Source of the DNA: Xanthobacteraceae bacterium
Lineage (GTDB): Bacteria; Pseudomonadota; Alphaproteobacteria; Rhizobiales; Xanthobacteraceae
Length of the DNA: 64,000 bases
Direction of reading: 5' to 3'
Assembly (NCBI GenBank): GCA_019745775.1
Contig: JAIESR010000096.1
Location: 62,001 to 126,000 of the forward strand
The position numbers and the translations under genes were made by a program. Every line of letters starts with the position of its first letter. Position 1 is the first letter of the stretch. Below the pieces are notes generated by a model, which was given only the letters and a program-made list of their open reading frames with translations, was not told where the DNA came from and did not search any database. Shown here in pieces: positions 1 through 64,000 of this stretch.

Positions 1-1188
1 ATCAACAAGATCGACAAGCAGGACTCCAAGCCCGAGCGCGTGCGCACTGAACTGCTGCAGCACGAGATCCAGGTGGAGTCGCTCGGCGGCGAGGTGCTCG
101 ACGTCGAGGTCTCCGCCACCAAGAAGATCAATCTCGACAAGCTGCTCGAGGCGATCGGGCTGCAGTCGGAAATCCTCGATCTGAAGGCCAATCCGGCGCG
201 GCCCGCCGAAGGCACCGTGATCGAAGCCAAGCTCGATCGCGGCCGCGGCCCAGTCGCGACCGTGCTGGTGCAACGCGGCACGCTGCGGACTGGCGACATC
301 GTCGTCGCCGGCGCGGAATGGGGCCGCGTGCGCGCGCTCGTGTCCGACACCGGCCAACCGGTCAATTCCGCCGGCCCCTCCACGCCGGTCGAGGTGCTCG
401 GCTTCGCCGGCACGCCGGACGCGGGCGACCGCCTGGCGGTGGTCGAGAGCGAATCCCGCGCCCGCGAGGTGACCGATTATCGCGCGCGCCAGAAGCGCGA
501 GAAGACCGCGGCCCGCGCCAGCGGCATGCGCGGCTCGCTCGAGCAGATGATGGCGCAGGTCAAGACCTCGGGCCGCAAGGACTTCCCGCTGGTCATCAAG
601 GCCGACGTGCAGGGCTCGAACGAAGCCATCGCCGGGGCGCTCGACAAGCTCGGCACCGACGAGGTGGCGGCGCGCGTGCTGCATTCCGGCGTCGGTGGCA
701 TCACCGAGTCGGACATCCGGCTTGCGGAGACGTCGAATGCGGCGATCATCGGCTTCAACGTGCGCGCCAACAAGGAAGCGCGCGAGGCGGCCGAGCGCGC
801 CGGCATCGAGATCCGCTACTACAACATCATCTACAACCTCGTGGATGACGTGAAGCAGGCGATGTCGGGCCTGCTGGCACCGTCGATCCGCGAGACGCTG
901 CTCGGCAACGCGCAGATCCTCGAGATCTTCAAGGTGTCGAAGGTCGGCAACATCGCCGGCTGCCGCGTCACCGACGGCACCGTGGAGCGCGGCGCCAATG
1001 TGCGGCTGCTGCGCGACAACGTCGTGATCCACGAAGGCAAGCTGTCGCAGCTCAAGCGTTTCAAGGACGACGCCCGCGAAGTCACCGCCGGCCAGGAATG
1101 CGGCATGGCCTTCGAGAACTATCAGGACATGAAGGTCGGCGACGTCATCGAATGCTACCGGGTCGAGACGGTGCAGCGCTCGCTGTAA
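1..1188 (+). CDS. infB: Translation initiation factor IF-2, C-terminal part (5' end outside window)
   Basis: Cytoplasmic GTPase that brings initiator tRNA to the 30S ribosome and promotes subunit joining. The frame is open from base 1, so the gene starts upstream; 395 residues are present. The fragment opens inside the G domain: NKID (G4 guanine-specificity motif) is at fragment residues 2-5 and SAT (G5) at 38-40. Domain II and the C-terminal C1 and C2 domains follow, ending in the typical IF-2 segment [16 protein letters not shown]. It is the first gene of an infB-rbfA-truB-rpsO-pnp run, the usual bacterial order downstream of nusA. The 179-base gap before rbfA holds no recognisable gene. 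Confidence 0.97.
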
Positions 1189-1367
1189 GCGGCGCTGCGG
1201 CGTTCTTGCTCCGCTCCGGCGGCATATCCAATTTGCCTTCAATGCCGGCGCAGAGCTCGCGAACGCCCGTGAGCTTCCCTTGAAGTGAGCCGACGGTGGC
1301 GAGGGCAGCGCTTTGCCGATTTCTTGCGCAGCAAGACGCCGATAACGGCTTGAGGAGAGACGAACCG

Positions 1368-1790
1368 ATGGCGCGCGGAACTCGCCGCGACAGCACCAGT
1401 GGCCCATCGCAACGCGTCCTGCGCGTCGGCGAGCTGATCCGGCACGCGCTGGCGGAGATGCTCACCCGCGGCGACGTGCACGATCCCGCCCTCGAAGGCC
1501 ACATGATCACCGTGCCGGAGGTGCGCATGACCGCCGACCTCAAGCTCGCGACCGTCTACGTGATGCCGCTCGGCGGACGCGACACGAAAGAGGTTGTGGC
1601 GGCGCTCGAACGCAACAAGCGCTTCCTTCGCGGCGAGATCGCGCGGCGCGTTAACCTGAAATTCGCACCTGAAATCCGATTCCGCGCCGACGAGCGATTC
1701 GACGAAGCGGAACGGATCGAGAAGTTATTGAGAACACCTGAGGTCCAGCGCGACCTCGGGCCGCGAAAGGACGACGACGGCCATGAGTGA
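1368..1790 (+). CDS. rbfA: 30S ribosome-binding factor A
   Basis: Assembly factor with a KH-like fold that matures the 5' end of 16S rRNA on the 30S subunit. The protein has 140 residues. Family features include [19 protein letters not shown] near the N-terminus, the central [16 protein letters not shown] strand region, and [18 protein letters not shown] towards the end. The ATG at 1368 was chosen over an in-frame GTG at 1296 because it has a good ribosome binding site (GAGGAGAG at 1352-1359) and because the 24 extra residues do not look like RbfA. Its last eight bases overlap the start of truB, which points to translational coupling. Confidence 0.95.
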
Positions 1791-2757
1791 GGAGCGAATC
1801 GCTCCGGCGAAGGCGCGGCCGCCCCAGGTCAAACGCATCAAGCGCGACGTGCACGGCTGGTGCGTTCTCGACAAGCCCGTGGGCATGACATCGACCCACG
1901 CCGTGAGCGTGGTCAAGCGTCTGTTCCAGGCCAAGCGCGCCGGCCACGCCGGCACGCTCGATCCGCTGGCGTCGGGGCTGCTGCCGATCGCGCTCGGCGA
2001 AGCGACCAAAACCGTTCCGTTCGTCATGGACGGCCGCAAGATCTATCGCTTCACCGTGCGGTGGGGCGAACAGCGCGACACCGACGACGGCGAAGGCCGC
2101 GCCACCGCCAACAGCGATCAGCGCCCGTCGCCAGACGACGTGCGAGCGCTGCTGCCGCGCTTCACCGGCACCATCGCGCAGATCCCGCCGTGCTTTTCCG
2201 CGATCAAGGTTGACGGCGCGCGCGCCTACGATCTCGCGCGCGAAGGCGAGATCGTGGAACTCGCGCCGCGGCCGGTCGACATCCATCGCCTCGATCTCGT
2301 CGAGACGCCCGATGCCGACCACACCGTGCTGGCCGCCGAATGCGGCAAGGGCACCTATGTGCGCGCCATCGCACGCGACCTCGGCCAGGCGCTCGGGTGC
2401 TACGGCCATGTTTCGGCGCTGCGGCGGACCGGCGTCGGACCCTTCCAGGAGGCCGATTCGGTCAAGCTCGAGACCCTGCAGGCCTCCGCGCCGGCCGAAG
2501 GCGGCGATATTGCTCCTCTGATCGCGCTGTTGCAGCCGGTCGACGCCGGGCTGCGGTCGCTTCCCTCGGTCGGCGTCAGCCGCGCCGACGCGGCACGTCT
2601 GGCACGTGGCCAAGCCGTATTGCTGCGCGGCCGCGACGCTCCGATCATGCGGGGCTTCGTGGCGGTATCGACCCACGGCGACCTGATCGCGCTGGCGGAG
2701 TTCGATCACGGCGAATTGCGGCCGCGGCGCATCTTCAATCTTGGCAGCGCCGGCTAA
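1783..2757 (+). CDS. truB: tRNA pseudouridine(55) synthase
   Basis: Makes pseudouridine 55 in the T-loop of tRNAs. The 324-residue protein carries the TruB signature [20 protein letters not shown], with the catalytic aspartate at residue 60. The motifs [32 protein letters not shown] and a C-terminal PUA-like region follow. The ATG lies inside the last codons of rbfA, so the two genes are co-translated. A 261-base leader separates it from rpsO. Confidence 0.96.
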
Positions 2758-2825
2758 AATTTGCGCCCGGAGCAGAATTCTTCTTGTTTTTTCAATGCTT
2801 AATACGGCCAAGCCCGCGATCCGGC

Positions 2826-2852
2826 CTTGACATTGTGGCGGGTTCCTATATC
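2826..2852 (+). promoter_or_regulatory. Possible promoter ahead of rpsO
   Basis: CTTGAC at 2826-2831 and CTATAT at 2846-2851 resemble the alphaproteobacterial housekeeping boxes. The spacer is only 14 bases, shorter than the usual 16-18, so this is a weak call. Its position, in the gap between truB and rpsO, is where an internal promoter would be expected. Confidence 0.3.
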
Positions 2853-2963
2853 TCGCCGGTGCGCGGGCAGGAGCATGATCCCGACAATCCGGAAATGCTC
2901 GAACACAAGTTTATCCCGTGTGCCCCAAGTCGCGACCTCGCTGGACGACATCCTGGCCTGGCC

Positions 2964-3007
2964 GCAGTCCGTAACCTCAAGACATGCAGTCCGTAACCTC
3001 AAGACAT
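2964..3007 (+). repeat. 22-bp perfect tandem duplication in the rpsO leader
   Basis: Two identical 22-base units (2964-2985 and 2986-3007), each beginning GCAGTCCGTAACCTC and ending AGACAT, lie head to tail. The second ends directly at the rpsO ribosome binding site (AAGGA near 3007-3012). It lies in the 5' untranslated region, where S15 autoregulation acts in other bacteria. Confidence 0.9.
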
Positions 3008-3018
3008 AAGGAAACCCG

Positions 3019-3288
3019 ATGTCGATCACCACCGCGCGTAAGGCGGAACTCATCCAGACCTATGCGACCAAAGCCGGCGACACCGGTTCGCCGGAAGTGC
3101 AGGTCGCCGTCCTGTCGGAACGCATCAACAATCTGACCGAGCACTTCAAGAGCCACGTCAAGGATAACCATTCCCGGCGTGGGCTGCTCAAGCTTGTGTC
3201 CCAGCGGCGTCAGCTTCTCGACTACCTCGCTCGTACCGACGAGGGTCGTTACAAGTCCCTGATTGGAAAGTTGAACATCCGTCGCTGA
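3019..3288 (+). CDS. rpsO: 30S ribosomal protein S15
   Basis: Primary 16S rRNA-binding protein of the small subunit platform. The 89-residue length is standard. The S15 signature is clear: [21 protein letters not shown] at residues 24-44, followed by [20 protein letters not shown] and [13 protein letters not shown] at the end. The ATG has a good site (AAGGA) just upstream, at the edge of a 22-bp tandem repeat. pnp follows after 253 bases containing two hairpins, as in the classical rpsO-pnp pair. Confidence 0.97.
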
Positions 3289-3318
3289 CGTCGTGCGCGG
3301 CGTTGTACGCGCGTTTTC

Positions 3319-3374
3319 GGTGCGGATCGCTCCAAGATTGATCCGCACCTCATCCGGCAGCGAGATCGCTGCCG
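3319..3374 (+). promoter_or_regulatory. Twin hairpins between rpsO and pnp
   Basis: Two perfect inverted repeats lie side by side. One has arms GGTGCGGATC (3319-3328) and GATCCGCACC (3340-3349) with an 11-base loop. The other has arms CGGCAGCG (3355-3362) and CGCTGCCG (3367-3374) with a 4-base loop. No T-run follows, so they look like RNA-processing or attenuation structures rather than simple terminators. In E. coli the pnp leader hairpin is cut by RNase III and mediates PNPase autoregulation; the same role here is inferred from position. Confidence 0.6.
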
Positions 3375-3541
3375 ATACTGCGACGGTGCGAATTGTTCGC
3401 CCGTCGATATCTGGAAGGCCCGAAGGCCATGGCAGGATCGCCAGACGCTGTACGTACGCGGATCGTCATCGCACGTGACAGCCTCTCGCCGTCTTGCTCA
3501 TGGCTTTCGCCCCTTCGCGAAAACCATGAGAGACCATCGCA

Positions 3542-5704
<2,163 letters not shown>

Positions 5705-5728
5705 CCGACGTATCGTCAGGACAGACGA

Positions 5729-5755
5729 AAGGGCGGCCCTCGCGGCCGCCTTTTT
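5729..5755 (+). terminator. Rho-independent terminator of pnp
   Basis: Arms GGCGGCC (5732-5738) and GGCCGCC (5744-5750) with a short loop, followed by TTTTT. It overlaps the stop codon of the convergent adenylate cyclase gene. Confidence 0.85.
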
Positions 5756-7022
5756 ATTGCTTCTCGCGCAGCAGGAAATAGCTGCGCGCGGTGCCGATCC
5801 CCTTCAACTCAACGGTCCCGCCGTCCTCGAACTCGAAACGGTCGAGCGTCAGCGAGCGGAAACTTTCGCTCACATGGATCTTGCCGGGCTCGCCGTTCGA
5901 TTCCATGCGCGCGGCCATGTTCACGGCGTCGCCCCACACGTCGTAGGAAAAGCGCGTATCGCCGATGACGCCGGCGGTCGCCGGGCCGCAGTGAATGCCG
6001 ATGCGCAGGCGCGGCGCGCGGCCGCCGAGCGGCGGCTGCCGGCCGATCGCATCGAGCATCGCGAGTGCCAGCCGGCCGGTCGCGATCGCACCCTCGGCCG
6101 CGCGGCCGTCGAAGCCCGCCGCCGCCATGTAGCTGTCGCCGATGGTCTTGATCTTCTCGACCCCGAAGCGCTCGCTCAGCCCGTCGAAGGCGCGCACCAG
6201 CCGGTCGAGGAAGTCGACGACCTCCTCGGGCGGCAGTTGATGCACCGACTCGGTGAAGCCGACAAGGTCGGCGAACATCACGCTCAGGGTTTCGATCCGG
6301 TCGGCGATGTGTTCCTCGCCCGACTTCAGGCGCTCCGCGATCGGCGCCGGCATGACCGCGGCGATCAGCGCATCGGATCGCGCCCTCAGGTGTTCCACCA
6401 TCAACATGTCGCGACGCCACCCGGACAGCGCGTAGAAAATGACGATCGCGTTAATCGTAATCGTATTGACCATCGCATGAGTCGAAAGGAGCTCACGCAG
6501 CTGTCGATCATCCGGCGAGATAATCCCGTCGATCGGCGCGAAGTTCAATGCGAACAGCAACGCGGCAAGGCAGAAGGCAAAGACGATCAGGAAAAGACGC
6601 CAGTGCTGAACCCCGATCAGCAGCAGGAAGGCGCCAGCGAACGTGTAATAGACATGCAGGTCGCTGGCGATGCCCATCGCCCAGACGACCAACATGTGCG
6701 CGAATATGAGCAACAGCGCGAGCGCGATCGCACCGGCGTTTTCGCCATAGCGATGCAGGCGCGGGACCAGCAGCGGCAGCACCACGAGGATCGCGTTGTA
6801 GACGTGCAGCGGCAGCAGCCCCCAGAAGTCGTAGAAAGAGTTGAAGACCAAGTGCGACCCTGCGTTCGCCGACGTAACGAAAGCGCCGACGTTCACGCAG
6901 CGCTGCCGGCGCACGACGTCCGGATCGTTTGACACGATGCCGACCGACATGAGCCGCTCGAGCCACGCCGGTAACACCCCGACACGTTTCGGCTCCTGAA
7001 TGATGAGGTCGCGGCGTTCCAT
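5754..7022 (-). CDS. Membrane-bound class III adenylate cyclase
   Basis: Predicted to make cAMP. It has 422 residues: roughly residues 1-200 hold about five hydrophobic segments (for example 69-90, 98-120, 125-138, 141-163 and 183-200). The C-terminal catalytic domain follows. Key residues are visible: metal-binding D252 (FADLVGFT) and D296 (GDSYMA), purine-recognising K292 and D361 (the Lys/Asp pair typical of adenylate rather than guanylate cyclases), and transition-state N368 and R372 (NMAAR). The domain is complete, so it should be active. It converges on pnp. The Crp/Fnr-type regulator encoded about 0.9 kb away is a possible cAMP target, but this is only inferred from proximity. Confidence 0.9.
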   Translation of the reverse strand: MERRDLIIQEPKRVGVLPAWLERLMSVGIVSNDPDVVRRQRCVNVGAFVTSANAGSHLVFNSFYDFWGLLPLHVYNAILVVLPLLVPRLHRYGENAGAIALALLLIFAHMLVVWAMGIASDLHVYYTFAGAFLLLIGVQHWRLFLIVFAFCLAALLFALNFAPIDGIISPDDRQLRELLSTHAMVNTITINAIVIFYALSGWRRDMLMVEHLRARSDALIAAVMPAPIAERLKSGEEHIADRIETLSVMFADLVGFTESVHQLPPEEVVDFLDRLVRAFDGLSERFGVEKIKTIGDSYMAAAGFDGRAAEGAIATGRLALAMLDAIGRQPPLGGRAPRLRIGIHCGPATAGVIGDTRFSYDVWGDAVNMAARMESNGEPGKIHVSESFRSLTLDRFEFEDGGTVELKGIGTARSYFLLREKQ

Positions 7023-7234
7023 GAGGCGGCTGAGCTGAGGGACCGGGCGGCCGCGGATACTAGACCGGACTTAGACGGCAAAAAACAGACTTTCCGGACA
7101 AAGGCTTGGCCGAATCCCTCCGGCAAACAGCATTCCTGTGACGGCCATCACATCACTTTCGGGCTGCTCAGAGCACTAACCGGCACTCGCCCAGGGCGAT
7201 GGTCGCTCTGGACCAACCCAGGAGTAGTTTGAAG

Positions 7235-7507
7235 ATGAAGCGTACTGTCCTTACCGCCACTGCTGCCGCCATCGCACTGACCGTTGCTTCGCTCGCCACG
7301 GCGGGCGACGCGTCGGCTCGCGGCCGGCACGGCGGTCATGGCCATGGTCATCATCACCACGGCCATCACCACCACCATCACCACCACGGCCATCACCACC
7401 ACCGGCACCACCGCCACTTCTACTTCCGTGGCTACTCGTCGTGCTGGATGTGGAGCCCGTACTACGGCCGCCACATCAACGTCTGCTACGTCCCGTACGG
7501 GTACTGA
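7235..7507 (+). CDS. Small exported histidine-rich protein
   Basis: A 90-residue protein with a signal peptide (MKRTVLTATAAAIALTVA, likely cut near DASA-RG). A run of about 40 residues dominated by HH, HG and GH follows, then a tail rich in aromatics with two cysteines (SSCWMWSPYY and NVCYVPYGY). Such histidine density suggests binding of Zn, Ni or Cu in the periplasm, but no family was recognised. The ATG at 7235 follows a GGAG site and places the signal peptide at the N-terminus; an in-frame ATG at 7199 would add 12 non-signal residues. A second gene of the same design follows 89 bases downstream. Confidence 0.75.
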   Translation: MKRTVLTATAAAIALTVASLATAGDASARGRHGGHGHGHHHHGHHHHHHHHGHHHHRHHRHFYFRGYSSCWMWSPYYGRHINVCYVPYGY

Positions 7508-7520
7508 GCAGATCGCGATG

Positions 7521-7560
7521 AAGGGCTCGCCCGGTCGTATCCGCCCGGGCGGGCTTCTTC
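7521..7560 (+). terminator. GC-rich stem-loop after the first histidine-rich gene
   Basis: GGCTCGCCCGG (from 7524) pairs with CCGGGCGGGC (from 7545) apart from G-T wobbles, and the stem is followed by TTCTTCT. It probably terminates transcription or attenuates read-through into the second histidine-rich gene. Confidence 0.6.
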
Positions 7561-7596
7561 TGATCCCCGATCGCGTCAAAGAAACCAAAAAAAACC

Positions 7597-7872
7597 ATGA
7601 CCGCCACGCCCAAGGCCCTCATCGCCACCGTTGCCGCGCTTGCACTGACTGCTGCCGCGCTCGCGACCACGACCGACGCATGCGCCCGCGGCCAGCATGG
7701 CGGCGGCCAAGGCCGTCATCATCTCGCCGGCCAACGCACCGGCCATCACCACGGCCATCACCTGCATCTGCAGCACCACCGCCACCACCAGCGCGGTTTC
7801 GTCACGCGCTTCAAGCCGTGCGTGGTGTGGACGCGGCAGGGCTGGACCACCGTCTGCGGCGTCGCCCGTTAA
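7597..7872 (+). CDS. Second small exported histidine-rich protein
   Basis: A 91-residue protein with a signal peptide (TPKALIATVAALALTAAALA, likely cut after DACA), then HHLAGQRTGHHHGHHLHLQ and a tail with two cysteines (KPCVVWTRQGWTTVCGVAR). It shares its design with the protein encoded just upstream (signal, histidine-rich centre, short two-Cys tail), though the tails differ. Metal binding in the periplasm is likely but not demonstrable from sequence. The ribosome binding site is weak (AAAGAAACC). Confidence 0.65.
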   Translation: MTATPKALIATVAALALTAAALATTTDACARGQHGGGQGRHHLAGQRTGHHHGHHLHLQHHRHHQRGFVTRFKPCVVWTRQGWTTVCGVAR

Positions 7873-7921
7873 GCCGTTTGTACCGGTATTCCCGACCCGG
7901 ATGTTGCGCTAGTCTGTGCGC

Positions 7922-8617
7922 ATGAACCGGCCGCCGCCCCGCACGCCCCCGCGCCCGACCGACGTGCTCTCCGCTTTGCCGGCCGAGTTGTCGGCCCGGC
8001 TGTTTTCCAAGGCACGGCCGGTGTCGCTATCGGCCGACGAGACGCTGTTCCTGGCCGGCGACACGGGCGACGGCTGCTACCGGGTCGACGACGGACTGCT
8101 CAAGGCCAGCATCCTGTCGCCCACCGGCGGCGAACGCATCCTCGCCATCTTCGGCGCCGGCTCCGTGATCGGCGAATTGTCGATCATCGACGGCGCGCCG
8201 CGCTCGGCGTCGGTGACGGCGCTGCGCGATGCCAAGCTGCTATTCGTCAGCCGCGCATCATTCGAAGCGTTCAGCACCGACAATCCGGACGTCTATAAGC
8301 ACCTGGTCGCACTGCTCGCCGGCCGCCTGCGCGACACCAACGGCGCGTTGATCGCGACGAGCTTCCTCTCGGTGAAGGGCCGCGTCGCGCGCGCGCTGCT
8401 TAATCTGGCGGAAGCGTTCGGCCACGACGTCGGCAATGGCCGCACGCTGGTGCGCCAGAAAGTGACGCAGAGCGACCTCGCCGCCATGGCCGGCATTGCG
8501 CGTGAGAACGTCAGCCGCGTGCTGCAGGACTGGATGAAGCGCAAGGTGGTGAGCCGCCTCGCCGGCTACTACTGCATCGAGAACCGGCGCGCGCTCACCG
8601 GCGAAGTCGAGGTTTGA
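7922..8617 (+). CDS. Crp/Fnr-family transcriptional regulator
   Basis: The 231-residue protein has an N-terminal cyclic-nucleotide-binding-type beta barrel (about residues 20-130, with GSVIGELSIIDGAPRSASV as the phosphate-cassette region). A dimerisation helix and a C-terminal winged helix follow (QSDLAAMAGIARENVSRVLQDW as recognition helix). There is no N-terminal cysteine cluster, so it is not an oxygen-sensing Fnr. Whether it binds cAMP is unclear. The ATG at 7922 was chosen; a GTG at 7916 is also in frame and neither has a strong ribosome binding site. Its 3' end overlaps that of oxyR by 49 bases on the opposite strand. Confidence 0.88.
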   Translation: MNRPPPRTPPRPTDVLSALPAELSARLFSKARPVSLSADETLFLAGDTGDGCYRVDDGLLKASILSPTGGERILAIFGAGSVIGELSIIDGAPRSASVTALRDAKLLFVSRASFEAFSTDNPDVYKHLVALLAGRLRDTNGALIATSFLSVKGRVARALLNLAEAFGHDVGNGRTLVRQKVTQSDLAAMAGIARENVSRVLQDWMKRKVVSRLAGYYCIENRRALTGEVEV

Positions 8618-9537
8618 TCGGCATTTCCATGCAGTCGCGCCGAATCGGCGGCGCCGAGCGATTCCGTCACCAGTTGTCCGAGCGCGATGAAATCGGCCTT
8701 GCGCGGGGAGGTGCGCCGCCATGCAAGACCGATGGTGCGGCCCGGCTGCGGCGTGGCGAAACGCAACAGTTTCACCCGCTGGTCGCGCACCTCCACGTCG
8801 ACCGCGATCTGCGGCACCAGCGTGACGCCATAGCCGTTGGCGACCATCTGCATGACCGTGGCCAAGCTGGTGGCGCCGAGCCCCATCGTTCCGTTCTGCC
8901 GCGCGTTGGCGCAGAACGTCAGCGCCTGATCGCGCAGGCAGTGCCCTTCCTCCAGGAGGATCAACCGGTCGTGCTCGATGTCGCGGGGCGACACGCGCGT
9001 TGTATTCAGCCGCGTGTCGGTAGAGGGCACCGCGAGCAGGAACGGATCGTCGAACAACTCCATCGTGTCGATGTCCGGATCGAATAGTGGCAACGCCAGC
9101 ATGACGGCATCGAGCTCGCCGCGCGCCAGTTCGTCGAGCAATACACGCGTCTGGGTCTCGCGCAGCTCGATCTGCAGGTCGGGATAGCTGCGCTGGATCG
9201 TCGACAGCATGCGCGGCAGCACATAGGGCGCCAAGGTCGGGATCACGCCGAGGACGAGCCGGCCGGTCAGCACGCTGCGGCGGTGGCGCGCGAAGTCGAC
9301 AAGATCGCGCACCTCGGCCAGGACCTGCTGGCCGCGCTCGGCGACCTCGATGCCGATGTCGGTCAGCACGACATCGCCCGGCCGCCGCTCGACCAGTTGG
9401 ACGCCAAGCTGCCGTTCCAGATCGCGGATTTGCATGGACAGCGCCGGCTGGGTCACCGAGCAGGCTTCTGCGGCCCGACCGAAATGCCGATGCACGGCCA
9501 ACGCCGACAAATACCTCAATTGTTTCAATGTGATCAT
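8569..9537 (-). CDS. oxyR: Hydrogen-peroxide sensor, LysR-type regulator OxyR
   Basis: The 322-residue LysR-type protein has an N-terminal winged helix-turn-helix (FGRAAEACSVTQPALSMQI, residues 19-37) and a substrate-binding-type effector domain. The redox pair of OxyR is present in GHCLRDQALTFC: C200 and C209 match E. coli C199 and C208, which form a disulfide with peroxide. It is divergent from katG, the classical OxyR target, and a 19-bp palindrome sits three bases upstream of its start codon. Sensor, operator and effector gene together make the assignment firm. Confidence 0.93.
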   Translation of the reverse strand: MITLKQLRYLSALAVHRHFGRAAEACSVTQPALSMQIRDLERQLGVQLVERRPGDVVLTDIGIEVAERGQQVLAEVRDLVDFARHRRSVLTGRLVLGVIPTLAPYVLPRMLSTIQRSYPDLQIELRETQTRVLLDELARGELDAVMLALPLFDPDIDTMELFDDPFLLAVPSTDTRLNTTRVSPRDIEHDRLILLEEGHCLRDQALTFCANARQNGTMGLGATSLATVMQMVANGYGVTLVPQIAVDVEVRDQRVKLLRFATPQPGRTIGLAWRRTSPRKADFIALGQLVTESLGAADSARLHGNADQTSTSPVSARRFSMQ

Positions 9538-9539
9538 GC

Positions 9540-9558
9540 CGATAAGGTAGCCTTATCG
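9540..9558. promoter_or_regulatory. Likely OxyR operator in the oxyR-katG intergenic region
   Basis: CGATAAGG-TAG-CCTTATCG is a perfect 8-bp inverted repeat with a 3-bp centre. It fits the ATA-N9-TAT core of OxyR/LysR sites. It lies against the oxyR start, where binding would also repress oxyR, and about 112 bp from the katG start. Function is inferred from symmetry and position. Confidence 0.65.
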
Positions 9559-9594
9559 ACCCCTTTAGGCAATACGATTAGACCTGATCCTTGA

Positions 9595-11835
<2,241 letters not shown>

Positions 11836-11851
11836 TCGATCATATGCAAAA

Positions 11852-11920
11852 GCGGTCCCCCGGACCGCAACGCATCGGGTGGTCAGGGGCGGCCGTGCAG
11901 GGCCGCCCCTGATCCTTTTT
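11852..11920 (+). terminator. Two consecutive hairpins ending katG
   Basis: The first has arms GCGGTCC (11852-11858) and GGACCGC (11862-11868). The second has arms AGGGGCGGCC (11885-11894) and GGCCGCCCCT (11901-11910), followed by GATCCTTTTT. The second is a convincing rho-independent terminator between katG and the convergent dioxygenase gene. Confidence 0.8.
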
Positions 11921-11938
11921 GAGAGTCGCCGTGCGAGC

Positions 11939-12799
11939 TCAGTACGGCCGCACCGTGCCCTGCACGGTGGTCCGCAACATCAGCCGGCGCTGATCCGAGG
12001 GGAAATCGTCGCGCGCATGCGTCGAGCAGCGATTGTCCCAAAGCAGGAGGTCGCCGACCTTCCAGACATGGCGGTAGACGAACTCCGGTCTCTCGGAGTG
12101 ATCGAACAGCGCTTCAAGCAGTGCGTCGCTCTCGGCCTGCGGCAGGCCTTCGATCTCCTGAGTCATCAGCCGATTGACGTAAACGGCCTTGCGGCCGGTT
12201 TCCTCGTGAGTACGGAACACCGGATGCGTGGCTTGCGCGGTCGCGCCGATCCCGCCCTGGTTACGAATCGTCGAGCCGTAGTTGTAGAAATGCCGCGCAC
12301 GGCGACCTTCGAGCTTCGCCTTGATGACGGGGTCGAGCGTTTCGTAGGCCGCATAGCCGCTCGCAAACAGCGTGTCGCCGCCATGGCTCGGGATCTCGAG
12401 CGAATAGAGCAGCGTGCCGTTGTGCGGCAGATCGTGGTGGATCATGTCGTGGTGGAAGTTCATCTCGCCGTCGGGCAGCGCGCCGATGGTCTCGCCGTTC
12501 TCGCGGATGTTCGAGATCATCATGATGTTCGGCAACAGCCGCGAATAGCCCCTCGGGAAAAACTTCGGCGGCCGTCCCAGCGGACCGACCGCGCCGAAAT
12601 ATTCGGTCACGCGCAACAAGTCTTCCTGCTCCAGCTTCTGGCCGCGGAACAGCAGCACCGAATGGTCGAGCCAGGCTTGTCGCAGGCGCTTGATCGTGTC
12701 GGCATCCGGCGTGTCGTGCAGGTCAATCCCGCGGATTTCGGCGCCGATGTGCTTGGACAGGGGGACGATGTCGAAAGTGGTTGCCGTTGCGACAGTCAT
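11939..12799 (-). CDS. TauD/TfdA-family Fe(II)/2-oxoglutarate dioxygenase (first copy)
   Basis: The 286-residue enzyme should hydroxylate an organic substrate using 2-oxoglutarate and oxygen. The facial triad is visible: H116 and D118 in FHHDM, and H261 in CSTHARDDF, with R275 as the likely 2-oxoglutarate-binding arginine. The substrate cannot be read from sequence; relatives act on taurine, alkylsulfates, chlorophenoxyacetates and others. The start at 12799 follows a GGAGG site; longer in-frame starts would run into the 19-bp tandem repeat upstream. It is divergent from a Bug solute-binding protein gene. Confidence 0.9.
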   Translation of the reverse strand: MTVATATTFDIVPLSKHIGAEIRGIDLHDTPDADTIKRLRQAWLDHSVLLFRGQKLEQEDLLRVTEYFGAVGPLGRPPKFFPRGYSRLLPNIMMISNIRENGETIGALPDGEMNFHHDMIHHDLPHNGTLLYSLEIPSHGGDTLFASGYAAYETLDPVIKAKLEGRRARHFYNYGSTIRNQGGIGATAQATHPVFRTHEETGRKAVYVNRLMTQEIEGLPQAESDALLEALFDHSERPEFVYRHVWKVGDLLLWDNRCSTHARDDFPSDQRRLMLRTTVQGTVRPY

Positions 12800-12834
12800 G
12801 CGCTGTCCTCCCTTGTTGTTGCTTCTTATGCGAT

Positions 12835-12891
12835 CCAAGTCTGATCCAGCTTCCCAAGTCTGATCCAGCTTCCCAAGTCTGATGCAACTTC
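12835..12891. repeat. Three tandem 19-bp repeats between the dioxygenase and Bug genes
   Basis: Units at 12835-12853 and 12854-12872 are identical (CCAAGTCTGATCCAGCTTC); the third at 12873-12891 differs at two positions. They lie in the shared upstream region of two divergent genes. A 19-20 bp period puts the units on one face of the helix, which would suit a cooperative regulator, though simple slippage is an alternative. Confidence 0.85.
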
Positions 12892-12982
12892 GCGAGGCTG
12901 TAAAGCGCGACGCTTGATCGCGTTCCGCTGACGCAGCAGGATGCGTACACCAGAACAACGAGACGGTTCAGGGGAGTGCGCC

Positions 12983-13957
12983 ATGGTCAAATTCCGCTGC
13001 TTCTTCGCGGTTACGGGATCGTTGCTTTTGCTTGCCGCGCCGGCCGCGGCGCAGTCGGCAGCGAACTACCCGAACAAGCCGATCCGCATCGTCGTGTCGG
13101 TCGCAGCCGGGGGCGGCGTCGACCTCTCGGCGCGCATCATCGCCAACCACCTGCAAACGCTCTGGGGTCAGCCCGTGACCGTCGAGAATCGCACCGGCGG
13201 CTCGAGCAACATCGCGGGCGAAGCGGTGTGGCGCTCGGCGCCCGACGGCTATACGCTGCTCGCGACGCCGCCCAACACGCTCACCGCCAATTCGGCGCTG
13301 TTCTCCAAGCTCAACTACGACCCCGCGACCTTCGAGCCGGTGGCGATCATGGCGCTGGGTGCGAACATCCTGGCGGTAAAGAACGACTCGCCGGCCAAGA
13401 CCGTCCCCGAGCTGATCGCTCACGCCAAGGCCAACAAGCTCAGCTACGCCTCGCAGGGGAACGGCTCGACCTCTCATCTCACGTTCGAGCTGTTCAAGAG
13501 CCGCACTGGCATCCAGGTGACGCATGTGCCCTATAAGGGCGCGGCGCCGGCGGTCAACGATCTCGCCGGCGGTCATGTCGACACGATGTTCTGTGACCTC
13601 GGCACCATCCTGCAACTGCATCGCGGCAACCGGGTCCGGATCATCGCGGCGGCCACCGCGAAGCGGATCGGGCTGCTGCCCGAGATCCCGACGATCGACG
13701 AAACCGCACTGCCGGGCTTCAATTCGACGACATTCTTCGCGCTGATGGCGCCGCCAAAGACGCCGCGTGACGTCCGCGAGAAACTCAACAAGTCGATCGT
13801 CGCCGCGATGCGCACGGCCGAGGTGCAGGAGAAGTTGAAATCGATCTTTGTCGATCCGAGCGACCTCGACGTGGACGCAATGGACAAGTTCATCAAGTCC
13901 GAGGCCAAGCTCTGGGGCGGCGTCATCCGCGCCGCCAAGATCACCGTCGAGCAGTAG
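12983..13957 (+). CDS. Bug/TctC-family solute-binding protein 1
   Basis: The 324-residue periplasmic binding protein has a signal peptide ending near AAPAAAQS. Family hallmarks are NYPNKPIRIVVSVAAGGGVD, ENRTGGSSNIAGEAVWRSA followed by PDGYTLL, and the central VPYKGAAPAVNDLAGGHVD. Bug proteins usually bind carboxylates or aromatic acids and feed tripartite tricarboxylate transporters. No TctA or TctB gene is adjacent, so it must share a transporter or act in sensing. The ATG at 12983 has a GGGGAG site; an ATG at 12941 would put 14 residues in front of the signal peptide. It converges on fabI with a two-base gap. Confidence 0.9.
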   Translation: MVKFRCFFAVTGSLLLLAAPAAAQSAANYPNKPIRIVVSVAAGGGVDLSARIIANHLQTLWGQPVTVENRTGGSSNIAGEAVWRSAPDGYTLLATPPNTLTANSALFSKLNYDPATFEPVAIMALGANILAVKNDSPAKTVPELIAHAKANKLSYASQGNGSTSHLTFELFKSRTGIQVTHVPYKGAAPAVNDLAGGHVDTMFCDLGTILQLHRGNRVRIIAAATAKRIGLLPEIPTIDETALPGFNSTTFFALMAPPKTPRDVREKLNKSIVAAMRTAEVQEKLKSIFVDPSDLDVDAMDKFIKSEAKLWGGVIRAAKITVEQ

Positions 13958-13959
13958 GC

Positions 13960-14826
13960 TTACTGCGCCGCGTCCTTCAACGGCGCGGCGTGCTCGCCAT
14001 TGACGCCTTCGGCTTCATGGCCGTTGGTCAGCATCGAGGGCTGCGGCATGGTGATGATGTTGTAACCGGAGTCCACAAAATGGATGTCACCGGTGACTCC
14101 GGTCGAAAGATCGGAAAGCAGATAGAGCGCGGCGCCCCCGATCTCGTCGAGCGTCACCCCGCGCCGCAACGGCGAATGGCGCTGCTGGAACGAGAACATC
14201 TTGCGCGCATCGGCGATGCCGGCGCCCGCCAGCGTGCGGATCGGCCCGGCCGAGATCGCGTTGACGCGAATGGCGGAGGCGCCGAAATCGACCGCGAGAT
14301 AGCGCACCGAGGCCTCGAGCGCCGCTTTGGCCACGCCCATGACGTTGTAGTTCGGCATCGCCCGCTGGCCGCCGTTGTAGGTCAGCGTCACCATCGCGCC
14401 GCCCGCCGGCATCAGCGGCGCGGCGCGCCTCGCCACCTCGGTGAACGAGAAGCAGGATATCAGCATGGTGCGCAGAAAATTGGTGCGCGTGGTGTCGGCG
14501 TAGCGGCCCTTGAGCTCGTTCTTGTCGGAGAACGCAATCGCGTGCACCAGGAAATCGAGCGAGCCCCATTTCTCGGCGAGCGTCGCGAAGGTGGCATCGA
14601 CCGAAGCCGTGTCCTCGACGTCGCACGGCAGCAGCAGGTCGGCATTGACGGATTGCGCCAGCGGCTTAACGCGGCGGCCGAGCGCCTCGCCTTGGTAGGT
14701 GAAGGCCAGCGTCGCGCCATGCGCGGCGAGCGTTTTTGCGATACCCCAGGCGATCGAGTGGTCATTGGCGACCCCCATGATCAACCCGCGCTTGCCCTGC
14801 ATCAGCCCCGGCATGTGCATCACCAC
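13960..14826 (-). CDS. fabI: Enoyl-[acyl-carrier-protein] reductase [NADH]
   Basis: Catalyses the last reductive step of each fatty-acid elongation cycle. The 288-residue short-chain dehydrogenase-like protein has the FabI nucleotide motif GVANDHSIAWGIA. The divergent FabI active site is Y150 and Y160-x6-K167 (YNVMGVAK). SAGPIRTLAGAGI is the substrate-loop region. The call uses GTG at 14826, which is 10 bases from an AGGA; ATGs at 14820 and 14814 are equally possible. It is last in a fabA-fabB-fabI operon on the minus strand. Confidence 0.93.
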   Translation of the reverse strand: MVMHMPGLMQGKRGLIMGVANDHSIAWGIAKTLAAHGATLAFTYQGEALGRRVKPLAQSVNADLLLPCDVEDTASVDATFATLAEKWGSLDFLVHAIAFSDKNELKGRYADTTRTNFLRTMLISCFSFTEVARRAAPLMPAGGAMVTLTYNGGQRAMPNYNVMGVAKAALEASVRYLAVDFGASAIRVNAISAGPIRTLAGAGIADARKMFSFQQRHSPLRRGVTLDEIGGAALYLLSDLSTGVTGDIHFVDSGYNIITMPQPSMLTNGHEAEGVNGEHAAPLKDAAQ

Positions 14827-14854
14827 GCTCTACACGTCCTGCGCACCACGTCTC

Positions 14855-16075
14855 TCACGCGTCCAGCCGCTTGAAAACGACCGACGCATTGGTGCCGCCG
14901 AAGCCGAACGAGTTCGACAGCACGCATCCCAATGTCACGTTGTCCTTTCGCTCGCGCACGATCGGCATGTCGGCGAAGTCCGGATCGAGGTTCTCGATAT
15001 TGGCGCTCTCGCAGACGAAGCCGTTGTTCATCATCAGCAGCGAGTAGATCGCCTCCTGCGCACCGGCGGCACCGAGCGAGTGGCCGGTCAGCGACTTCGT
15101 CGCCGAGATCATCGGGCACCTGTCGCCGAACACCGCGCGGATCGCCTCGATCTCCTTGCTGTCGCCGATCGGCGTGGAGGTCGCGTGCGGATTGATGTAG
15201 TCGATCGGCGCCTTCACGGTCGCCAGCGCGAGCTTCATGCAGCGCATTGCGCCCTCCCCCGACGGCGCCACCATATCTTCGCCGTCCGACGTCGCGCCGT
15301 AGCCGGCAACCTCCGCATAGATTTTTGCGCCGCGGGCTTTTGCGTGCTCGAGCTCCTCGAGCACCAGCACGCCGGCACCGCCCGCGATCACGAAGCCGTC
15401 GCGATCGGCGTCGTAGGCGCGCGAAGCCTTCTCCGGCGTGGCGTTGTATTTCGAGGACATCGCGCCCATGGCGTCGAACATGTTCGACAGCGTCCAGTCG
15501 AGCTCCTCGGAGCCGCCAGCGAACACCATGTCCTGCTTGCCCCACTGGATCAGCTCGGCGCCATTGCCGATGCAGTGGTTCGAGGTCGCGCAGGCCGACG
15601 AAATCGAATAGTTCACGCCCTTGATCTTGAACCAGGTCGCGAGCGTCGCCGAGGCGGTCGACGACATCGCCTTCGGCACGGCGAACGGTCCGATGCGCTT
15701 CGGGCTGTTGTTCTTGCGGGTGATGTCGGCCGCCGCCACGATGGTCGAGGTCGACGGACCGCCGGATCCCATCACGATGCCGGTGCGCTCGTTCGAGATG
15801 TCGCTCGGCTCGACGCCGCTATCGCGGATCGCCTGCTCCATCGCGACGTGGTTCCACGCCGAGCCCGGACCGAGGAAGCGCATGGCGCGGCGGTCGACGG
15901 TGCCGGACGGATCGAGCGTCGGCGCGCCATAAACCTGGCAGCGGAAGCCGTTCTGCGCAAACTGTTCCGAATGCGAGATGCCGGATTTCGCCTCACGCAG
16001 GCTCGCCAGCACTTCCTGGGTGTTGTTACCAATCGACGAGACGATACCGATCCCGGTGACGACGACGCGTCTCAT
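14855..16075 (-). CDS. fabB: Beta-ketoacyl-ACP synthase I
   Basis: Condensing enzyme for elongation, and specifically for unsaturated fatty acids together with FabA. It has 406 residues. The Cys-His-His triad sits almost exactly as in E. coli FabB: C162 (SACATS), H297 ([11 protein letters not shown]) and H332 (KSLTGHSLG). The C-terminus [19 protein letters not shown] is typical. It lies between fabA (67-base gap) and fabI (28-base gap), so the three are probably one transcript. Confidence 0.95.
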
Positions 16076-16142
16076 AACAAGCCTCGACTATTGTCTCGTG
16101 GTGGGCGCGCCGCGCACTCCACACATCCCCGCCGCCAATCAG

Positions 16143-16667
16143 CTACCCACCCACTACCGGCTCTTCCTGCTTGAACAGGCCGACCTTCAGGTCGCTCGCA
16201 CGGTAGATCACTTGGCCGTCGGCCGACAGCCAGCCGTCGGCAACGCCGAGCACGAGCTTCGAGCGCATCACCCGCTTGATCTCAACCCCGTAGATTACCT
16301 GCTTAATGGTCGGAAGCACCTGGCCGGAGAACTTCAACTCGCCGAGGCCGAGCGCCCGCCCTTTGCCGGGCGACCCGAGCCAGCCGAGGAAGAAGCCAAG
16401 CAGCTGCCACAGCGCATCAAGGCCGAGACAGCCCGGCATCACCGGGTCGCCCTTGAAGTGGCAGGGAAAGAACCAGAGGTCGGGCTTGAGGTCGAGCACC
16501 GCGCGCACCACGCCCTTGCCGTACTCGCCGCCGGCTTCCGCAATTTCGGAGATGCGGTCGAACATGAGCATGGGCGGCAACGGGAGTTGCGGCCCCTCGC
16601 CGAACAGTTCCCCGCGCCCGCAGGCCAGGAGGTCCTCATACGTGAAGCTAGTCTGCCGGTTCCCCAT
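16143..16667 (-). CDS. fabA: Beta-hydroxydecanoyl-ACP dehydratase/isomerase
   Basis: Introduces the double bond for anaerobic-type unsaturated fatty acid synthesis. The 174-residue length is standard. The catalytic pair H70 ([14 protein letters not shown]) and D84 (LGLDALWQ) falls at the same numbers as in E. coli FabA. First gene of fabA-fabB-fabI, divergent from irr across 230 bases that must hold both promoters. The association with irr is common in Bradyrhizobium relatives. Confidence 0.96.
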
Positions 16668-16897
16668 CCTCGTCCCGTCCTTATCGCCGTTCCATACGCG
16701 AGCGGCATCAAAGTCCTAACATAGGCGCCCCGCCGGCAAAAACCCAGGGACCTACCCGCTATCTGCGGGATTGGAACGGGGGATCGCGGCCATGACCGCC
16801 CCGTGGCATTTTGGCATAGAAGCCCCTATTTGCGAGCAAGTTGCATCTCCGGCTGAATATGTTACAAATGAAACGATCTTAGTGCTCGAGTGTGCCG

Positions 16898-17392
16898 ATG
16901 ACGTCTTCGCGGACCATGATCTTTACGAATTACGCCGAGGCGACCGCGCCCAATGCCGCGGAGCGCGCGGCGTTGACCGGATGCCCCTGGCACGACGTCA
17001 AGGCCATGCTCCGGCAGGTCGGTCTGCGTCCCACCCGCCAGCGCATGGCGCTCGGCTGGATCCTGTTCGCCAAGGGCGACCGGCACATCACCGCCGAAAT
17101 GCTCTACGAAGAGGCGGCCAAGGCCAAGGTGCCGGTGTCGCTCGCAACCGTCTACAACACGCTGCACCAGTTCACCGATGTCGGTTTGCTGCGCCAGGTC
17201 GCGGTCGACGGCTCGAAGACCTACTTCGACACCAACGCGTCGCAGCACCACCACTTCTTCGTCGAGGGCGAGAACGCGCTGCTCGACATCCCGCACACCG
17301 ACGTCGTGGTCGGCAAGACCCCGGTGCCGCCGGAAGGCTATGAAATCGCGCGCATCGACGTGGTCGTGCGGCTGCGCCGCAAAGGCCGCTGA
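16898..17392 (+). CDS. irr: Iron response regulator Irr (Fur family)
   Basis: Master regulator of heme and iron metabolism in Rhizobiales. It acts under iron limitation and is degraded on binding heme. The 164-residue protein has the N-terminal heme regulatory motif GCPWHDV (C29-P30), the Fur-type helix region LRPTRQRMALGWILFAKG, VSLATVYNTLHQFTDVGLLRQV as recognition region, and the second heme-binding motif HHH (117-119). The N-terminal motif makes it the Bradyrhizobium-type, heme-labile Irr. The ATG at 16898 was chosen (MTSSRTMI resembles known Irr starts); a GTG lies six bases upstream. A large palindromic repeat lies downstream. Confidence 0.95.
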   Translation: MTSSRTMIFTNYAEATAPNAAERAALTGCPWHDVKAMLRQVGLRPTRQRMALGWILFAKGDRHITAEMLYEEAAKAKVPVSLATVYNTLHQFTDVGLLRQVAVDGSKTYFDTNASQHHHFFVEGENALLDIPHTDVVVGKTPVPPEGYEIARIDVVVRLRRKGR

Positions 17393-17449
17393 GCTCTTCA
17401 CCAATTCTCGGTTGGATGCCCGGGTTCGTGCCGGACATTGTTGTTTTGC

Positions 17450-17652
17450 GTTCGGAGCACGGTTGCGCCGCGGGTCACCCTCCCCCTTGTGGGGAGGGTC
17501 GACCGCCTGAGTGAAGCGAGGGCGGTCGGGGTGGGGGTCGTCATTGGTGCGGACAGACTCTCCACAACAACTTCGACCCCCACCCCCCGCGCGACGCTCG
17601 CGACCCTACCCACAAGTGGGTGGGTGACCCGCGGCGCGATCCGTGTCCGAAC
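17450..17652. repeat. 203-bp imperfect palindromic element downstream of irr
   Basis: The outer arms begin GTTCGGAGCACGG and end CCGTGTCCGAAC, continuing inwards with GCGCCGCGGGTCACCC against GGGTGACCCGCGGCGC. Inside lie GGGGTGGGGGTCG and its complement CGACCCCCACCCC, so almost the whole unit could fold into one long hairpin. It fills most of the 376-base gap before the ABC importer genes. No open frame fits. It has the character of a non-autonomous, MITE-like element. Confidence 0.8.
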
Positions 17653-17768
17653 CCGAGAGCGCCTTCCTCGCAGCAAATCTGCGTCGTTGGGCCGCTTGCG
17701 CCCTGCATTCCATTGTCATCAACTCGGATTAAGGGTCGCTGACGATCCTCAAGGCCCGGGAGACATTC

Positions 17769-19112
17769 ATGATACCGAAATTCGCGCATCGCGCCGCGCT
17801 CGTCGCCGCGCTTGCCTTGGTTGTGGGTGCGGTGAGCGCCCCGAGAGCTCAGGACATCGAAGGCCGGCTCGTGATCGTCACCTCGTTCTCGAAGGACGTG
17901 ACCGAGCCCTATCGCACCGCGTTCCAGAAGAAATATCCCGGCACCAAGGTCGAGGTGCAGAACCGTAACACCAACGCGGCGGTGACCTTCATCCGGGAAA
18001 CGAAATCAAACCCGCCGGACATCATGTGGGCGTCGGCGCCGGACGCCTTCGAGGTGCTCAAGAAGGACAAGCTGCTGCACAAGTATCAGGCTAAGGCGAA
18101 GGGCATCGCCACCAAGATCGGCTCGTATCCGGTGAACGATCCCGACGGTTACTTCACCGGCTTCGCCGCCTCGGGCTACGGCATCATGTACAACACGCGC
18201 TACCTCAAGGCGAACAACATCCCGGCGCCGAAGGAATGGGACGACCTCAAGAAGCCGGTGTATTTCGGCCATGTCGGCATCTCGGCGCCGTCGCGCTCCG
18301 GCACCACGCATCTTACGGTCGAGACGATCCTGCAGGGCGAAGGCTGGGACAAAGGCTGGGCGACGCTGCTCGAGATCGGCGGCAATCTTGCGCAGGTGTC
18401 CGATCGCTCGTTCGGCGTGCCCGATGCGGTCAACAGCGGACAATACGGTCTCGGCATCGTCATCGATTTCTTCGGCCTGTCGGCGAAGGCGTCCGGCTTC
18501 CCGGTCGAGTTCGTCTACCCGACCGTGACCGCGATCGTCCCCGCCAATGTCGGGATCATCGCCAACTCCAAGAGCCCGCGCGCGGCGGAGGCTTTTGTCG
18601 AATTCCTGCTGTCGGAGGAGGGCCAGCAGATCCTGCTCGATCCGAAGATCCAGCGTCTGCCGGTGCGGCTCGATACCTACGCCAAGGCGCCGGCGGGCTA
18701 TCCCAACCCGTTCAAGGACGCCCGCCTCGCCAAGGGCATCACCTTCAATTCCGAATTGTCGGAAGCGCGCTATGAACTGCTCAATTCGCTCTACGACCGC
18801 GTCGTGACGTTCCGCCTGAAGGAGCTCAATGCGGCTTGGAAGGCGATCCAGACCGCCGAAGCAAAGCTCGGCCCGAAGGCGAGCGCGGCAGCCAAGGACC
18901 TGCTGGCGCAGGCGCGCAAGCTCGCCACGACCGTGCCGATCAGCGAGAAGGAATCGACCGATCCGTCGATTACCGGCGCCTTCCAGCCGCTGAAAGAGGG
19001 CCAGAAGGCCGCCGGCCGGCAGGCCGAGTTCGAGAGCCGCTGGGATGCGGCCGCGCTGAAGAACTACACCGAGGCGCGACAGCTGGCGGAAAAAGCGCTG
19101 ACGGCGAAGTAG
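17769..19112 (+). CDS. ABC importer solute-binding protein (ferric-iron/polyamine type)
   Basis: The 447-residue exported protein has a signal peptide ending near VSAPRAQD. Domain features are LVIVTSFSKDVTEPYRTAFQ at the start and central GVPDAVNSGQYGLGIVIDFF. SPRAAEAFVEFLLSEEGQQIL is the usual late motif of FbpA/PotD-like binding proteins. It is about 100 residues longer than FbpA because of a C-terminal helical region rich in Ala, Lys and Glu (about 350-447). It is followed by a double-domain permease and an ATPase, so it is the capture component of one importer. The substrate is not certain. Confidence 0.85.
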   Translation: MIPKFAHRAALVAALALVVGAVSAPRAQDIEGRLVIVTSFSKDVTEPYRTAFQKKYPGTKVEVQNRNTNAAVTFIRETKSNPPDIMWASAPDAFEVLKKDKLLHKYQAKAKGIATKIGSYPVNDPDGYFTGFAASGYGIMYNTRYLKANNIPAPKEWDDLKKPVYFGHVGISAPSRSGTTHLTVETILQGEGWDKGWATLLEIGGNLAQVSDRSFGVPDAVNSGQYGLGIVIDFFGLSAKASGFPVEFVYPTVTAIVPANVGIIANSKSPRAAEAFVEFLLSEEGQQILLDPKIQRLPVRLDTYAKAPAGYPNPFKDARLAKGITFNSELSEARYELLNSLYDRVVTFRLKELNAAWKAIQTAEAKLGPKASAAAKDLLAQARKLATTVPISEKESTDPSITGAFQPLKEGQKAAGRQAEFESRWDAAALKNYTEARQLAEKALTAK

Positions 19113-19120
19113 TTTCGGGT

Positions 19121-19292
19121 CTCGTGTCCCGGACGCCATAAGCGCGTTTACGCGCGTCTTTGACGCGCTATGGCAGCACGAAGTGATGCACCGCTGATCC
19201 GGGACCCCGGTTCCTGCGAACCAAGAAACCGGGTTCCCGGGTCTGCAGCGCATCATTCCGCTTCGCTTCATGCTGCGCAGCGCCCGGGAAAC
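19121..19292. repeat. Palindromic repeat unit inside the ABC operon
   Basis: It starts CTCGTGTCCCGGACGC, the same 16-mer as the left border of the GIY-YIG element at 22116. It continues with hairpin arms around GCCATAAGCGCG (19135-19146) and CGCGCTATGGC (19164-19174), then GGACCCCGGTTC against AAACCGGGTTCC, and ends near CGCCCGGGAAACG. It appears to be a diverged member of the same repeat family, lodged between the binding-protein and permease genes. Confidence 0.65.
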
Positions 19293-19349
19293 GCACAACT
19301 GACGCACCGCGTCTATCCCGTCCTGAAAGCCGCCGCTATCATCCTCCGC

Positions 19350-21077
19350 GTGTCCTCCCTGTCCACCATAGCGGTCGCAAGGCCGTCGCTCGCGGTCCGC
19401 CTCGGCGGCAGCCCGGCGCAGATCGCGATCCTCGTCGGCGTCTCGCTGTTCCTGATCGCCTTTCTGATCGTGCCGATCCTGCGCGTGATCGTTGTCGCAT
19501 TCACCGGCCGTGACGGCGGCTTCACGCTGATCCATTTCAGCGATTTCCTCGACAACGCGCTGTTGCGCGACTCGTTCTGGAATTCGATCTACGTCGCCGC
19601 CATGACGGTCGTGGTCGCGAGCCTGATCGCAGTGCCGCTCGCCACCATCATCGCGCGCTTCAATTTCCGCGGTGCGGCGCTGATCCACACCCTCGGCGTC
19701 ATCCCGCTGGTGATGCCGCCGTTCGTCGGCGCGGTGGCGATGCAGCTGATCTACGGCCGCAACGGCAGCATCAACCTCCTGCTCAACGAATGGTTCGGCT
19801 TCCGCATCCCGTTCATGGAAGGGCTGAACGGCGTGATCTTCGTCGAGGCGCTGCATTATTTCCCGTTCATCCTGCTCAACCTCTCCGCCTCGCTCTCGAA
19901 TATCGATTCCTCGATGGAGGAGTCGGCGCAGAACCTCGGCGCGCACGGCTTCACGCTGTTCCGGCGTATCGTGTTCCCGCTCGCGCTGCCCGGCTATGTC
20001 GCCGGCGCAGCGCTGGTGTTCGTGAAGGTGTTCGACGATCTCGCCACGCCGCTCCTGCTCAACGTCACCAACATGCTGGCGCCGCAGGCGTATCTGAAGA
20101 TCACCACGGTCGGCCTCACCGATCCGATGGGTTATGTGATCTCCGTGATCATGATCCTGTGCTCGCTCGGCGCCATGGCGCTGGCGGGCCTGACGCTGCG
20201 CGGACGCGACTTCTCGACCCAGCAGCGCGGCGGCGGTGGCCTCTCCCGCCGCAGCATGAGCCGCACCGGCAATCTCGCCGCCGGCGCGTTCATCGTTTTC
20301 ATCCTCCTGCTGGTGCTGTCGCCGCATATCGGCATTTTCCTGCTTTCGATCGCTACCGTGTGGTCGTTCGCGGTGCTGCCCGACGGTTTCACGCTCGCGC
20401 ACTACGCCACCGTGTTCCGCGAGTCCGGCCCGCTGATCTCGAACACCATCCTCTATTGCGGCCTCGCCGGGCTGATCGACGTGGTGCTCGGCGCATCGCT
20501 CGCCTATGTCGTGCTGCGCACCAAGCTGCCCGGCCGCAAGCTCGTCGAACAGGTCGCGATGTCGGCGGTGGCCGTGCCCGGCCTGGTGCTCGGCATCGGC
20601 TTGCTGCGCACCTACTACGACGTGACCCTGCCGTGGTCGGGTGAATCGCTGGCAACCTTCTGGTTCATGCTGGTGATCGCCTATGCGGTGCGTCGCCTGC
20701 CCTATGCGCTGGCGGCCGCCACCGCCGCCATCCAGCAGCTGCACGTGAGCCTCGAAGAAGCCGCGGAAAACCTCGGCGCCGGCAAGTTCACCACCCTCAC
20801 CCGCATCGTGGTGCCGCTGATGACCGGCGGGCTGCTCGCAGGCTTCGTCACCAGCTTCGCCACGGCGGCGGTCGAGCTCTCCGCCACGCTGCTGCTGGTC
20901 GCGCGCGCGCCGGACGCGCCGCTCTCTTACGGCATCTATGTCTACATGCAATCCGCCGCCGGCCGCGGGCCGGGTGCGGCGCTCGGCGTCATCGCCGTGG
21001 TTGTGGTCTCGATCGCCACCTACCTCGCCTATCGCGTCGCCGAGCGCGAGCGCGGCCTCAAGTCGAGAGCATTCTGA
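19350..21077 (+). CDS. ABC importer permease, two fused membrane domains (FbpB type)
   Basis: Inner-membrane channel subunit. About 575 residues with roughly twelve hydrophobic segments form two homologous halves. Each half carries the EAA loop that contacts the ATPase: EESAQNLGAHGFTLFRRIV and EEAAENLGAGKFTTLTRIV. This fused architecture is typical of ferric-iron (FbpB/SfuB) and related importers. The start is uncertain. The frame is open back to 19170, but that stretch lies in a palindromic repeat, so the GTG at 19350 just before the first hydrophobic region is preferred. Its stop codon overlaps the ATG of the ATPase gene (TGATG). Confidence 0.88.
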   Translation: MSSLSTIAVARPSLAVRLGGSPAQIAILVGVSLFLIAFLIVPILRVIVVAFTGRDGGFTLIHFSDFLDNALLRDSFWNSIYVAAMTVVVASLIAVPLATIIARFNFRGAALIHTLGVIPLVMPPFVGAVAMQLIYGRNGSINLLLNEWFGFRIPFMEGLNGVIFVEALHYFPFILLNLSASLSNIDSSMEESAQNLGAHGFTLFRRIVFPLALPGYVAGAALVFVKVFDDLATPLLLNVTNMLAPQAYLKITTVGLTDPMGYVISVIMILCSLGAMALAGLTLRGRDFSTQQRGGGGLSRRSMSRTGNLAAGAFIVFILLLVLSPHIGIFLLSIATVWSFAVLPDGFTLAHYATVFRESGPLISNTILYCGLAGLIDVVLGASLAYVVLRTKLPGRKLVEQVAMSAVAVPGLVLGIGLLRTYYDVTLPWSGESLATFWFMLVIAYAVRRLPYALAAATAAIQQLHVSLEEAAENLGAGKFTTLTRIVVPLMTGGLLAGFVTSFATAAVELSATLLLVARAPDAPLSYGIYVYMQSAAGRGPGAALGVIAVVVVSIATYLAYRVAERERGLKSRAF

Positions 21078-22108
21078 TGGCGCGCGGCGTCACCATCGAC
21101 CACGTGACCTTCGGCTACGGCGCCACGCCGGTGCTGGAGGACGTCTCGCTCGACGTCGCGCGCGGGCAGTTCTTTGCCTTCCTCGGCCCGTCGGGCTCGG
21201 GCAAGACCACGCTGCTCCGTCTCATTGCCGGCTTCGGCACGCCGACCGCGGGACGCATCCTGATCGGCGAGCGCGACGTGACGCGGCTGCCGCCCTGGAG
21301 CCGCAATGTCGGCATGGTGTTCCAGAGCTACGCGCTGTGGCCGCACATGAACGTGCGCAAAAACGTCGCCTTCGGGCTCGAGCGCCGCAAGCTCTCGCGC
21401 ACCGAGATCGATCGCAAGGTCGATGCCGCGCTCGAGCTGGTCGGGCTCTCCGCTTTCGCCGAACGCCGCCCCGCGCAACTCTCCGGTGGCCAGCAGCAGC
21501 GCGTCGCGCTCGCCCGCACCGTGGTGATCGAGCCCGAGGTGCTGCTGCTCGACGAACCGCTGTCGAATCTCGACGCGCGGCTGCGGGTCGAGATGCGCGT
21601 GGAGCTCAGGCAGCTCCAGCGCAAGCTCGGCATCACCGCGATCTACGTTACGCACGACCAGGAGGATGCCAACGCGGTCGCCGACAGTATCGCGGTGCTC
21701 GACCAGGGCCGCATCCAGCAGATCGGCACGCCGATCGAGCTCTACGACCGCCCGGCCAACCGCTTTGTCGCCACCTTCCTCGGCACCGCCAACCTGATCG
21801 AAGGCACGATCGAATCCGGCGGACGCTTTGTCTCGGACGGGATTGCGTTGGCCGACATCGCCGGCACCACAGGCGCGGCCTGCATCTCGATTCGCCCGCA
21901 GGACATTTCGGTCGGCCCGCCGGACAGCGGCATTGCCGCACGCATCGCCGAGCGCGAATTCCTCGGCAACATCACGCGCTATCACACGCAAGCCGGCGTG
22001 CAGTCGATCGTGGTCGACGTGCCGCACCGCCGCGGCGCGCCGGTACACGAGGTCGGCGAGACCATCGGGCTGATCGTCCCGCCGTCGCAAATCTCGGTGT
22101 TGAAGTAG
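21077..22108 (+). CDS. ABC importer ATP-binding protein
   Basis: The 343-residue cytoplasmic ATPase drives the importer encoded just upstream. Walker A is GPSGSGKTTLLR, the signature LSGGQQQRVALART, Walker B VLLLDEPLSNLD, and the switch histidine lies in YVTHDQEDA. Residues from about 240 onward form a TOBE-type regulatory domain (SIRPQDISVG). It shares one base with the permease stop codon, so the two are translationally coupled. The GIY-YIG/repeat element begins seven bases after its stop. Confidence 0.93.
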   Translation: MARGVTIDHVTFGYGATPVLEDVSLDVARGQFFAFLGPSGSGKTTLLRLIAGFGTPTAGRILIGERDVTRLPPWSRNVGMVFQSYALWPHMNVRKNVAFGLERRKLSRTEIDRKVDAALELVGLSAFAERRPAQLSGGQQQRVALARTVVIEPEVLLLDEPLSNLDARLRVEMRVELRQLQRKLGITAIYVTHDQEDANAVADSIAVLDQGRIQQIGTPIELYDRPANRFVATFLGTANLIEGTIESGGRFVSDGIALADIAGTTGAACISIRPQDISVGPPDSGIAARIAEREFLGNITRYHTQAGVQSIVVDVPHRRGAPVHEVGETIGLIVPPSQISVLK

Positions 22109-22117
22109 CCCGTCCTC

Positions 22118-22153
22118 GTGTCCCGGACGCGCGCAGCGCGAGCCGGGACCCAG
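22118..22153 (+). repeat. Left inverted palindrome of the GIY-YIG element
   Basis: A 36-bp hairpin-forming sequence starting GTGTCCCGGACGCGC and ending CCGGGACCCAG. It is the reverse complement of 22640-22675 with one mismatch. Confidence 0.9.
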
Positions 22154-22289
22154 CAACCTTCGTAAAAAGATCTATTGCGCTTCACGATTCTTACTCTGGC
22201 TGCCGGGTCGCGTTCCGCTCGCTATGCTCGCTTCACTTGCCCGGGACACGATATAGTCATCGCGGCACCAAGTACCGGCGTGAGCCACA

Positions 22290-22583
22290 ATGTCCGGCAG
22301 TTACTTCGTTTATATTCTCGCGAGCAAGCGAAATGGGACCTTGTACGTCGGCGTCACGAACGATCTCGTGCGCCGGATGTCCGAGCACAAAGCAAAGCTC
22401 GTTCCCGGTTTCACGCGTCAGTACGGCGTCGACAAGCTGGTCTACTTCGAAGAGTACGGATCAATTTTGGAAGCACGCGCCCGCGAGCGGTCACTCAAGC
22501 GTTGGCTGCGGGCCTGGAAGCTCGAACTGATCGAGAAAATGAATCCGGAATGGCGCGATCTGACTGACGAATTGGCGTTCTAG
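22290..22583 (+). CDS. Small GIY-YIG nuclease-domain protein
   Basis: A 97-residue protein that is a single GIY-YIG domain. The motif appears as VYI (residues 7-9) and YVG (19-21), followed by the catalytic-type arginine region NDLVRRMSEHK. FEEYGSILEARARERSLKRW contains the conserved glutamate helix. It resembles the UvrC-like, YhbQ-type stand-alone family. The ATG at 22290 is the only sensible start. The gene is enclosed by near-identical inverted palindromes, unlike any other gene in the window, and may act on those sequences. That role is inference; the alternative is a host nuclease gene that happens to be flanked by repeats. Confidence 0.85.
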   Translation: MSGSYFVYILASKRNGTLYVGVTNDLVRRMSEHKAKLVPGFTRQYGVDKLVYFEEYGSILEARARERSLKRWLRAWKLELIEKMNPEWRDLTDELAF

Positions 22584-22639
22584 CCAGCGTGCCCCAGGCG
22601 AGTGAAGCGCCGAATCCAAAAAGAACATCTTGCGAAGCG

Positions 22640-22675
22640 CTGGGTCCCGGCTCGCGCTTCGCGCGTCCGGGACAC
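22640..22675 (-). repeat. Right inverted palindrome of the GIY-YIG element
   Basis: A 36-bp sequence starting CTGGGTCCCGGCTCG and ending CGTCCGGGACAC. It is the reverse complement of 22118-22153 with one mismatch. Confidence 0.9.
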
Positions 22676-22680
22676 GGAAG

Positions 22681-23238
22681 CTACGGAACCGTCTCGTTGG
22701 GGTAGACGCCCCAGAGCCGCTCCTGCGCGATCCAGCCGTCGAAGCCGGCGCCGGTGATGTGGCACCACTTGCCGGTGCACTTGCGCACCGATGCCTGTAC
22801 GCCCGGCTGCAGCCGCGCCAACACCGCCCCGTGGTCCCCGGCAGTGCCGAACAGCGGAACCAACTCGTCCTTGTGCTTGGAGATCACCATTGCGGTGCGA
22901 CGGCCCGACAGCAGCGAGTGGTACACCCAACCCTCGGAACCTTCCCAATCACGGATGCGCCGCCAATTGTCGGACTCGGCCGTGATCTCGACCGGCAGGC
23001 CCGAGCGGGTGAACTGCCAGGTCACGTCGTGGTTCCGGGTCGGGCCGGCGCGCACGTTAACCTTGTCCGGCTTTAGGCTGACGAAGCGCGGCACCGGCAG
23101 GCCCGACGAGGCGCCGGCCGCGAGTTCCTGCGCGGTCGCGAACGGCATGGCAGCGGCAACAGCCAGCGCCAGGCCCGCGATCACTGCGGCAACGACCACA
23201 CGAAAAGAGCCGATCAACGCGACAAAACGCTGGTACAT
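22681..23238 (-). CDS. Exported SH3-domain protein
   Basis: A 185-residue protein with a signal peptide or N-terminal anchor (SFRVVVAAVIAGLALAVAAA). Two bacterial SH3-like regions follow: KPDKVNVRAGPTRNHDVTWQ with WRRIRDWEGSEGWVYHSLLSG, and a second around GVQASVRKCTGKWCHITGAG ending in GWIAQERLWGVYPNE. Proteins of this type are common in Rhizobiales and are thought to act in the periplasm or cell wall. The start at 23238 puts the hydrophobic signal at the N-terminus; in-frame upstream extension to 23439 is low-complexity. It is divergent from the dehydrogenase gene at 23418. Confidence 0.82.
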   Translation of the reverse strand: MYQRFVALIGSFRVVVAAVIAGLALAVAAAMPFATAQELAAGASSGLPVPRFVSLKPDKVNVRAGPTRNHDVTWQFTRSGLPVEITAESDNWRRIRDWEGSEGWVYHSLLSGRRTAMVISKHKDELVPLFGTAGDHGAVLARLQPGVQASVRKCTGKWCHITGAGFDGWIAQERLWGVYPNETVP

Positions 23239-23417
23239 GTTGTTGTCCCACGCGGCTACCGGTGATGCTGCGGCGATCCGTTGCAGATCGGCCGAAGTGG
23301 CAGCCCGACGCCCCCGAAAATGAAGGTGCAGTGTTGAAGAACACCGGTTAAAGAGACCTGAACGCGCCGTCGAAACCCGGGCGGCGGTGCCGGATTGCAA
23401 CACTCCGGAGCAACGCG

Positions 23418-24418
23418 ATGGCGAGACCGAAACGTCCACTCGTGGTGGTGACGCGCAAGCTGCCGGACACGATCGAAGTCCGTATGCGCGAGCTGTTCGA
23501 TACGCGCCTCAATGCCGACGACAAGCCGATGTCGCAGGCCGAGCTGGTCGAGGCGGTGAAGACCGCCGACGTGCTGGTGCCGACGGTCACGGATACCATC
23601 GACGATGCGGTCATCGGCAAGGCCGGCGATCAGCTCAAGCTGATCGCGAATTTCGGCAACGGAGTCGACAACATCGACGTCGCGAACGCGGTCGAGCACG
23701 GCATCACCGTGACCAACACGCCGAACGTGCTCACCGAGGACACCGCCGACATGACCATGGCGCTGATCCTGATGGTGCCGCGGCGGCTGGCGGAAGGCGC
23801 CTCCGTGCTCACCAACGATCGCAAATGGACCGGATGGTCGCCGACCTGGATGCTCGGCCACCGCATCTGGGGCAAGCGGCTCGGCATCATCGGTATGGGG
23901 CGCATCGGTCAGGCGGTGGCGCGCCGCGCCCGCGCCTTCGGCCTGCAGATCCACTATCACAACCGCCGCCGCGTGCCGGCGAAGATCGAGGAAGAATTGT
24001 CGGCCACCCACTGGGAGAGCCTCGACCAGATGCTGGCGCGCATGGACATCATCTCGATCAACTGTCCGCACACGCCCGCGACCTATCATCTGCTCTCGGC
24101 GCGCAGGCTCAAGCTGTTGCGGCCCGACGCCTACGTCGTGAACACCGCTCGCGGCGAGGTGATCGACGAGAACGCGCTGGTGAAGCTGATCACCGACGGC
24201 GAAATCGCCGGCGCCGGCCTCGACGTTTTCGAGCATGAGCCCGCGGTGTCGCCGAAGCTGGTGCGGCTCGCGCGCGCCGGCAAGGTCGTGCTGCTGCCGC
24301 ATCTCGGCTCGGCGACGCTCGAAGGCCGCATCGACATGGGCGAGCGCGTGATCGTCACATCAGGACGTTCCTCGACGGCCACAAGCCGCCGGACCGCGTG
24401 CTGCCGTCGATGTTGTGA
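23418..24418 (+). CDS. D-isomer-specific 2-hydroxyacid dehydrogenase (frameshifted near the C-terminus)
   Basis: NAD(P)-dependent dehydrogenase of the glyoxylate/hydroxypyruvate reductase type. It has the Rossmann motif GMGRIGQAVARRA and the catalytic Arg, Glu and His in NTARGEVID, LDVFEHEP and LPHLGSAT. After residue 313 the frame is disturbed. Adding one A at 24357 restores NIRTFLDGHKPPDRVLPSML and a stop at 24416-24418, the normal family ending. As written, the frame runs on to 24503, through the next gene's ribosome binding site and into its start codon. All catalytic residues precede the shift. It is either a real one-base deletion or a sequencing error. Confidence 0.85.
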
Positions 24419-24499
24419 TGCGTTCCGGCGCGGCAACGTCATGTTAAAGCTCGGCGTCTATTGTGGAGTACTCGAGTACTCCAGGCCGGAGGCATGCAC

Positions 24500-25021
24500 A
24501 TGAAACGACTATCCGCGGTGCTGGTTCTGTCCGCTTGCGTCTCAAGCGCCGCGCTCGCGCAAGCACCGGGACCAAGTCCCGGCGGCAAGCCGGCGCCCGG
24601 TCCGGGGGCAGCACCTGTCCCAGGTACAGGCGGGCCGGCCGAGTTTGTGCTGATGGTCTGCAACAAATCCAAGGAATTGGCTTTTGCGGCTGTCGGCTCG
24701 CGCATTCCGCAAAGCGGAGGTGGCGAACATGCCACGCGCGTTCAGGGCTGGTGGCAAGTGCCCCCAGGAGAGTGCAGCAAGATCGGCACGTTTCCAGACC
24801 CAGGCTTTCTCATTCACCTGCGTTCGCAGCGCGGCATAACCGCGACTTTCAAGGAGCGGCCCTCAGTGCCGTTGTGCGTCAACATCAAAGACGCTTTCAC
24901 CTCGACGGTTGCATCTTTCAAGCGGGACCCAAAGCAGTGCTCTGCGGAACAGACGTCGGTGATGTTTCAGATGTTCGAAGTCGGCCAGGCAAGAACCTAC
25001 ACGTTGACGCTCAACCCCTAG
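24500..25021 (+). CDS. Exported DUF1036-type protein
   Basis: A 173-residue protein with a signal peptide (MKRLSAVLVLSACVSSAALA), a Pro/Gly-rich linker (about 22-45), then a DUF1036-like domain: LMVCNKSKELAFAAVG, RVQGWWQVPPGECSKIG, and later VPLCVNIKDAF and QCSAEQ. Four cysteines after the linker may form disulfides. The function of this family is not known. The ATG at 24500 is seven bases from GGAGG; an ATG at 24494 is too close to it. It is convergent with the LLM enzyme gene. Confidence 0.8.
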   Translation: MKRLSAVLVLSACVSSAALAQAPGPSPGGKPAPGPGAAPVPGTGGPAEFVLMVCNKSKELAFAAVGSRIPQSGGGEHATRVQGWWQVPPGECSKIGTFPDPGFLIHLRSQRGITATFKERPSVPLCVNIKDAFTSTVASFKRDPKQCSAEQTSVMFQMFEVGQARTYTLTLNP

Positions 25022-25041
25022 CGGACAGGGCTACAAGCCCA

Positions 25042-26151
25042 CTACTCCGCCGCCTGCGTCGCGGTGTGGCGGCGCACGGCCGGCATCACCTCCTCGACCA
25101 GACGCCGCATCGACTCGCGGCCCCAGGCGGCGTTGCGGCCGCCCCAGTCGACGCCGGTCACCAGCAGCGTGCCGAACGGTCCGACACGCTCGCGGAACGC
25201 GATCAGCTTTGACGCCACCGTCTCCGGCGAACCGTAGAGCACGCGGGCCTCGACGATCGCGTCGACGGTCAACTCCTCGTCGCGCATGTCGGGACGCGGC
25301 TTGAGATTGGCGAGACGGCCGGAGCGCTTCAGCACCTCGTAGAGATAGCCGAAGGTGTAGCGATAGGCGCTGTCCGGCGCGAACACGCGCTCGCGCGCCT
25401 CCGCATCCGAGCCGGCGACCAGCACATAGGACGCGACCCGCCAGTCGTCGCCGCTCGCGGCGCGCCCGGCCTCGGCGCAGCCGGCCGAATATGTATTCCA
25501 GTGCGTGGCGACCACGTCGGCGCGCGCCAGCGGCGACGAGATCGGACCCCAGCCGCGCTCTGCGGCCACGCGCACCGTCGACGAGTTCGGGCTCGACACC
25601 GCCACCACCACCGGCGGCCCGCCCGGCCGTAGCGGCTTCGGCATGAAGCCGATGCCGAGCTCGCGGCTGATCGCCTTCCTGATGCCGAACTTCCAGAACT
25701 CGCCATCGAATTCGTACGGCGGGTCCTGCGCCCAGATGCGCGTGATCATGTCCATCGACTCGATCAGCATCCGGTTGCGCTTCGCGACGTCGGCGACGTC
25801 GAACAGCTCGTAGTCCGACGGCAGGCTGCCGGTGCCGATCCCGAACAGGAAGCGGCCCTGGCTCATATGGTCGAACTGCGCGACCTCGGCCGCGATCACC
25901 GCCGGATGCCGGTTCGGCAGGTTGATCACGCCGGTGCCGAAGGTGATGCGGCTGGTCTGCGGAATGAGGCTCGCCATGAACATCAGCGGCGACGGGATCG
26001 GCTCGGTGGTGGCCGAGAAATGCTCGCCGACGAACACCTCGTCGAAACCGAGCCGCTCGGCCAGCAGCACCTTCTCGGCGGTCTCGGCCATGGTGTCGGT
26101 GAGCGTCCGCGTCGGCGGATGCAGCGGCATCATGAAGAGGCCAAGACGCAT
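25042..26151 (-). CDS. LLM-class flavin-dependent oxidoreductase (luciferase-like)
   Basis: A 369-residue luciferase-like monooxygenase or F420/FMN-type oxidoreductase with a TIM-barrel fold. Family stretches are MRLGLFMMPLHPP at the N-terminus, ERLGFDEVFVGEHFS, TSRITFGTGVINLPNRHP, and FDHMSQGRFLFGIGTGSLPSD with the usual flavin-site glycine region. The substrate is unknown. The ATG at 26151 was preferred over one at 26193 because MRLGLF is the family N-terminus. It stands alone between an exported protein and a membrane glycosyltransferase. Confidence 0.88.
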   Translation of the reverse strand: MRLGLFMMPLHPPTRTLTDTMAETAEKVLLAERLGFDEVFVGEHFSATTEPIPSPLMFMASLIPQTSRITFGTGVINLPNRHPAVIAAEVAQFDHMSQGRFLFGIGTGSLPSDYELFDVADVAKRNRMLIESMDMITRIWAQDPPYEFDGEFWKFGIRKAISRELGIGFMPKPLRPGGPPVVVAVSSPNSSTVRVAAERGWGPISSPLARADVVATHWNTYSAGCAEAGRAASGDDWRVASYVLVAGSDAEARERVFAPDSAYRYTFGYLYEVLKRSGRLANLKPRPDMRDEELTVDAIVEARVLYGSPETVASKLIAFRERVGPFGTLLVTGVDWGGRNAAWGRESMRRLVEEVMPAVRRHTATQAAE

Positions 26152-26266
26152 TGTGCTGTGAGCCCGGTTCTGCCTGAAACAACGCCGGATCATAGGTTGA
26201 TGCCGACCTTGCGCAAGCGCCTAAACTCGAGGCGCGCCGGCAGGCGGCGGTCCGCCATGCAGCGAC

Positions 26267-27808
26267 TTATCGGCGCGTGGTGTTCTCGGCCACGCCGTCG
26301 GCGCAGCGCCTGAACACCAGCATCGCGTCGGCCTCCCGGACATAGGATTTCCAGATCAATCCCCCGGGAACGACGGTGGGCGCGCAATAACCGGCGCTGC
26401 GCGCGGTTGCGACGTAGTGCGCGATCTCGTCCGCCGGCAGCCCGTGATCCGAAAGCACCAGCACGTCATAGCGGCGGTTGTTGACGGCCTCGCGCCAGAG
26501 CTCGGGCGTAACGAAGGCGGGGAAAGGCTCGCTGGTGTGCCAAGCGTAGGAAGCGTCATGCGGCGCGCCGCCACGGTAGTTGGCGAACGCATTCGCGCCA
26601 AACCACGGCTGCACGGCGAATGTCTTGAAGCCGAGGGCGGCAATCCGGGCGTCAGCGCGCGCGAGCATCTGCGCCGTTGCCGGCCCGGCGGAATAGGGCT
26701 CGCGGATATCGCGCAGTGACGCGCTTGCCGTGTAGAATACATGGACGAATACGATCACCGCGACGCTCGCCACCGTGACGCGGCGCCGGACGGCGGCGAG
26801 TTCGCCAAGTGCGCCCCAGCCGACCCATAGCGCGAAAATCCAGAAGAGATAGAGAAAGCCCGCGTGCCAGGCATTCGCGTACTTCACAATGGCAAAGACG
26901 ATCAGCGTCGCGAAAACGGCGATCACGAGCACTGCGATGCCTGCGCGCTGGAACAGGAGGAAGGAGGGCGCCAGCAACAATGTGGTTATGAGGCCTCCCA
27001 CGATCACCGCGGCGACGGTCGGGGGAGATGCGCTCCATATGTCCGGACGATCGACGAACGCCTCGACGAACACCGTGATTCCACGTCGGATCTCTATGCC
27101 GTGCTCATAGAAGCTCGCATCCGGCGCGGGCCATGCCTGGAGCAGAGCCAGGCCCACGGCTGCGACATAGAGCGCGCTGCCGGCGAGGTGCGCACGCGGC
27201 CAATTTGCCCATTGCCAATTCCTCCATTGCAAAGTCCCGCTGCGCCAGATCGTGAAGAGAAATTCGGCGAACAGAAAAGCCGAGATGATGAGGCTGTGCG
27301 TGTTCGCATTCGCGCAGAAGGCAAGCAACGCGCCATAGAGCACGGGCCGGCGCAGCCGGTCGGCGAACGTCGCGGCGATCAACGGGATCGCCACGAGGTC
27401 GAGCGCGTAGCTGCGGGCGACGATGGCGTATTGATACGCCAGGAAATACGAGAAGACGATTCCGACGCGCAGCCAGTAAGGGAACGGCGCGCGCGTCAGG
27501 ATGATCCAGGCGCCGATACAGGCGAGAGCGCCACTCACCATCCAGAGGTAGGCGAACGGCAGGCCCGCATGTGAAACAAGCCAGAGCAACGCATGCCAGA
27601 TCCCCGGCGTGCCTTCATAGTGGAGCCGGTGCGCCAGCAGATCCCACAGCGTGGTATCGCGACCGAGGAGCCAGGCGTGGGCCTCATCGAACCAGGCCTC
27701 GTGCCGCGATCCGACGGTCGCGAGCAGCGCGGCAAATAGCGCCAGAACCAGGGCGGATCGCCATGGCTCCCAATCGATTTTCGAAATCGGCGCGGTGGTC
27801 GGCGGCAC
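26267..27808 (-). CDS. Polytopic membrane glycosyltransferase-like protein (GT-C fold)
   Basis: A 513-residue integral membrane protein with about ten to twelve hydrophobic segments and a soluble C-terminal part from about residue 380. Near the N-terminus, WFDEAHAWLLGRD places an Asp-Glu pair in the first periplasmic loop, as in GT-C enzymes such as the ArnT/PMT-like family 39. That supports transfer of a sugar from a polyprenyl-phosphate donor. The acceptor is unknown. The start is GTG (27808), preceded by AAAGGGG; no in-frame ATG lies close by. Confidence 0.72.
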   Translation of the reverse strand: MPPTTAPISKIDWEPWRSALVLALFAALLATVGSRHEAWFDEAHAWLLGRDTTLWDLLAHRLHYEGTPGIWHALLWLVSHAGLPFAYLWMVSGALACIGAWIILTRAPFPYWLRVGIVFSYFLAYQYAIVARSYALDLVAIPLIAATFADRLRRPVLYGALLAFCANANTHSLIISAFLFAEFLFTIWRSGTLQWRNWQWANWPRAHLAGSALYVAAVGLALLQAWPAPDASFYEHGIEIRRGITVFVEAFVDRPDIWSASPPTVAAVIVGGLITTLLLAPSFLLFQRAGIAVLVIAVFATLIVFAIVKYANAWHAGFLYLFWIFALWVGWGALGELAAVRRRVTVASVAVIVFVHVFYTASASLRDIREPYSAGPATAQMLARADARIAALGFKTFAVQPWFGANAFANYRGGAPHDASYAWHTSEPFPAFVTPELWREAVNNRRYDVLVLSDHGLPADEIAHYVATARSAGYCAPTVVPGGLIWKSYVREADAMLVFRRCADGVAENTTRR

Positions 27809-27970
27809 GCCATCACCCCTTTCTGCCGGCGCTAGACCGGCGCGATGGGGAGAGTGAATGGCAGGAAAAACTTACCAACCGGTGTGTGCAAGGATTAGGA
27901 ATACAGCCATGAGTTTGCCCTGGCGCAGGTGCACGAGGGCCGTAAGCTGCGACGCATCGAGGGGACGGAA

Positions 27971-28741
27971 ATGACGTTGACGAGGATAACGGTCGAGATT
28001 TCGCCTCGGCGCATCGGGACGGTCACGCTCAATAGGCCCGAGCGCGGCAATGCGTTCGACCAGGCCATGCTCGACGAGCTCGGCGACGGCCTCAAGGCGT
28101 TGGTGGCGGACGACGCCGTGCGGGTCGTCGTCCTGCGCGGCGCCGGCAAGCACTTCTGCACCGGTGCCGACCTCTCGTCGCGCGGACCGGGGGCCGAGCT
28201 GCGCCCGGCCGCGAAATATGCGCTGCGCGACGTGCTCGCGATCCTCGACGGGCTCTCGAAGCCGACCGTCGCGGTGGTCGAAGGCGGCGCGATCGGCGGC
28301 GGCGCCGGCTTCGTCACCTGCTGCGACGTCGCCATCGCCACCGGTGACGCCTTCTTCTCGGTCCCCGAAGTGCGCGTCGGCATGGCGCCGATGGGGATCA
28401 TGCCGTTCATGATCCGCGCCATCGGCCATCGCGCCTTCCGCCGCTACGGGCTGTCGGGCGAACGCATCCCGGCGGCAGATGCATTGCGGCTCGGTCTCGT
28501 GCACGAAATTTGCGAGCCGCCTGCGCTCGAAGCCACGCTGGCGAAGATCGCCGATGCGCTCCTCCTCGGCGCGCCGCACGCCATGACCGAGCTCAAAGCC
28601 GCCGCGGCGCGCTATGCGTCTCCCAATCTGGCGGAGATCCTCGCCGGCGTGCCGCCGCCGCACGATCCGAAATCGACGGAGGCGCAGGAAGGCATCGCCG
28701 CCTTCCGCGAGAAGCGCAAGCCAAGCTGGTATCCGGAGTGA
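27971..28741 (+). CDS. Enoyl-CoA hydratase/isomerase family protein
   Basis: A 256-residue crotonase-fold enzyme. The oxyanion-hole segments are GKHFCTGADLSS and GGAIGGGAGFVTCCDVAIA. The catalytic-glutamate region reads PEVRVGMAPMGIMPFMIRAI. It could hydrate enoyl-CoA, isomerise double bonds or hydrolyse an acyl-CoA. The ATG at 27971 follows GAGGGGAC; a start at 27929 would add 14 uncharacteristic residues. It lies 57 bases upstream of an acyl-CoA synthetase gene on the same strand, so the two probably form a small acyl-CoA catabolic operon. Confidence 0.88.
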   Translation: MTLTRITVEISPRRIGTVTLNRPERGNAFDQAMLDELGDGLKALVADDAVRVVVLRGAGKHFCTGADLSSRGPGAELRPAAKYALRDVLAILDGLSKPTVAVVEGGAIGGGAGFVTCCDVAIATGDAFFSVPEVRVGMAPMGIMPFMIRAIGHRAFRRYGLSGERIPAADALRLGLVHEICEPPALEATLAKIADALLLGAPHAMTELKAAAARYASPNLAEILAGVPPPHDPKSTEAQEGIAAFREKRKPSWYPE

Positions 28742-28798
28742 ACAACAAAGAGCCGTGAAGCAAACGACCAAAGGAAGCGATCCAAAGGAAACGACCAC

Positions 28799-30949
28799 GT
28801 GAACCTCGAAGCCTCCAAGAAGAAAGTCGAAGCACTCACGGCGCCGCGCAATGCCGTGCTGGTCGGCGCCAGCGACCGCCCCGGCAGCTGGGCGGCGCGC
28901 GTCTGGCGCAACCTGCACAAGTATCGGTTCCCCGGCCCAGTCTATTCGATCAATCCGCGGCGCGACACGATCTGGGACAAGCCCTGCTATCCCGATTTCA
29001 AATCGCTGCCGGAGCCGCCCGACCACATGGTGGTGCTGGTGCCGGCCGCCGGCGTCGCGGAATCGCTGCGCGCCGGCGCGGCCGCCGGCGCGCGCAGCGC
29101 CACGGTGTTCTCGTCGGGCTTCGGCGAAGCCTATGACGCCGAGGCCGCGCATCTCGGTCGCGAACTCGCCGCGGTGATCGCCGAGACCGGCCTCGCGGTG
29201 TCGGGCCCGAACTGCATGGGCAATGTCTGCGCGAAGAGCCGCTTCGTCACCTTCCCCGAAGATCGCATGCTGACGGTGAAGGAAGGCCCGGTCGCGATGG
29301 TGGGCCAGAGCGGCGGCATGATGCTGTTCGCCAACGGGGCGCTGAACGAGCGCGGCATCGTCGCGGAATACCTCATCACCAGCGGGAACGAGGCCGGCCT
29401 CTCGGTCGGCGACTACATCGCCTTCTTCGCCGACCAGCCGGAGCTGAAGGTGATCGTGATCTATGTCGAGGCCGTGTCCAACCTCGAGACGTTCAAGGCG
29501 GCCTGCCGCATGGCGCGCGCCTCCGGCAAGCACATCGTCGCCCTCAAGCTCGGCCAGTCGGAAGGCGGTCGCGAGGCCGCGCTCGCGCACACCGGCTCGC
29601 TCGCGGGATCGATCGAAGCGTTCGATGCGGTGGCGGGCGAGGCCGGCGTTGTGCGCGCCGACACGCTCGACGATATCGTGGAGATGACGGAGCTGCTCGC
29701 CTTTACCGGCGCGCCGAGCGGCCGCAATCTCGGCGCCATCACACTGTCCGGCGCGTTCCGCGGCCTGCTGCTCGACGGCGCCGAGAGGAACGGCCTGCAC
29801 TTCCGCCCGCTGGAGGCGGCGACGACGGAGAAGCTGGACGCGATCCTGGGTGTCGGCTCGCTGGTGGGAAATCCGACCGACGGCGGCTATGGCGTGCTGA
29901 CCAGCGCCGACAACTACATCAATTCGATCGACGCCATGCAGGCCGACCCGAACGTCGACATCGTCCTGGTGCAGGAGCAGATCCCGCGCGAGGCCGGCGC
30001 CGGCCGCGCCGAGGCTTATGTCGGCCTGCTGGAGAACTATGTCGCCACCCGCGCGAAAAAACCGATCGCGTTCTGCGCGCCCGCCTCGCACGGCCATACC
30101 GACTTCAGCCGTGCGTTGCGCGCCAAAGCGCCGCATGTCTCGTTCCTGCAGGAAGCGAACAAGGCGCTGCGCGCGATCGCTGCCGTGGCGCGGCGCGACG
30201 AGATGGAGCGGCTGGCGCGCGGCGCCGGCGGCGCGAAGCCAATGCGCACGGCGGAGCAGACCGCGCTGATCGAGCAATTGCGGGCGCGTGCCGGGCAGGA
30301 AGCCAGCGCGCTGAACGAATTCGAATCCAAAGAAGTGCTGCGCGCCTACGGCATTGCAACGCCCAGGGAAGAGGTGGTTTCATCGCTTGACGCCGCGCTC
30401 GCGGCCGCCCAGCGCATCGGCTATCCGGTCGTACTCAAGGCGCTATCGCAAACCTTGACGCACAAGTCCGATGCCGGCGCCGTCGCGCTCGACCTTGCGA
30501 CACCGGAGCAACTGCGCGCGGCCTACGACGCGATGTCGAAGAAGCTTGCCGGCGAAAAGCTCGACGGCATGCTGGTCGGCCAGTTCGTGAAGGGCGGGCT
30601 CGAGATCGTGCTCGGCCTGCATCGCGACCGCGAGATGGGACTGATCGTCATGGCCGGCGCCGGCGGCGTGCTGCTGGAGCTGATGAAGGACGTCGCGTTC
30701 TGCGCCCCGCCGGTGAGCCGCGACAAGGCGCTCGACCTGCTTGATCACACCCAGGCCGGCCGACTGATCCGCGGCTATCGCGGCAGTGCGCCACGCGACG
30801 GCGATGCGGTCGTGAATGCGCTCATCGGCCTGGGACAGTTTGCAGTCGATCTCGAAGACGTCATCGAGTCCGTCGACATCAATCCCTTCGTCGCGCTGCC
30901 GCAGGGCGGGCTCGCGCTCGACGCGCTGATCGTGTTGCGGCGGCGATAG
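28799..30949 (+). CDS. ADP-forming-type acyl-CoA synthetase
   Basis: A 716-residue fusion of the subunits of acetate:CoA ligase (ADP-forming) type enzymes. It has a CoA-binding Rossmann domain (about 10-135, with VLVGASDRPGSWAARVW), succinyl-CoA-ligase-like domains (about 150-450) with the phosphohistidine motif EAALAHTGSLAGS (H264), and a C-terminal ATP-grasp domain (about 490-716, with YPVVLKALSQTLTHKSD). Such enzymes activate or release short-chain or aromatic acids as CoA thioesters. The GTG start follows AAAGGAAACG. It is paired with the enoyl-CoA hydratase gene upstream. Confidence 0.88.
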   Translation: MNLEASKKKVEALTAPRNAVLVGASDRPGSWAARVWRNLHKYRFPGPVYSINPRRDTIWDKPCYPDFKSLPEPPDHMVVLVPAAGVAESLRAGAAAGARSATVFSSGFGEAYDAEAAHLGRELAAVIAETGLAVSGPNCMGNVCAKSRFVTFPEDRMLTVKEGPVAMVGQSGGMMLFANGALNERGIVAEYLITSGNEAGLSVGDYIAFFADQPELKVIVIYVEAVSNLETFKAACRMARASGKHIVALKLGQSEGGREAALAHTGSLAGSIEAFDAVAGEAGVVRADTLDDIVEMTELLAFTGAPSGRNLGAITLSGAFRGLLLDGAERNGLHFRPLEAATTEKLDAILGVGSLVGNPTDGGYGVLTSADNYINSIDAMQADPNVDIVLVQEQIPREAGAGRAEAYVGLLENYVATRAKKPIAFCAPASHGHTDFSRALRAKAPHVSFLQEANKALRAIAAVARRDEMERLARGAGGAKPMRTAEQTALIEQLRARAGQEASALNEFESKEVLRAYGIATPREEVVSSLDAALAAAQRIGYPVVLKALSQTLTHKSDAGAVALDLATPEQLRAAYDAMSKKLAGEKLDGMLVGQFVKGGLEIVLGLHRDREMGLIVMAGAGGVLLELMKDVAFCAPPVSRDKALDLLDHTQAGRLIRGYRGSAPRDGDAVVNALIGLGQFAVDLEDVIESVDINPFVALPQGGLALDALIVLRRR

Positions 30950-30983
30950 AACAATCGAAGCGGGATTGCTCTCTCCACCGCTC

Positions 30984-31047
30984 ATTCCCGCGCAAGCGGG
31001 AATCCAGTCTTCCTTTGCGGCGCCTGGGTCCCCGCTTTCGCGGGGAC
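30984..31047. repeat. Two short hairpins between convergent genes
   Basis: ATTCCCGC-GCAA-GCGGGAAT (30984-31003) and GTCCCCGC-TTTC-GCGGGGAC (31028-31047). They probably act as terminators or are degenerate repeat elements between the convergent synthetase and Bug genes. No T-run follows on the plus strand. Confidence 0.6.
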
Positions 31048-31067
31048 GAACGGGGAGGGTTCAGCGC

Positions 31068-32045
31068 TCAGTCCGGCTTCACGCCCGCGAATTTCACCAC
31101 CTTGCCCCACTTCTCGGTCTCGGCGGCGACGTATTTGCCGAAGTCCGCCGGCGAGCTCATGATCAGGGTGGCGCCCATCTCGGCGAACTTCGCCTTGACC
31201 GCGGGATCGGCCAGAATGTCGTTCACGGTCTTGTTGAGCTTCGCGATGATGTCGGGCGGCGTGCCGCGCGGCGCACCGAAGCCGTACCACGCGCTCGCCT
31301 CGTAGCCGGGGAGATAGTCGGCGACGGTCGGAACATCCGGCAGCAGCTCCGAGCGGGCCGTGCTGGTGACGGCGAGCGGCCGCAGCTTGCCGGCGCGGAT
31401 GTGCTGGATCGACGTCGGGATGTTGTCGAACATCACCTGCACCTGTCCGGAGATCATGTCGGTCAGCGCCGGCGCGCTGCCGCGATAGGGCACGTGGGTC
31501 ATTTGCACGCCCGTCATCATCTTGAACAGCTCGCCCGACATATGGATCGTCGAGCCGGCGCCCGACGATGCCATGCTGAGCTTGCCGGGATTGGCCTTGG
31601 CGTAGGCAATGAACTCCGGCACCGTCTCCGCCGGCACCGACGGGTGCACCTCCATGACATTGGCGAAGCGGTTGATGCCTGCGACGGGCTCGATGTCGCG
31701 CAGGTAGTTGTGATTGAGCTTGTCGAACAGCGTGGCGTTGATCGCGTTGGCGGGCGCAACGAGCAGCAGCGTGTAGCCGTCGGCCGGCGCGCGGATGACC
31801 GTCTCGGTGGCGTGATTGGTGGCCGCGCCGGGACGGTTCTCGATCACGACGGTCTGGCCGAGCCGCTCCGACATCCATTGGCCCATCAGCCGCGCGGTGA
31901 TGTCGGCCGAGCCGGCCGGCGTATAGCCGATGACGACCCTGATCGGTCGCGACGGGTAGGCTTGTGCGCTGGCGATGCGGGAGACGGCGGGCCATGCAAC
32001 GGCGGCGCCGGCCAGACGCAAGACTCTGCGGCGGGAAAGCTTCAT
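31068..32045 (-). CDS. Bug/TctC-family solute-binding protein 2
   Basis: A 325-residue periplasmic binding protein. The N-terminus LSRRRVLRLAGAAVAWPAV has a twin-arginine-like pattern. Then come YPSRPIRVVIGYTPAGSADI, ENRPGAATNHATETV and PYRGSAPALTDMISGQVQ. It is more similar to the Bug protein cut by the right window edge (SRRR signal, similar IAPAL/SAPAL loop) than to the other three. The ATG at 32045 follows GGGAGGA. It is divergent from the cytochrome c gene that opens the molybdenum-enzyme cluster, so it may supply that cluster's substrate. That link is inference. Confidence 0.9.
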   Translation of the reverse strand: MKLSRRRVLRLAGAAVAWPAVSRIASAQAYPSRPIRVVIGYTPAGSADITARLMGQWMSERLGQTVVIENRPGAATNHATETVIRAPADGYTLLLVAPANAINATLFDKLNHNYLRDIEPVAGINRFANVMEVHPSVPAETVPEFIAYAKANPGKLSMASSGAGSTIHMSGELFKMMTGVQMTHVPYRGSAPALTDMISGQVQVMFDNIPTSIQHIRAGKLRPLAVTSTARSELLPDVPTVADYLPGYEASAWYGFGAPRGTPPDIIAKLNKTVNDILADPAVKAKFAEMGATLIMSSPADFGKYVAAETEKWGKVVKFAGVKPD

Positions 32046-32211
32046 GGCATTCCTCCCAGGAATTGCACAGGGCAATGATACGCGCCTTGCGATAGGGGCG
32101 TCTATGCGGTCAGCCGCCCCTGGCGCCCCGGTGATCGCTCGACTAACATCGGCGGTACCGGTTCGTTCGGTCGAAGCGGTCCAATGACAAGAACATCGGG
32201 GAGGCTCGGTA

Positions 32212-32532
32212 ATGTCCAAGGTCCGTAACGGCGTCCTTGCGTTGTCGCTGGCGTGCGCGTCGGCAATGATCCTGATCGCAGCCGCGAATGCCGAGCAGGC
32301 CAAGGAACAAGCGAAGCATCCGGGCCTCCAGCTGCTGCGTGACAAGTGCTTCCAGTGCCATACCGACTCGATGTGGCGTGATGCGCGTCAGGACGCCCGT
32401 TGGTGGGAAGGCGCGCTCTACCGCATGGTCGGACGCGGCGGCATCTGGACCACGGAAGAGATCAAGCTGATGGCCGACTACCTCGGCACCGATTTCGGGC
32501 CCAACGCCAAGCCGCCCGAGCCCGCGAAGTAA
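32212..32532 (+). CDS. Small monoheme cytochrome c
   Basis: A 106-residue exported protein with a signal peptide ending near ANAEQ and one heme-binding CFQCH motif (CxxCH). YRMVGRGGIWTTEEIKLMADYL provides candidate axial methionines. It would carry electrons in the periplasm. The gene is 52 bases upstream of a Tat-exported ThDP enzyme on the same strand. That suggests the two work together, for example as electron acceptor for an oxidative decarboxylation; this is inference. Confidence 0.85.
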   Translation: MSKVRNGVLALSLACASAMILIAAANAEQAKEQAKHPGLQLLRDKCFQCHTDSMWRDARQDARWWEGALYRMVGRGGIWTTEEIKLMADYLGTDFGPNAKPPEPAK

Positions 32533-32584
32533 GCGCTCCAGTCCAAGAACGCGTTTCAACGAACGAATATCCAGGGAGACCGCC

Positions 32585-34564
32585 ATGCGAGAGCTGGTCG
32601 TAAAATACCTCAACAAGCAGATGTCGCGCCGCAGTTTCGTCGGCAATCTCACCAAGGCCGGCATCACGATGACTGCCGCGCAGGGCGTGCTGGCCTCGGT
32701 CAGCTCCGTGAGCGTCGCGCAGACCGGCCCGACGCCGGCACCGGCCGCCGGCGCTGCAGCGGCTCCGGCCGCAGCACCTGCGACCGCCGGACAGGGCGCC
32801 ACCGGCGTCGTCCGCGCGGTGCAAGGCACCGGCGGTTCCGCCTTTGCCGACCAGCTCATCGCCTCGGGCGTGAAATACGTGTTCGGCAACTCGGCGAGCG
32901 AGGACGCGCCGTTCTATGACGCACTGGTCGATCGCCCGGAGCTCAAATACATCCTCACCCCGCACGAAGGGCCCGGCGCCGCCATGGCCGCCGGCTACGT
33001 CAAGGCCTCGGGCGAACCCACGATCGTCATGCAGGCCGCGGTGGTCGGCATGGCCAATGCCATCGGCCAGATGATCAACGCGTTCAAGGAGCAGACACCT
33101 CTCGTCGTCTACTCCTATCGCTCGGACCAGACCGGCAGCGCCGGACGCGACGGCTTCGAGGAAGTCGCCAACCAGGAGCAGATCGTCCAGCCGTTCACCA
33201 AATATACCTGGCTGGCGCGCCGCGCCGACATGATCCCGGAGACCGTGCGCCGCGCGTTCAAGGCGTCGTGGACGCCGCCTTACGGCCCCTCCTACATCTC
33301 GTGGCACAAGGACTACAACGGCGCGCGCGTGCGCACCGATATCGTGCCGCAAAACCAGGTCGATCCACGCATGCGCGTGCGGCCGAACCCGCAGGAGATC
33401 GAGCGCGCCGCCAAGCTCCTGATTGAAGCCAAGATGCCGCTGCTGATCGTCGGCGACGAAATCTACAAGGCCAAGGCGGTGCCGAAGGCCGTGAAGCTCG
33501 CCGAGCTGCTCGGCATGCCGGTGACGCAGGCGCGCCAGATGTACGCGAACTTCCCGGAGCCGCATCCGCTCTGGGTCGGCGGCCTGCCGGCCGGCACGCT
33601 GAACTCGATCACCTGGCCGAAGGATGCCGACGTCGTCATCAACGTCGGCAACAAGATGCAGCACAACAGCCCGGCGCCGATCGTTCCGCGCAACAAGAAG
33701 TTCATCGACATGCGGATCGACCACTGGAGCATGGGCAATGTCATGCTCACGGAGGTGCCCCTTGTCGCCGACGTCGGGCTTGGCCTCGACGACCTGATCG
33801 CCGCGGTCGAGCAGCTCATCACGCCGGCGCTCAAGCAGAGATACGCCGAGCGCGCCGAGGAGGTGAAGAAATTCACCACGCAGGCCCGCGCGCTGCGCGC
33901 CGGCGTCGTCAACAATCCGGATTGGGATCAGGCGCCGATCATCGCCGACCGGCTCACCCACGAGATCTCACGCTTCGCCGATCCGGACGCCATCATCGTG
34001 CACGAAGCCGGCTCGGTGTCGCTGCACGGCTTCGGCTTCAATCCGATCGGCGGGCGCGAGCTGTTCTTCTACTACGGCGCCCACCTCGGCTCCGGCGTCG
34101 GCACCGCCGCGGGCGTCAAGCTCGCACGGCCTAATCAACAAGTGATCTGCCTGGTCGGCGACGGCTCGTTCATCTTCGGACCGACCGCGCTCTGGAACAT
34201 GGCGCGGCTGGAACTGCCGGTGATCACCGTCGTCTACAACAACCACGCCTATAGCGGACCGCACAGCCGCGCGATCGCCCTCGTCCCGAGCGGACGGATG
34301 GTGCAGACCAACCAGTTCTATCACGACTATCTCGGCAGACCGGATATGGACATGGCGGCGATCGCCAAGGGCTTCGGCGTCGACGGCGAGGTCGTGCAGA
34401 ACCCGGCGCAGCTTCGCGAAGCGCTCGCGCGCGCCCGCAAGCACACGGTCGAAGGCAAGCCCTACCTGCTCGACGTGCAGGTCGCCCGCAAGGGCATCGG
34501 CTGGGCCGAGAAGCCGTGGATCCCGCCGATCCAGATCGCGGGCCTGCGCACCAGAAGGGTCTAG
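32585..34564 (+). CDS. Thiamine-diphosphate-dependent enzyme with Tat-type export signal
   Basis: A 659-residue member of the acetolactate synthase/benzoylformate decarboxylase superfamily. The N-terminus has a Tat motif SRRSFVGN (R15-R16), a hydrophobic stretch to about residue 45, and an Ala/Pro linker (47-70). The Pyr domain follows with the ThDP-activating glutamate E128 (LTPHEGPG). The middle domain comes next, then the PP domain with GDGS (525-528) and NN (552-553). Most relatives are cytoplasmic, so an export signal is unusual. It could decarboxylate or cleave a 2-oxo acid or ring-cleavage intermediate outside the cytoplasm. The substrate cannot be predicted. Confidence 0.85.
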   Translation: MRELVVKYLNKQMSRRSFVGNLTKAGITMTAAQGVLASVSSVSVAQTGPTPAPAAGAAAAPAAAPATAGQGATGVVRAVQGTGGSAFADQLIASGVKYVFGNSASEDAPFYDALVDRPELKYILTPHEGPGAAMAAGYVKASGEPTIVMQAAVVGMANAIGQMINAFKEQTPLVVYSYRSDQTGSAGRDGFEEVANQEQIVQPFTKYTWLARRADMIPETVRRAFKASWTPPYGPSYISWHKDYNGARVRTDIVPQNQVDPRMRVRPNPQEIERAAKLLIEAKMPLLIVGDEIYKAKAVPKAVKLAELLGMPVTQARQMYANFPEPHPLWVGGLPAGTLNSITWPKDADVVINVGNKMQHNSPAPIVPRNKKFIDMRIDHWSMGNVMLTEVPLVADVGLGLDDLIAAVEQLITPALKQRYAERAEEVKKFTTQARALRAGVVNNPDWDQAPIIADRLTHEISRFADPDAIIVHEAGSVSLHGFGFNPIGGRELFFYYGAHLGSGVGTAAGVKLARPNQQVICLVGDGSFIFGPTALWNMARLELPVITVVYNNHAYSGPHSRAIALVPSGRMVQTNQFYHDYLGRPDMDMAAIAKGFGVDGEVVQNPAQLREALARARKHTVEGKPYLLDVQVARKGIGWAEKPWIPPIQIAGLRTRRV

Positions 34565-34581
34565 CGCCGAACTCTCGGGCG

Positions 34582-34637
34582 TGATGCCCGCGCCGGGCGC
34601 GCAAATACGCGTGGCGCGCTCAATGTCGTGGGCATCA
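34582..34637. repeat. Stem-loop region between the ThDP enzyme and the IclR gene
   Basis: TGATGCCC (34582-34589) pairs with GGGCATCA (34630-34637). Inside, GCGCC and GGCGC arms extend the structure. It may terminate the cytochrome/ThDP unit before the regulator gene; no T-run is present. Confidence 0.5.
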
Positions 34638-34769
34638 ACGTCTTGTTCGCGAGCGGACCGCAGTCCTATGCTCACTTTTTTCATATCGTGAGAATTTGTG
34701 GAATCAAGCTGGACGCCGCCGGGGTCTTCTGGCTTGTTACCTTCGATCAATTACAGGGCCAGGAGACGC

Positions 34770-35594
34770 ATGAGCGCGCCGTTCGAGCGCAAGCCCAAGG
34801 GCAGCGGCGACCGCTTGCTGGCGGCGCTGGCGCTGTTCACCATCGAGCGCCCGCAATGGACCGTTGAAGGAGCCGCCGAGGTGCTCGGCGTCTCCGCCAC
34901 CACCGCCTATCGCTATTTCAAGCAGCTCACCGGTTCCGGCCTGATCAGCCCGGTCGCGGGCGCCGGCTATACGCTCGGCCCGGCCATCATCCAGATGGAC
35001 CGGCAGCTCCAGGCCACCGACCCGATGCTGATCGCCGCCCGCGCGGTGATGGTCGACCTGATCCAGCACGCCGCGGAGGGCTCGACCGTCCTGCTCTGCC
35101 GGCTGTTCCACGACCGCGTGATGTGCATGCACCAGGTGATGGGGCGCGGGCCGCAGGCGCCGGTGAGCTACGAGCGCGGCCGGCTGATGCCGCTCTACCG
35201 CGGCGCCACCGCCAAGATCATCCTCGCGCACCTGCCGACCCGCACGCTCAAGTCGCTCTACGCGCACGACGCCGCCGAGATCACCGCCGCCGGGTTCGGC
35301 AAGAACTTCGACGACTTCCGCAACGCGCTCGCGACGCTGCGGCGCGCCGGCGTCTGCGTCACGCATGGCGAAATCGACACCGGCCGCACCGGCATCGGCG
35401 CGCCGATCTTCGATCGCGACCATGCGGTGCTCGGGAGCTTGAGCTTCGCACTGCCCAGCGCGCGCGCCGACGAGGCGCTGATCGAGCGGCTCAAGCCGCT
35501 GACCGCCGAGGGCGCTCGCAAGATAGAACGCATCATGTCGCACGGATCGGGCACCACCCAGCCGAGCCCGGCCCGGGTCAAGATCGCACGTTAA
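34770..35594 (+). CDS. IclR-family transcriptional regulator
   Basis: A 274-residue regulator with an N-terminal winged helix (WTVEGAAEVLGVSATTAYRYFKQL) and a C-terminal IclR effector domain (about 100-260, with VMCMHQVMGRG and VTHGEIDTGRTGIGAPIFD). IclR proteins commonly control aromatic and short-chain acid catabolism and sense a pathway metabolite. The ATG at 34770 follows AGGAG. It ends 24 bases before the molybdopterin gene, so it probably regulates this cluster. No operator was identified with confidence in the 205-base gap upstream. Confidence 0.9.
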   Translation: MSAPFERKPKGSGDRLLAALALFTIERPQWTVEGAAEVLGVSATTAYRYFKQLTGSGLISPVAGAGYTLGPAIIQMDRQLQATDPMLIAARAVMVDLIQHAAEGSTVLLCRLFHDRVMCMHQVMGRGPQAPVSYERGRLMPLYRGATAKIILAHLPTRTLKSLYAHDAAEITAAGFGKNFDDFRNALATLRRAGVCVTHGEIDTGRTGIGAPIFDRDHAVLGSLSFALPSARADEALIERLKPLTAEGARKIERIMSHGSGTTQPSPARVKIAR

Positions 35595-35618
35595 CGCTAC
35601 GTCCGACAGGAGGACGCC

Positions 35619-38600
35619 ATGATCTCCGCAAGCTTCAAACTGTCGCTGATCCTGTACGGGCTCTCGGTGATGTTGCGCTACCAGCGCTGGCGGCACGAGT
35701 CGTTCCGCAAGCGGCTGAAGGAGCGCAATTTCACCGCGCAGATCATGGCGCGCGACGAGGAATGCGGCCGCTGGTTCGAGTTCAAGGACGGTCGCATCCG
35801 CACCGGCGCTGGCCTGCACCCCGCGCCCGACTGCAAGCTGATGTTCAAGAACGCGGCCACCGGCGTCACGCTTTTGACACCGCCGATCAACTGGCTGCGC
35901 CAGATCAACGCGCAGAAGGATTTCGTGCTGTCGGTCGACGGGCCGGAAGACCTCACCAACTGGTTCGCCCAGACGGTGATGATGAGCCAGTCCGCGGGCC
36001 TGAAGATGGGCGTGCGCATGGAGGACGGCTCCATGCGCTATTGCAACATGACCAATGGCGGGCCCGTCTTCATCTACGTGAAGGACGGCAAGATCGTCCG
36101 CATGACGCCGATCGACCTCGCCGACGACGACGGTGCGTCGTTCACCATCGAGGCGCGCGGCGTGAAGCTCACGCCGCCGCGCAAGACGACGCTGGCCCCG
36201 CACGGGCAGAACGCGAAGTCGATCGTCTACTCGCCCGACCGCCTGCTCTATCCGATGAAGCGCGTCGACTTCGACCCGAACGGCGCGCGCAATCCGCAGA
36301 ACCGCGGCAAATCAGGCTACGTGCGCATCTCCTGGGAAGAGGCGATCAAGATCGTCACCGACGAGATCAAGCGCCAGAAGCGCGAGCATGGGCCGGGCGC
36401 GATCGCCGTGTCGCATGGGTCGCACCACACCTGGGGCAATGTCGGCTACTACCTCTCGGCGCTGTTCCGCTTCGCCAACGCGATCGGCATGACGCGCGTG
36501 CACCACAATCCCGACTCCTGGGAAGGCTGGTACTGGGGCGCGGTGCATCACTGGGGCTACACGCTGCGCGTCGGCCAGTCGGAAACCTACGGCACGGTCG
36601 AGGACTGCCTGCAGAACTGCGACATGATCGTGTCGTGGGCGGCCGATCCGGAGTCGACCTCAGGCTCCTACGGCGCGCAGGAAGGCACCGTGCGCCGGCA
36701 GTGGCTGAAGGACCCGAAGCTCGGCATCAAGGTCGTGCACGTCGATCCCTACTACAACGCCACCGCGCAGTTCCTGCCCGGCAAGTGGTTCGCGCCGAAG
36801 CCGACCACCTCGGTCGCGATGGCGATGGCGATTGCCTACGTGTGGGTGAAGGAAGGCCTCTATCACAAGGAATACGTCGAGACCCACACCATCGGCTTCG
36901 ACAAGTGGAAGGACTATCTGCTCGGCGTCGAGGACGGCATCCCGAAAACGCCCGAGTGGCAGGAGAAGGAAACCGGGGTCCCGGCGAAGGACGTGCGTGC
37001 GCTCGCGCGCGAGTGGGGACGCAAGCGCGTCTATCTCGCGCCCGGCGGCTGGGGCAACGGCCACGGCGGCGCCTGCCGCAACCAGACCGGCATCCAGTGG
37101 GCGCGCGTGATGGTGTGCCTCTCGGCGATGCAGGGCCTGGGCAAGCCCGGCTGCAACATGGGCAATCTGCAATGGGGCTGCCCGCTCGATTTCAATTTCT
37201 ATTTCCCGGGCTACTCCGAAGGCGGCATGTCCGGCGATCTCGAGAACACGGCGATGCCGGTCGAGCTCTACCAGCGCATGCCGCAACTGCCGACCATGAA
37301 CTCGAACGGCCAGACCATTCCGCGCATCTGGATGCCGGAAGCGATCACCGAAGGCAAAGCCGAAGGCTATCGCTGGGTCGGCAAGTCGATCGAGCACCAG
37401 TTCGGCAAGTTCATGTATCCCGCTGCCGGCCATTCGCCGGTGCACATGCTCTACAAGTACGGCGGCTCGATCCTCTCGACGATGAACAACACCAATCGTT
37501 GGGTGAAGATGTACCAGTCGGAAAACCTCGAATTCGTCGTCAACCAGTCGATCTGGTTCGAGGGCGAGGCGAAGTTCGCCGACATCATCCTGCCGGCCTG
37601 CACCAATTTCGAGCGCGTCGACATCTGCGAGTGGGCGGGCCTCGGCGGCTACGGCCATCACGGGCAGCAGCAGCTCAATCACCGGGTGATCGTGTTCCAG
37701 GCACCGGCGATCGAGCCCATGGGCGAGTCGAAGTCCGACTTCTGGATCTTCAACGAGATCGCCAAGCCGCTCGGTCTCGCCAACTATTTCTCGGAAGGCT
37801 GCAACGAGCTCGACTGGGTCTACCGCATCTATCTCGCGTCCGACCTGCCGAAGGTGATTTCGTTCAAAGAGCTGCTCAAGCGCGGCTACTACGTCGTGCC
37901 CGCCGAAAAAGAGAAGCTCCGCGCGCCGGTGTCGTTCCGCTGGTTCTGGGAGAACCGCAAGAAGGACGTGCCGGAGGCGCAGCCGCTGCCGTCCGACTAC
38001 ACCGAGGAGTATCTGCGCGGCCTGCAGACGCAGTCGGGCAAGCTCGAGTTCGAGTGCAACAGCCTCAAGCGCGTCAACGATCCGGAGCGTCCGCCGATCG
38101 TCAAGTACGAGCCGGCGGCCGACGGCACGCATTCACCGGATTTCGCGCGCTATCCGCTGCAGATGCTGACGCCGCATTCCAAATACTCGTTCCACACCCA
38201 GGGCGACGGCAAGGATTCGTTCCTGCTCAACATCGAGGACCATCGGGTGAAGGTCGAGGGCTACTACTACTGGATCATGCGGCTCAACGCCGATGACGCG
38301 GCGGCGCGCGGCATCAAGAAGCATGACCTCGTGAAGGTGTTCAACGATCGCGGCGCCGTCATCTGCGCGGCATTGCCGACGCAGCGGCTGCCGCGCGGCG
38401 TCTGCCACGGCTACGAGTCGTCGGCCGTCTACGATCCGATGGGCGAGCCCGGCAAGTCGGTCGACCGCGGCGGCTGTCTCAACCTTCTGACGCCGCACAA
38501 GTCGCAGACGAAGTCGACCCACGCGCTCGCCGGCGCCAATGCGCTGGTGCAGGTCGAGCTGTGGGACCGCCGCACCGAGCACATGTCGGAGACCTTCGCC

Positions 38601-38681
38601 GCGATGCAGAAGGCCGCCGAGGAGAAAGCGCCGCCGGCCCGCGCCAAGGCCAAGGATCCGGTGCTGGTTCCCGCCAAGTAA
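35619..38681 (+). CDS. Molybdopterin enzyme large subunit, transhydroxylase-like
   Basis: A 1020-residue DMSO-reductase-family protein. An N-terminal hydrophobic helix (7-20) and an SCP2-like domain (about 25-135) precede the catalytic part. No N-terminal Fe-S motif is present, as in pyrogallol-phloroglucinol transhydroxylase. From memory of that enzyme, its active residues are H144, D174 and S175 (the Mo ligand). Here SHGSHH and [12 protein letters not shown] give H269, D299 and S300 with identical spacing. Y528 or Y532 could match its active tyrosine. The partner gene follows after nine bases. Likely a phenol hydroxylase or transhydroxylase; the substrate is unknown. Confidence 0.82.
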
Positions 38682-38690
38682 GGTGACGCC

Positions 38691-39539
38691 ATGAAAAAAT
38701 GGAACATGATCATCGACGTCGCCGAGTGCACCAACTGCAACCTGTGCACGCTCGCGACCATGGACGAATATGTCGGCAACGACTGGCCCGGTTATTCGAA
38801 GCCGATGCCGAAGCACGGCCACAAGTGGATCAACATCCTCCAGAAGGAACGCGGGCAGATCACCGGCAACGCGCCGATGATTGACATCGCCTACGTGCCG
38901 ACCCTGTGCAACCACTGCGATGACGCGCCCTGCGTCACCAAAGGCGCCGGCGCCGTGACGAAACGCGCCGACGGCATCGTGCTGATCGATCCGGACAAGG
39001 CGAAGGGCCGCAAGGACCTGGTCGACGCCTGTCCCTACGGCCATATCTGGTGGAACGAAGAGCACCAGGTGCCGCAGGCGTTCAACTTCGACGCCCACCT
39101 GATCGACCAGGGCTGGCAGCAGACCCGCGGCCACCAGTCGTGCCCGACGGGGGCGATGCGCGCAGTCTACATCGAAGACGACGCCATGACGCGCAAGGCC
39201 AAGGACGAAGGGCTCGAGGTGATGCGTCCCGAGCTCAACACCAAGCCGCGCGTCTACTACCGCAACCTCTGGCGCTACTCGAAGTGCTTTATCGGCGGGT
39301 CCGTGTCGGCGGAGGCGAACGGCGTCGTCGACTGCGTCGAGGGCGCGACCGTGCGGCTTCTGCGGAACGGCCGGCCGGTCGCGGAGCTGCAAAGCGACAA
39401 TTACGGCGACTTCAAATTCGACCGGCTCGACGAGAATTCCGGCGCCTACACCGTCGAGATCGAGGCCCAGGGCCACAAGAAGAAGACGGTCGCGGCGGAG
39501 CTCGGCGTCAGCATCAATCTCGGCGAGATCAGGCTGTAG
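38691..39539 (+). CDS. Iron-sulfur small subunit with C-terminal CnaB-like domain
   Basis: A 282-residue electron-transfer partner of the molybdopterin subunit. Ferredoxin-like cysteines are C13, C16, C19, C73, C76, C81, C114 and C151, enough for two [4Fe-4S] clusters. The CxxC expected near residue 130 is replaced by FNFD, so one cluster of the usual set seems lost. Residues about 205-282 (DCVEGATVRLLRNGRPVAEL, NYGDFKFDRLD, GAYTVEIEAQGH) form a CnaB/transthyretin-like barrel, a known trait of the transhydroxylase beta subunit. No signal peptide is present, so it is probably cytoplasmic. Confidence 0.85.
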   Translation: MKKWNMIIDVAECTNCNLCTLATMDEYVGNDWPGYSKPMPKHGHKWINILQKERGQITGNAPMIDIAYVPTLCNHCDDAPCVTKGAGAVTKRADGIVLIDPDKAKGRKDLVDACPYGHIWWNEEHQVPQAFNFDAHLIDQGWQQTRGHQSCPTGAMRAVYIEDDAMTRKAKDEGLEVMRPELNTKPRVYYRNLWRYSKCFIGGSVSAEANGVVDCVEGATVRLLRNGRPVAELQSDNYGDFKFDRLDENSGAYTVEIEAQGHKKKTVAAELGVSINLGEIRL

Positions 39540-39547
39540 TCCCAAGC

Positions 39548-39687
39548 CGTCATTCCAGGGCGCGGACGAAGTTCGCGAGCCCGGAATCCATATCCCCTGC
39601 ATTTCAGGTGCAGCAGGGGTGTTCATCACCCAAAGTTTTGCGAATATGGATTCCGGGCTCGCCGCTTCGCGGCGCCCCGGAATGACG
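39548..39687. repeat. 140-bp multi-stem palindrome between the Fe-S and DoxX genes
   Basis: The ends CGTCATTCC and GGAATGACG are inverted. Inner arms 39575-39593 (GCGAGCCCGGAATCCATAT) and 39644-39662 are perfectly complementary over 19 bp. The centre has CCCCTGC against GCAGGGG. It fills almost all of the 162-base gap between two same-strand genes. It could destabilise or stabilise the mRNA and separate expression of the upstream pair from the membrane genes. Confidence 0.85.
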
Positions 39688-39701
39688 CCGTTGGGGGCAG
39701 C

Positions 39702-40181
39702 ATGATCGATCCATCGCAATCTCTCATCGTCCCCGCGCTCGGTCCGATCTACCAAAGCCTCGCGCCGTGGGTCGAGGCCCTGCTGCGTGCCGTCGTCGGG
39801 CTCTGGCTGGTACCGCACGGGCTGCGCAACACCTTCGGCTTCTTCCCGACCACCGGCGTACGCTCGAACAGCATCCCGGCGCTTGCGGCACAGCTCGACC
39901 ACGACGGCTATCGACCCGGCAGGCTCTGGGCGCCGGCGATCTCCGCGGTGCAGCTCATCGGCGGCCCGCTGCTCGCGCTCGGCCTGTTCACGCGGCCGAC
40001 CGCGTTCGCGATCCTGATGTTTCTTCTGGTCGCCAATATCGAGCGCTGGCGGGTCGGAAAATACTTCTGGAATCAGCTCGGCCTCGAGTACACCGTGATG
40101 TGGACGGTCGCGACCTGCTATTTCCTGGTCAACGGCGGCGGCCGCATCTCGCTCGATCATCTGATCGGCCGCGCATTTTGA
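39702..40181 (+). CDS. DoxX-family membrane protein
   Basis: A 159-residue protein with four hydrophobic segments. DoxX-like features are LLRAVVGLWLVPHGLRNTFG near the N-terminus, LWAPAISAVQLIGGPLLALG and a final transmembrane helix before GGGRISLDHLIGRAF. DoxX proteins occur in thiosulfate:quinone oxidoreductase and many uncharacterised oxidoreductase operons. Here one could link the molybdenum enzyme to the quinone pool, which is inferred from position only. The next gene starts 14 bases downstream. Confidence 0.82.
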   Translation: MIDPSQSLIVPALGPIYQSLAPWVEALLRAVVGLWLVPHGLRNTFGFFPTTGVRSNSIPALAAQLDHDGYRPGRLWAPAISAVQLIGGPLLALGLFTRPTAFAILMFLLVANIERWRVGKYFWNQLGLEYTVMWTVATCYFLVNGGGRISLDHLIGRAF

Positions 40182-40194
40182 GGACGAGATCGAC

Positions 40195-40980
40195 ATGACA
40201 AACGGCAGCGAACCGCTTGCGGCGCCACCGCCGTTGCCCACAGCGCCCAAGACCACCGCACCGAAGACGTGGGGCTACTTCGCGACCTTCGGCTGGTCGC
40301 TGCTGGCCTATCTCATCGCGTCGGTGGTCGCATTTGCCCTGCTGTATCTGTGGGACCCGGTGACGTTCCGGTTCGACATCGAGCACAGCGACGCCATGAA
40401 GAGTGCGCGGTATGTCGGCCTCACCACCGTCGTCACGAACGTCTTTCTGGTCGGCCTGCTCATCGGCGTGGTGTGGATCGCGCGCGCCACGGCGAAAGAC
40501 TACCTGGCGCTGTCGTGGCCGTCGCGGCAGGAAGTGACCGCCGGGCTCATCTCGCTGGTGATCCTGCTGCCGGCGCTGGACGCGCTGGCCTATCTCGTCG
40601 GCCAGCCGATCATCCCGCCATTCGTAATCGACGTCTACAAGAGCGCGCAGTCGACGGGCTCGCTGCCGCTGCTGTGGCTCGCCATCGTCGTCGCCGCGCC
40701 GGTCGCGGAGGAAATCATTTTCCGCGGATTCATCTTTCACGGCTGGGTCCCGCCGACGGCGCAGCGGCCGATGATCGGCATCCTCTTCGTGACGGCGCTC
40801 TTCACGGTCATCCACATTCAATACAACTGGTTCGGCTTGTTGCAGGTGTTCATGATCGGACTGCTGCTGACCTGGACCCGTTGGCGCAGCGGCTCGACGC
40901 TGCTGCCGATGCTGATGCACGTGATCGCCAATTTCTACGCGATGATGCAGGCGGTCGTGTACTTCCGCTGGTTCGTCTGA
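40195..40980 (+). CDS. CPBP-family intramembrane metalloprotease
   Basis: A 261-residue polytopic protein with about seven hydrophobic segments. The Rce1/CPBP (Abi) motifs are intact: E172-E173-xxx-R177 (EEIIFRGF), H207 (IHIQYNW) and H242-xxx-N246 (MHVIANF), which form the putative metal site. Substrates of such proteases are mostly unknown; roles in membrane-protein or peptide processing are typical. It is last in the cytochrome-to-CPBP run on the plus strand and converges on the monooxygenase gene with a three-base gap. Confidence 0.85.
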   Translation: MTNGSEPLAAPPPLPTAPKTTAPKTWGYFATFGWSLLAYLIASVVAFALLYLWDPVTFRFDIEHSDAMKSARYVGLTTVVTNVFLVGLLIGVVWIARATAKDYLALSWPSRQEVTAGLISLVILLPALDALAYLVGQPIIPPFVIDVYKSAQSTGSLPLLWLAIVVAAPVAEEIIFRGFIFHGWVPPTAQRPMIGILFVTALFTVIHIQYNWFGLLQVFMIGLLLTWTRWRSGSTLLPMLMHVIANFYAMMQAVVYFRWFV

Positions 40981-40983
40981 AGT

Positions 40984-42195
40984 TCAGGCTCCCGGAGACT
41001 GCCGCGGCGCGCCGTGCTGCTCGAGCAGCGCGGCGCCGTATTCCGTCGCGGAGGGCTCCCAGGCCACGCCGCGATGCGCCACCGCGCCGAGCAGGTTGCG
41101 GTATTGCCGCTGCATCGCGCCCTTCAGATAGAGCGCGCGGCCGCCGCCGGCATTGAACAGCCGCGTGCCGGCCTTCAGCGCGAGCTGGCAGGCGAAGGCG
41201 ATGTTGCGCCGGCCGGTCAGCCGCTCGGCGCTGCTCTCGGTGCCGCCGGCCTCCAACTTGCGCATCCCGCCCTGCACCGTCGACTGGTAGAGCGCATGCG
41301 CGGCATCGATCTCCGCCGCCGCGCGCGCCGCAATGATCTGCGTCGCCTGTTGCGCACCGACGGCAACACCGCGCGAGGTGCGCGGGCCGGTCATCGCCAG
41401 CCATTCCGCGAGCACGCCACGCGCCATGCCGACGGCAAGCGCGGAGAATCCAGCCGCCGCGGTGCCGCCGAAGCGCGGCGCGCGATAGGCCGCAGCCTTG
41501 TTGATCGCCGTACCAGGTCCTGTTCCCGAGCGTGACAACCGCCCATCGAGGAAGCGATGCGCCGGGATGAACTTGTCGGTCACGGCGAAGCTCTTCGAGC
41601 CCGTGCATTCCAGCGCCATCGTCTCCCAGTCGTCGAGCACCTCCACGTCGCTTTTGGGCACCAGGAAGAAGTGCGGGCCGTCGAGCCCTTCCTTCTCGAC
41701 GATGAAGCCGGCGCAGATCAGCCAGCTCGCATAATCGATGCCACTCGAGAATCCGTGTCGCCCGGAATAGAGGAAGCCGCCGTCGACCCGCGTGGCGCGG
41801 CCGACCGGGTCGATCGACGCCGACGTGATGGTGTCGTGGTGCTTGCCCCAGACTTCCTCTTGCGCCTGCGCCGGAAAGGTCGCGACGAAGACGGTGTGAT
41901 CCGCATAGATGTGCTGCAGCCAGGCCTGCGAGCCGTCGGCGGCGCCGAGCACGTCGGCGAGATCGCACAGCGTGTCCCAGCCCATCTCGTAGCCGCCGTA
42001 GCGCGCCGGCTGGGAGAGCCGCAGCAGGCCCGCGCGCTCGAAATCCTGCACCGTCTCTTCGGGAACGCCGCGCTGGTCCTCGCAGCGCGCTGCGCGCTCC
42101 TGCAGCACCGGCACCAGCGCCCGCGCGCGCGCCATCAGCTCTTCGACGGTCGGATGGCGTCCGAGCGGTACGACGTTCGCGTCGGTGGTGTCCAT
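40984..42195 (-). CDS. Acyl-CoA-dehydrogenase-fold flavin monooxygenase
   Basis: A 403-residue protein with the fold of acyl-CoA dehydrogenases, of the group that includes two-component flavin monooxygenases (HsaA, DszC and related). N-terminal FERAGLLRLSQPARYGG and central RHGFSSGIDYASWLICAGF support this. Residues such as DPVGRATRVDGGFLYSG form the beta domain. It lacks the usual acyl-CoA dehydrogenase signatures. It would hydroxylate an aromatic or heterocycle with FMNH2 or FADH2 from a separate reductase, which is not encoded nearby. The ATG at 42195 follows AGGAAG. A Bug gene lies 35 bases upstream on the same strand. Confidence 0.8.
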   Translation of the reverse strand: MDTTDANVVPLGRHPTVEELMARARALVPVLQERAARCEDQRGVPEETVQDFERAGLLRLSQPARYGGYEMGWDTLCDLADVLGAADGSQAWLQHIYADHTVFVATFPAQAQEEVWGKHHDTITSASIDPVGRATRVDGGFLYSGRHGFSSGIDYASWLICAGFIVEKEGLDGPHFFLVPKSDVEVLDDWETMALECTGSKSFAVTDKFIPAHRFLDGRLSRSGTGPGTAINKAAAYRAPRFGGTAAAGFSALAVGMARGVLAEWLAMTGPRTSRGVAVGAQQATQIIAARAAAEIDAAHALYQSTVQGGMRKLEAGGTESSAERLTGRRNIAFACQLALKAGTRLFNAGGGRALYLKGAMQRQYRNLLGAVAHRGVAWEPSATEYGAALLEQHGAPRQSPGA

Positions 42196-42230
42196 GCTTT
42201 GCTTCCTGCCCTCGTTGCCCGAGAGCACCG

Positions 42231-43250
42231 TTAATCCCGCATCACGGCCTTCGCCGCCTCCACGATATCCGGCGGAATGGCGTAGATGTCGTCGACGATC
42301 TTGCGGGCGGCCTCGCCGACGATCGGCGACAGCGGCAGGCGGAGCTTCTTTGTCTCGGCGATGAAGGCCTCGTCCTTCATGGTCGCCGCGAAGGCGTCGC
42401 GCAGGATCTTCACGCGCTCGGCCGGCACCGCCGCCGACGCCATGAAAGGCCGGCCGAGCTGGTTCGACGCGAGCAACAGCTGCATGATCTGGCGCGCGCG
42501 CTCGTTCGGCGCGATCTCGATGCTGAACGGCACGTTCGGCGGCATGTCGGGCGCGGTCGCCGGCGACGAGCGGATGACCGGCACGATCTTCCTGCCTTCG
42601 ATCCACTCGACCGGGATGCTCGACCAGGCGCCGCAGTCGCCGTCGAGCTCGCCGCGCTCGATCGCGATGCGCTGCTCGGCGCTGCCGGGATAGCCGCCGA
42701 CCTGATGCAGCTTGACGCCGAAGATGTTCTTCATGATGCGCTGGTTGAGGTCGCTCGACGAGCCCGCGCCGGTCGAGCCGTAGTGCACCTTCGGCCGCGC
42801 CTTGAGTTCGTCGAGCGTCTTGATGCCGAGCGTATGCCAGACGTAGCAGACCGTCAGGTCCTGGCTGATGCTGCCGATCCAGTTGTACTTGCGGAAGTCG
42901 ATCCTGATCCTGTCGGGCGAGAGCCGCGCCTCGCCGATGGCGCCGAAGTTGAAGGTGTTGAGCACCGTGCCGTCCTTGGCCGCGGTGTTGTCGAGATAGT
43001 GCACGGCGTTGAGGCTGCCGGCGCCCGGCATGTTCTGCACCACCATCGACGGGTTGCCGGGGATGTGGCGGCCCATGTGCCGCGCCAGCACGCGCGCATT
43101 GATGTCGTAGCCGCCGCCCGGCGAGAAGCCGGCCAGGATATTGATGGTCTTGCCCTTGTAGAAATCCTGCGCGGCGACCGGCGCTGCCGCCAGCATGGCA
43201 ACAGTGCCGAACAGCAAAGCGTGACGCCTGCGCTTCTGACACTTGCTCAT
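42231..43250 (-). CDS. Bug/TctC-family solute-binding protein 3
   Basis: A 339-residue exported protein with a signal peptide (RHALLFGTVAMLAAAPVAAQ). Hallmarks are FYKGKTINILAGFSPGGGYD, GNPSMVVQNMPGAGSLNAVHYL, and a divergent middle with DFRKYNWIGSISQDLTVCYVW. It belongs to the branch whose N-terminal loop reads GGGYDINARVLARH rather than the classical TctC form. The ATG at 43250 is preceded by GGAGGAAAT. It shares an operon with the flavin monooxygenase, so the two probably handle the same compound. Confidence 0.88.
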   Translation of the reverse strand: MSKCQKRRRHALLFGTVAMLAAAPVAAQDFYKGKTINILAGFSPGGGYDINARVLARHMGRHIPGNPSMVVQNMPGAGSLNAVHYLDNTAAKDGTVLNTFNFGAIGEARLSPDRIRIDFRKYNWIGSISQDLTVCYVWHTLGIKTLDELKARPKVHYGSTGAGSSSDLNQRIMKNIFGVKLHQVGGYPGSAEQRIAIERGELDGDCGAWSSIPVEWIEGRKIVPVIRSSPATAPDMPPNVPFSIEIAPNERARQIMQLLLASNQLGRPFMASAAVPAERVKILRDAFAATMKDEAFIAETKKLRLPLSPIVGEAARKIVDDIYAIPPDIVEAAKAVMRD

Positions 43251-43497
43251 GGCCCGATTTCCTCCTTAACTTGGCGGGATTTTTTCACGTCTGATCTTAC
43301 CGGCCGTTCTGACGCGGGCAACTCCGAAGGCATTGCATGAAGGTCGTCTGCGTCGGAACGGACCCGGCCCGCGCTCTATCTCGGCATTCCGCCCCGGCGG
43401 CAGGATCGCGGGGCGGAACGGCCGAGGCAGCATCGCGGCGCCGCCGAATTGCGGCTGCGCGGCACGTGACGAGGGTTGGATTAGAGGATGAACGTTC

Positions 43498-44706
43498 ATG
43501 TCGTATCTGCGCGACTTCAACATGGCGGCGTTCTGGGCAGGCATCACCGGCTTCGTCTGGTATGCGTTCGGAACGGTCCCGCTGCATATCGCCGTATCCG
43601 GCCAACTCGGACTGACCATCGCGCAATCGTCGAGCTGGATGTTCATTGTCTGGTTCAGCGGGGCGATTTCTTCGATCGCGCTGAGCTTGCGTTTCCGTCA
43701 ACCGATCCCGATCACCTGGACCATTCCGGGCCTGGTCTATCTCGGCACGCTCGCTGGCAAATACACCCTCGCCGAGATGATCGGCGCCAACCTCATGGCC
43801 GGCGTCCTCATCATTGCTCTCGGCCTGATGGGCGTGGGCGCGCGCATCATGGCCTGGCTTCCGTTGCCGATCGTGATGGGGATGTTTGCCGGCAGCATCA
43901 TGGACTACATCACGCGCATGGTGAGCGCGACAGTCAAAGACGCCGTGGTGGCCGGCATCACGGTCGCGGCGTTCCTCCTTGGCCGCGCGCTCAAGAATCC
44001 GAAGTTGCCGCCGCTCGGTCTCGCGATGGTCGCGGGCGGCATCGCCGTCTATCTCACCGGAACCTTCTCGGCGGTGCCGATCGAATGGGCGCTGCCGACG
44101 GTCGCGGTGCCGGAGATCGCCTTCTCGTTTCCGGCGTTCATCGCGATCTCGTTGCCGATGCTCATCCTGGCGATGGGGCTCGGCAATGTGCAGGGCCTCG
44201 GTTTCCTGATGGCGCAAGGCTACAACGTGCCGATCAATCTCACGACCGTGGTCGTCGGCATCAACTCGGTCGTCAACGCCCTGTTCGGCGGACACGCCGC
44301 CATCGTCGCGCGCACGGGCGTGGCGATCTTCGCCGCACCCGACGCCGGCCCGCACGAGAGCCGCTACTGGGCGAACCTGATCGGTGCGAGCCTCACCATC
44401 CTTCTTGCGGTCGCTGCAACTCCGGTCATGTCGCTGATCGGCGTCCTGCCAGCGACCTATGTCGTCGCGCTCGCCGGCCTCGCTGTTCTCTCGGCGTTGC
44501 AAGATGCGTTGGAGAAAGCGTTCGGCAGCACCCTGCGCTTCTCGGCCTTGATTGCGTTCGGAGTCGCAGCAACGCCGTTCTCGATCCTGGGCATCACGTC
44601 GGCGTTCTGGGCGATCGTTGCGGGACTGATCGTGGCGCTGCTGGTAGAGCGCTCCGACCTGCTCGTCCACTGGCGCAGCAGCACGTCCGAGAAGCCAGTA
44701 ACTTAG
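43498..44706 (+). CDS. BenE-like membrane permease
   Basis: A 402-residue polytopic protein with about eleven to twelve hydrophobic segments. It resembles benzoate/H+ symporters of the BenE family: a conserved segment with PIPITWTIPGLVYLGTLAG, later GLGNVQGLGFLMAQGYNVPIN and GGHAAIVARTGVAIFAAPDAG. A wider NCS2-type permease is the alternative. Benzoate or a related aromatic acid fits the neighbouring monooxygenase and Bug genes, but the substrate is unproven. The ATG follows GAGGA. It is divergent from the Bug 3 gene. Confidence 0.72.
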   Translation: MSYLRDFNMAAFWAGITGFVWYAFGTVPLHIAVSGQLGLTIAQSSSWMFIVWFSGAISSIALSLRFRQPIPITWTIPGLVYLGTLAGKYTLAEMIGANLMAGVLIIALGLMGVGARIMAWLPLPIVMGMFAGSIMDYITRMVSATVKDAVVAGITVAAFLLGRALKNPKLPPLGLAMVAGGIAVYLTGTFSAVPIEWALPTVAVPEIAFSFPAFIAISLPMLILAMGLGNVQGLGFLMAQGYNVPINLTTVVVGINSVVNALFGGHAAIVARTGVAIFAAPDAGPHESRYWANLIGASLTILLAVAATPVMSLIGVLPATYVVALAGLAVLSALQDALEKAFGSTLRFSALIAFGVAATPFSILGITSAFWAIVAGLIVALLVERSDLLVHWRSSTSEKPVT

Positions 44707-44871
44707 TAACCATTCCTGCCGTCGCACCGGACCGCCGAATACTCTGCATGCAGGCCAGTTCCTTTGATTCGTCCCGGGTTCTGCACCCAGCAAGATTGCA
44801 CTTGTCGATAATTCTTTAGCGCAACTTAAGGGCTTTCGGGGACACTCGGGCGCCCGGAGGTCCTCCCAAAT

Positions 44872-46593
44872 ATGTCCCACGACAATCTTGCCCGGCTCGA
44901 TCAGTTCACCCCTCCTCGCCAGCCCTCGAATGCAGCCGAACCGCTCGGCCGCGTGGTGTCGGTCGGCGGCTCGCAGGTGGTGGTCGAGTTCTCGTCCGCG
45001 GTGCTCGCGGACAGCGACACCGAGCTCACGGTCGGTGCCTTCCTGGGCATCTGGAACGGCCGCACCCTGGTGGTTGGATCGCTGTGCGACATTTCGCTTC
45101 ATAAATTGGCGGACGGGCAGCAGAGCGGGCCCGCCACCGGACGTGTCGAGCTCCTGGGCGAGCTCGTTCTCGAGCAGCCCGGCGCCGGCTATTTCCAGCG
45201 CGGCGTCATGACCTATCCCAAGATCGGCAGCCCGATCGTGCGCGTGGGCCACGACGCGCTCTGCATCATGTTCGACACCGCCGGCGAGAACACCATCAAT
45301 GTCGGCCATCTGCAGCAGGACGCCTCGATCGGCGCCTATATCGACGTCGACGACATGGTGCGCAAGCACTTCGCCATCTTCGGATCGACCGGCGCCGGCA
45401 AGTCGAGCGCGGTATCGGTGCTGCTGCGCGAGATCATGGCCGCGCGCGAGAACCTGCGCATCCTTCTGATCGATCCGCACAACGAATACGCCGCCTGCTT
45501 CGAAGACCGCGCGCACGTTGTGCGGCCTGGAAACCTTCGCCTGCCGTACTGGCTGTTCAATTTCGACGAGATGCAGGAGATCATCTTCGGCCGGCACCGC
45601 GACGTCGAGGACGAGGTCGGCCTCCTGGCGGAGCTGATCCCGCTCGCCAAGAACGAATACGCCAAGAAGAGCGCCGTCAATCCCGCCGGCTATCGCAGCG
45701 TGAGCGCGGAAGGCGGCCGCTACACCGTCGATACGCCGGTGCCCTACCGCATGAACGAGCTGATCGCGATCGCGGAAGCGCGCATGGGCAAGCTCGAGAA
45801 CAGCGCGGTCGCCGGGCAGTATCGCCGGCTGATCTCGCGCATCCAGTCGGTGCGCAAGAACCCGCGCTACTCCTTCATCTTCGACGACGACGCCGTCGGC
45901 GCCGACACGATGGTCGATATCCTGTGCGAGCTGCTTCGCCTGCAAGGCGGCGGTGCGCCGATGACCATCGTGCAGCTTGCCGGCTTCCCGGCCGAGGTGT
46001 TCGACGCGATCGTGTCGGTGCTGTTCCGGCTGGCCTTCGAGTTCGGCCTGTGGAGCGACGGCGCGCTGCCGCTGCTGATCGTTTGCGAGGAGGCGCACAA
46101 CTACGCCAACGCCGACCGCTCGGTCGGCTTCCGGCCGGCGCGCGAGGCGGTGTCGCGCATCGCCAAGGAGGGCCGCAAATACGGCGTGTTCCTCGGCCTG
46201 GTGACGCAGCGCCCGGCGCAGCTCGATCCCACGCTGATCTCGCAATGCTCGACCGTGTTCGCGATGCGCATGGCGAACGAGGACGACCAGAAGATCGTGC
46301 ACGCCGCGGTGTCGGATCCCGGCAACCGCCTGCTCGGCTTCCTCGCCTCGCTCGGCACCCGTGAGGCGCTCGCGTTCGGCGCCGGCGTGCCGGTCGCCAC
46401 GCGGCTGCGGTTCAAGGAGCTCGCGGACGAATTCATCCCGACCTCGGAAGCGGTGTGGGGCGGACGCATCGACAGGGGCACGCCAGTGGACCGCAACCTC
46501 GTCGCCTCGGTGGTCGCGCGCTGGCGCGGCATCGCCATGAGCAACAAGCCGGTGATGGCCCCGAAGGCGGCCGCACCGGCAGGCGCGGATTAG
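44872..46593 (+). CDS. HerA-like DNA-pumping ATPase
   Basis: A 573-residue ATPase with an N-terminal HAS-barrel (about 24-100, GRVVSVGGSQVVVEF) and a HerA/FtsK-type RecA core. Walker A is GSTGAGKSS (171-179) and Walker B LLIVCEEAHNY with E406-E407. LGLVTQRPAQLDPTLISQC is the sensor region and QGGG-type insertions sit before it. Archaeal HerA works with the NurA nuclease in end resection; bacterial relatives act in DNA repair or antiphage defence. No nuclease partner is adjacent here. The gene stands alone between a permease and a repeat-rich gap. Confidence 0.85.
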   Translation: MSHDNLARLDQFTPPRQPSNAAEPLGRVVSVGGSQVVVEFSSAVLADSDTELTVGAFLGIWNGRTLVVGSLCDISLHKLADGQQSGPATGRVELLGELVLEQPGAGYFQRGVMTYPKIGSPIVRVGHDALCIMFDTAGENTINVGHLQQDASIGAYIDVDDMVRKHFAIFGSTGAGKSSAVSVLLREIMAARENLRILLIDPHNEYAACFEDRAHVVRPGNLRLPYWLFNFDEMQEIIFGRHRDVEDEVGLLAELIPLAKNEYAKKSAVNPAGYRSVSAEGGRYTVDTPVPYRMNELIAIAEARMGKLENSAVAGQYRRLISRIQSVRKNPRYSFIFDDDAVGADTMVDILCELLRLQGGGAPMTIVQLAGFPAEVFDAIVSVLFRLAFEFGLWSDGALPLLIVCEEAHNYANADRSVGFRPAREAVSRIAKEGRKYGVFLGLVTQRPAQLDPTLISQCSTVFAMRMANEDDQKIVHAAVSDPGNRLLGFLASLGTREALAFGAGVPVATRLRFKELADEFIPTSEAVWGGRIDRGTPVDRNLVASVVARWRGIAMSNKPVMAPKAAAPAGAD

Positions 46594-47250
46594 GCAACGC
46601 CGGAGTCGCAAACATCTCCGCGAGCCAGAACCTGTCCCCGTCATCCTGAGGCGCGCGCCGTAAGGCGCGCCTCGAAGGACGACGGCCACCGACTTCTTCT
46701 TTCACCGCCGGTGTGGGGGTGTAAGATCGGGGTGTAAGATTTATTCTCAAGAGCGATCATTGGCTTAGGTTCGAATCTTTCATTCTTTCGGCTCTTACCA
46801 CTGTGTGCCCATCGACGTGACATCGGTGCGTTCGCAGGTCCCGCTCCGGCTGCGGCGCGTCTCCGGAAGACGCCCTCGATGAGGGTGACGCCACGACGAT
46901 AGGCGTGCGCAAGCGTGCGTCAAATTATTTCGCTGTCATGCGCATAAGTCTGATGATAGCGGCGGCGAAAAAGTGAAATTCGCGAGGCGCCACCGCACGA
47001 CGCTATGCAAGGGTTATCACAACACTCTCGGCGCCATTTCGAGCCGCAAGCGCGGCACTCGTTACTGTGCCCTCTCCCCTTGCGGGAGAGGGCTACGCAG
47101 AAAGTCCGGCACATTCCGATTGGGTGAGGGGTGTTGTTCAATACGACGACACCCCTCACCCATTTCGTTGTGCTGAACGTTCAGAGCTGCCCTCTCCCGC
47201 AAGGGGAGAGGGCACAGCAATGCACACCGCGTCTGTTGCGCGACAGCGCG
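46594..47250. other. 657-bp gene-free, repeat-bearing region
   Basis: No convincing gene was found. Contents from left to right are a hairpin with arms GAGGCGCGC (46648-46656) and GCGCGCCTC (46665-46673) within a GTCATCCTGAG...CTCGAAGGACGAC unit, a 13-bp-period direct repeat of GGGGTGTAAGAT (46716-46727 and 46729-46740), and the 149-bp palindrome at 47067-47215. The direction of flanking genes is convergent. Confidence 0.7.
47067..47215. repeat. Dispersed nested palindrome, copy 1
   Basis: 149 bp with perfectly complementary 27-bp ends (47067-47093 and 47189-47215), each containing CCCTCTCCCCTTGCGGGAGA or its complement. An inner pair GTGAGGGGTGT and ACACCCCTCAC is also present. It lies between the convergent HerA and ModA-like genes. 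Related copies are at 51711-51871 and 55937-56079. Confidence 0.92.
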
Positions 47251-47946
47251 CTACGCCGGCTCGAAGCCGGCATGTTTCCAGGTCGCGCGATGCGCGGGAT
47301 CGGTGAGGAAGGCGATGAAGGCGCCGGCCGCGGCCGGCGCGGCGCTCGCGGTCGGCACGCCGGCGCCGTAGACGATCAGGCTCTGCAGCGCCGTCGGCAG
47401 CAGGCCGACCAGCGATATACCCTTCACCGCGATCACCTCGCTCAGCGGATAGATGCCGATCTCGGCCTCGCCGGCGGTGATCTTCTGCACGCCGCCGTCG
47501 AGGGCGTTGCTGTAGGTGAGCTTGCCCTTGAGCGCTGCGTCGATGCCAAGCTCCCTGGTGACCTTGGCGAGATGCGCGCCGCTCGGCGTCGCCCCCGGAT
47601 TGGCGTGCACGACCGAGCGTGCCTTCAGCAGCGCGTTCCTGAACGCCTCCGGGGTCGCTATGTCGGGATGCGGCGCGCCCTCCCGCACGATCACGCCGAT
47701 GCCGACGCTGCCGAGGGTGCCGCGCGGCGTGGCCTTGAACGTGCCGGCCTTCACCAGCGCATCGATCGCGCCCACCGGCATGAAGGCGAGATCGGGCGTC
47801 TCGCCGGCGGCGAGCTTCTTCTGGATTTCCGAGATCACCGCATAGGTGTATTTGACGCGGTGGCCGCTCTGCGCCTCGAACTGCGGCGTCAGCACGAGGA
47901 GCGCCTCTTTCGGTGCGCCGCCACTCAGCACATTGATGTCCGCCAT
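47251..47946 (-). CDS. ModA-like substrate-binding domain protein without signal peptide
   Basis: A 231-residue type II periplasmic-binding-protein fold (ModA-like): MADINVLSGGAPKEALL at the start, TYAVISEIQKKLAAGETPDLAFMPV, and ITAGEAEIGIYPLSEVI near the end. It starts directly at the first strand and has no signal peptide or lipobox. An in-frame extension to 47994 (IVAGIKHNETGAG) is not a signal either. No ABC permease or ATPase is adjacent. It may therefore be a cytoplasmic sensor or orphan; its ligand is unknown. The promoter side faces a small membrane protein gene on the other strand. Confidence 0.78.
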   Translation of the reverse strand: MADINVLSGGAPKEALLVLTPQFEAQSGHRVKYTYAVISEIQKKLAAGETPDLAFMPVGAIDALVKAGTFKATPRGTLGSVGIGVIVREGAPHPDIATPEAFRNALLKARSVVHANPGATPSGAHLAKVTRELGIDAALKGKLTYSNALDGGVQKITAGEAEIGIYPLSEVIAVKGISLVGLLPTALQSLIVYGAGVPTASAAPAAAGAFIAFLTDPAHRATWKHAGFEPA

Positions 47947-48009
47947 GCCGGCCCCGGTTTCGTTATGCTTGATCCCGGCTACAATGGCGTCCACGCGGAG
48001 GGGACGTCA

Positions 48010-48360
48010 ATGAATTACGCCAAGCTCTACACCTGGGTGGTCGGCGCGCTGTTCCTGACCGCGGTCGGCTACACGCTCGCGGTCGAGCTCACCACCAGGG
48101 GGGTGACGCTCGAATCCGGCCACAAGGCCCTGCACGTGCTGCTCGGGCTGTGGGCCGCGCTGATCGTGTTCAAGGGGCTCGAACCGCAATACCGGCTGTT
48201 TGCGCTCACGAACGGCGTCCTCTGGGGCGGCGTCGCCGTCGTCGGCTGGGCCTATCCCGACCTGCACGGCCTCGACGCTTTCAACCGGCTCGACACCATC
48301 CTGCATACGATCGTCTCGGTCACAGGATTAGCGGCCTTTGCGTTGACGAAGAAAGCGTAA
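48010..48360 (+). CDS. Small four-helix membrane protein, unknown function
   Basis: A 116-residue protein with four hydrophobic segments (about 5-25, 41-55, 62-80 and 95-112), joined by short loops such as TTRGVTLESGHKALH and YPDLHGLDAFNRLDT. No family was recognised with confidence. The ATG at 48010 has a GGAGGGG site. It precedes the aldo/keto reductase gene by 45 bases on the same strand. Confidence 0.7.
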   Translation: MNYAKLYTWVVGALFLTAVGYTLAVELTTRGVTLESGHKALHVLLGLWAALIVFKGLEPQYRLFALTNGVLWGGVAVVGWAYPDLHGLDAFNRLDTILHTIVSVTGLAAFALTKKA

Positions 48361-48405
48361 CCGGTTTCGCTCCGATCCATTTGGCACACACAGGTACCCG
48401 TACCC

Positions 48406-49257
48406 ATGTCCGTAGCAACGGCCGTATCGATCCCCACCCTGCCCGCCGGCGACGCGAAAATCCCCGCGATCGGCCTCGGCACCTCGAACCTCGGCGGCAG
48501 CAAGGTCCGCGGCGAAGGCGTCGCGACCGCGCTCAAGCTCGGCTATCGCCATATCGACACCGCGTGGAAATACGGCAGCGAGCGCGACGTCGGCGAAGGC
48601 ATCCGCGCGTCCGGGGTGCCGCGCGGCGAGATCTTCCTGTGCACCAAGGTGTCGCACGAATATCTGCGCGCCGCCGATTTCGCGCGCTCGGTCGACGAGA
48701 GCCTCGAAAACCTCGGCGTCGATTATGTCGACCTGTTGCTGGTGCACTGGCCGAACAAGGAAATACCGCTCGAGGAGACCATGGCCGCGCTCGCCAAGGC
48801 CAAGCGCGACGGGCTGACGCGTCACATCGGCGTGGCGAATTTCAACATCGCGCTGCTCGACGAGGCGATCGCGCATTGCCCGGAGCCGCTGGTCAACCTC
48901 CAGGGCGAAGGCCATCCCTATATCGACACCACCAGGATCGTCGAGGCGTGCCGGCAGCGCGGCCTCGTGTTCACCGCCTATTGCCCGCTCGGACGCGGGC
49001 GGCTGTTCGACGATCCGGTGCTCGGCGCGATCGCCAAGGCCAAGGGCCGCACGCTGGCGCAAATCGCGCTGCGCTGGCTGATCCAGCGCGGCAACATCGC
49101 GCCGATCCCGCGCTCGTCCCATCCGGGGCGGCTCGCCGAGAACCTCGACGTGTTCTCGTTCACGCTGTCGGACGACGAGATGGCGAGGATCGGCACGCTC
49201 AAGCGCGCGGACGGGCGGATTGCCAATCCGCCAGGGCGGGCGCCGACGTGGGATTGA
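48406..49257 (+). CDS. Aldo/keto reductase
   Basis: A 283-residue NAD(P)H-dependent reductase with a TIM-barrel fold. The catalytic tetrad is intact: D51 and Y56 (HIDTAWKYGSE), K81 (LCTKVSHEY) and H114 (LLLVHWPNKE). Later motifs are RHIGVANFNIALLDEA and IPRSSHPGRLAENLDVF, the cofactor-phosphate site. It belongs to the 2,5-diketo-gluconate-reductase-like group. The physiological substrate is not evident. Confidence 0.92.
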   Translation: MSVATAVSIPTLPAGDAKIPAIGLGTSNLGGSKVRGEGVATALKLGYRHIDTAWKYGSERDVGEGIRASGVPRGEIFLCTKVSHEYLRAADFARSVDESLENLGVDYVDLLLVHWPNKEIPLEETMAALAKAKRDGLTRHIGVANFNIALLDEAIAHCPEPLVNLQGEGHPYIDTTRIVEACRQRGLVFTAYCPLGRGRLFDDPVLGAIAKAKGRTLAQIALRWLIQRGNIAPIPRSSHPGRLAENLDVFSFTLSDDEMARIGTLKRADGRIANPPGRAPTWD

Positions 49258-49274
49258 TGGGAGAGCGGAGTAGC

Positions 49275-49505
49275 CTACGGGACGATAATGTTTCGGGCAC
49301 CGGTCTGATTTCCGGCATTACCAGCGTGAACCTGTTGCTGTCGTCGCGCCCGGCGTGCTCGAACCAATGGTTCTACACGTGCCTTCAGAGCGTCCAAGAC
49401 TGCCAGTTTCTCGGCAAATGTAAGGGCAGCGCGCTGCTGTCTTCCAGACGCTTTCCGCGCAAGGATTTCCGAAATGTCAGGATACCGAGAATTCCGATCG
49501 TTCAT
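49275..49505 (-). CDS. Small basic protein downstream of the nucleotidyltransferase
   Basis: A 76-residue protein with a conserved-looking N-terminal stretch (RYPDISEILARKASGRQQR) and a helical AALTFAEKLAVLDALKARVE region rich in Arg and Ala. No known domain was recognised. It is the second gene of a two-gene unit: the nucleotidyltransferase-like gene ends nine bases upstream. Toxin-antitoxin pairs with nucleotidyltransferase toxins often have a small partner like this, so an accessory or antitoxin role is plausible but unproven. Confidence 0.6.
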   Translation of the reverse strand: MNDRNSRYPDISEILARKASGRQQRAALTFAEKLAVLDALKARVEPLVRARRARRQQQVHAGNAGNQTGARNIIVP

Positions 49506-49514
49506 GTCGTAAAA

Positions 49515-50078
49515 CTAGGTCGCTGGCAAGGGGTTTTCAATCCCAGCCTTCATGCAGAAATTCATCCAATTGCCCCTCAATTGATGTCTTTCGAGGACGT
49601 CCTTGAGCGCTGCCAAGTCTACGGCTTGCTGCTCCAAGAAAGCCTGAACACGCGCCAGATCCTTGAGACGGCCAACCTTGATGGCAATTGCCACGACGTG
49701 CTCGGCCCTAAGACACCGAGCCTTGATTGGAGGATTGCCAGCTACGTCAATGTCGAGTTCGATCGCGTTCGCCAATGCTTCTTCGTCGAGATCCGACGCT
49801 ACTGGCAGGAACTGAACCGGCCAATCCTCAATCAAGTATCCCACGTCGGTGCGCTCGGTGTATCCCATCTCGGCCAACGCCTTTTCGATCGGCCCAAGCA
49901 ATATCAGTCCGGATTGACGCTGCTCGAAACCCACAACTGATATAAGGATGTCGAGGTCTTCTGTAAGTGTTGGCTCGATGTAGTTGAGGGCAGCCACCGC
50001 ACCAGCAATCGCATACTGCCGGATGGCACCTTTTTCTGCGAGCTTGGTTACAACCTCAATGGTCTCACGCATCGACAT
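49515..50078 (-). CDS. Nucleotidyltransferase-like protein (possible toxin component)
   Basis: A 187-residue protein with a minimal nucleotidyltransferase core. YAIAGAVAALNY (22-33) replaces the usual GG motif and TEDLDILI gives D41 and D43, the metal-binding Asp pair. This resembles AbiEii/MenT-type toxins and stand-alone NTases. KARCLRAEHVVAIAIKVGRLKD in the C-terminal part resembles the helical region of such proteins. A classical GS-x9-D-x-D motif is not complete, so activity is uncertain. The start could be the ATG at 50078 or 50072. Local GC content and codon use look lower than in neighbours, which hints at transfer. Confidence 0.7.
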   Translation of the reverse strand: MSMRETIEVVTKLAEKGAIRQYAIAGAVAALNYIEPTLTEDLDILISVVGFEQRQSGLILLGPIEKALAEMGYTERTDVGYLIEDWPVQFLPVASDLDEEALANAIELDIDVAGNPPIKARCLRAEHVVAIAIKVGRLKDLARVQAFLEQQAVDLAALKDVLERHQLRGNWMNFCMKAGIENPLPAT

Positions 50079-50304
50079 GCGTCAAACTTTCCAAGGGAGC
50101 AGCAATCATGAATACGCCAGGCGAGCTTCTCATGGGAAGTGCGAACAGTATCATTCCCATTGAACATCGTTAAGCTATGCATGATGACACGGCTCGCTTG
50201 CGGGAAGAGACGATGGGTTTCGCTGCGCTCAACCCATCCTACGAAGCTCGCCAAGACGCCCCGTTTCACGCTATCCTCCCGCGCAAAGTCTGAGGAGACC
50301 CCCC

Positions 50305-50703
50305 ATGACCATGAGCGTCGGCCAGCTCGACCACTACAACGTCTCGACCCGCAAGTTGCCTGAGACCATCAAGTTCTATGAGGACGTGCTGGGCTTCAAG
50401 AACGGCCCGCGGCCGCCGTTCAACTTCCCGGGCGCGTGGCTTTACTCCGGCGCCCACCCGGTGCTGCACCTCAACGACATCTCCAACACCGACCGGCAGC
50501 AGCGGCCGGATTCGGGCGTCATCGATCACGTCGCGTTCGGCAGCCGCGGCTTCGAGGCGACGAAGCAGCACCTCACCAGCAAGGGCATCGAGCACCGCGT
50601 CAACCAGGTGCCGAACTCGACGCGCTGGCAGATCTTCCTGAAGGATCCCAACAACGTCGAGATCGAGCTCAACTTCGAAACCAAGAACGAGATGGCGGGC
50701 TAG
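50305..50703 (+). CDS. VOC-family (glyoxalase-like) protein
   Basis: A 132-residue vicinal-oxygen-chelate protein with two beta-alpha-beta-beta-beta modules. Metal-ligand candidates are H10 (QLDHYNVST), H55 (HPVLHLND), H75 (VIDHVAFG) and the late glutamate in NNVEIELNFE. That pattern fits a glyoxalase I-like or extradiol-type isomerase or lyase. The ATG follows GAGGAG. A small coiled-coil protein gene starts four bases after the stop, so the two are co-transcribed, probably with the GST gene. Confidence 0.88.
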   Translation: MTMSVGQLDHYNVSTRKLPETIKFYEDVLGFKNGPRPPFNFPGAWLYSGAHPVLHLNDISNTDRQQRPDSGVIDHVAFGSRGFEATKQHLTSKGIEHRVNQVPNSTRWQIFLKDPNNVEIELNFETKNEMAG

Positions 50704-50706
50704 CGG

Positions 50707-50949
50707 ATGTCCGACGAGGCGATGAAGGCGGAGCTCGAGCGGCTGCGCAAGGAGAACGAGGCGCTCAAGAAGGGCGCGTCGGCGGGCCTGCGCATGAAGG
50801 TGAGCGAGAAAGGCGCGCTCTCGATCTACGGCATGGGGCGGTTTCCGGTGACGCTCTACAAGGAGCAGTGGCTGCGGCTGCTGGACAAGTCCGACGACAT
50901 CCGCGCATTCTTCGCGGCGAACGACAGCCAGTTGAAAGCAAAAGAGTAA
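50707..50949 (+). CDS. Small coiled-coil protein, unknown function
   Basis: An 80-residue protein. Residues 4-22 (EAMKAELERLRKENEALKK) form a short coiled coil. LRMKVSEKGALSIYGMGRFPVTLYKEQWLRLL follows as a compact domain in overlapping pieces (about 28-60), ending in a charged tail. No family function is known to me. It sits between the VOC and GST genes, four bases from the first and 29 from the second, which suggests a three-gene unit. Confidence 0.75.
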   Translation: MSDEAMKAELERLRKENEALKKGASAGLRMKVSEKGALSIYGMGRFPVTLYKEQWLRLLDKSDDIRAFFAANDSQLKAKE

Positions 50950-50978
50950 GGCGAGGACAAAGAGTAGCGAGGGAAGAT

Positions 50979-51671
50979 ATGGCGAAGTATCTGTTGGTGA
51001 GCTTCAAGACCTGCCCGTGGGTGCAGCGTTCGGCGATCGTGCTGCGCGAGAAGAAGGTCGACTTCGAGTTCCGGCACATCGAGCGCGACAACCGGCCGGA
51101 CTGGTTCCTCGCGATCTCGCCGCACAGGAAGGTGCCGGTGCTGCGCGTCGACGACACCATCTCGCTATTCGAGTCGAACGCGATCAACGAATACCTCGAC
51201 GAGACGATTGCCCCGAGATTGCATCCCGAGGACCCGGTGCAGCGCGCGATCAACCGCGCCTGGACCGACTACCTGCCGACCTTCGCCGACCAGGTGACCG
51301 GCGTCGCCTATGCCGGCGACGAGGCCGACGGCCGCAAATGCCTCGACGAGGTGCCGAAGGCGTTCGAGCGGCTCGAGCGCGCGCTGGAGAAGCAGGGCGC
51401 GGGGCCGTTCTTCAACGGCGCGAAATATTCGCTGGTGGACGCCGCCTACGCACCGTTCCTCCAGCGCTATTACTTCCTCGACCGCATCCGGCCGATCGGC
51501 CAGATCGAGAAATTCCCGCGGCTCAAGGCCTGGGCCGACGCACTGATCAAGCGGCCGTCGACGCACTCGTTCCCGGAGGCCGAGTTCGAGGCGATGTACC
51601 GGCTGAACGTGAAGCTGCGCAAGAAGTGGCTGTCGCAGTTCATCGCGGACGCGGCGGTGGCGGCGGAGTAG
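50979..51671 (+). CDS. Glutathione S-transferase family protein
   Basis: A 230-residue protein with an N-terminal thioredoxin-like GST domain (about 1-78; FKTCPWVQRSAIVLREKKVD, with C12 at the active-site position; HRKVPVLRVDD with the cis-proline; LFESNAINEYLDE as glutathione-binding ES motif). A C-terminal helical domain includes YSLVDAAYAPFL. An active-site cysteine rather than serine or tyrosine suggests an omega/beta-like or thiol-transferase type. The ATG follows GAGGGAAG. Copy 2 of the dispersed palindrome follows the gene. Confidence 0.9.
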   Translation: MAKYLLVSFKTCPWVQRSAIVLREKKVDFEFRHIERDNRPDWFLAISPHRKVPVLRVDDTISLFESNAINEYLDETIAPRLHPEDPVQRAINRAWTDYLPTFADQVTGVAYAGDEADGRKCLDEVPKAFERLERALEKQGAGPFFNGAKYSLVDAAYAPFLQRYYFLDRIRPIGQIEKFPRLKAWADALIKRPSTHSFPEAEFEAMYRLNVKLRKKWLSQFIADAAVAAE

Positions 51672-51710
51672 GCCAAGAGCAATCGACCGCGAAGCAGGGC
51701 CGACGTATTT

Positions 51711-51871
51711 GCGCCCTCTCCCCTTGCGGGAGAGGGCTACTCAAGCAGTTCAGCGAGCTCGAATGGGTGAGGGGTGTTCCTCGAGAGAACGCTTCAAGCC
51801 GTGCGACACCCCTCACCCACTCCGTCGCGCTGCAGCACCCCGCTGCCCTCTCCCTCAGGGGGAGAGGGCAC
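51711..51871. repeat. Dispersed nested palindrome, copy 2
   Basis: 161 bp with ends GCGCCCTCTCCCCTTGCGGG (51711 on) and the near-complementary CCCTCTCCCTCAGGGGGAGA region up to 51871. Inner arms GTGAGGGGTGT and ACACCCCTCAC are also present. The right end has diverged (CTCAGG instead of CGCAAG). It lies between the convergent GST and TauD-type genes. Confidence 0.9.
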
Positions 51872-51892
51872 ATCAACAAGCGCCTGCTCGCG

Positions 51893-52720
51893 TCAATACG
51901 GCTTGTCGCCCTTGATGGTCACGCGCCGGCCCGAGCGGGTCTGCGGGTAGTAGTCCCACAGCGCCTGGTGCTGGACGCAGCGGTTGTCCCAGAACGCGAC
52001 CGAATGCGGCCGCCAGCGGAACCGCACCTGGAATTCCTCGCGGGTCGCGAATTCGCACAGGAAGTCGAGGACGGCGCGGCCCTCCTCGCGCGGCAGGCCG
52101 TCGATATGCGTGGTGAAGTCGCCGTTGACGTAGAGCGCCTTGCGCCCGGTCACCGGATGGGTTCGCACCACGGGATGCGACGCCTGCGGATAGACCTTGC
52201 CGGTCTCCTTCAGCCCCATCAGCGCGTTGTTGCGGCGATAGACGTGGTCGCCGGAATGGGTCGCGGTCAGCCCTTCGAGGTAGCGCTGCATGCGCGGCGA
52301 AAGCGCTTCGTAAGCGGCGTACTGGCTGGCAAACAATGTGTCGCCGCCGACCGGCGGCACCGTGTGCAGATAGAGGATCGAGGCCGCCGGCGGCTCCTCG
52401 TCGCACGACACGTCGGAGTGCCAGTACTCGCCGTTGATGCGCCGCGAATTGGCGTCGGCATGGATCGGCAGGATCTCGGGATGGCCTTCGGGGCCGGGCG
52501 TGCTCGGATGGATGTGCAGCTCGCCGAAATAGCGGCCGAAGCGCTTGTGGGCGTCGACGTCCATCGGCTGGTCGCGGAAGAACAGCACCTGATGCTCCGC
52601 CAGCGCCTGGTGCAGCTCCTCGACCTGGCGGTTGCTGAGCGGATTGGCGAGCGTGATGCCGGCGACTTCGGCGCCGATGCGCGGCGTCATCGGCGTGACA
52701 TCGATGGATTCATAGCCCAT
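51893..52720 (-). CDS. TauD/TfdA-family Fe(II)/2-oxoglutarate dioxygenase (second copy)
   Basis: A 275-residue non-heme iron dioxygenase. The facial triad is H101 and D103 (YWHSDVS) plus H251 (RCVQHQALWDYY). It is only distantly similar to the dioxygenase at 11939 (different N-terminus and loop), so the two probably use different substrates. The ATG at 52720 follows AGAGG; longer in-frame starts encode Arg-rich, uncharacteristic sequence. It is divergent from the LeuC-like gene 165 bases away. Confidence 0.9.
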   Translation of the reverse strand: MGYESIDVTPMTPRIGAEVAGITLANPLSNRQVEELHQALAEHQVLFFRDQPMDVDAHKRFGRYFGELHIHPSTPGPEGHPEILPIHADANSRRINGEYWHSDVSCDEEPPAASILYLHTVPPVGGDTLFASQYAAYEALSPRMQRYLEGLTATHSGDHVYRRNNALMGLKETGKVYPQASHPVVRTHPVTGRKALYVNGDFTTHIDGLPREEGRAVLDFLCEFATREEFQVRFRWRPHSVAFWDNRCVQHQALWDYYPQTRSGRRVTIKGDKPY

Positions 52721-52885
52721 GGCATGACCTCTTCGATGGGGCGGCGCGAGGCCAAAGCGTAACGCCGATGGGCGGGGCGATTCAACACGCGCCGCACGCT
52801 TGCCAGCGGCCCCTCGCCCGCCGCACAATAGGGGCACATCCAAGCAACACCGGCTCGTCCGCGAGCCCTAACCCCAAGTTCCACC

Positions 52886-54283
52886 ATGCCCAAAACGCTG
52901 TTCGAGAAAATCTGGGACGCCCATTTCGTGGCGCGGCGCATGGACGGCCGCGACCTGATCTACATCGACCGCCATGTGCTGCATGAGCTGCACGCGCCGC
53001 ACGCGTTCGGCGAGCTCGCCAAGCAGGGCCGCAAGGTGCCGCGCCCCGACCTCACCTTCTCGATGCAGGACCACACGGTGTCGACCAAGCCCGGCCGCAC
53101 CGACGAGAGCAATCCCTCCGGCGCGGCGTTCCTGCGCGCCATGCGCGAGGGCTCGGCCAGGAACGGCATCCGCGTCTTCGACCTGGGCGATCCCGAGCAG
53201 GGCATCTCGCACGTGGTGGCGCCGGAGCTCGGCATGGTGCTGCCGGGCGCGACGCACGCCGTGCCCGACAGCCACGCCTCGACCGTCGGCGGGCTCGGCG
53301 CCATGGCGTTCGGCTGCGGCACCACCGAGCTGGCGCATATCCTCGCCACGCAGGTGATCGCGATGAAGCGGCCGAAGTCGATGCGCATCCGGCTCGACGG
53401 CACGCTGGCGCCGCACGTCACCGCGAAGGACGTCGCATTGCGCATCATCGGCAAGCTCGGCATGGCCGGCGGCCGCGGGCATGTGGTCGAATATGCCGGC
53501 ACGGTCGTGCGGACGATGGCGATGGAAGGCCGCATGACGCTCTGCAATCTCAACATCGAGATGGGCGGCCGGTCGGGCTTCGTCGCGCCGGATGAATCCA
53601 CGTTCCAGTGGATCGCAGGCCGGCCATTTGCGCCGCAGGGTCCCGCCTGGGACCAGGCGCTGGCGCATTGGCGCACGCTCCGCAGCGACGACGACGCGAC
53701 ATTCGACACCGATCACGTCATCGACTGCGCGGACCTCGAGCCGCAGATCACCTGGGGCACCGATCCGAGCCAGGTGGTCGGCATCTCCGGCCGCGTGCCC
53801 GATCCCGCGTCCGATCCGGGACGGCGCGTCATCGCCGAGGGCGCGCTCGCCTATATGGGCCTCACGCCCGGCACGCCGCTCGCGGGCCTGCCGATCAACC
53901 GCGTGTTCATCGGCTCCTGCACCAATGCGCGGCTCCCCGACCTCGAAGCCGCCGCGGACGTGGTGCGCGGCCGGCACGTCGCCGAAGGCGTGGTGGCGAT
54001 GGTGGTGCCGGGCTCGACATCGGTGAAGCGCGCGGCCGAGGCGAAAGGCCTCGACAAGGTGTTCCGCGACGCCGGCTTCGCCTGGGGCGAATCCGGCTGC
54101 TCGATGTGCGCCGGCGGCAATGGCGACCGCGGCGAGCCGGGCGAGCGCATCGTCTCGACCACCAACCGCAATTTCGAGAACCGCCAGGGGCCGAAGACGC
54201 GCACGCACTTGGCAAGCCCCGCGACCGCCGCCGCCAGCGCGATCGCCGGCCGCATCGCCGACGTGCGCAGCTTGGGAAATTGA
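52886..54283 (+). CDS. LeuC-like hydro-lyase large subunit (aconitase family)
   Basis: A 465-residue [4Fe-4S] hydro-lyase subunit of the isopropylmalate isomerase type. Cluster ligands are visible in IGSCTNARLPD and SGCSMCAGGNGD, and DSHASTVGGLGAMAFGCGTTE is the usual central motif. The GCSMC context differs from standard LeuC (CLAMNPD is typical, CAGGNGD here). It is followed by a LeuD-like gene and an isocitrate-lyase-superfamily gene. That partner suggests a hydratase for a substituted maleate or itaconate-like compound rather than leucine synthesis, though a true LeuC role cannot be excluded. Confidence 0.85.
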   Translation: MPKTLFEKIWDAHFVARRMDGRDLIYIDRHVLHELHAPHAFGELAKQGRKVPRPDLTFSMQDHTVSTKPGRTDESNPSGAAFLRAMREGSARNGIRVFDLGDPEQGISHVVAPELGMVLPGATHAVPDSHASTVGGLGAMAFGCGTTELAHILATQVIAMKRPKSMRIRLDGTLAPHVTAKDVALRIIGKLGMAGGRGHVVEYAGTVVRTMAMEGRMTLCNLNIEMGGRSGFVAPDESTFQWIAGRPFAPQGPAWDQALAHWRTLRSDDDATFDTDHVIDCADLEPQITWGTDPSQVVGISGRVPDPASDPGRRVIAEGALAYMGLTPGTPLAGLPINRVFIGSCTNARLPDLEAAADVVRGRHVAEGVVAMVVPGSTSVKRAAEAKGLDKVFRDAGFAWGESGCSMCAGGNGDRGEPGERIVSTTNRNFENRQGPKTRTHLASPATAAASAIAGRIADVRSLGN

Positions 54284-54354
54284 TGATGCCTCACTGTTGC
54301 AGAGCCCACCGCCGTTGCCGCCCGATCACACCCAACGCGGGAAGGGGCTGATTG

Positions 54355-54990
54355 ATGCAGCCGTTCATCAAGCACACCGGCGTCGCCGTTCCGCTCATCA
54401 AGGACGACATCAACACCGACCAGGTCGCGCCGGTGCAGGCGATGCGCGCGCTCAAGCCGGATTACAAGGCCCTGCTGTTCATGCGCGCGAAGCAGCGCGA
54501 CGACGGCAGCGAGGATCCCGACTTCGTGCTGAACAAGCCGCAGTTCCGCAATCCCGGCATCCTGGTCACCGGCCATAACTTCGGCGCGGGCTCGTCGCGC
54601 GAGGCGGCGGTGTGGGGCATGCTCGCCAACAACATCCGCGTGATCGTGGCGCGGAGCTTCGCCGACATCTATCGCGAGAACTGCCTGCAGAACGGCCTGT
54701 TGCCGGTGACGCTGGCGCCGGGCGATGCGGAAGCCTTCGAGAAGCGCGTGATCGAGGCGAACGGCGCGGCGCCGTTCACGGTCGACCTCGAGACCCAGAC
54801 CATCAGCGGCCCGGGCGGGCCCGACATCAAATTCGACATCCCGGCGTCCGACCGCACGCGGCTGCTCGAAGGGCTCGACGATATCGGCATGACGCTCAAG
54901 CACGCCGACGAGATCAAGGCGTTCGAGAAGCGCATTGCGGCCGCGCAGCCGTGGCTACAGACCGCCACCGACAGCCGTATACACAAATAG
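54355..54990 (+). CDS. LeuD-like hydro-lyase small subunit
   Basis: A 211-residue swivelling-domain subunit that pairs with the LeuC-like protein encoded 71 bases upstream. Key stretches are DDINTDQVAPVQAM, GHNFGAGSSREAAVWGML and ARSFADIYRENCLQNGLLPV. In standard LeuD the active loop reads GSSREHAPW; here it is GSSREAAVW, so the usual His-Ala-Pro is altered, hinting at a different substrate. The ATG at 54355 follows GAAGGGG; a TTG sits immediately before it. Sixteen bases separate it from the lyase gene. Confidence 0.88.
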   Translation: MQPFIKHTGVAVPLIKDDINTDQVAPVQAMRALKPDYKALLFMRAKQRDDGSEDPDFVLNKPQFRNPGILVTGHNFGAGSSREAAVWGMLANNIRVIVARSFADIYRENCLQNGLLPVTLAPGDAEAFEKRVIEANGAAPFTVDLETQTISGPGGPDIKFDIPASDRTRLLEGLDDIGMTLKHADEIKAFEKRIAAAQPWLQTATDSRIHK

Positions 54991-55006
54991 AGCGAGGGAG
55001 CGTCCC

Positions 55007-55906
55007 ATGAGCGTGCGCAAGAAATTCCGGGCCATCATGTCCGGCAAGAAGCTCGTGCTGATGCCGGGCTGCTACGACGCGCTGTCGGCGCGGGTGATCG
55101 AGGCGGAAGGCTTCGAGGCGGTCGTCGCCGGCGGCTATGCGGCGGTCGGCAGCCTCCTGGCCCAACCGGACATGGGCCAGTCCAACATGCGCGACTATGC
55201 CGATCACTACGGCCGCGTCTGCGCGGCGGTGAACGTGCCGGTCTATGTCGACGCCGACACCGGCTTCGGCGGCGTCAACAACGTGCGCCAGATGGTGCGC
55301 GCGTTCGAGGATGCCGGCGTCGCCGGGCTGTTCCTGTCGGACCAGGTGTTCCCGAACCGCTGCGGCTACCTGCCGGGCAAGCAGGTGATCACCACCGAGC
55401 AGATGCTCGCCAAGGTCAAGGCCGCGCTCGACGCGCGCCGCGACGGCGACCTGTTCATCGCCGCGCGCACCGACGCCGCCGGCGTCACCTCGATGGAAGA
55501 CGCCTTCGAGCGCTGCCAGCTGTTCATGGAAGCCGGCGCCGACATGGCGAAGCCGATGGGGGTCGATACCATCGCCGAGATCAAGCGTGCGATGCGCGAG
55601 ATCCCGGGCCCGCACATGGCGACGCTCTCGCAGGCCGCCGGACCGAAGGCGCGCAGCCTCGAAGAGCTCGACGCGGCCGGCGTCGTGGCGGCGACGTTCC
55701 CGTCGCTGCCGCTGTTCGCCGCCGCGCTCGGCGTGCGCAACGCGGTGCGGACGCTGAAGGAGAAGAACTCGCTCTCGGCCTGCACCGACCAGGTGCTGAC
55801 GCTCGAGGAGTACTACGACCTCGTGGGCTTGAAGCCGATGCTGGCGCGCGAGGAGGCCTACGACAAGGCGGCCGCCGCGCTGACGCGGAAGAGGGCGGCG
55901 GAGTAG
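55007..55906 (+). CDS. Isocitrate lyase/PEP mutase superfamily enzyme
   Basis: A 299-residue (beta/alpha)8 enzyme. The metal motif DADTGFG (82-88) is present. The active-site loop NRCGYLPGK keeps C119, typical of C-C lyases such as methylisocitrate lyase, 2,3-dimethylmalate lyase and oxaloacetate hydrolases, although the usual RCGH histidine is Tyr. A lyase acting on a hydroxy-dicarboxylate fits the LeuC/LeuD-like hydro-lyase in the same operon: hydration followed by cleavage, as in dimethylmaleate breakdown. The ATG follows GAGGGAG. Copy 3 of the dispersed palindrome follows. Confidence 0.87.
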   Translation: MSVRKKFRAIMSGKKLVLMPGCYDALSARVIEAEGFEAVVAGGYAAVGSLLAQPDMGQSNMRDYADHYGRVCAAVNVPVYVDADTGFGGVNNVRQMVRAFEDAGVAGLFLSDQVFPNRCGYLPGKQVITTEQMLAKVKAALDARRDGDLFIAARTDAAGVTSMEDAFERCQLFMEAGADMAKPMGVDTIAEIKRAMREIPGPHMATLSQAAGPKARSLEELDAAGVVAATFPSLPLFAAALGVRNAVRTLKEKNSLSACTDQVLTLEEYYDLVGLKPMLAREEAYDKAAAALTRKRAAE

Positions 55907-55936
55907 GCAGAGCCGCGGGTCGCGGCGGTCGTTATT

Positions 55937-56079
55937 GTGCCCTCTCCCCTTGCGGGAGAGGGCTACTCAGCAATGTCAGCGCATTCAATTGGGTGAGGGG
56001 TCTGTTCGCAAGAATACCCCTCACCCTTTTGCGTTCGCGGATTCTTTCTTGAGCCCTCTCCCGCAAGGGGAGAGGGCAC
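55937..56079. repeat. Dispersed nested palindrome, copy 3
   Basis: 143 bp. The ends 55937-55963 and 56053-56079 are complementary 27-mers identical to those of copy 1. The inner arms (GGGTGAGGGG and CCCCTCACCC) are also conserved, while the rest of the interior differs. It lies between the convergent lyase and Bug 4 genes. Confidence 0.92.
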
Positions 56080-56109
56080 GAGCGGCGAGCGCGGCGCTCG
56101 CGGCAGCAG

Positions 56110-57087
56110 CTACCGCACCACCTTAACGCCGGCGTCCTTCAGGATGTCCCGCAGCGTGGCCTCGAAGCTGTTCAGGAACGGCTTCAGGTCCTTCGCGCGC
56201 ACGAACTCGCCGTCGAGCTGGCTCTCCTCGACGAACTTCTTCCACAAGGGTGTCTGGCTCGCCTTCAGGAACATGTCCTCGTAGAACGCGACGGTGGCGT
56301 CCGACATGCCGGCGGCGCCGACGACGCCGCGCATCTGCGGCACGTCCGGAATGTCGAAGCCGGCCTCCTGGATGGTCGGGATGTCGGGAAAGCCCGGCAG
56401 GCGGCGCGCGCTGACCTGCGCGATCGCGCGGAACTTGCCGGCGCGGATCTGCTCGCCGGCTTCGCTCGGATCGACGATCATCATCTCGACGTGGCCGCCG
56501 AGCAGCGCCGCAAGCCGCTCGCCGCCGGACGGGAACGAGATGAACTGCCAGCGCGCGCCGGTCTTCTGCATCAGGAGCTGCCGCACGGTGTTCTCACGCG
56601 ACATGATCGAACCGCCGGACCAGCGCAGCTTGCCCGGGCTGGCCTTCGCCGCGTCGATGAACTGGCCGAGCGTCTTGTAGGGCGAGTCCGCCAGCACCAC
56701 GACCAGCGCCGGCTCAACGACGAGCCGCGCGATCGGGCTCATGTCCTGAAGGCGGTTGACCGCCGCCTGCTGCACCAGCGGGTCGATCAGCCAGATGTTG
56801 GTGAAGCAGGCGATGACGTGCGGATCGTTCTTCTTGCTCGCCATATAGTTCGACGCCGAGGTCGAGCCGCCGCCCGGCTTGTTGACGACCTGCACGCGCA
56901 CCGGCGAGAGCTTCTCCTGGTCGATGATCGTCGAGAGCTGGCGCGCGAACACGTCGTTGCCGGAGCCGGGCCCGCCATGCACGACGAACTCGATCGTGCG
57001 CGTCGGCTTGAACTGTTGCGCCTGTGCCGGCACGGCTGCGATGACGAGTGCCAGCGCCGCGAGGCCCGGCGTCCAACTTCCGATCAT
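56110..57087 (-). CDS. Tripartite tricarboxylate transporter solute-binding protein (TctC/Bug 4)
   Basis: A 325-residue exported protein with a signal peptide ending near PAQAQQ. TRTIEFVVHGGPGSGNDVFA, VVNKPGGGSTSASNYMASKK and GGHVEMMIVDPSEAGEQI are family features. It is the only Bug protein in the window located beside membrane partners: TctA ends 16 bases upstream, preceded by TctB, all on the minus strand. It therefore captures a carboxylate for that transporter. The ATG at 57087 follows GGAGG. Confidence 0.93.
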   Translation of the reverse strand: MIGSWTPGLAALALVIAAVPAQAQQFKPTRTIEFVVHGGPGSGNDVFARQLSTIIDQEKLSPVRVQVVNKPGGGSTSASNYMASKKNDPHVIACFTNIWLIDPLVQQAAVNRLQDMSPIARLVVEPALVVVLADSPYKTLGQFIDAAKASPGKLRWSGGSIMSRENTVRQLLMQKTGARWQFISFPSGGERLAALLGGHVEMMIVDPSEAGEQIRAGKFRAIAQVSARRLPGFPDIPTIQEAGFDIPDVPQMRGVVGAAGMSDATVAFYEDMFLKASQTPLWKKFVEESQLDGEFVRAKDLKPFLNSFEATLRDILKDAGVKVVR

Positions 57088-57103
57088 GATGTCCTCCAAA
57101 AAA

Positions 57104-58615
57104 CTACCCGCCCTCGGCGATCGCTTGCACGCGGGCCTTGTTGAAGCGGCCCATCAGCGGCAACAGCAGGATGAGGACCGCGCAGATGAGCATGGTGGCC
57201 GATATCCAGCCCCGCACCAAGATGGTGAGGTCGCCCTGCGACATCGTGAGCGACTGCCGCAGCGCCCGCTCCATGGCGTCGCCAAGCACGAAACCGAGGA
57301 TCAGCGGCGCGGTCGGATAGCGCAGCTTCACCATGATGTAGCCGAGCAGCCCGAAGCCGACCAGCAAGGCGACGTCGAACAGCCGGCCGGAGACGCCGTA
57401 GGCGCCGACCAGCGAGATGCCGAGGATGATCGGAAACAGGATATGCACCGGCGTGCGCAGGATCTGCGCGAACAGCGGCACCAGCGGCAGATTGAGGATC
57501 AACAGCACGACGTTGCCGATATACATGCTGGCGACCAGGCCCCAGAACACGTCCGGCGATTCCGTCATCAGCAGCGGCCCGGGTCGCACGCCCCACAGCA
57601 CCAGCGCCGAGAGCATGATCGCGGTGGTCCCGCCGCCGGGGATGCCGAGCGTCAAGAGCGGCACCAGCGCGCCGCCGGAGTCGGCGTTGTTGGCGCCTTC
57701 CGGCGCGGCCACCCCCTCCGGCACACCCTGCCCGAATTTCTCCGGATGCTTCGAGAACGCCTTTTCGATGCCGTAGGCGATGAACGAGGAGATCGCGGCG
57801 CCGGCGCCGGGCAGGATGCCGATGACGAAGCCGGTGAGCGATCCGTTGATGAAGGCGAAGCGGCAGGCCTTCAATTCCTCCCAGCTCGGCAGGAGATTGC
57901 GCAGCCCCTTCGGCACCGGCAGCATGCGCGCCTTGTCGCCGGCGTCGATCGACGCGAGCACTTCGGCAATCGCAAACACGCCGATCGCGACCACGACGAA
58001 GTCCATGCCGCCAAGCAGCTCGGACTGGCCGAAGATGAAGCGCGCCTGCGCGCTGAACAGATCGGTGCCGATCGATGTCAGCCAAAGACCGAGCAACAGC
58101 GACAGCAGTCCCTTGATCAGCGACGGCCCCGACAGCAGCACCACCAGCGCGAGGCCGAGGCACATCAGCGCGAAATATTCCGGCGACGAGAACTGGAGTG
58201 CAAACGCCGCGACCGGCGGCGCCATCAGCGTGAGCAGGAGAATGCCGACGCTGCCGGCGATGAACGACGCGATGGCGGCGATGCCGAGCGCCGGCCCGGC
58301 GCGGCCGTTCTTCGCCATGGCGTGGCCGTCGATGCAGGTCACCACCGACGACGACTCGCCGGGGATGTTGAGCAGGATCGACGTGGTCGAGCCGCCGTAC
58401 TTGGCGCCGTAATAGATGCCCGCGAGCATGATGATGCCGCCCGCCGGATCCATCTTGAAGGTGAGCGGCAACAGCAGCGCAATGGTCGCCGCCGGGCCGA
58501 GGCCCGGCAGAATGCCGACCACGGTGCCCAGGAAGCAGCCGACGAAGCACCAGAACAGGTTCGCCGGCTGCAGCGCGACGGAGAAACCGTGCAGCAGCCC
58601 GTTCAGCACGTCCAT
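57104..58615 (-). CDS. Tripartite tricarboxylate transporter large membrane subunit TctA
   Basis: A 503-residue protein with about twelve hydrophobic segments. Family motifs are GILPGLGPAATIALLLPLTF, YYGAKYGGSTTSILLNIPGE, FVIGILPGAGAAISSFIAYG (the second repeat) and LTLGIPGGGTTAIMLSAL. It forms the secondary, ion-driven channel. The upstream TctB gene ends one base before its start, so both are translated together. Confidence 0.94.
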   Translation of the reverse strand: MDVLNGLLHGFSVALQPANLFWCFVGCFLGTVVGILPGLGPAATIALLLPLTFKMDPAGGIIMLAGIYYGAKYGGSTTSILLNIPGESSSVVTCIDGHAMAKNGRAGPALGIAAIASFIAGSVGILLLTLMAPPVAAFALQFSSPEYFALMCLGLALVVLLSGPSLIKGLLSLLLGLWLTSIGTDLFSAQARFIFGQSELLGGMDFVVVAIGVFAIAEVLASIDAGDKARMLPVPKGLRNLLPSWEELKACRFAFINGSLTGFVIGILPGAGAAISSFIAYGIEKAFSKHPEKFGQGVPEGVAAPEGANNADSGGALVPLLTLGIPGGGTTAIMLSALVLWGVRPGPLLMTESPDVFWGLVASMYIGNVVLLILNLPLVPLFAQILRTPVHILFPIILGISLVGAYGVSGRLFDVALLVGFGLLGYIMVKLRYPTAPLILGFVLGDAMERALRQSLTMSQGDLTILVRGWISATMLICAVLILLLPLMGRFNKARVQAIAEGG

Positions 58616-58616
58616 G

Positions 58617-59096
58617 TCAGAACCCGAACACGCCGGTGGGCAGCGCGACGCTCAGCGCCAGCGGGAACACCAGGTAGAAGCCGAGCGCCGTTGCCACCGC
58701 GGCCACGCCTGCCATGACGGGCGGCTGCCGGAATACGTAGGTGATGATGAAGAAGGCGAGCATCGCGAACGCGATCATGAACCCGAGCCATTTCATCAGC
58801 AGCGCGCAAACCGCGAAGGCGGCCCAGGTGATCAGCGCGCGGCGGATGCCCTCCCAATCGGGCGCTTCGGCTGCCGCTTGCTCGCCCCCTTGGCGCAGCC
58901 TGACGACCGTGGTCACGAGCAGCACGAGCGACAGCACCACCATCGCAATGCCGTACCAGACCGGGAAGAACGCAGGACCGGGGCCGTCGTCGCTGTAGTA
59001 GACCCAGTTGCCGGCCTCCGTGGCGATATAGACGCCGAGCGCCACCAGCACCGCAGCCGACAGCACGTCTCCGTTGCGCCAGATATCCCTGCTCAC
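58617..59096 (-). CDS. Tripartite tricarboxylate transporter small membrane subunit TctB
   Basis: A 159-residue protein with about four hydrophobic segments (near 11-27, 42-63, 90-125 and 133-152), the TctB pattern. Its GPGPAFFPVWYGIAMVVLS stretch matches the first conserved loop and helix of the family. The call uses a GTG at 59096, preceded by GGGGAAC; the frame is open further upstream but without hydrophobic or family-like sequence. It is the first gene of the TctB-TctA-TctC operon. Confidence 0.88.
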   Translation of the reverse strand: MSRDIWRNGDVLSAAVLVALGVYIATEAGNWVYYSDDGPGPAFFPVWYGIAMVVLSLVLLVTTVVRLRQGGEQAAAEAPDWEGIRRALITWAAFAVCALLMKWLGFMIAFAMLAFFIITYVFRQPPVMAGVAAVATALGFYLVFPLALSVALPTGVFGF

Positions 59097-59587
59097 GCGT
59101 CTTGTTCCCCGGCCCGGGAGCCACCGCAGCAATACCGCCGGGCTCCCCCGTGGCGTTGCGGGGCAACTTACGCGCTCAGGACGGGGATGTCCCACCAATT
59201 CATCGGCCAGGCTAGGCTGACGCACGGCCGGGCGCAGCGAGACATCGACGGGCGACGACCCCGTTGCAGGACCACGGTCGCGCATCCTTCGAGGCTCGCC
59301 CTCGATGAGCGAGACTGGTGGTGGGATTGCTACAGACCGGGATGCGCCGGCAGCCGGAGTGCTCGTCCAATTCAAGAAAAGAATTCCATCCGGCTTTGAA
59401 CCAAACGCTCGCGGCGACGACTAAGGACGGGCCTTGTTGTGCCAAAGTGGCATTGGGGCTGGGCATGTCTCTGTTTTCAAATGATAATTTCCAGACCGCG
59501 CCGTTGCGGCAAGGCCGGCACCCCGCGGCGAGCGATGCGCCGGAGCTGATGGCTGGATTTCGTAAACCTCTCGACGGATGAGAAGTC
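59097..59587. other. 491-bp divergent intergenic region
   Basis: It separates tctB from a LuxR-type regulator gene and must hold both promoters. It carries a CCTTCGAGGCTCGC-type partial repeat near 59286-59300, related to the hairpin at 46648. No convincing gene, operator or promoter was found; an 87-codon frame on the plus strand lacks protein-like composition. Confidence 0.6.
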
Positions 59588-60718
59588 ATGTTTGAATCGA
59601 CCCAGTTCGAGCGCCTGGTCGGCGACATCTACGATGCGGCGATCGATCCCGTGCGGTGGTCGGACACGCTCATACGGCTCGGCCATTTCGTCGGAGGCGA
59701 TGCGGGCGGCATGGTTTCCAGGGACTTCATCAGCAAGACCGGCTCGCCGCACTGTGTTTTCGGCTTCGATCCCGAGTTCGTGCGCCTCTACATGGAAACG
59801 CATTCCAAACTCGATCCCCATGCGGGCTTGCCGTTGTTTGGCACCGGACGGATATTGAGCGTTCCTGATCTCATTCCGCCTGACGAGTTCTACCAGGGGC
59901 GCTTCTTTCAAGAGTGGATGCGGCCCCAGACCTGGATCGATACGGCAACTGTGGTGATCGAGAAGTCGGCGTCGCGTTGTTTGTTCCTTACGGTTCTCCG
60001 CAGCAAGGCGAGCGGCTTGGTCGATGATGATATGCGCCGCCGCATGCAGCTCGTCGGCCCGCACGTGCGCCGCGCCATGCTGGTCGACAGAGCGATCGAC
60101 TCCAAGACGACGGAGGTAGCAGCATTGTCTCGGATGCTCGACGGTCTCAGTGCCGGCGTCTTTTTTGTCGATGACAGCTGCCGTGTCGTTCGTGCCAATG
60201 CGGCCGGAGAGGACATGCTATCCGCATGCAATATCCTGCGCATGTCCGGCGGACGGCTTTGCATCGCGCATTCGCAGTCGGATCGCGCATTGAGCGCGGC
60301 GGTCGCCGCAGCGGGCCGTGGCGATGAGGAGGCGGGCGTCAAGGGCGTTGCAATTCCGCTGATCGCGCGCGACGAGACGCGCTATGTCGCCCATGTGCTG
60401 CCGCTGGCCTCAGGCGAGCGACGCGACGCAGGCATGCCCCCGGCCGCGGTCGCCGCTGTCTTCGTCCGCAAGGCGGAGCTCGGCGCACCGAGCGCGCCGG
60501 AGCTCATTGCCAGGTCCTACCAATTGACGCCGACCGAGCTGCGTGTGCTGCTCGCGATCGTCGAGATCGGCGGCGTGCGGGAGACCGCCGAATTGCTCGG
60601 CATCGGCGAGGGCACGGTGAAGACGCACCTGCATCGCCTGTTCGGCAAGACCGGCGCGGCGCGACAGGCCGAACTGGTCAAGCTCGTCGCCGGATACTCA
60701 AGCCCGCTAGTGCATTGA
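59588..60718 (+). CDS. LuxR-type helix-turn-helix regulator with sensor region
   Basis: A 376-residue regulator. The C-terminal LuxR/GerE domain (about 310-370) is clear: LTPTELRVLLAIVEIGGVRE, TAELLGIGEGTVKTHLHRLF. Residues about 180-290 (LDGLSAGVFFVDDSCRVVRANAA in part) look like a PAS-type sensor. The N-terminal 150 residues are unassigned. No receiver domain or transmembrane segment is present, so it likely senses a cytoplasmic ligand. It stands upstream of the small exported proteins, separated by 315 bases, and may control them. Confidence 0.85.
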   Translation: MFESTQFERLVGDIYDAAIDPVRWSDTLIRLGHFVGGDAGGMVSRDFISKTGSPHCVFGFDPEFVRLYMETHSKLDPHAGLPLFGTGRILSVPDLIPPDEFYQGRFFQEWMRPQTWIDTATVVIEKSASRCLFLTVLRSKASGLVDDDMRRRMQLVGPHVRRAMLVDRAIDSKTTEVAALSRMLDGLSAGVFFVDDSCRVVRANAAGEDMLSACNILRMSGGRLCIAHSQSDRALSAAVAAAGRGDEEAGVKGVAIPLIARDETRYVAHVLPLASGERRDAGMPPAAVAAVFVRKAELGAPSAPELIARSYQLTPTELRVLLAIVEIGGVRETAELLGIGEGTVKTHLHRLFGKTGAARQAELVKLVAGYSSPLVH

Positions 60719-61033
60719 TGCCTGGACCGGCGTAGCCGGGACGGATCACCGTCCATTCGCCCGCGCGCAAATCCCAAATAGGCGCCCGCTTCTAGGCGCA
60801 CGGCGCGCGTTCCTGGGTTGCGCCTCGCTTTAAATCCTTTGAAATCTAAGCGATTTTTCCAAAAGATTGCGGACACAAGACGTGCCTGCCCCCGCGATCA
60901 CATTTTTTCTTCAAAGTGCCCTGGCATCTACCGATCGATAGACGCGGCGGCGTTCGATCTCGGGCATCTCATGGTCACGGTGAAGCGCCGTCACGAAAGG
61001 CGGGCGACCGTAGCAACCAAGGAGATACGACCG
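60719..61033. other. 315-bp leader region before the small exported protein genes
   Basis: No gene was found. The second half is relatively A+T-rich (60830-60920), which suits a promoter. The ribosome binding site AAGGAG of the next gene lies near 61019. No terminator-like hairpin was recognised after the LuxR gene. Confidence 0.45.
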
Positions 61034-61252
61034 ATGAAATCTGCCCTCATAGTCGCCTGCATGCTGGCACTCGTCCTCGCGGGAAGCTCATCCACACAGG
61101 CGCAAAAAGCCGGCGGCGGCCCTGCCCCGACCACCGGCACCTACAAGCCGGCCCCGCCGCGCACGGTTTCCGTCCAGGGCGGCCAATACCAGGCGCCAAC
61201 CGGCACGCAGAAGTCGTTCAACTGCTACCGGAAGCGCTGCCACTGGCACTGA
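61034..61252 (+). CDS. Small exported protein with APTTGTYKPxPP module
   Basis: A 72-residue protein with a signal peptide (MKSALIVACMLALVLAG, likely cut near TQAQ). It contains APTTGTYKPAPP (31-42), which recurs in the protein encoded at 62164. It ends in FNCYRKRCHWH with two cysteines. No known family. The ATG follows AAGGAG. First of a run of five short genes on the same strand. Confidence 0.72.
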   Translation: MKSALIVACMLALVLAGSSSTQAQKAGGGPAPTTGTYKPAPPRTVSVQGGQYQAPTGTQKSFNCYRKRCHWH

Positions 61253-61468
61253 GCGAAAACCTTCGCGGCCTGGTTCGCGCAGGCCCAGTCGCGGCTCACC
61301 GCCAATTCGTTTGGCGCGGGCTGGGCAATCTAACCGCTCGACTGCCACTTCGGTGGCGCCGGGCGATCCCCCCGCAACCCGTCATCCCGAGACGCTGACC
61401 AACCGTCCCAAGAACTCCCATCCCCCGAACCGCGCAGCCACCATCTGCGTCCTGAAAGGAACGATCCC

Positions 61469-62092
61469 ATGGCAATGAACTGGAAGTCCGTCATCCCGAC
61501 CGCCGCGTTGGCAGGCCTGGCCTGCATCACGCTTCTATCGACGTCCGAACCGTCTGCCGCGAAGACGATGACCTGCGGACAGAAAGCAACTGATTGCGCC
61601 GAACGCTGCGGCGCGCGCTTCAAGGACGATCCCGCTCAGCTACGAAGCTGCGGCGAGCGCACCTGCAACCACCAATACAAAATGTGCGTCAACAACTCTG
61701 TCGGCGGCGGGTCTTCGGGCTCTGGAGCGGGCAGTGGAGGCGGCAAGGCGGGTCCGATCGTTCGCGACAAGCGCCCGAAGCGGCCGCCACCGCGCGGCGG
61801 CTCGGTCGAAATGGCAACGGCCAGTAGCCCGCAGTCGTCGATGCACCATCCGCCCAGCGGGCCTACCCCGAGGCCGCTGCCGGCGCCGGTGCCCACGCCC
61901 ACGAGCGGTCAGCCCACGCCGAAGCCTTGGCAGGGTCCCATCATCCCGGCGCACACATCAACCGGCGCGAAGCCCGGCGGCAAGATGGTCGTCAATGTCC
62001 GCGACCACCGCGCTCCGCGCAAGCCGCCGGTCGTCCGCGGCAATGGCGGCGGTGGTGTCACCGTGACTGCAAACGGCGGCAGGCGGCGCTGA
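61469..62092 (+). CDS. Exported six-cysteine protein with Pro/Gly-rich tail
   Basis: A 207-residue protein. A signal peptide (PTAALAGLACITLLSTSEP region) precedes a compact Cys domain with C36, C43, C47, C61, C66 and C73, probably three disulfides. Then come a Gly/Ser linker, a Pro-rich region (115-165), and VRDHRAPRK (177-185) with GGGGVTVTANGG near the end. The last two modules recur in the next protein. No known family. The ATG follows AAAGGA. It is probably a periplasmic, surface or secreted structural protein. Confidence 0.72.
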   Translation: MAMNWKSVIPTAALAGLACITLLSTSEPSAAKTMTCGQKATDCAERCGARFKDDPAQLRSCGERTCNHQYKMCVNNSVGGGSSGSGAGSGGGKAGPIVRDKRPKRPPPRGGSVEMATASSPQSSMHHPPSGPTPRPLPAPVPTPTSGQPTPKPWQGPIIPAHTSTGAKPGGKMVVNVRDHRAPRKPPVVRGNGGGGVTVTANGGRRR

Positions 62093-62163
62093 CGCCCACC
62101 GCGCGGGCGACGTGCCACAGCGGCGCCCGCGCCCGCTATCCCCACACTCTTCAGGAGACCATC

Positions 62164-62541
62164 ATGCGAAATCGTACGACGTTTCTAACGATCTCCGTCG
62201 CCGGCGCTGTCATCGTCGGACTGGTGTCGATCGCCGCCGTGACCCAGGCGGAAGCCCGCGGCCAGCGCGCCGCCGCGATGCCAAACATGGCGGCCAAATC
62301 CGGCGGTGTGGTGCGCGACCCCCGCACCGGGGCTACCCCGGTCAATAAGCTGCACTGCCAGGGATCGGCCTGCCCGAAGCGGTACGGCGACAAGGCGCCG
62401 ACCACCGGCACCTACAAGCCGCTGCCGCCAACGATTTCGAACGGCCGCGACCACCGCGGTCCTAAAGGAGGAGGAGGCGGCGTGACGGTCACGTCGGGCC
62501 CGCCACGGCGGCCGGACATCTGTGCCGGCTGGGGCTGCTGA
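62164..62541 (+). CDS. Exported protein combining modules of its two upstream neighbours
   Basis: A 125-residue protein with a signal peptide (ISVAGAVIVGLVSIAAV, cut near AEA). Residues 64-70 hold CQGSAC, 78-89 APTTGTYKPLPP (shared with the protein at 61034), 95-98 RDHR and 103-110 GGGGVTVT (shared with the protein at 61469), and the end is DICAGWGC. The ATG follows CAGGAG. Its shared modules mark this run as a related family, perhaps from local duplication and recombination. Confidence 0.72.
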   Translation: MRNRTTFLTISVAGAVIVGLVSIAAVTQAEARGQRAAAMPNMAAKSGGVVRDPRTGATPVNKLHCQGSACPKRYGDKAPTTGTYKPLPPTISNGRDHRGPKGGGGGVTVTSGPPRRPDICAGWGC

Positions 62542-62614
62542 CCCGCGCGCCGGCCATAAGACAATGCACCGCGACCATGACGAACGATGCAAACACGGTC
62601 ATAGGACGATAACG

Positions 62615-62851
62615 ATGCGCATCCTCATCCTACCGGCGATCGTCATCCTCATGCCGTTCGCCATCTCCGTCGGCATCGTCACCGTCAAGCAGCGCCTCGA
62701 CCCGTCGTGCCGAATCTTCAACTGCCGAGCGCAATTGGTGGACACGCGCCCGTCGCGATCCGTGGTTGATGCCAGCGCCCCCACAAAGCGCCACCGTGTG
62801 CCCTGCGAGAGCGTCGCATCGATCGGCTCGTTGCAGGGCAACGCACCGTGA
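62615..62851 (+). CDS. Small protein with N-terminal membrane segment
   Basis: A 78-residue protein with a hydrophobic N-terminus (ILILPAIVILMPFAISVGIV) that could be a signal anchor, then DPSCRIFNCRAQ with two cysteines and a polar tail. The ATG follows AGGA. The coding call rests on the membrane segment, its place in a run of similar small genes, and a clear start. No homologue family was recognised. Confidence 0.55.
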   Translation: MRILILPAIVILMPFAISVGIVTVKQRLDPSCRIFNCRAQLVDTRPSRSVVDASAPTKRHRVPCESVASIGSLQGNAP

Positions 62852-62886
62852 AGGGGTCACCACGTCAGAATCGAAGGAGCGATCAC

Positions 62887-63072
62887 ATGAGCAAGACGAC
62901 CCTGTTCGCCTGCGGCGTTCTGATCGGAATCATCGCCGGCACCGCCGGGGCCCGCATGCCCGCGGCTCTGACGCACATTCAGCCGGCGGCGGCCGGGACC
63001 GCCGTCAGCCCATTCGAGATGATGACCATGCAGCCGCAATCGTTGCCTGTGGAGCGCTACGACGCGTTCTAG
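62887..63072 (+). CDS. Very small protein with N-terminal hydrophobic segment
   Basis: A 61-residue protein. The N-terminus (KTTLFACGVLIGIIAGTAGA) is a signal peptide or anchor; the remainder (residues 24-61) is polar with several Met and Pro. The ATG has a strong AAGGAG site eight bases upstream, which is the main reason to accept it. Last member of the small-gene run. Confidence 0.55.
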   Translation: MSKTTLFACGVLIGIIAGTAGARMPAALTHIQPAAAGTAVSPFEMMTMQPQSLPVERYDAF

Positions 63073-63192
63073 TCTAGGCTGACCAAGACCGCATGAACCG
63101 CACCTTCGTGCGGCAACGCTGCCGTGTCCATCTGCTATAGTTGGCCACGGGTGAGTTGCCTTGGTTACTGTCAGGTGGATCGGCGCGGCAGA

Positions 63193-64000
63193 ATGAAGCT
63201 TCCCCTACCAGCCCCGCGGCTGTCGCGCCGCCGATGGATCCGGCTCGCGGCGGCAGTTATTGCACTGCCGGCTCTCGGTCGCGCCGCGCGGGCACAGTCC
63301 TATCCATCACGCTCCGTCCGCCTGATCGTCGGCTATGCGCCCGGCGGCGCGACCGACATCACCGCGCGGCTGATCGCAGCTCGCCTGTCCGAACGGCTGG
63401 GCCAGCAGTTCATCGTCGAGAACCGGCCCGGCGCGACCACCAACATCGCGACCGAGCAGGTCGTGCGCGCGCCCGCGGACGGCTACACGCTGCTGATGTC
63501 GACCGCCGCCAATGCGATCAACGCGACGTTCTTCGAGCGATTGAATTTCGATTTCGTCCGCGACACCGCGCCCGTCGCCGGCGTCATCCGGATGCAGAAC
63601 GTGCTCGAGGTGCATCCCGACGTGCCGGCGCGCAGCGTCGCCGCGTTGATCGCCTACGCCAAGGCCAATCCCGATCGCCTGATCGCGGGCTCGGCGGGGA
63701 ACGGCAGTCCGGGACACGTTTCGGCCGAACTGTTCAAGATGATGACCGGCACCAGGATGCTGCATGTGCCCTATCGCGGCATTGCGCCGGCGCTGGCCGA
63801 TCTGCTCGGCGGCCGCATCCACGTGTTGTTCGACAACATGGCGACGGCCATCGAGCCGATCCGCAGCGGCAAGCTGCGCGCGCTCGGCGTCACCACGACG
63901 TTCCGCTCGCCGCTCCTGCCCGACGTCCCGACCATCGCGGAGTCGGTGCCGGGCTACGAAGCCAGCTCGTGGTACGGCGTATCGGCGCCCAAGGATACGC
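63193..64000 (+). CDS. Bug/TctC-family solute-binding protein 5 (3' end outside window)
   Basis: 269 codons are present, and the gene continues beyond the window. The N-terminus LSRRRWIRLAAAVIALPAL has a twin-arginine-like signal. Family stretches are YPSRSVRLIVGYAPGGATDI, VENRPGATTNIATEQVVRA, PADGYTLLMS and VPYRGIAPALADLLGGRI. It is clearly closest to the Bug protein at 31068 (same SRRR leader, similar ENRPGA(A/T)TN and AINAT segments). The ATG at 63193 was chosen because it begins the signal. The ribosome binding site is weak. Confidence 0.9.
   Translation, partial: MKLPLPAPRLSRRRWIRLAAAVIALPALGRAARAQSYPSRSVRLIVGYAPGGATDITARLIAARLSERLGQQFIVENRPGATTNIATEQVVRAPADGYTLLMSTAANAINATFFERLNFDFVRDTAPVAGVIRMQNVLEVHPDVPARSVAALIAYAKANPDRLIAGSAGNGSPGHVSAELFKMMTGTRMLHVPYRGIAPALADLLGGRIHVLFDNMATAIEPIRSGKLRALGVTTTFRSPLLPDVPTIAESVPGYEASSWYGVSAPKDT

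Follow-up and report, generated by a model that had tools for sequence, protein, structure and literature searches.

A small GIY-YIG nuclease gene bracketed by outward-facing CGTC-type REPs, a candidate REPtron-like unit

Background

In the parts available to us of the survey by Di Nocera et al. (2013, PMC3733652), REPtrons are described as RAYT (TnpA-REP) genes flanked by GTAG REPs, and REPINs as non-autonomous dimers. In a CGTC REP, a stem stands between an unpaired tag, which is CGTC or in many cases TGTC or CCTC, and a CCA tail. Most CGTC REPs are dimers, with heterodimers in many families, and the superfamily includes the Neisseria repeat dRS3 (= CGTC-1) and the Rickettsia repeats RPE-4 and RPE-6. 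According to the same parts of the survey, these REPs 'apparently lack a dedicated transposase', none of the tyrosine transposases of CGTC-positive species is flanked by CGTC repeats, and the question of what mobilises the CGTC REPs was left open. Neither GIY nor transposase occurs in the main text of RepRanger 2025 (PMC12306157), as far as that text was accessible. The terms nuclease and GIY are absent from the accessible parts of Hahn et al. 2016 (PMC5082802), where two Bradyrhizobium REPs are described. The one paper found to contain both 'GIY-YIG' and 'repetitive extragenic', a Moraxella study (PMC9465073), has the two terms merely in a list of genes and in a cited reference. The open-access literature yielded no paper that connects GIY-YIG with REPs; preprints and most subscription papers were outside the scope of this search, and priority is not established.

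The unit described here resembles a REPtron in that REPs bracket a small nuclease gene and recur as dimers elsewhere in the genome, and it satisfies the REPtron criterion of a gene flanked by genome-dispersed REPs. It differs in its enzyme, which belongs to GIY-YIG (PF01541) and not to the HUH/Y1 tyrosine transposases, and in its hairpins, which carry CGTG/CGTC-type tags and CCA tails and not GTAG. It resembles the CGTC superfamily in a tag at one end (here one base off CGTC), a paired stem, a CCA tail and a predominance of dimers; the dimer criterion is met by 21 of 27 and 19 of 30 places with an outward partner (see below), counts to which the head/head dimer convention of the survey was not matched. 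No transposase gene is reported for that superfamily in the accessible parts of the survey, whereas a nuclease gene is associated with the repeats here. The UPF0213 proteins (1zg2, 1ywl) and Slx1 are similar in sequence profile and fold, but are not described as repeat-associated, as far as the titles of their entries tell. GIY-YIG is also a classic homing-nuclease fold. The present gene shares that catalytic fold with the GIY-YIG homing endonucleases and differs from them in being bracketed by dispersed hairpins and in having no Rfam family, including group I introns, at gathering scores in 17000-32000. The proposal of the earlier note, a unit like that of REPs and RAYTs with an unrelated nuclease, is supported by the locus and genome associations given below.

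Features of the unit

The window, i.e., the whole 64-kb stretch of DNA that was analysed, belongs to a 6.3-Mb genome in 147 contigs. The unit fills the whole interval of 572 bp between the stop codons of two convergent flanking genes (22109..22680). Its left neighbour ends at 22108 and was read from the ORF list as an ABC-transporter ATPase; its right neighbour, read as an SH3-type protein gene, lies on the minus strand with a stop codon beginning at 22681. The left REP hairpin (22117..22154, plus strand) has its tag CGTGTCC outward and its CCAG tail towards the gene, and the right REP hairpin (22639..22676, minus strand) is an inverted copy, also with the tag outward. Both were found by inverted-pair search, ssDNA folding and rule-based detection. 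The arms are 38 nt each, 97% complementary and 484 nt apart, and form the longest inverted pair among those listed for 18500-23500. Single-stranded folding of the 41-nt stretches holding them gave -15.4 (left) and -15.5 kcal/mol (right), with z values of -3.41 and -3.71 and no equally good fold in 200 shuffles. The REP reads CGT, a GTCCCGG stem and CCAG, and its start CGTG is one base off the CGTC tag.

A 97-aa GIY-YIG nuclease gene (22290..22583, plus strand) is confirmed between the inverted hairpins. It matches PF01541 with an E-value of 2.4e-18 and 66.7 bits, above the curated cut-off of 22.6, and is, on reading the ORF list, the sole credible gene between the arms. The earlier note had recognized both the lone GIY-YIG gene and the inverted, near-identical hairpins around it, and both observations hold. 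The gene is a candidate REP-associated nuclease and was assigned to a clade called GIY-A; the best named homologues of its protein are from Bradyrhizobium. The inverted-pair listing also contains a degenerate inner partner of the left REP (22229..22251, minus strand; 78% with 22116-22138), which is possibly the remains of a REP dimer. Positions 22229-22250 are in addition 86% alike to 22588-22609 in the same listing, and the latter is a degenerate inner partner on the right side (22588..22609, plus strand).

Dispersed REPs in the genome

The repeat at 19121 had been taken to occur alone. It is instead half of a gene-less REP dimer of the same type as the window unit (19121..19294, by motif match), since an inverted, degenerate partner with one mismatch to GTGTCCCGGNCGC is present at 19280-19292. 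Short motifs of the GTGTCCCGGNCGC type have four matches in the window vs 1.19 expected, a mild enrichment only. Genome-wide, CGTGTCCCGGACGCG was found at 27 places with at most one mismatch vs three for the reversed control pattern. Among these CGTGTCCCGG-type places, 21 have an opposite partner with outward tag within 800 bp and six have none. Twenty of the partners are 80-192 bp away; the remaining one, at 556 bp, is the window unit itself.

A second REP type, TCRTNCCCGCGNANGCGGGNAYCCA, occupies 137 places in this genome vs none for the reversed control, and the pattern GTCATNSCNGN{2,16}CNGSNATCCA has 76 matches. Of 30 places examined, 19 are in outward dimers, all of an ATT-type and a GTC-type unit with a spacer of 13-20 bp; because some of these places belong to one and the same dimer, the dimers number fewer than 19. 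The other places are single (3), near contig ends (4) or were not centred by the script (4). One such gene-less heterodimer, TCATTCCCGCG.. / TCGTCCCCGCG.., lies in the window at 30982..31049 (pattern match), and its two variants are the same as those flanking the second full-length GIY-A gene of the genome (L002). That gene stands between one ATT-type and one GTC-type unit, so that in L002 the spacer of a second-type heterodimer consists of the gene and some additional sequence. An extra small reading frame, read as membrane-protein-like, is found at 1280-1500 of L002, between the left REP and the nuclease gene. A partial GIY-YIG match elsewhere in the genome (L003) is without such flanks. An inverted repeat of a different family, CACCCTCCCCCTTGTGGGGAGGGTCG .. 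ACCCACAAGTGGGTGGGTGACC, is present at 17470-17635, upstream of the gene at 17769.

Association with inverted REPs

Homologous loci (80) were collected regardless of their flanks, and 78 were tested against same-size intervals of the same loci, the rest having short flanks. An inverted flank score of at least 40 was reached at 43 of the 78 GIY-A loci vs 10 of 5437 intervals, eight of these ten lying in one repetitive locus (L105). A class-wide sample was made up of the best match of 29 of 43 positive alphaproteobacterial genomes; all 29 were tested, and a score of at least 35 was found at 15 of them vs 3 of 240 intervals. The interval controls are mostly coding sequence and therefore flatter the result. 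They were replaced by a gene-based control in which both locus sets were pooled (107 of 109 used) and neighbouring ORFs were taken from a greedy call, not from a gene finder.

Inverted flanks scoring at least 35 were observed at 66 of 107 GIY-A genes vs 4 of 413 neighbouring ORFs, which contradicts the possibility, raised in the earlier note, that homologues are mostly without such borders. Hairpins with outward tags on both sides were present at 32 of 107 vs 1 of 413, and at least one hairpin at 66 of 107 vs 44 of 413. By the rule used, neither flank of 41 of the 107 genes contains a REP within 250 bp. The hairpin rule was tried with stems of 6, 7 and 8, as a stem of at least 8 misses the REPs of the window itself. 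With a stem of 7, outward REPs on both sides were found at 27 of 78 loci vs 2 of 10927 control intervals; the corresponding counts of the class-wide sample are 5 of 29 vs 0 of 505. Inward-facing pairs were found at 5 of 78 and 1 of 29 loci, respectively. A further set of 40 copies, some of which repeat earlier loci, includes 18 with inverted flanks of at least 35. Three GIY-A loci of the same genus score 50, 60 and 63, and two partial ones are unremarkable (30, 17). The association of GIY-A with inverted REPs is very likely real.

Besides Pseudomonadota, loci with REPs on both sides were found in isolates of Bacteroidota (L081, L097) and on metagenome-bin contigs assigned to Patescibacteria (L074), Fidelibacterota (L092) and Omnitrophota (L110). 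A GIY-YIG homologue of Neisseria gonorrhoeae is bracketed by dRS3-like repeats. The order dimer, gene, dimer was rejected as a rule: of the 107 GIY-A genes, 18 have REP dimers no farther than 300 bp away on one or both sides, and 2 on both.

Five Thiobacillus copies (L058, L059, L071, L084, L087) share one common locus with rule-based hairpins nearby and no inverted flank pair; these copies may be vertically inherited and domesticated.

Co-occurrence across genomes

The set of 142 alphaproteobacterial genomes comprised mostly one genome per family, a choice that corrects only in part for shared ancestry. At E 1e-15, 43 of them have a GIY-A match. At least five hits to the REP pattern were found in 28 of these 43 vs 8 of the 99 nuclease-negative genomes (Fisher p 4e-12), with fewer than five in the other 15 nuclease-positive ones. 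The reversed control pattern gave one match across all 142 genomes. When genomes were binned by size, the overlap of 28 compares with 14.6 expected, and none of 20000 permutations was as high. The borders are dispersed repeats, yet the counts by locus and by genome contradict a lack of association, which the earlier note had named as a ground for refutation.

In five of the eight REP-rich genomes without GIY-A, a profile search at 1e-5 gave no GIY-YIG match either, so the nuclease is not a prerequisite for the presence of REPs. In the other three, divergent GIY-YIG genes were found at four loci in total, two with a different palindrome on their flanks (L214, L215) and two without it (L216, L217). 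One genome (G271) contains ten diverged GIY-A genes (L236-L245), three of them with inverted flanks of at least 35 and with at least two varieties of hairpin among them.

A second clade with its own hairpin

Proteins of a second clade, GIY-B, are 32-40% identical to the window protein and are flanked by CTGAG..TCGAAG palindromes. A flank score of at least 40 was reached at 9 of 17 GIY-B loci vs 0 of 113 control intervals (17 of 18 loci were scored, L231 being left out at a contig end). The motif comparison used 112 of 114 GIY-A and all 20 GIY-B loci. CGTC-type hairpins were found at 69 of the 112 GIY-A and none of the 20 GIY-B loci, and CTGAG..TCGAAG at 16 of the 20 GIY-B and none of the 112 GIY-A loci. 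The latter motif was composed after the GIY-B flanks had been viewed, and the 16 of 20 is therefore descriptive; the fairer part of the comparison is the absence of the motif from the 112 GIY-A loci. Control intervals of GIY-A loci (2907) contained 132 CGTC-type and 21 CTGAG-type motifs, those of GIY-B loci (104) two and none, respectively.

The pairing of clade and hairpin is not perfectly clean, owing to L232. This locus is among the nine scoring at least 40. Its gene, matched by the GIY-B query, was also obtained from G214 as a GIY-A hit, and its flanks are of the GTCAT type with no CCA tail. Some motif-positive GIY-B loci are without an inverted flank pair. At the genome level the link of GIY-B with its palindrome is weaker (5 of 15 vs 8 of 127 genomes, p 0.005). 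In a tree of 118 rows the GIY-B clade was supported (100/100 for 12 rows), misread rows apart. Fourteen rows had been dropped for lacking the motif expression, some of them real YTG proteins and some wrong-strand reads; L151 and L233 are misread long branches, and with 66 of 115 inner branches open the tree is otherwise poorly resolved.

Both clades are present in the source genome, each beside its own type of hairpin. The palindrome pattern of GIY-B has 19 matches there, and two GIY-B genes were identified, L004/L234 and L005/L219; one in-frame stop interrupts the L005/L219 gene. A GIY-B-type palindrome, CTGAGG..CTCGAAGG, lies inside the window at 46641-46682 (G000:C140:108641-108682).

Empty counterparts and signs of movement

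Empty sites in relatives, which the earlier note had suggested looking for, were found at two loci, with neither junction base-exact. The own-genus search covered eight genomes including the source genome. In G006, of the same genus, the flanking stop codons are 29 bp apart (L121) vs 572 bp in the window, with no REP and no nuclease. A search of 149 genomes yielded 29 other loci with the downstream gene (L121-L149); both flanking genes are kept at L121 alone, which is too diverged for a base-exact reading of the junction. In Bradyrhizobium, L184 lacks the element of L037, 568 bp being replaced by 25, and the flanks on the two sides show identities of 97.2 and 97.6%. Beyond this replacement, about 75 bp more differ between the two intergenic regions, and owing to this variability no target duplication is readable. 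Neither a target-site duplication nor a base-exact empty site was found at the two empty counterparts (L121, L184). The spot of L037 holds other sequence in L186, L188, L189 and L196.

The similarity of two copies at different loci (L034 and L037) covers roughly the REP-bounded stretch and stops there. In two copies of one assembly (L050, L063) the likeness ends near the REPs, with the contig of L050 ending at the REP. The closest pair seen within one genome, two copies in G233 (L265/L266) that lie amid further repeats, is 83% alike over 591 bp; hence no recent jump was seen.

Proposed mechanism and alternatives

The unit is probably a small REPtron-like mobile element, an outward pair of CGTC-type REPs with the gene of a structure-specific GIY-YIG nuclease as spacer; the cutting and the movement are inferred. 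The REP pair would form a hairpin or cruciform, which the GIY-YIG protein probably recognizes, an inferred step. The nuclease would then nick its own REP beside the tag, and host repair or replication would copy the REP-bounded segment to new intergenic sites; the cleavage and the copying are likewise inferences. As a result dimers would spread, and the gene would spread more rarely. To our knowledge, GIY-YIG enzymes do not make the covalent, rejoinable intermediate of HUH transposases, and for this reason the joining step must come from the host. The gene-less REP dimers, the dispersal of which is observed, would by analogy be its non-autonomous relatives, in the position that REPINs have towards RAYT REPtrons. 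Dispersal of REPs by the nuclease is regarded as the best reading and is moderately favoured, in the absence of activity data. It rests on the association with outward REPs by locus and by genome, the match of clade and hairpin family, the dispersed dimers, the lack of a PF01797 match in the source genome, the two empty counterparts and the conservation of the protein; the GIY-A genes with no REP nearby, the REP-rich genomes without GIY-A, the locus L232 and the lack of a target duplication or recent jump count against it.

As the main alternative, the gene would home into dimers that are already present. The nuclease would cut a REP dimer, the gene would be copied in by break repair with the REPs as homology arms, and the REPs would spread by other means. 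L002, which sits at the short-spacer position of a gene-less dimer with the same two end variants, fits this sequence of events, as does the fold itself; the match to TIGR01453 is weak (22.6 bits vs a cut-off of 56). Also in favour of homing, L188 has a gene-less dimer of a different hairpin, CGTCATTGCGAGCGCAGCGAAGCAATCCAG, at the L037 site (1310-1560). Homing alone does not explain why a high REP load is commoner in nuclease-positive genomes, and it is regarded as unlikely while remaining worth considering.

The conservation and modelled structure of the protein agree with the REPtron-like reading and bear as well on another possibility, in which a domesticated host nuclease polices hairpins by trimming or resolving REP cruciforms, and the flanking REPs regulate its gene. 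Y8, Y19, R29, E66 and N85, which we take to be the catalytic residues of the GIY-YIG superfamily (two Tyr, Arg, Glu and Asn), all fall in columns that do not vary across 32 aligned sequences. Values of dN/dS are 0.035-0.095 for nine pairs; with dS of 0.64-2.5 these ratios are rough, and the GIY-A gene is, as inferred from the alignments, under strong purifying selection. The AlphaFold2 model of the window protein has a pLDDT of 92, and its nearest Foldseek matches are the UPF0213 protein 1zg2 (E 1e-4), then 1ywl and Slx1 (E about 0.01), with TM-scores of 0.5-0.6. According to the title of a structure entry, Slx1-Slx4 processes branched DNA. The UPF0213-like and Slx1-like fold, the selection and the occurrence of REPs in some genomes without GIY-A would suit a host nuclease; its scattered presence (a match at E 1e-15 in 43 of 142 genomes), the multiple copies in some genomes (ten in G271) and the empty counterparts at two loci speak against it, and make it quite improbable.

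REPs are intergenic and abundant, and L186 and L189 with their other inserts mark the L037 site as a hot spot for insertion, so that REPs might merely gather round any small intergenic gene and the link be incidental. Among neighbouring ORFs shorter than 600 bp only 1 of 149 has outward hairpins on both sides, vs 32 of 107 GIY-A genes, and the hairpin differs by clade; an incidental link is hardly credible. Equally hard to maintain, for all the resemblance of the REP-plus-gene architecture to REPtrons (PMC3733652, accessible parts), is that RAYT (HUH) transposases move the REPs with the nuclease gene as cargo, because a search for Y1/RAYT genes with PF01797 gave no match in the source genome (5 of 14 control genomes match) and the tyrosine transposases of CGTC-positive species are, in those same parts, not flanked by CGTC repeats.

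Extending the REPtron-like reading, small GIY-YIG proteins could be dedicated REP mobility enzymes parallel to RAYTs with unrelated chemistry, each clade having a hairpin family of its own (CGTC-type with GIY-A, CTGAG..TCGAAG with GIY-B), the pairing being both-sided in at least five phyla, and the proteins and hairpins together possibly accounting for much of the palindromic repeat load of RAYT-less genomes; the case for this generalization is evenly balanced. A nuclease that tracks CGTC REPs across genomes and clades makes the mobilisation question directly testable. If true, the generalization would assign a role to a large group of small genes whose sole annotation is 'GIY-YIG nuclease family protein', and would point to an origin of REP-type parasites with two or more unrelated enzyme folds.

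Several other assignments were tried and rejected. An anti-phage defence protein (0 PADLOC families at E 0.01), phage cargo (1 of 50,697 phage records matching) and plasmid cargo (35 of 72,556 plasmid records, some of them megabase records that look like chromosomes) are not supported, and neither is an RNA family or intron, with no Rfam match at gathering scores in 17000-32000. On plasmid p1 of Planktothrix agardhii (L183), a GIY-YIG homologue lies between the gene of an MmeI-type restriction enzyme and DISARM drmA, in flanks with a weak inverted score of 36.
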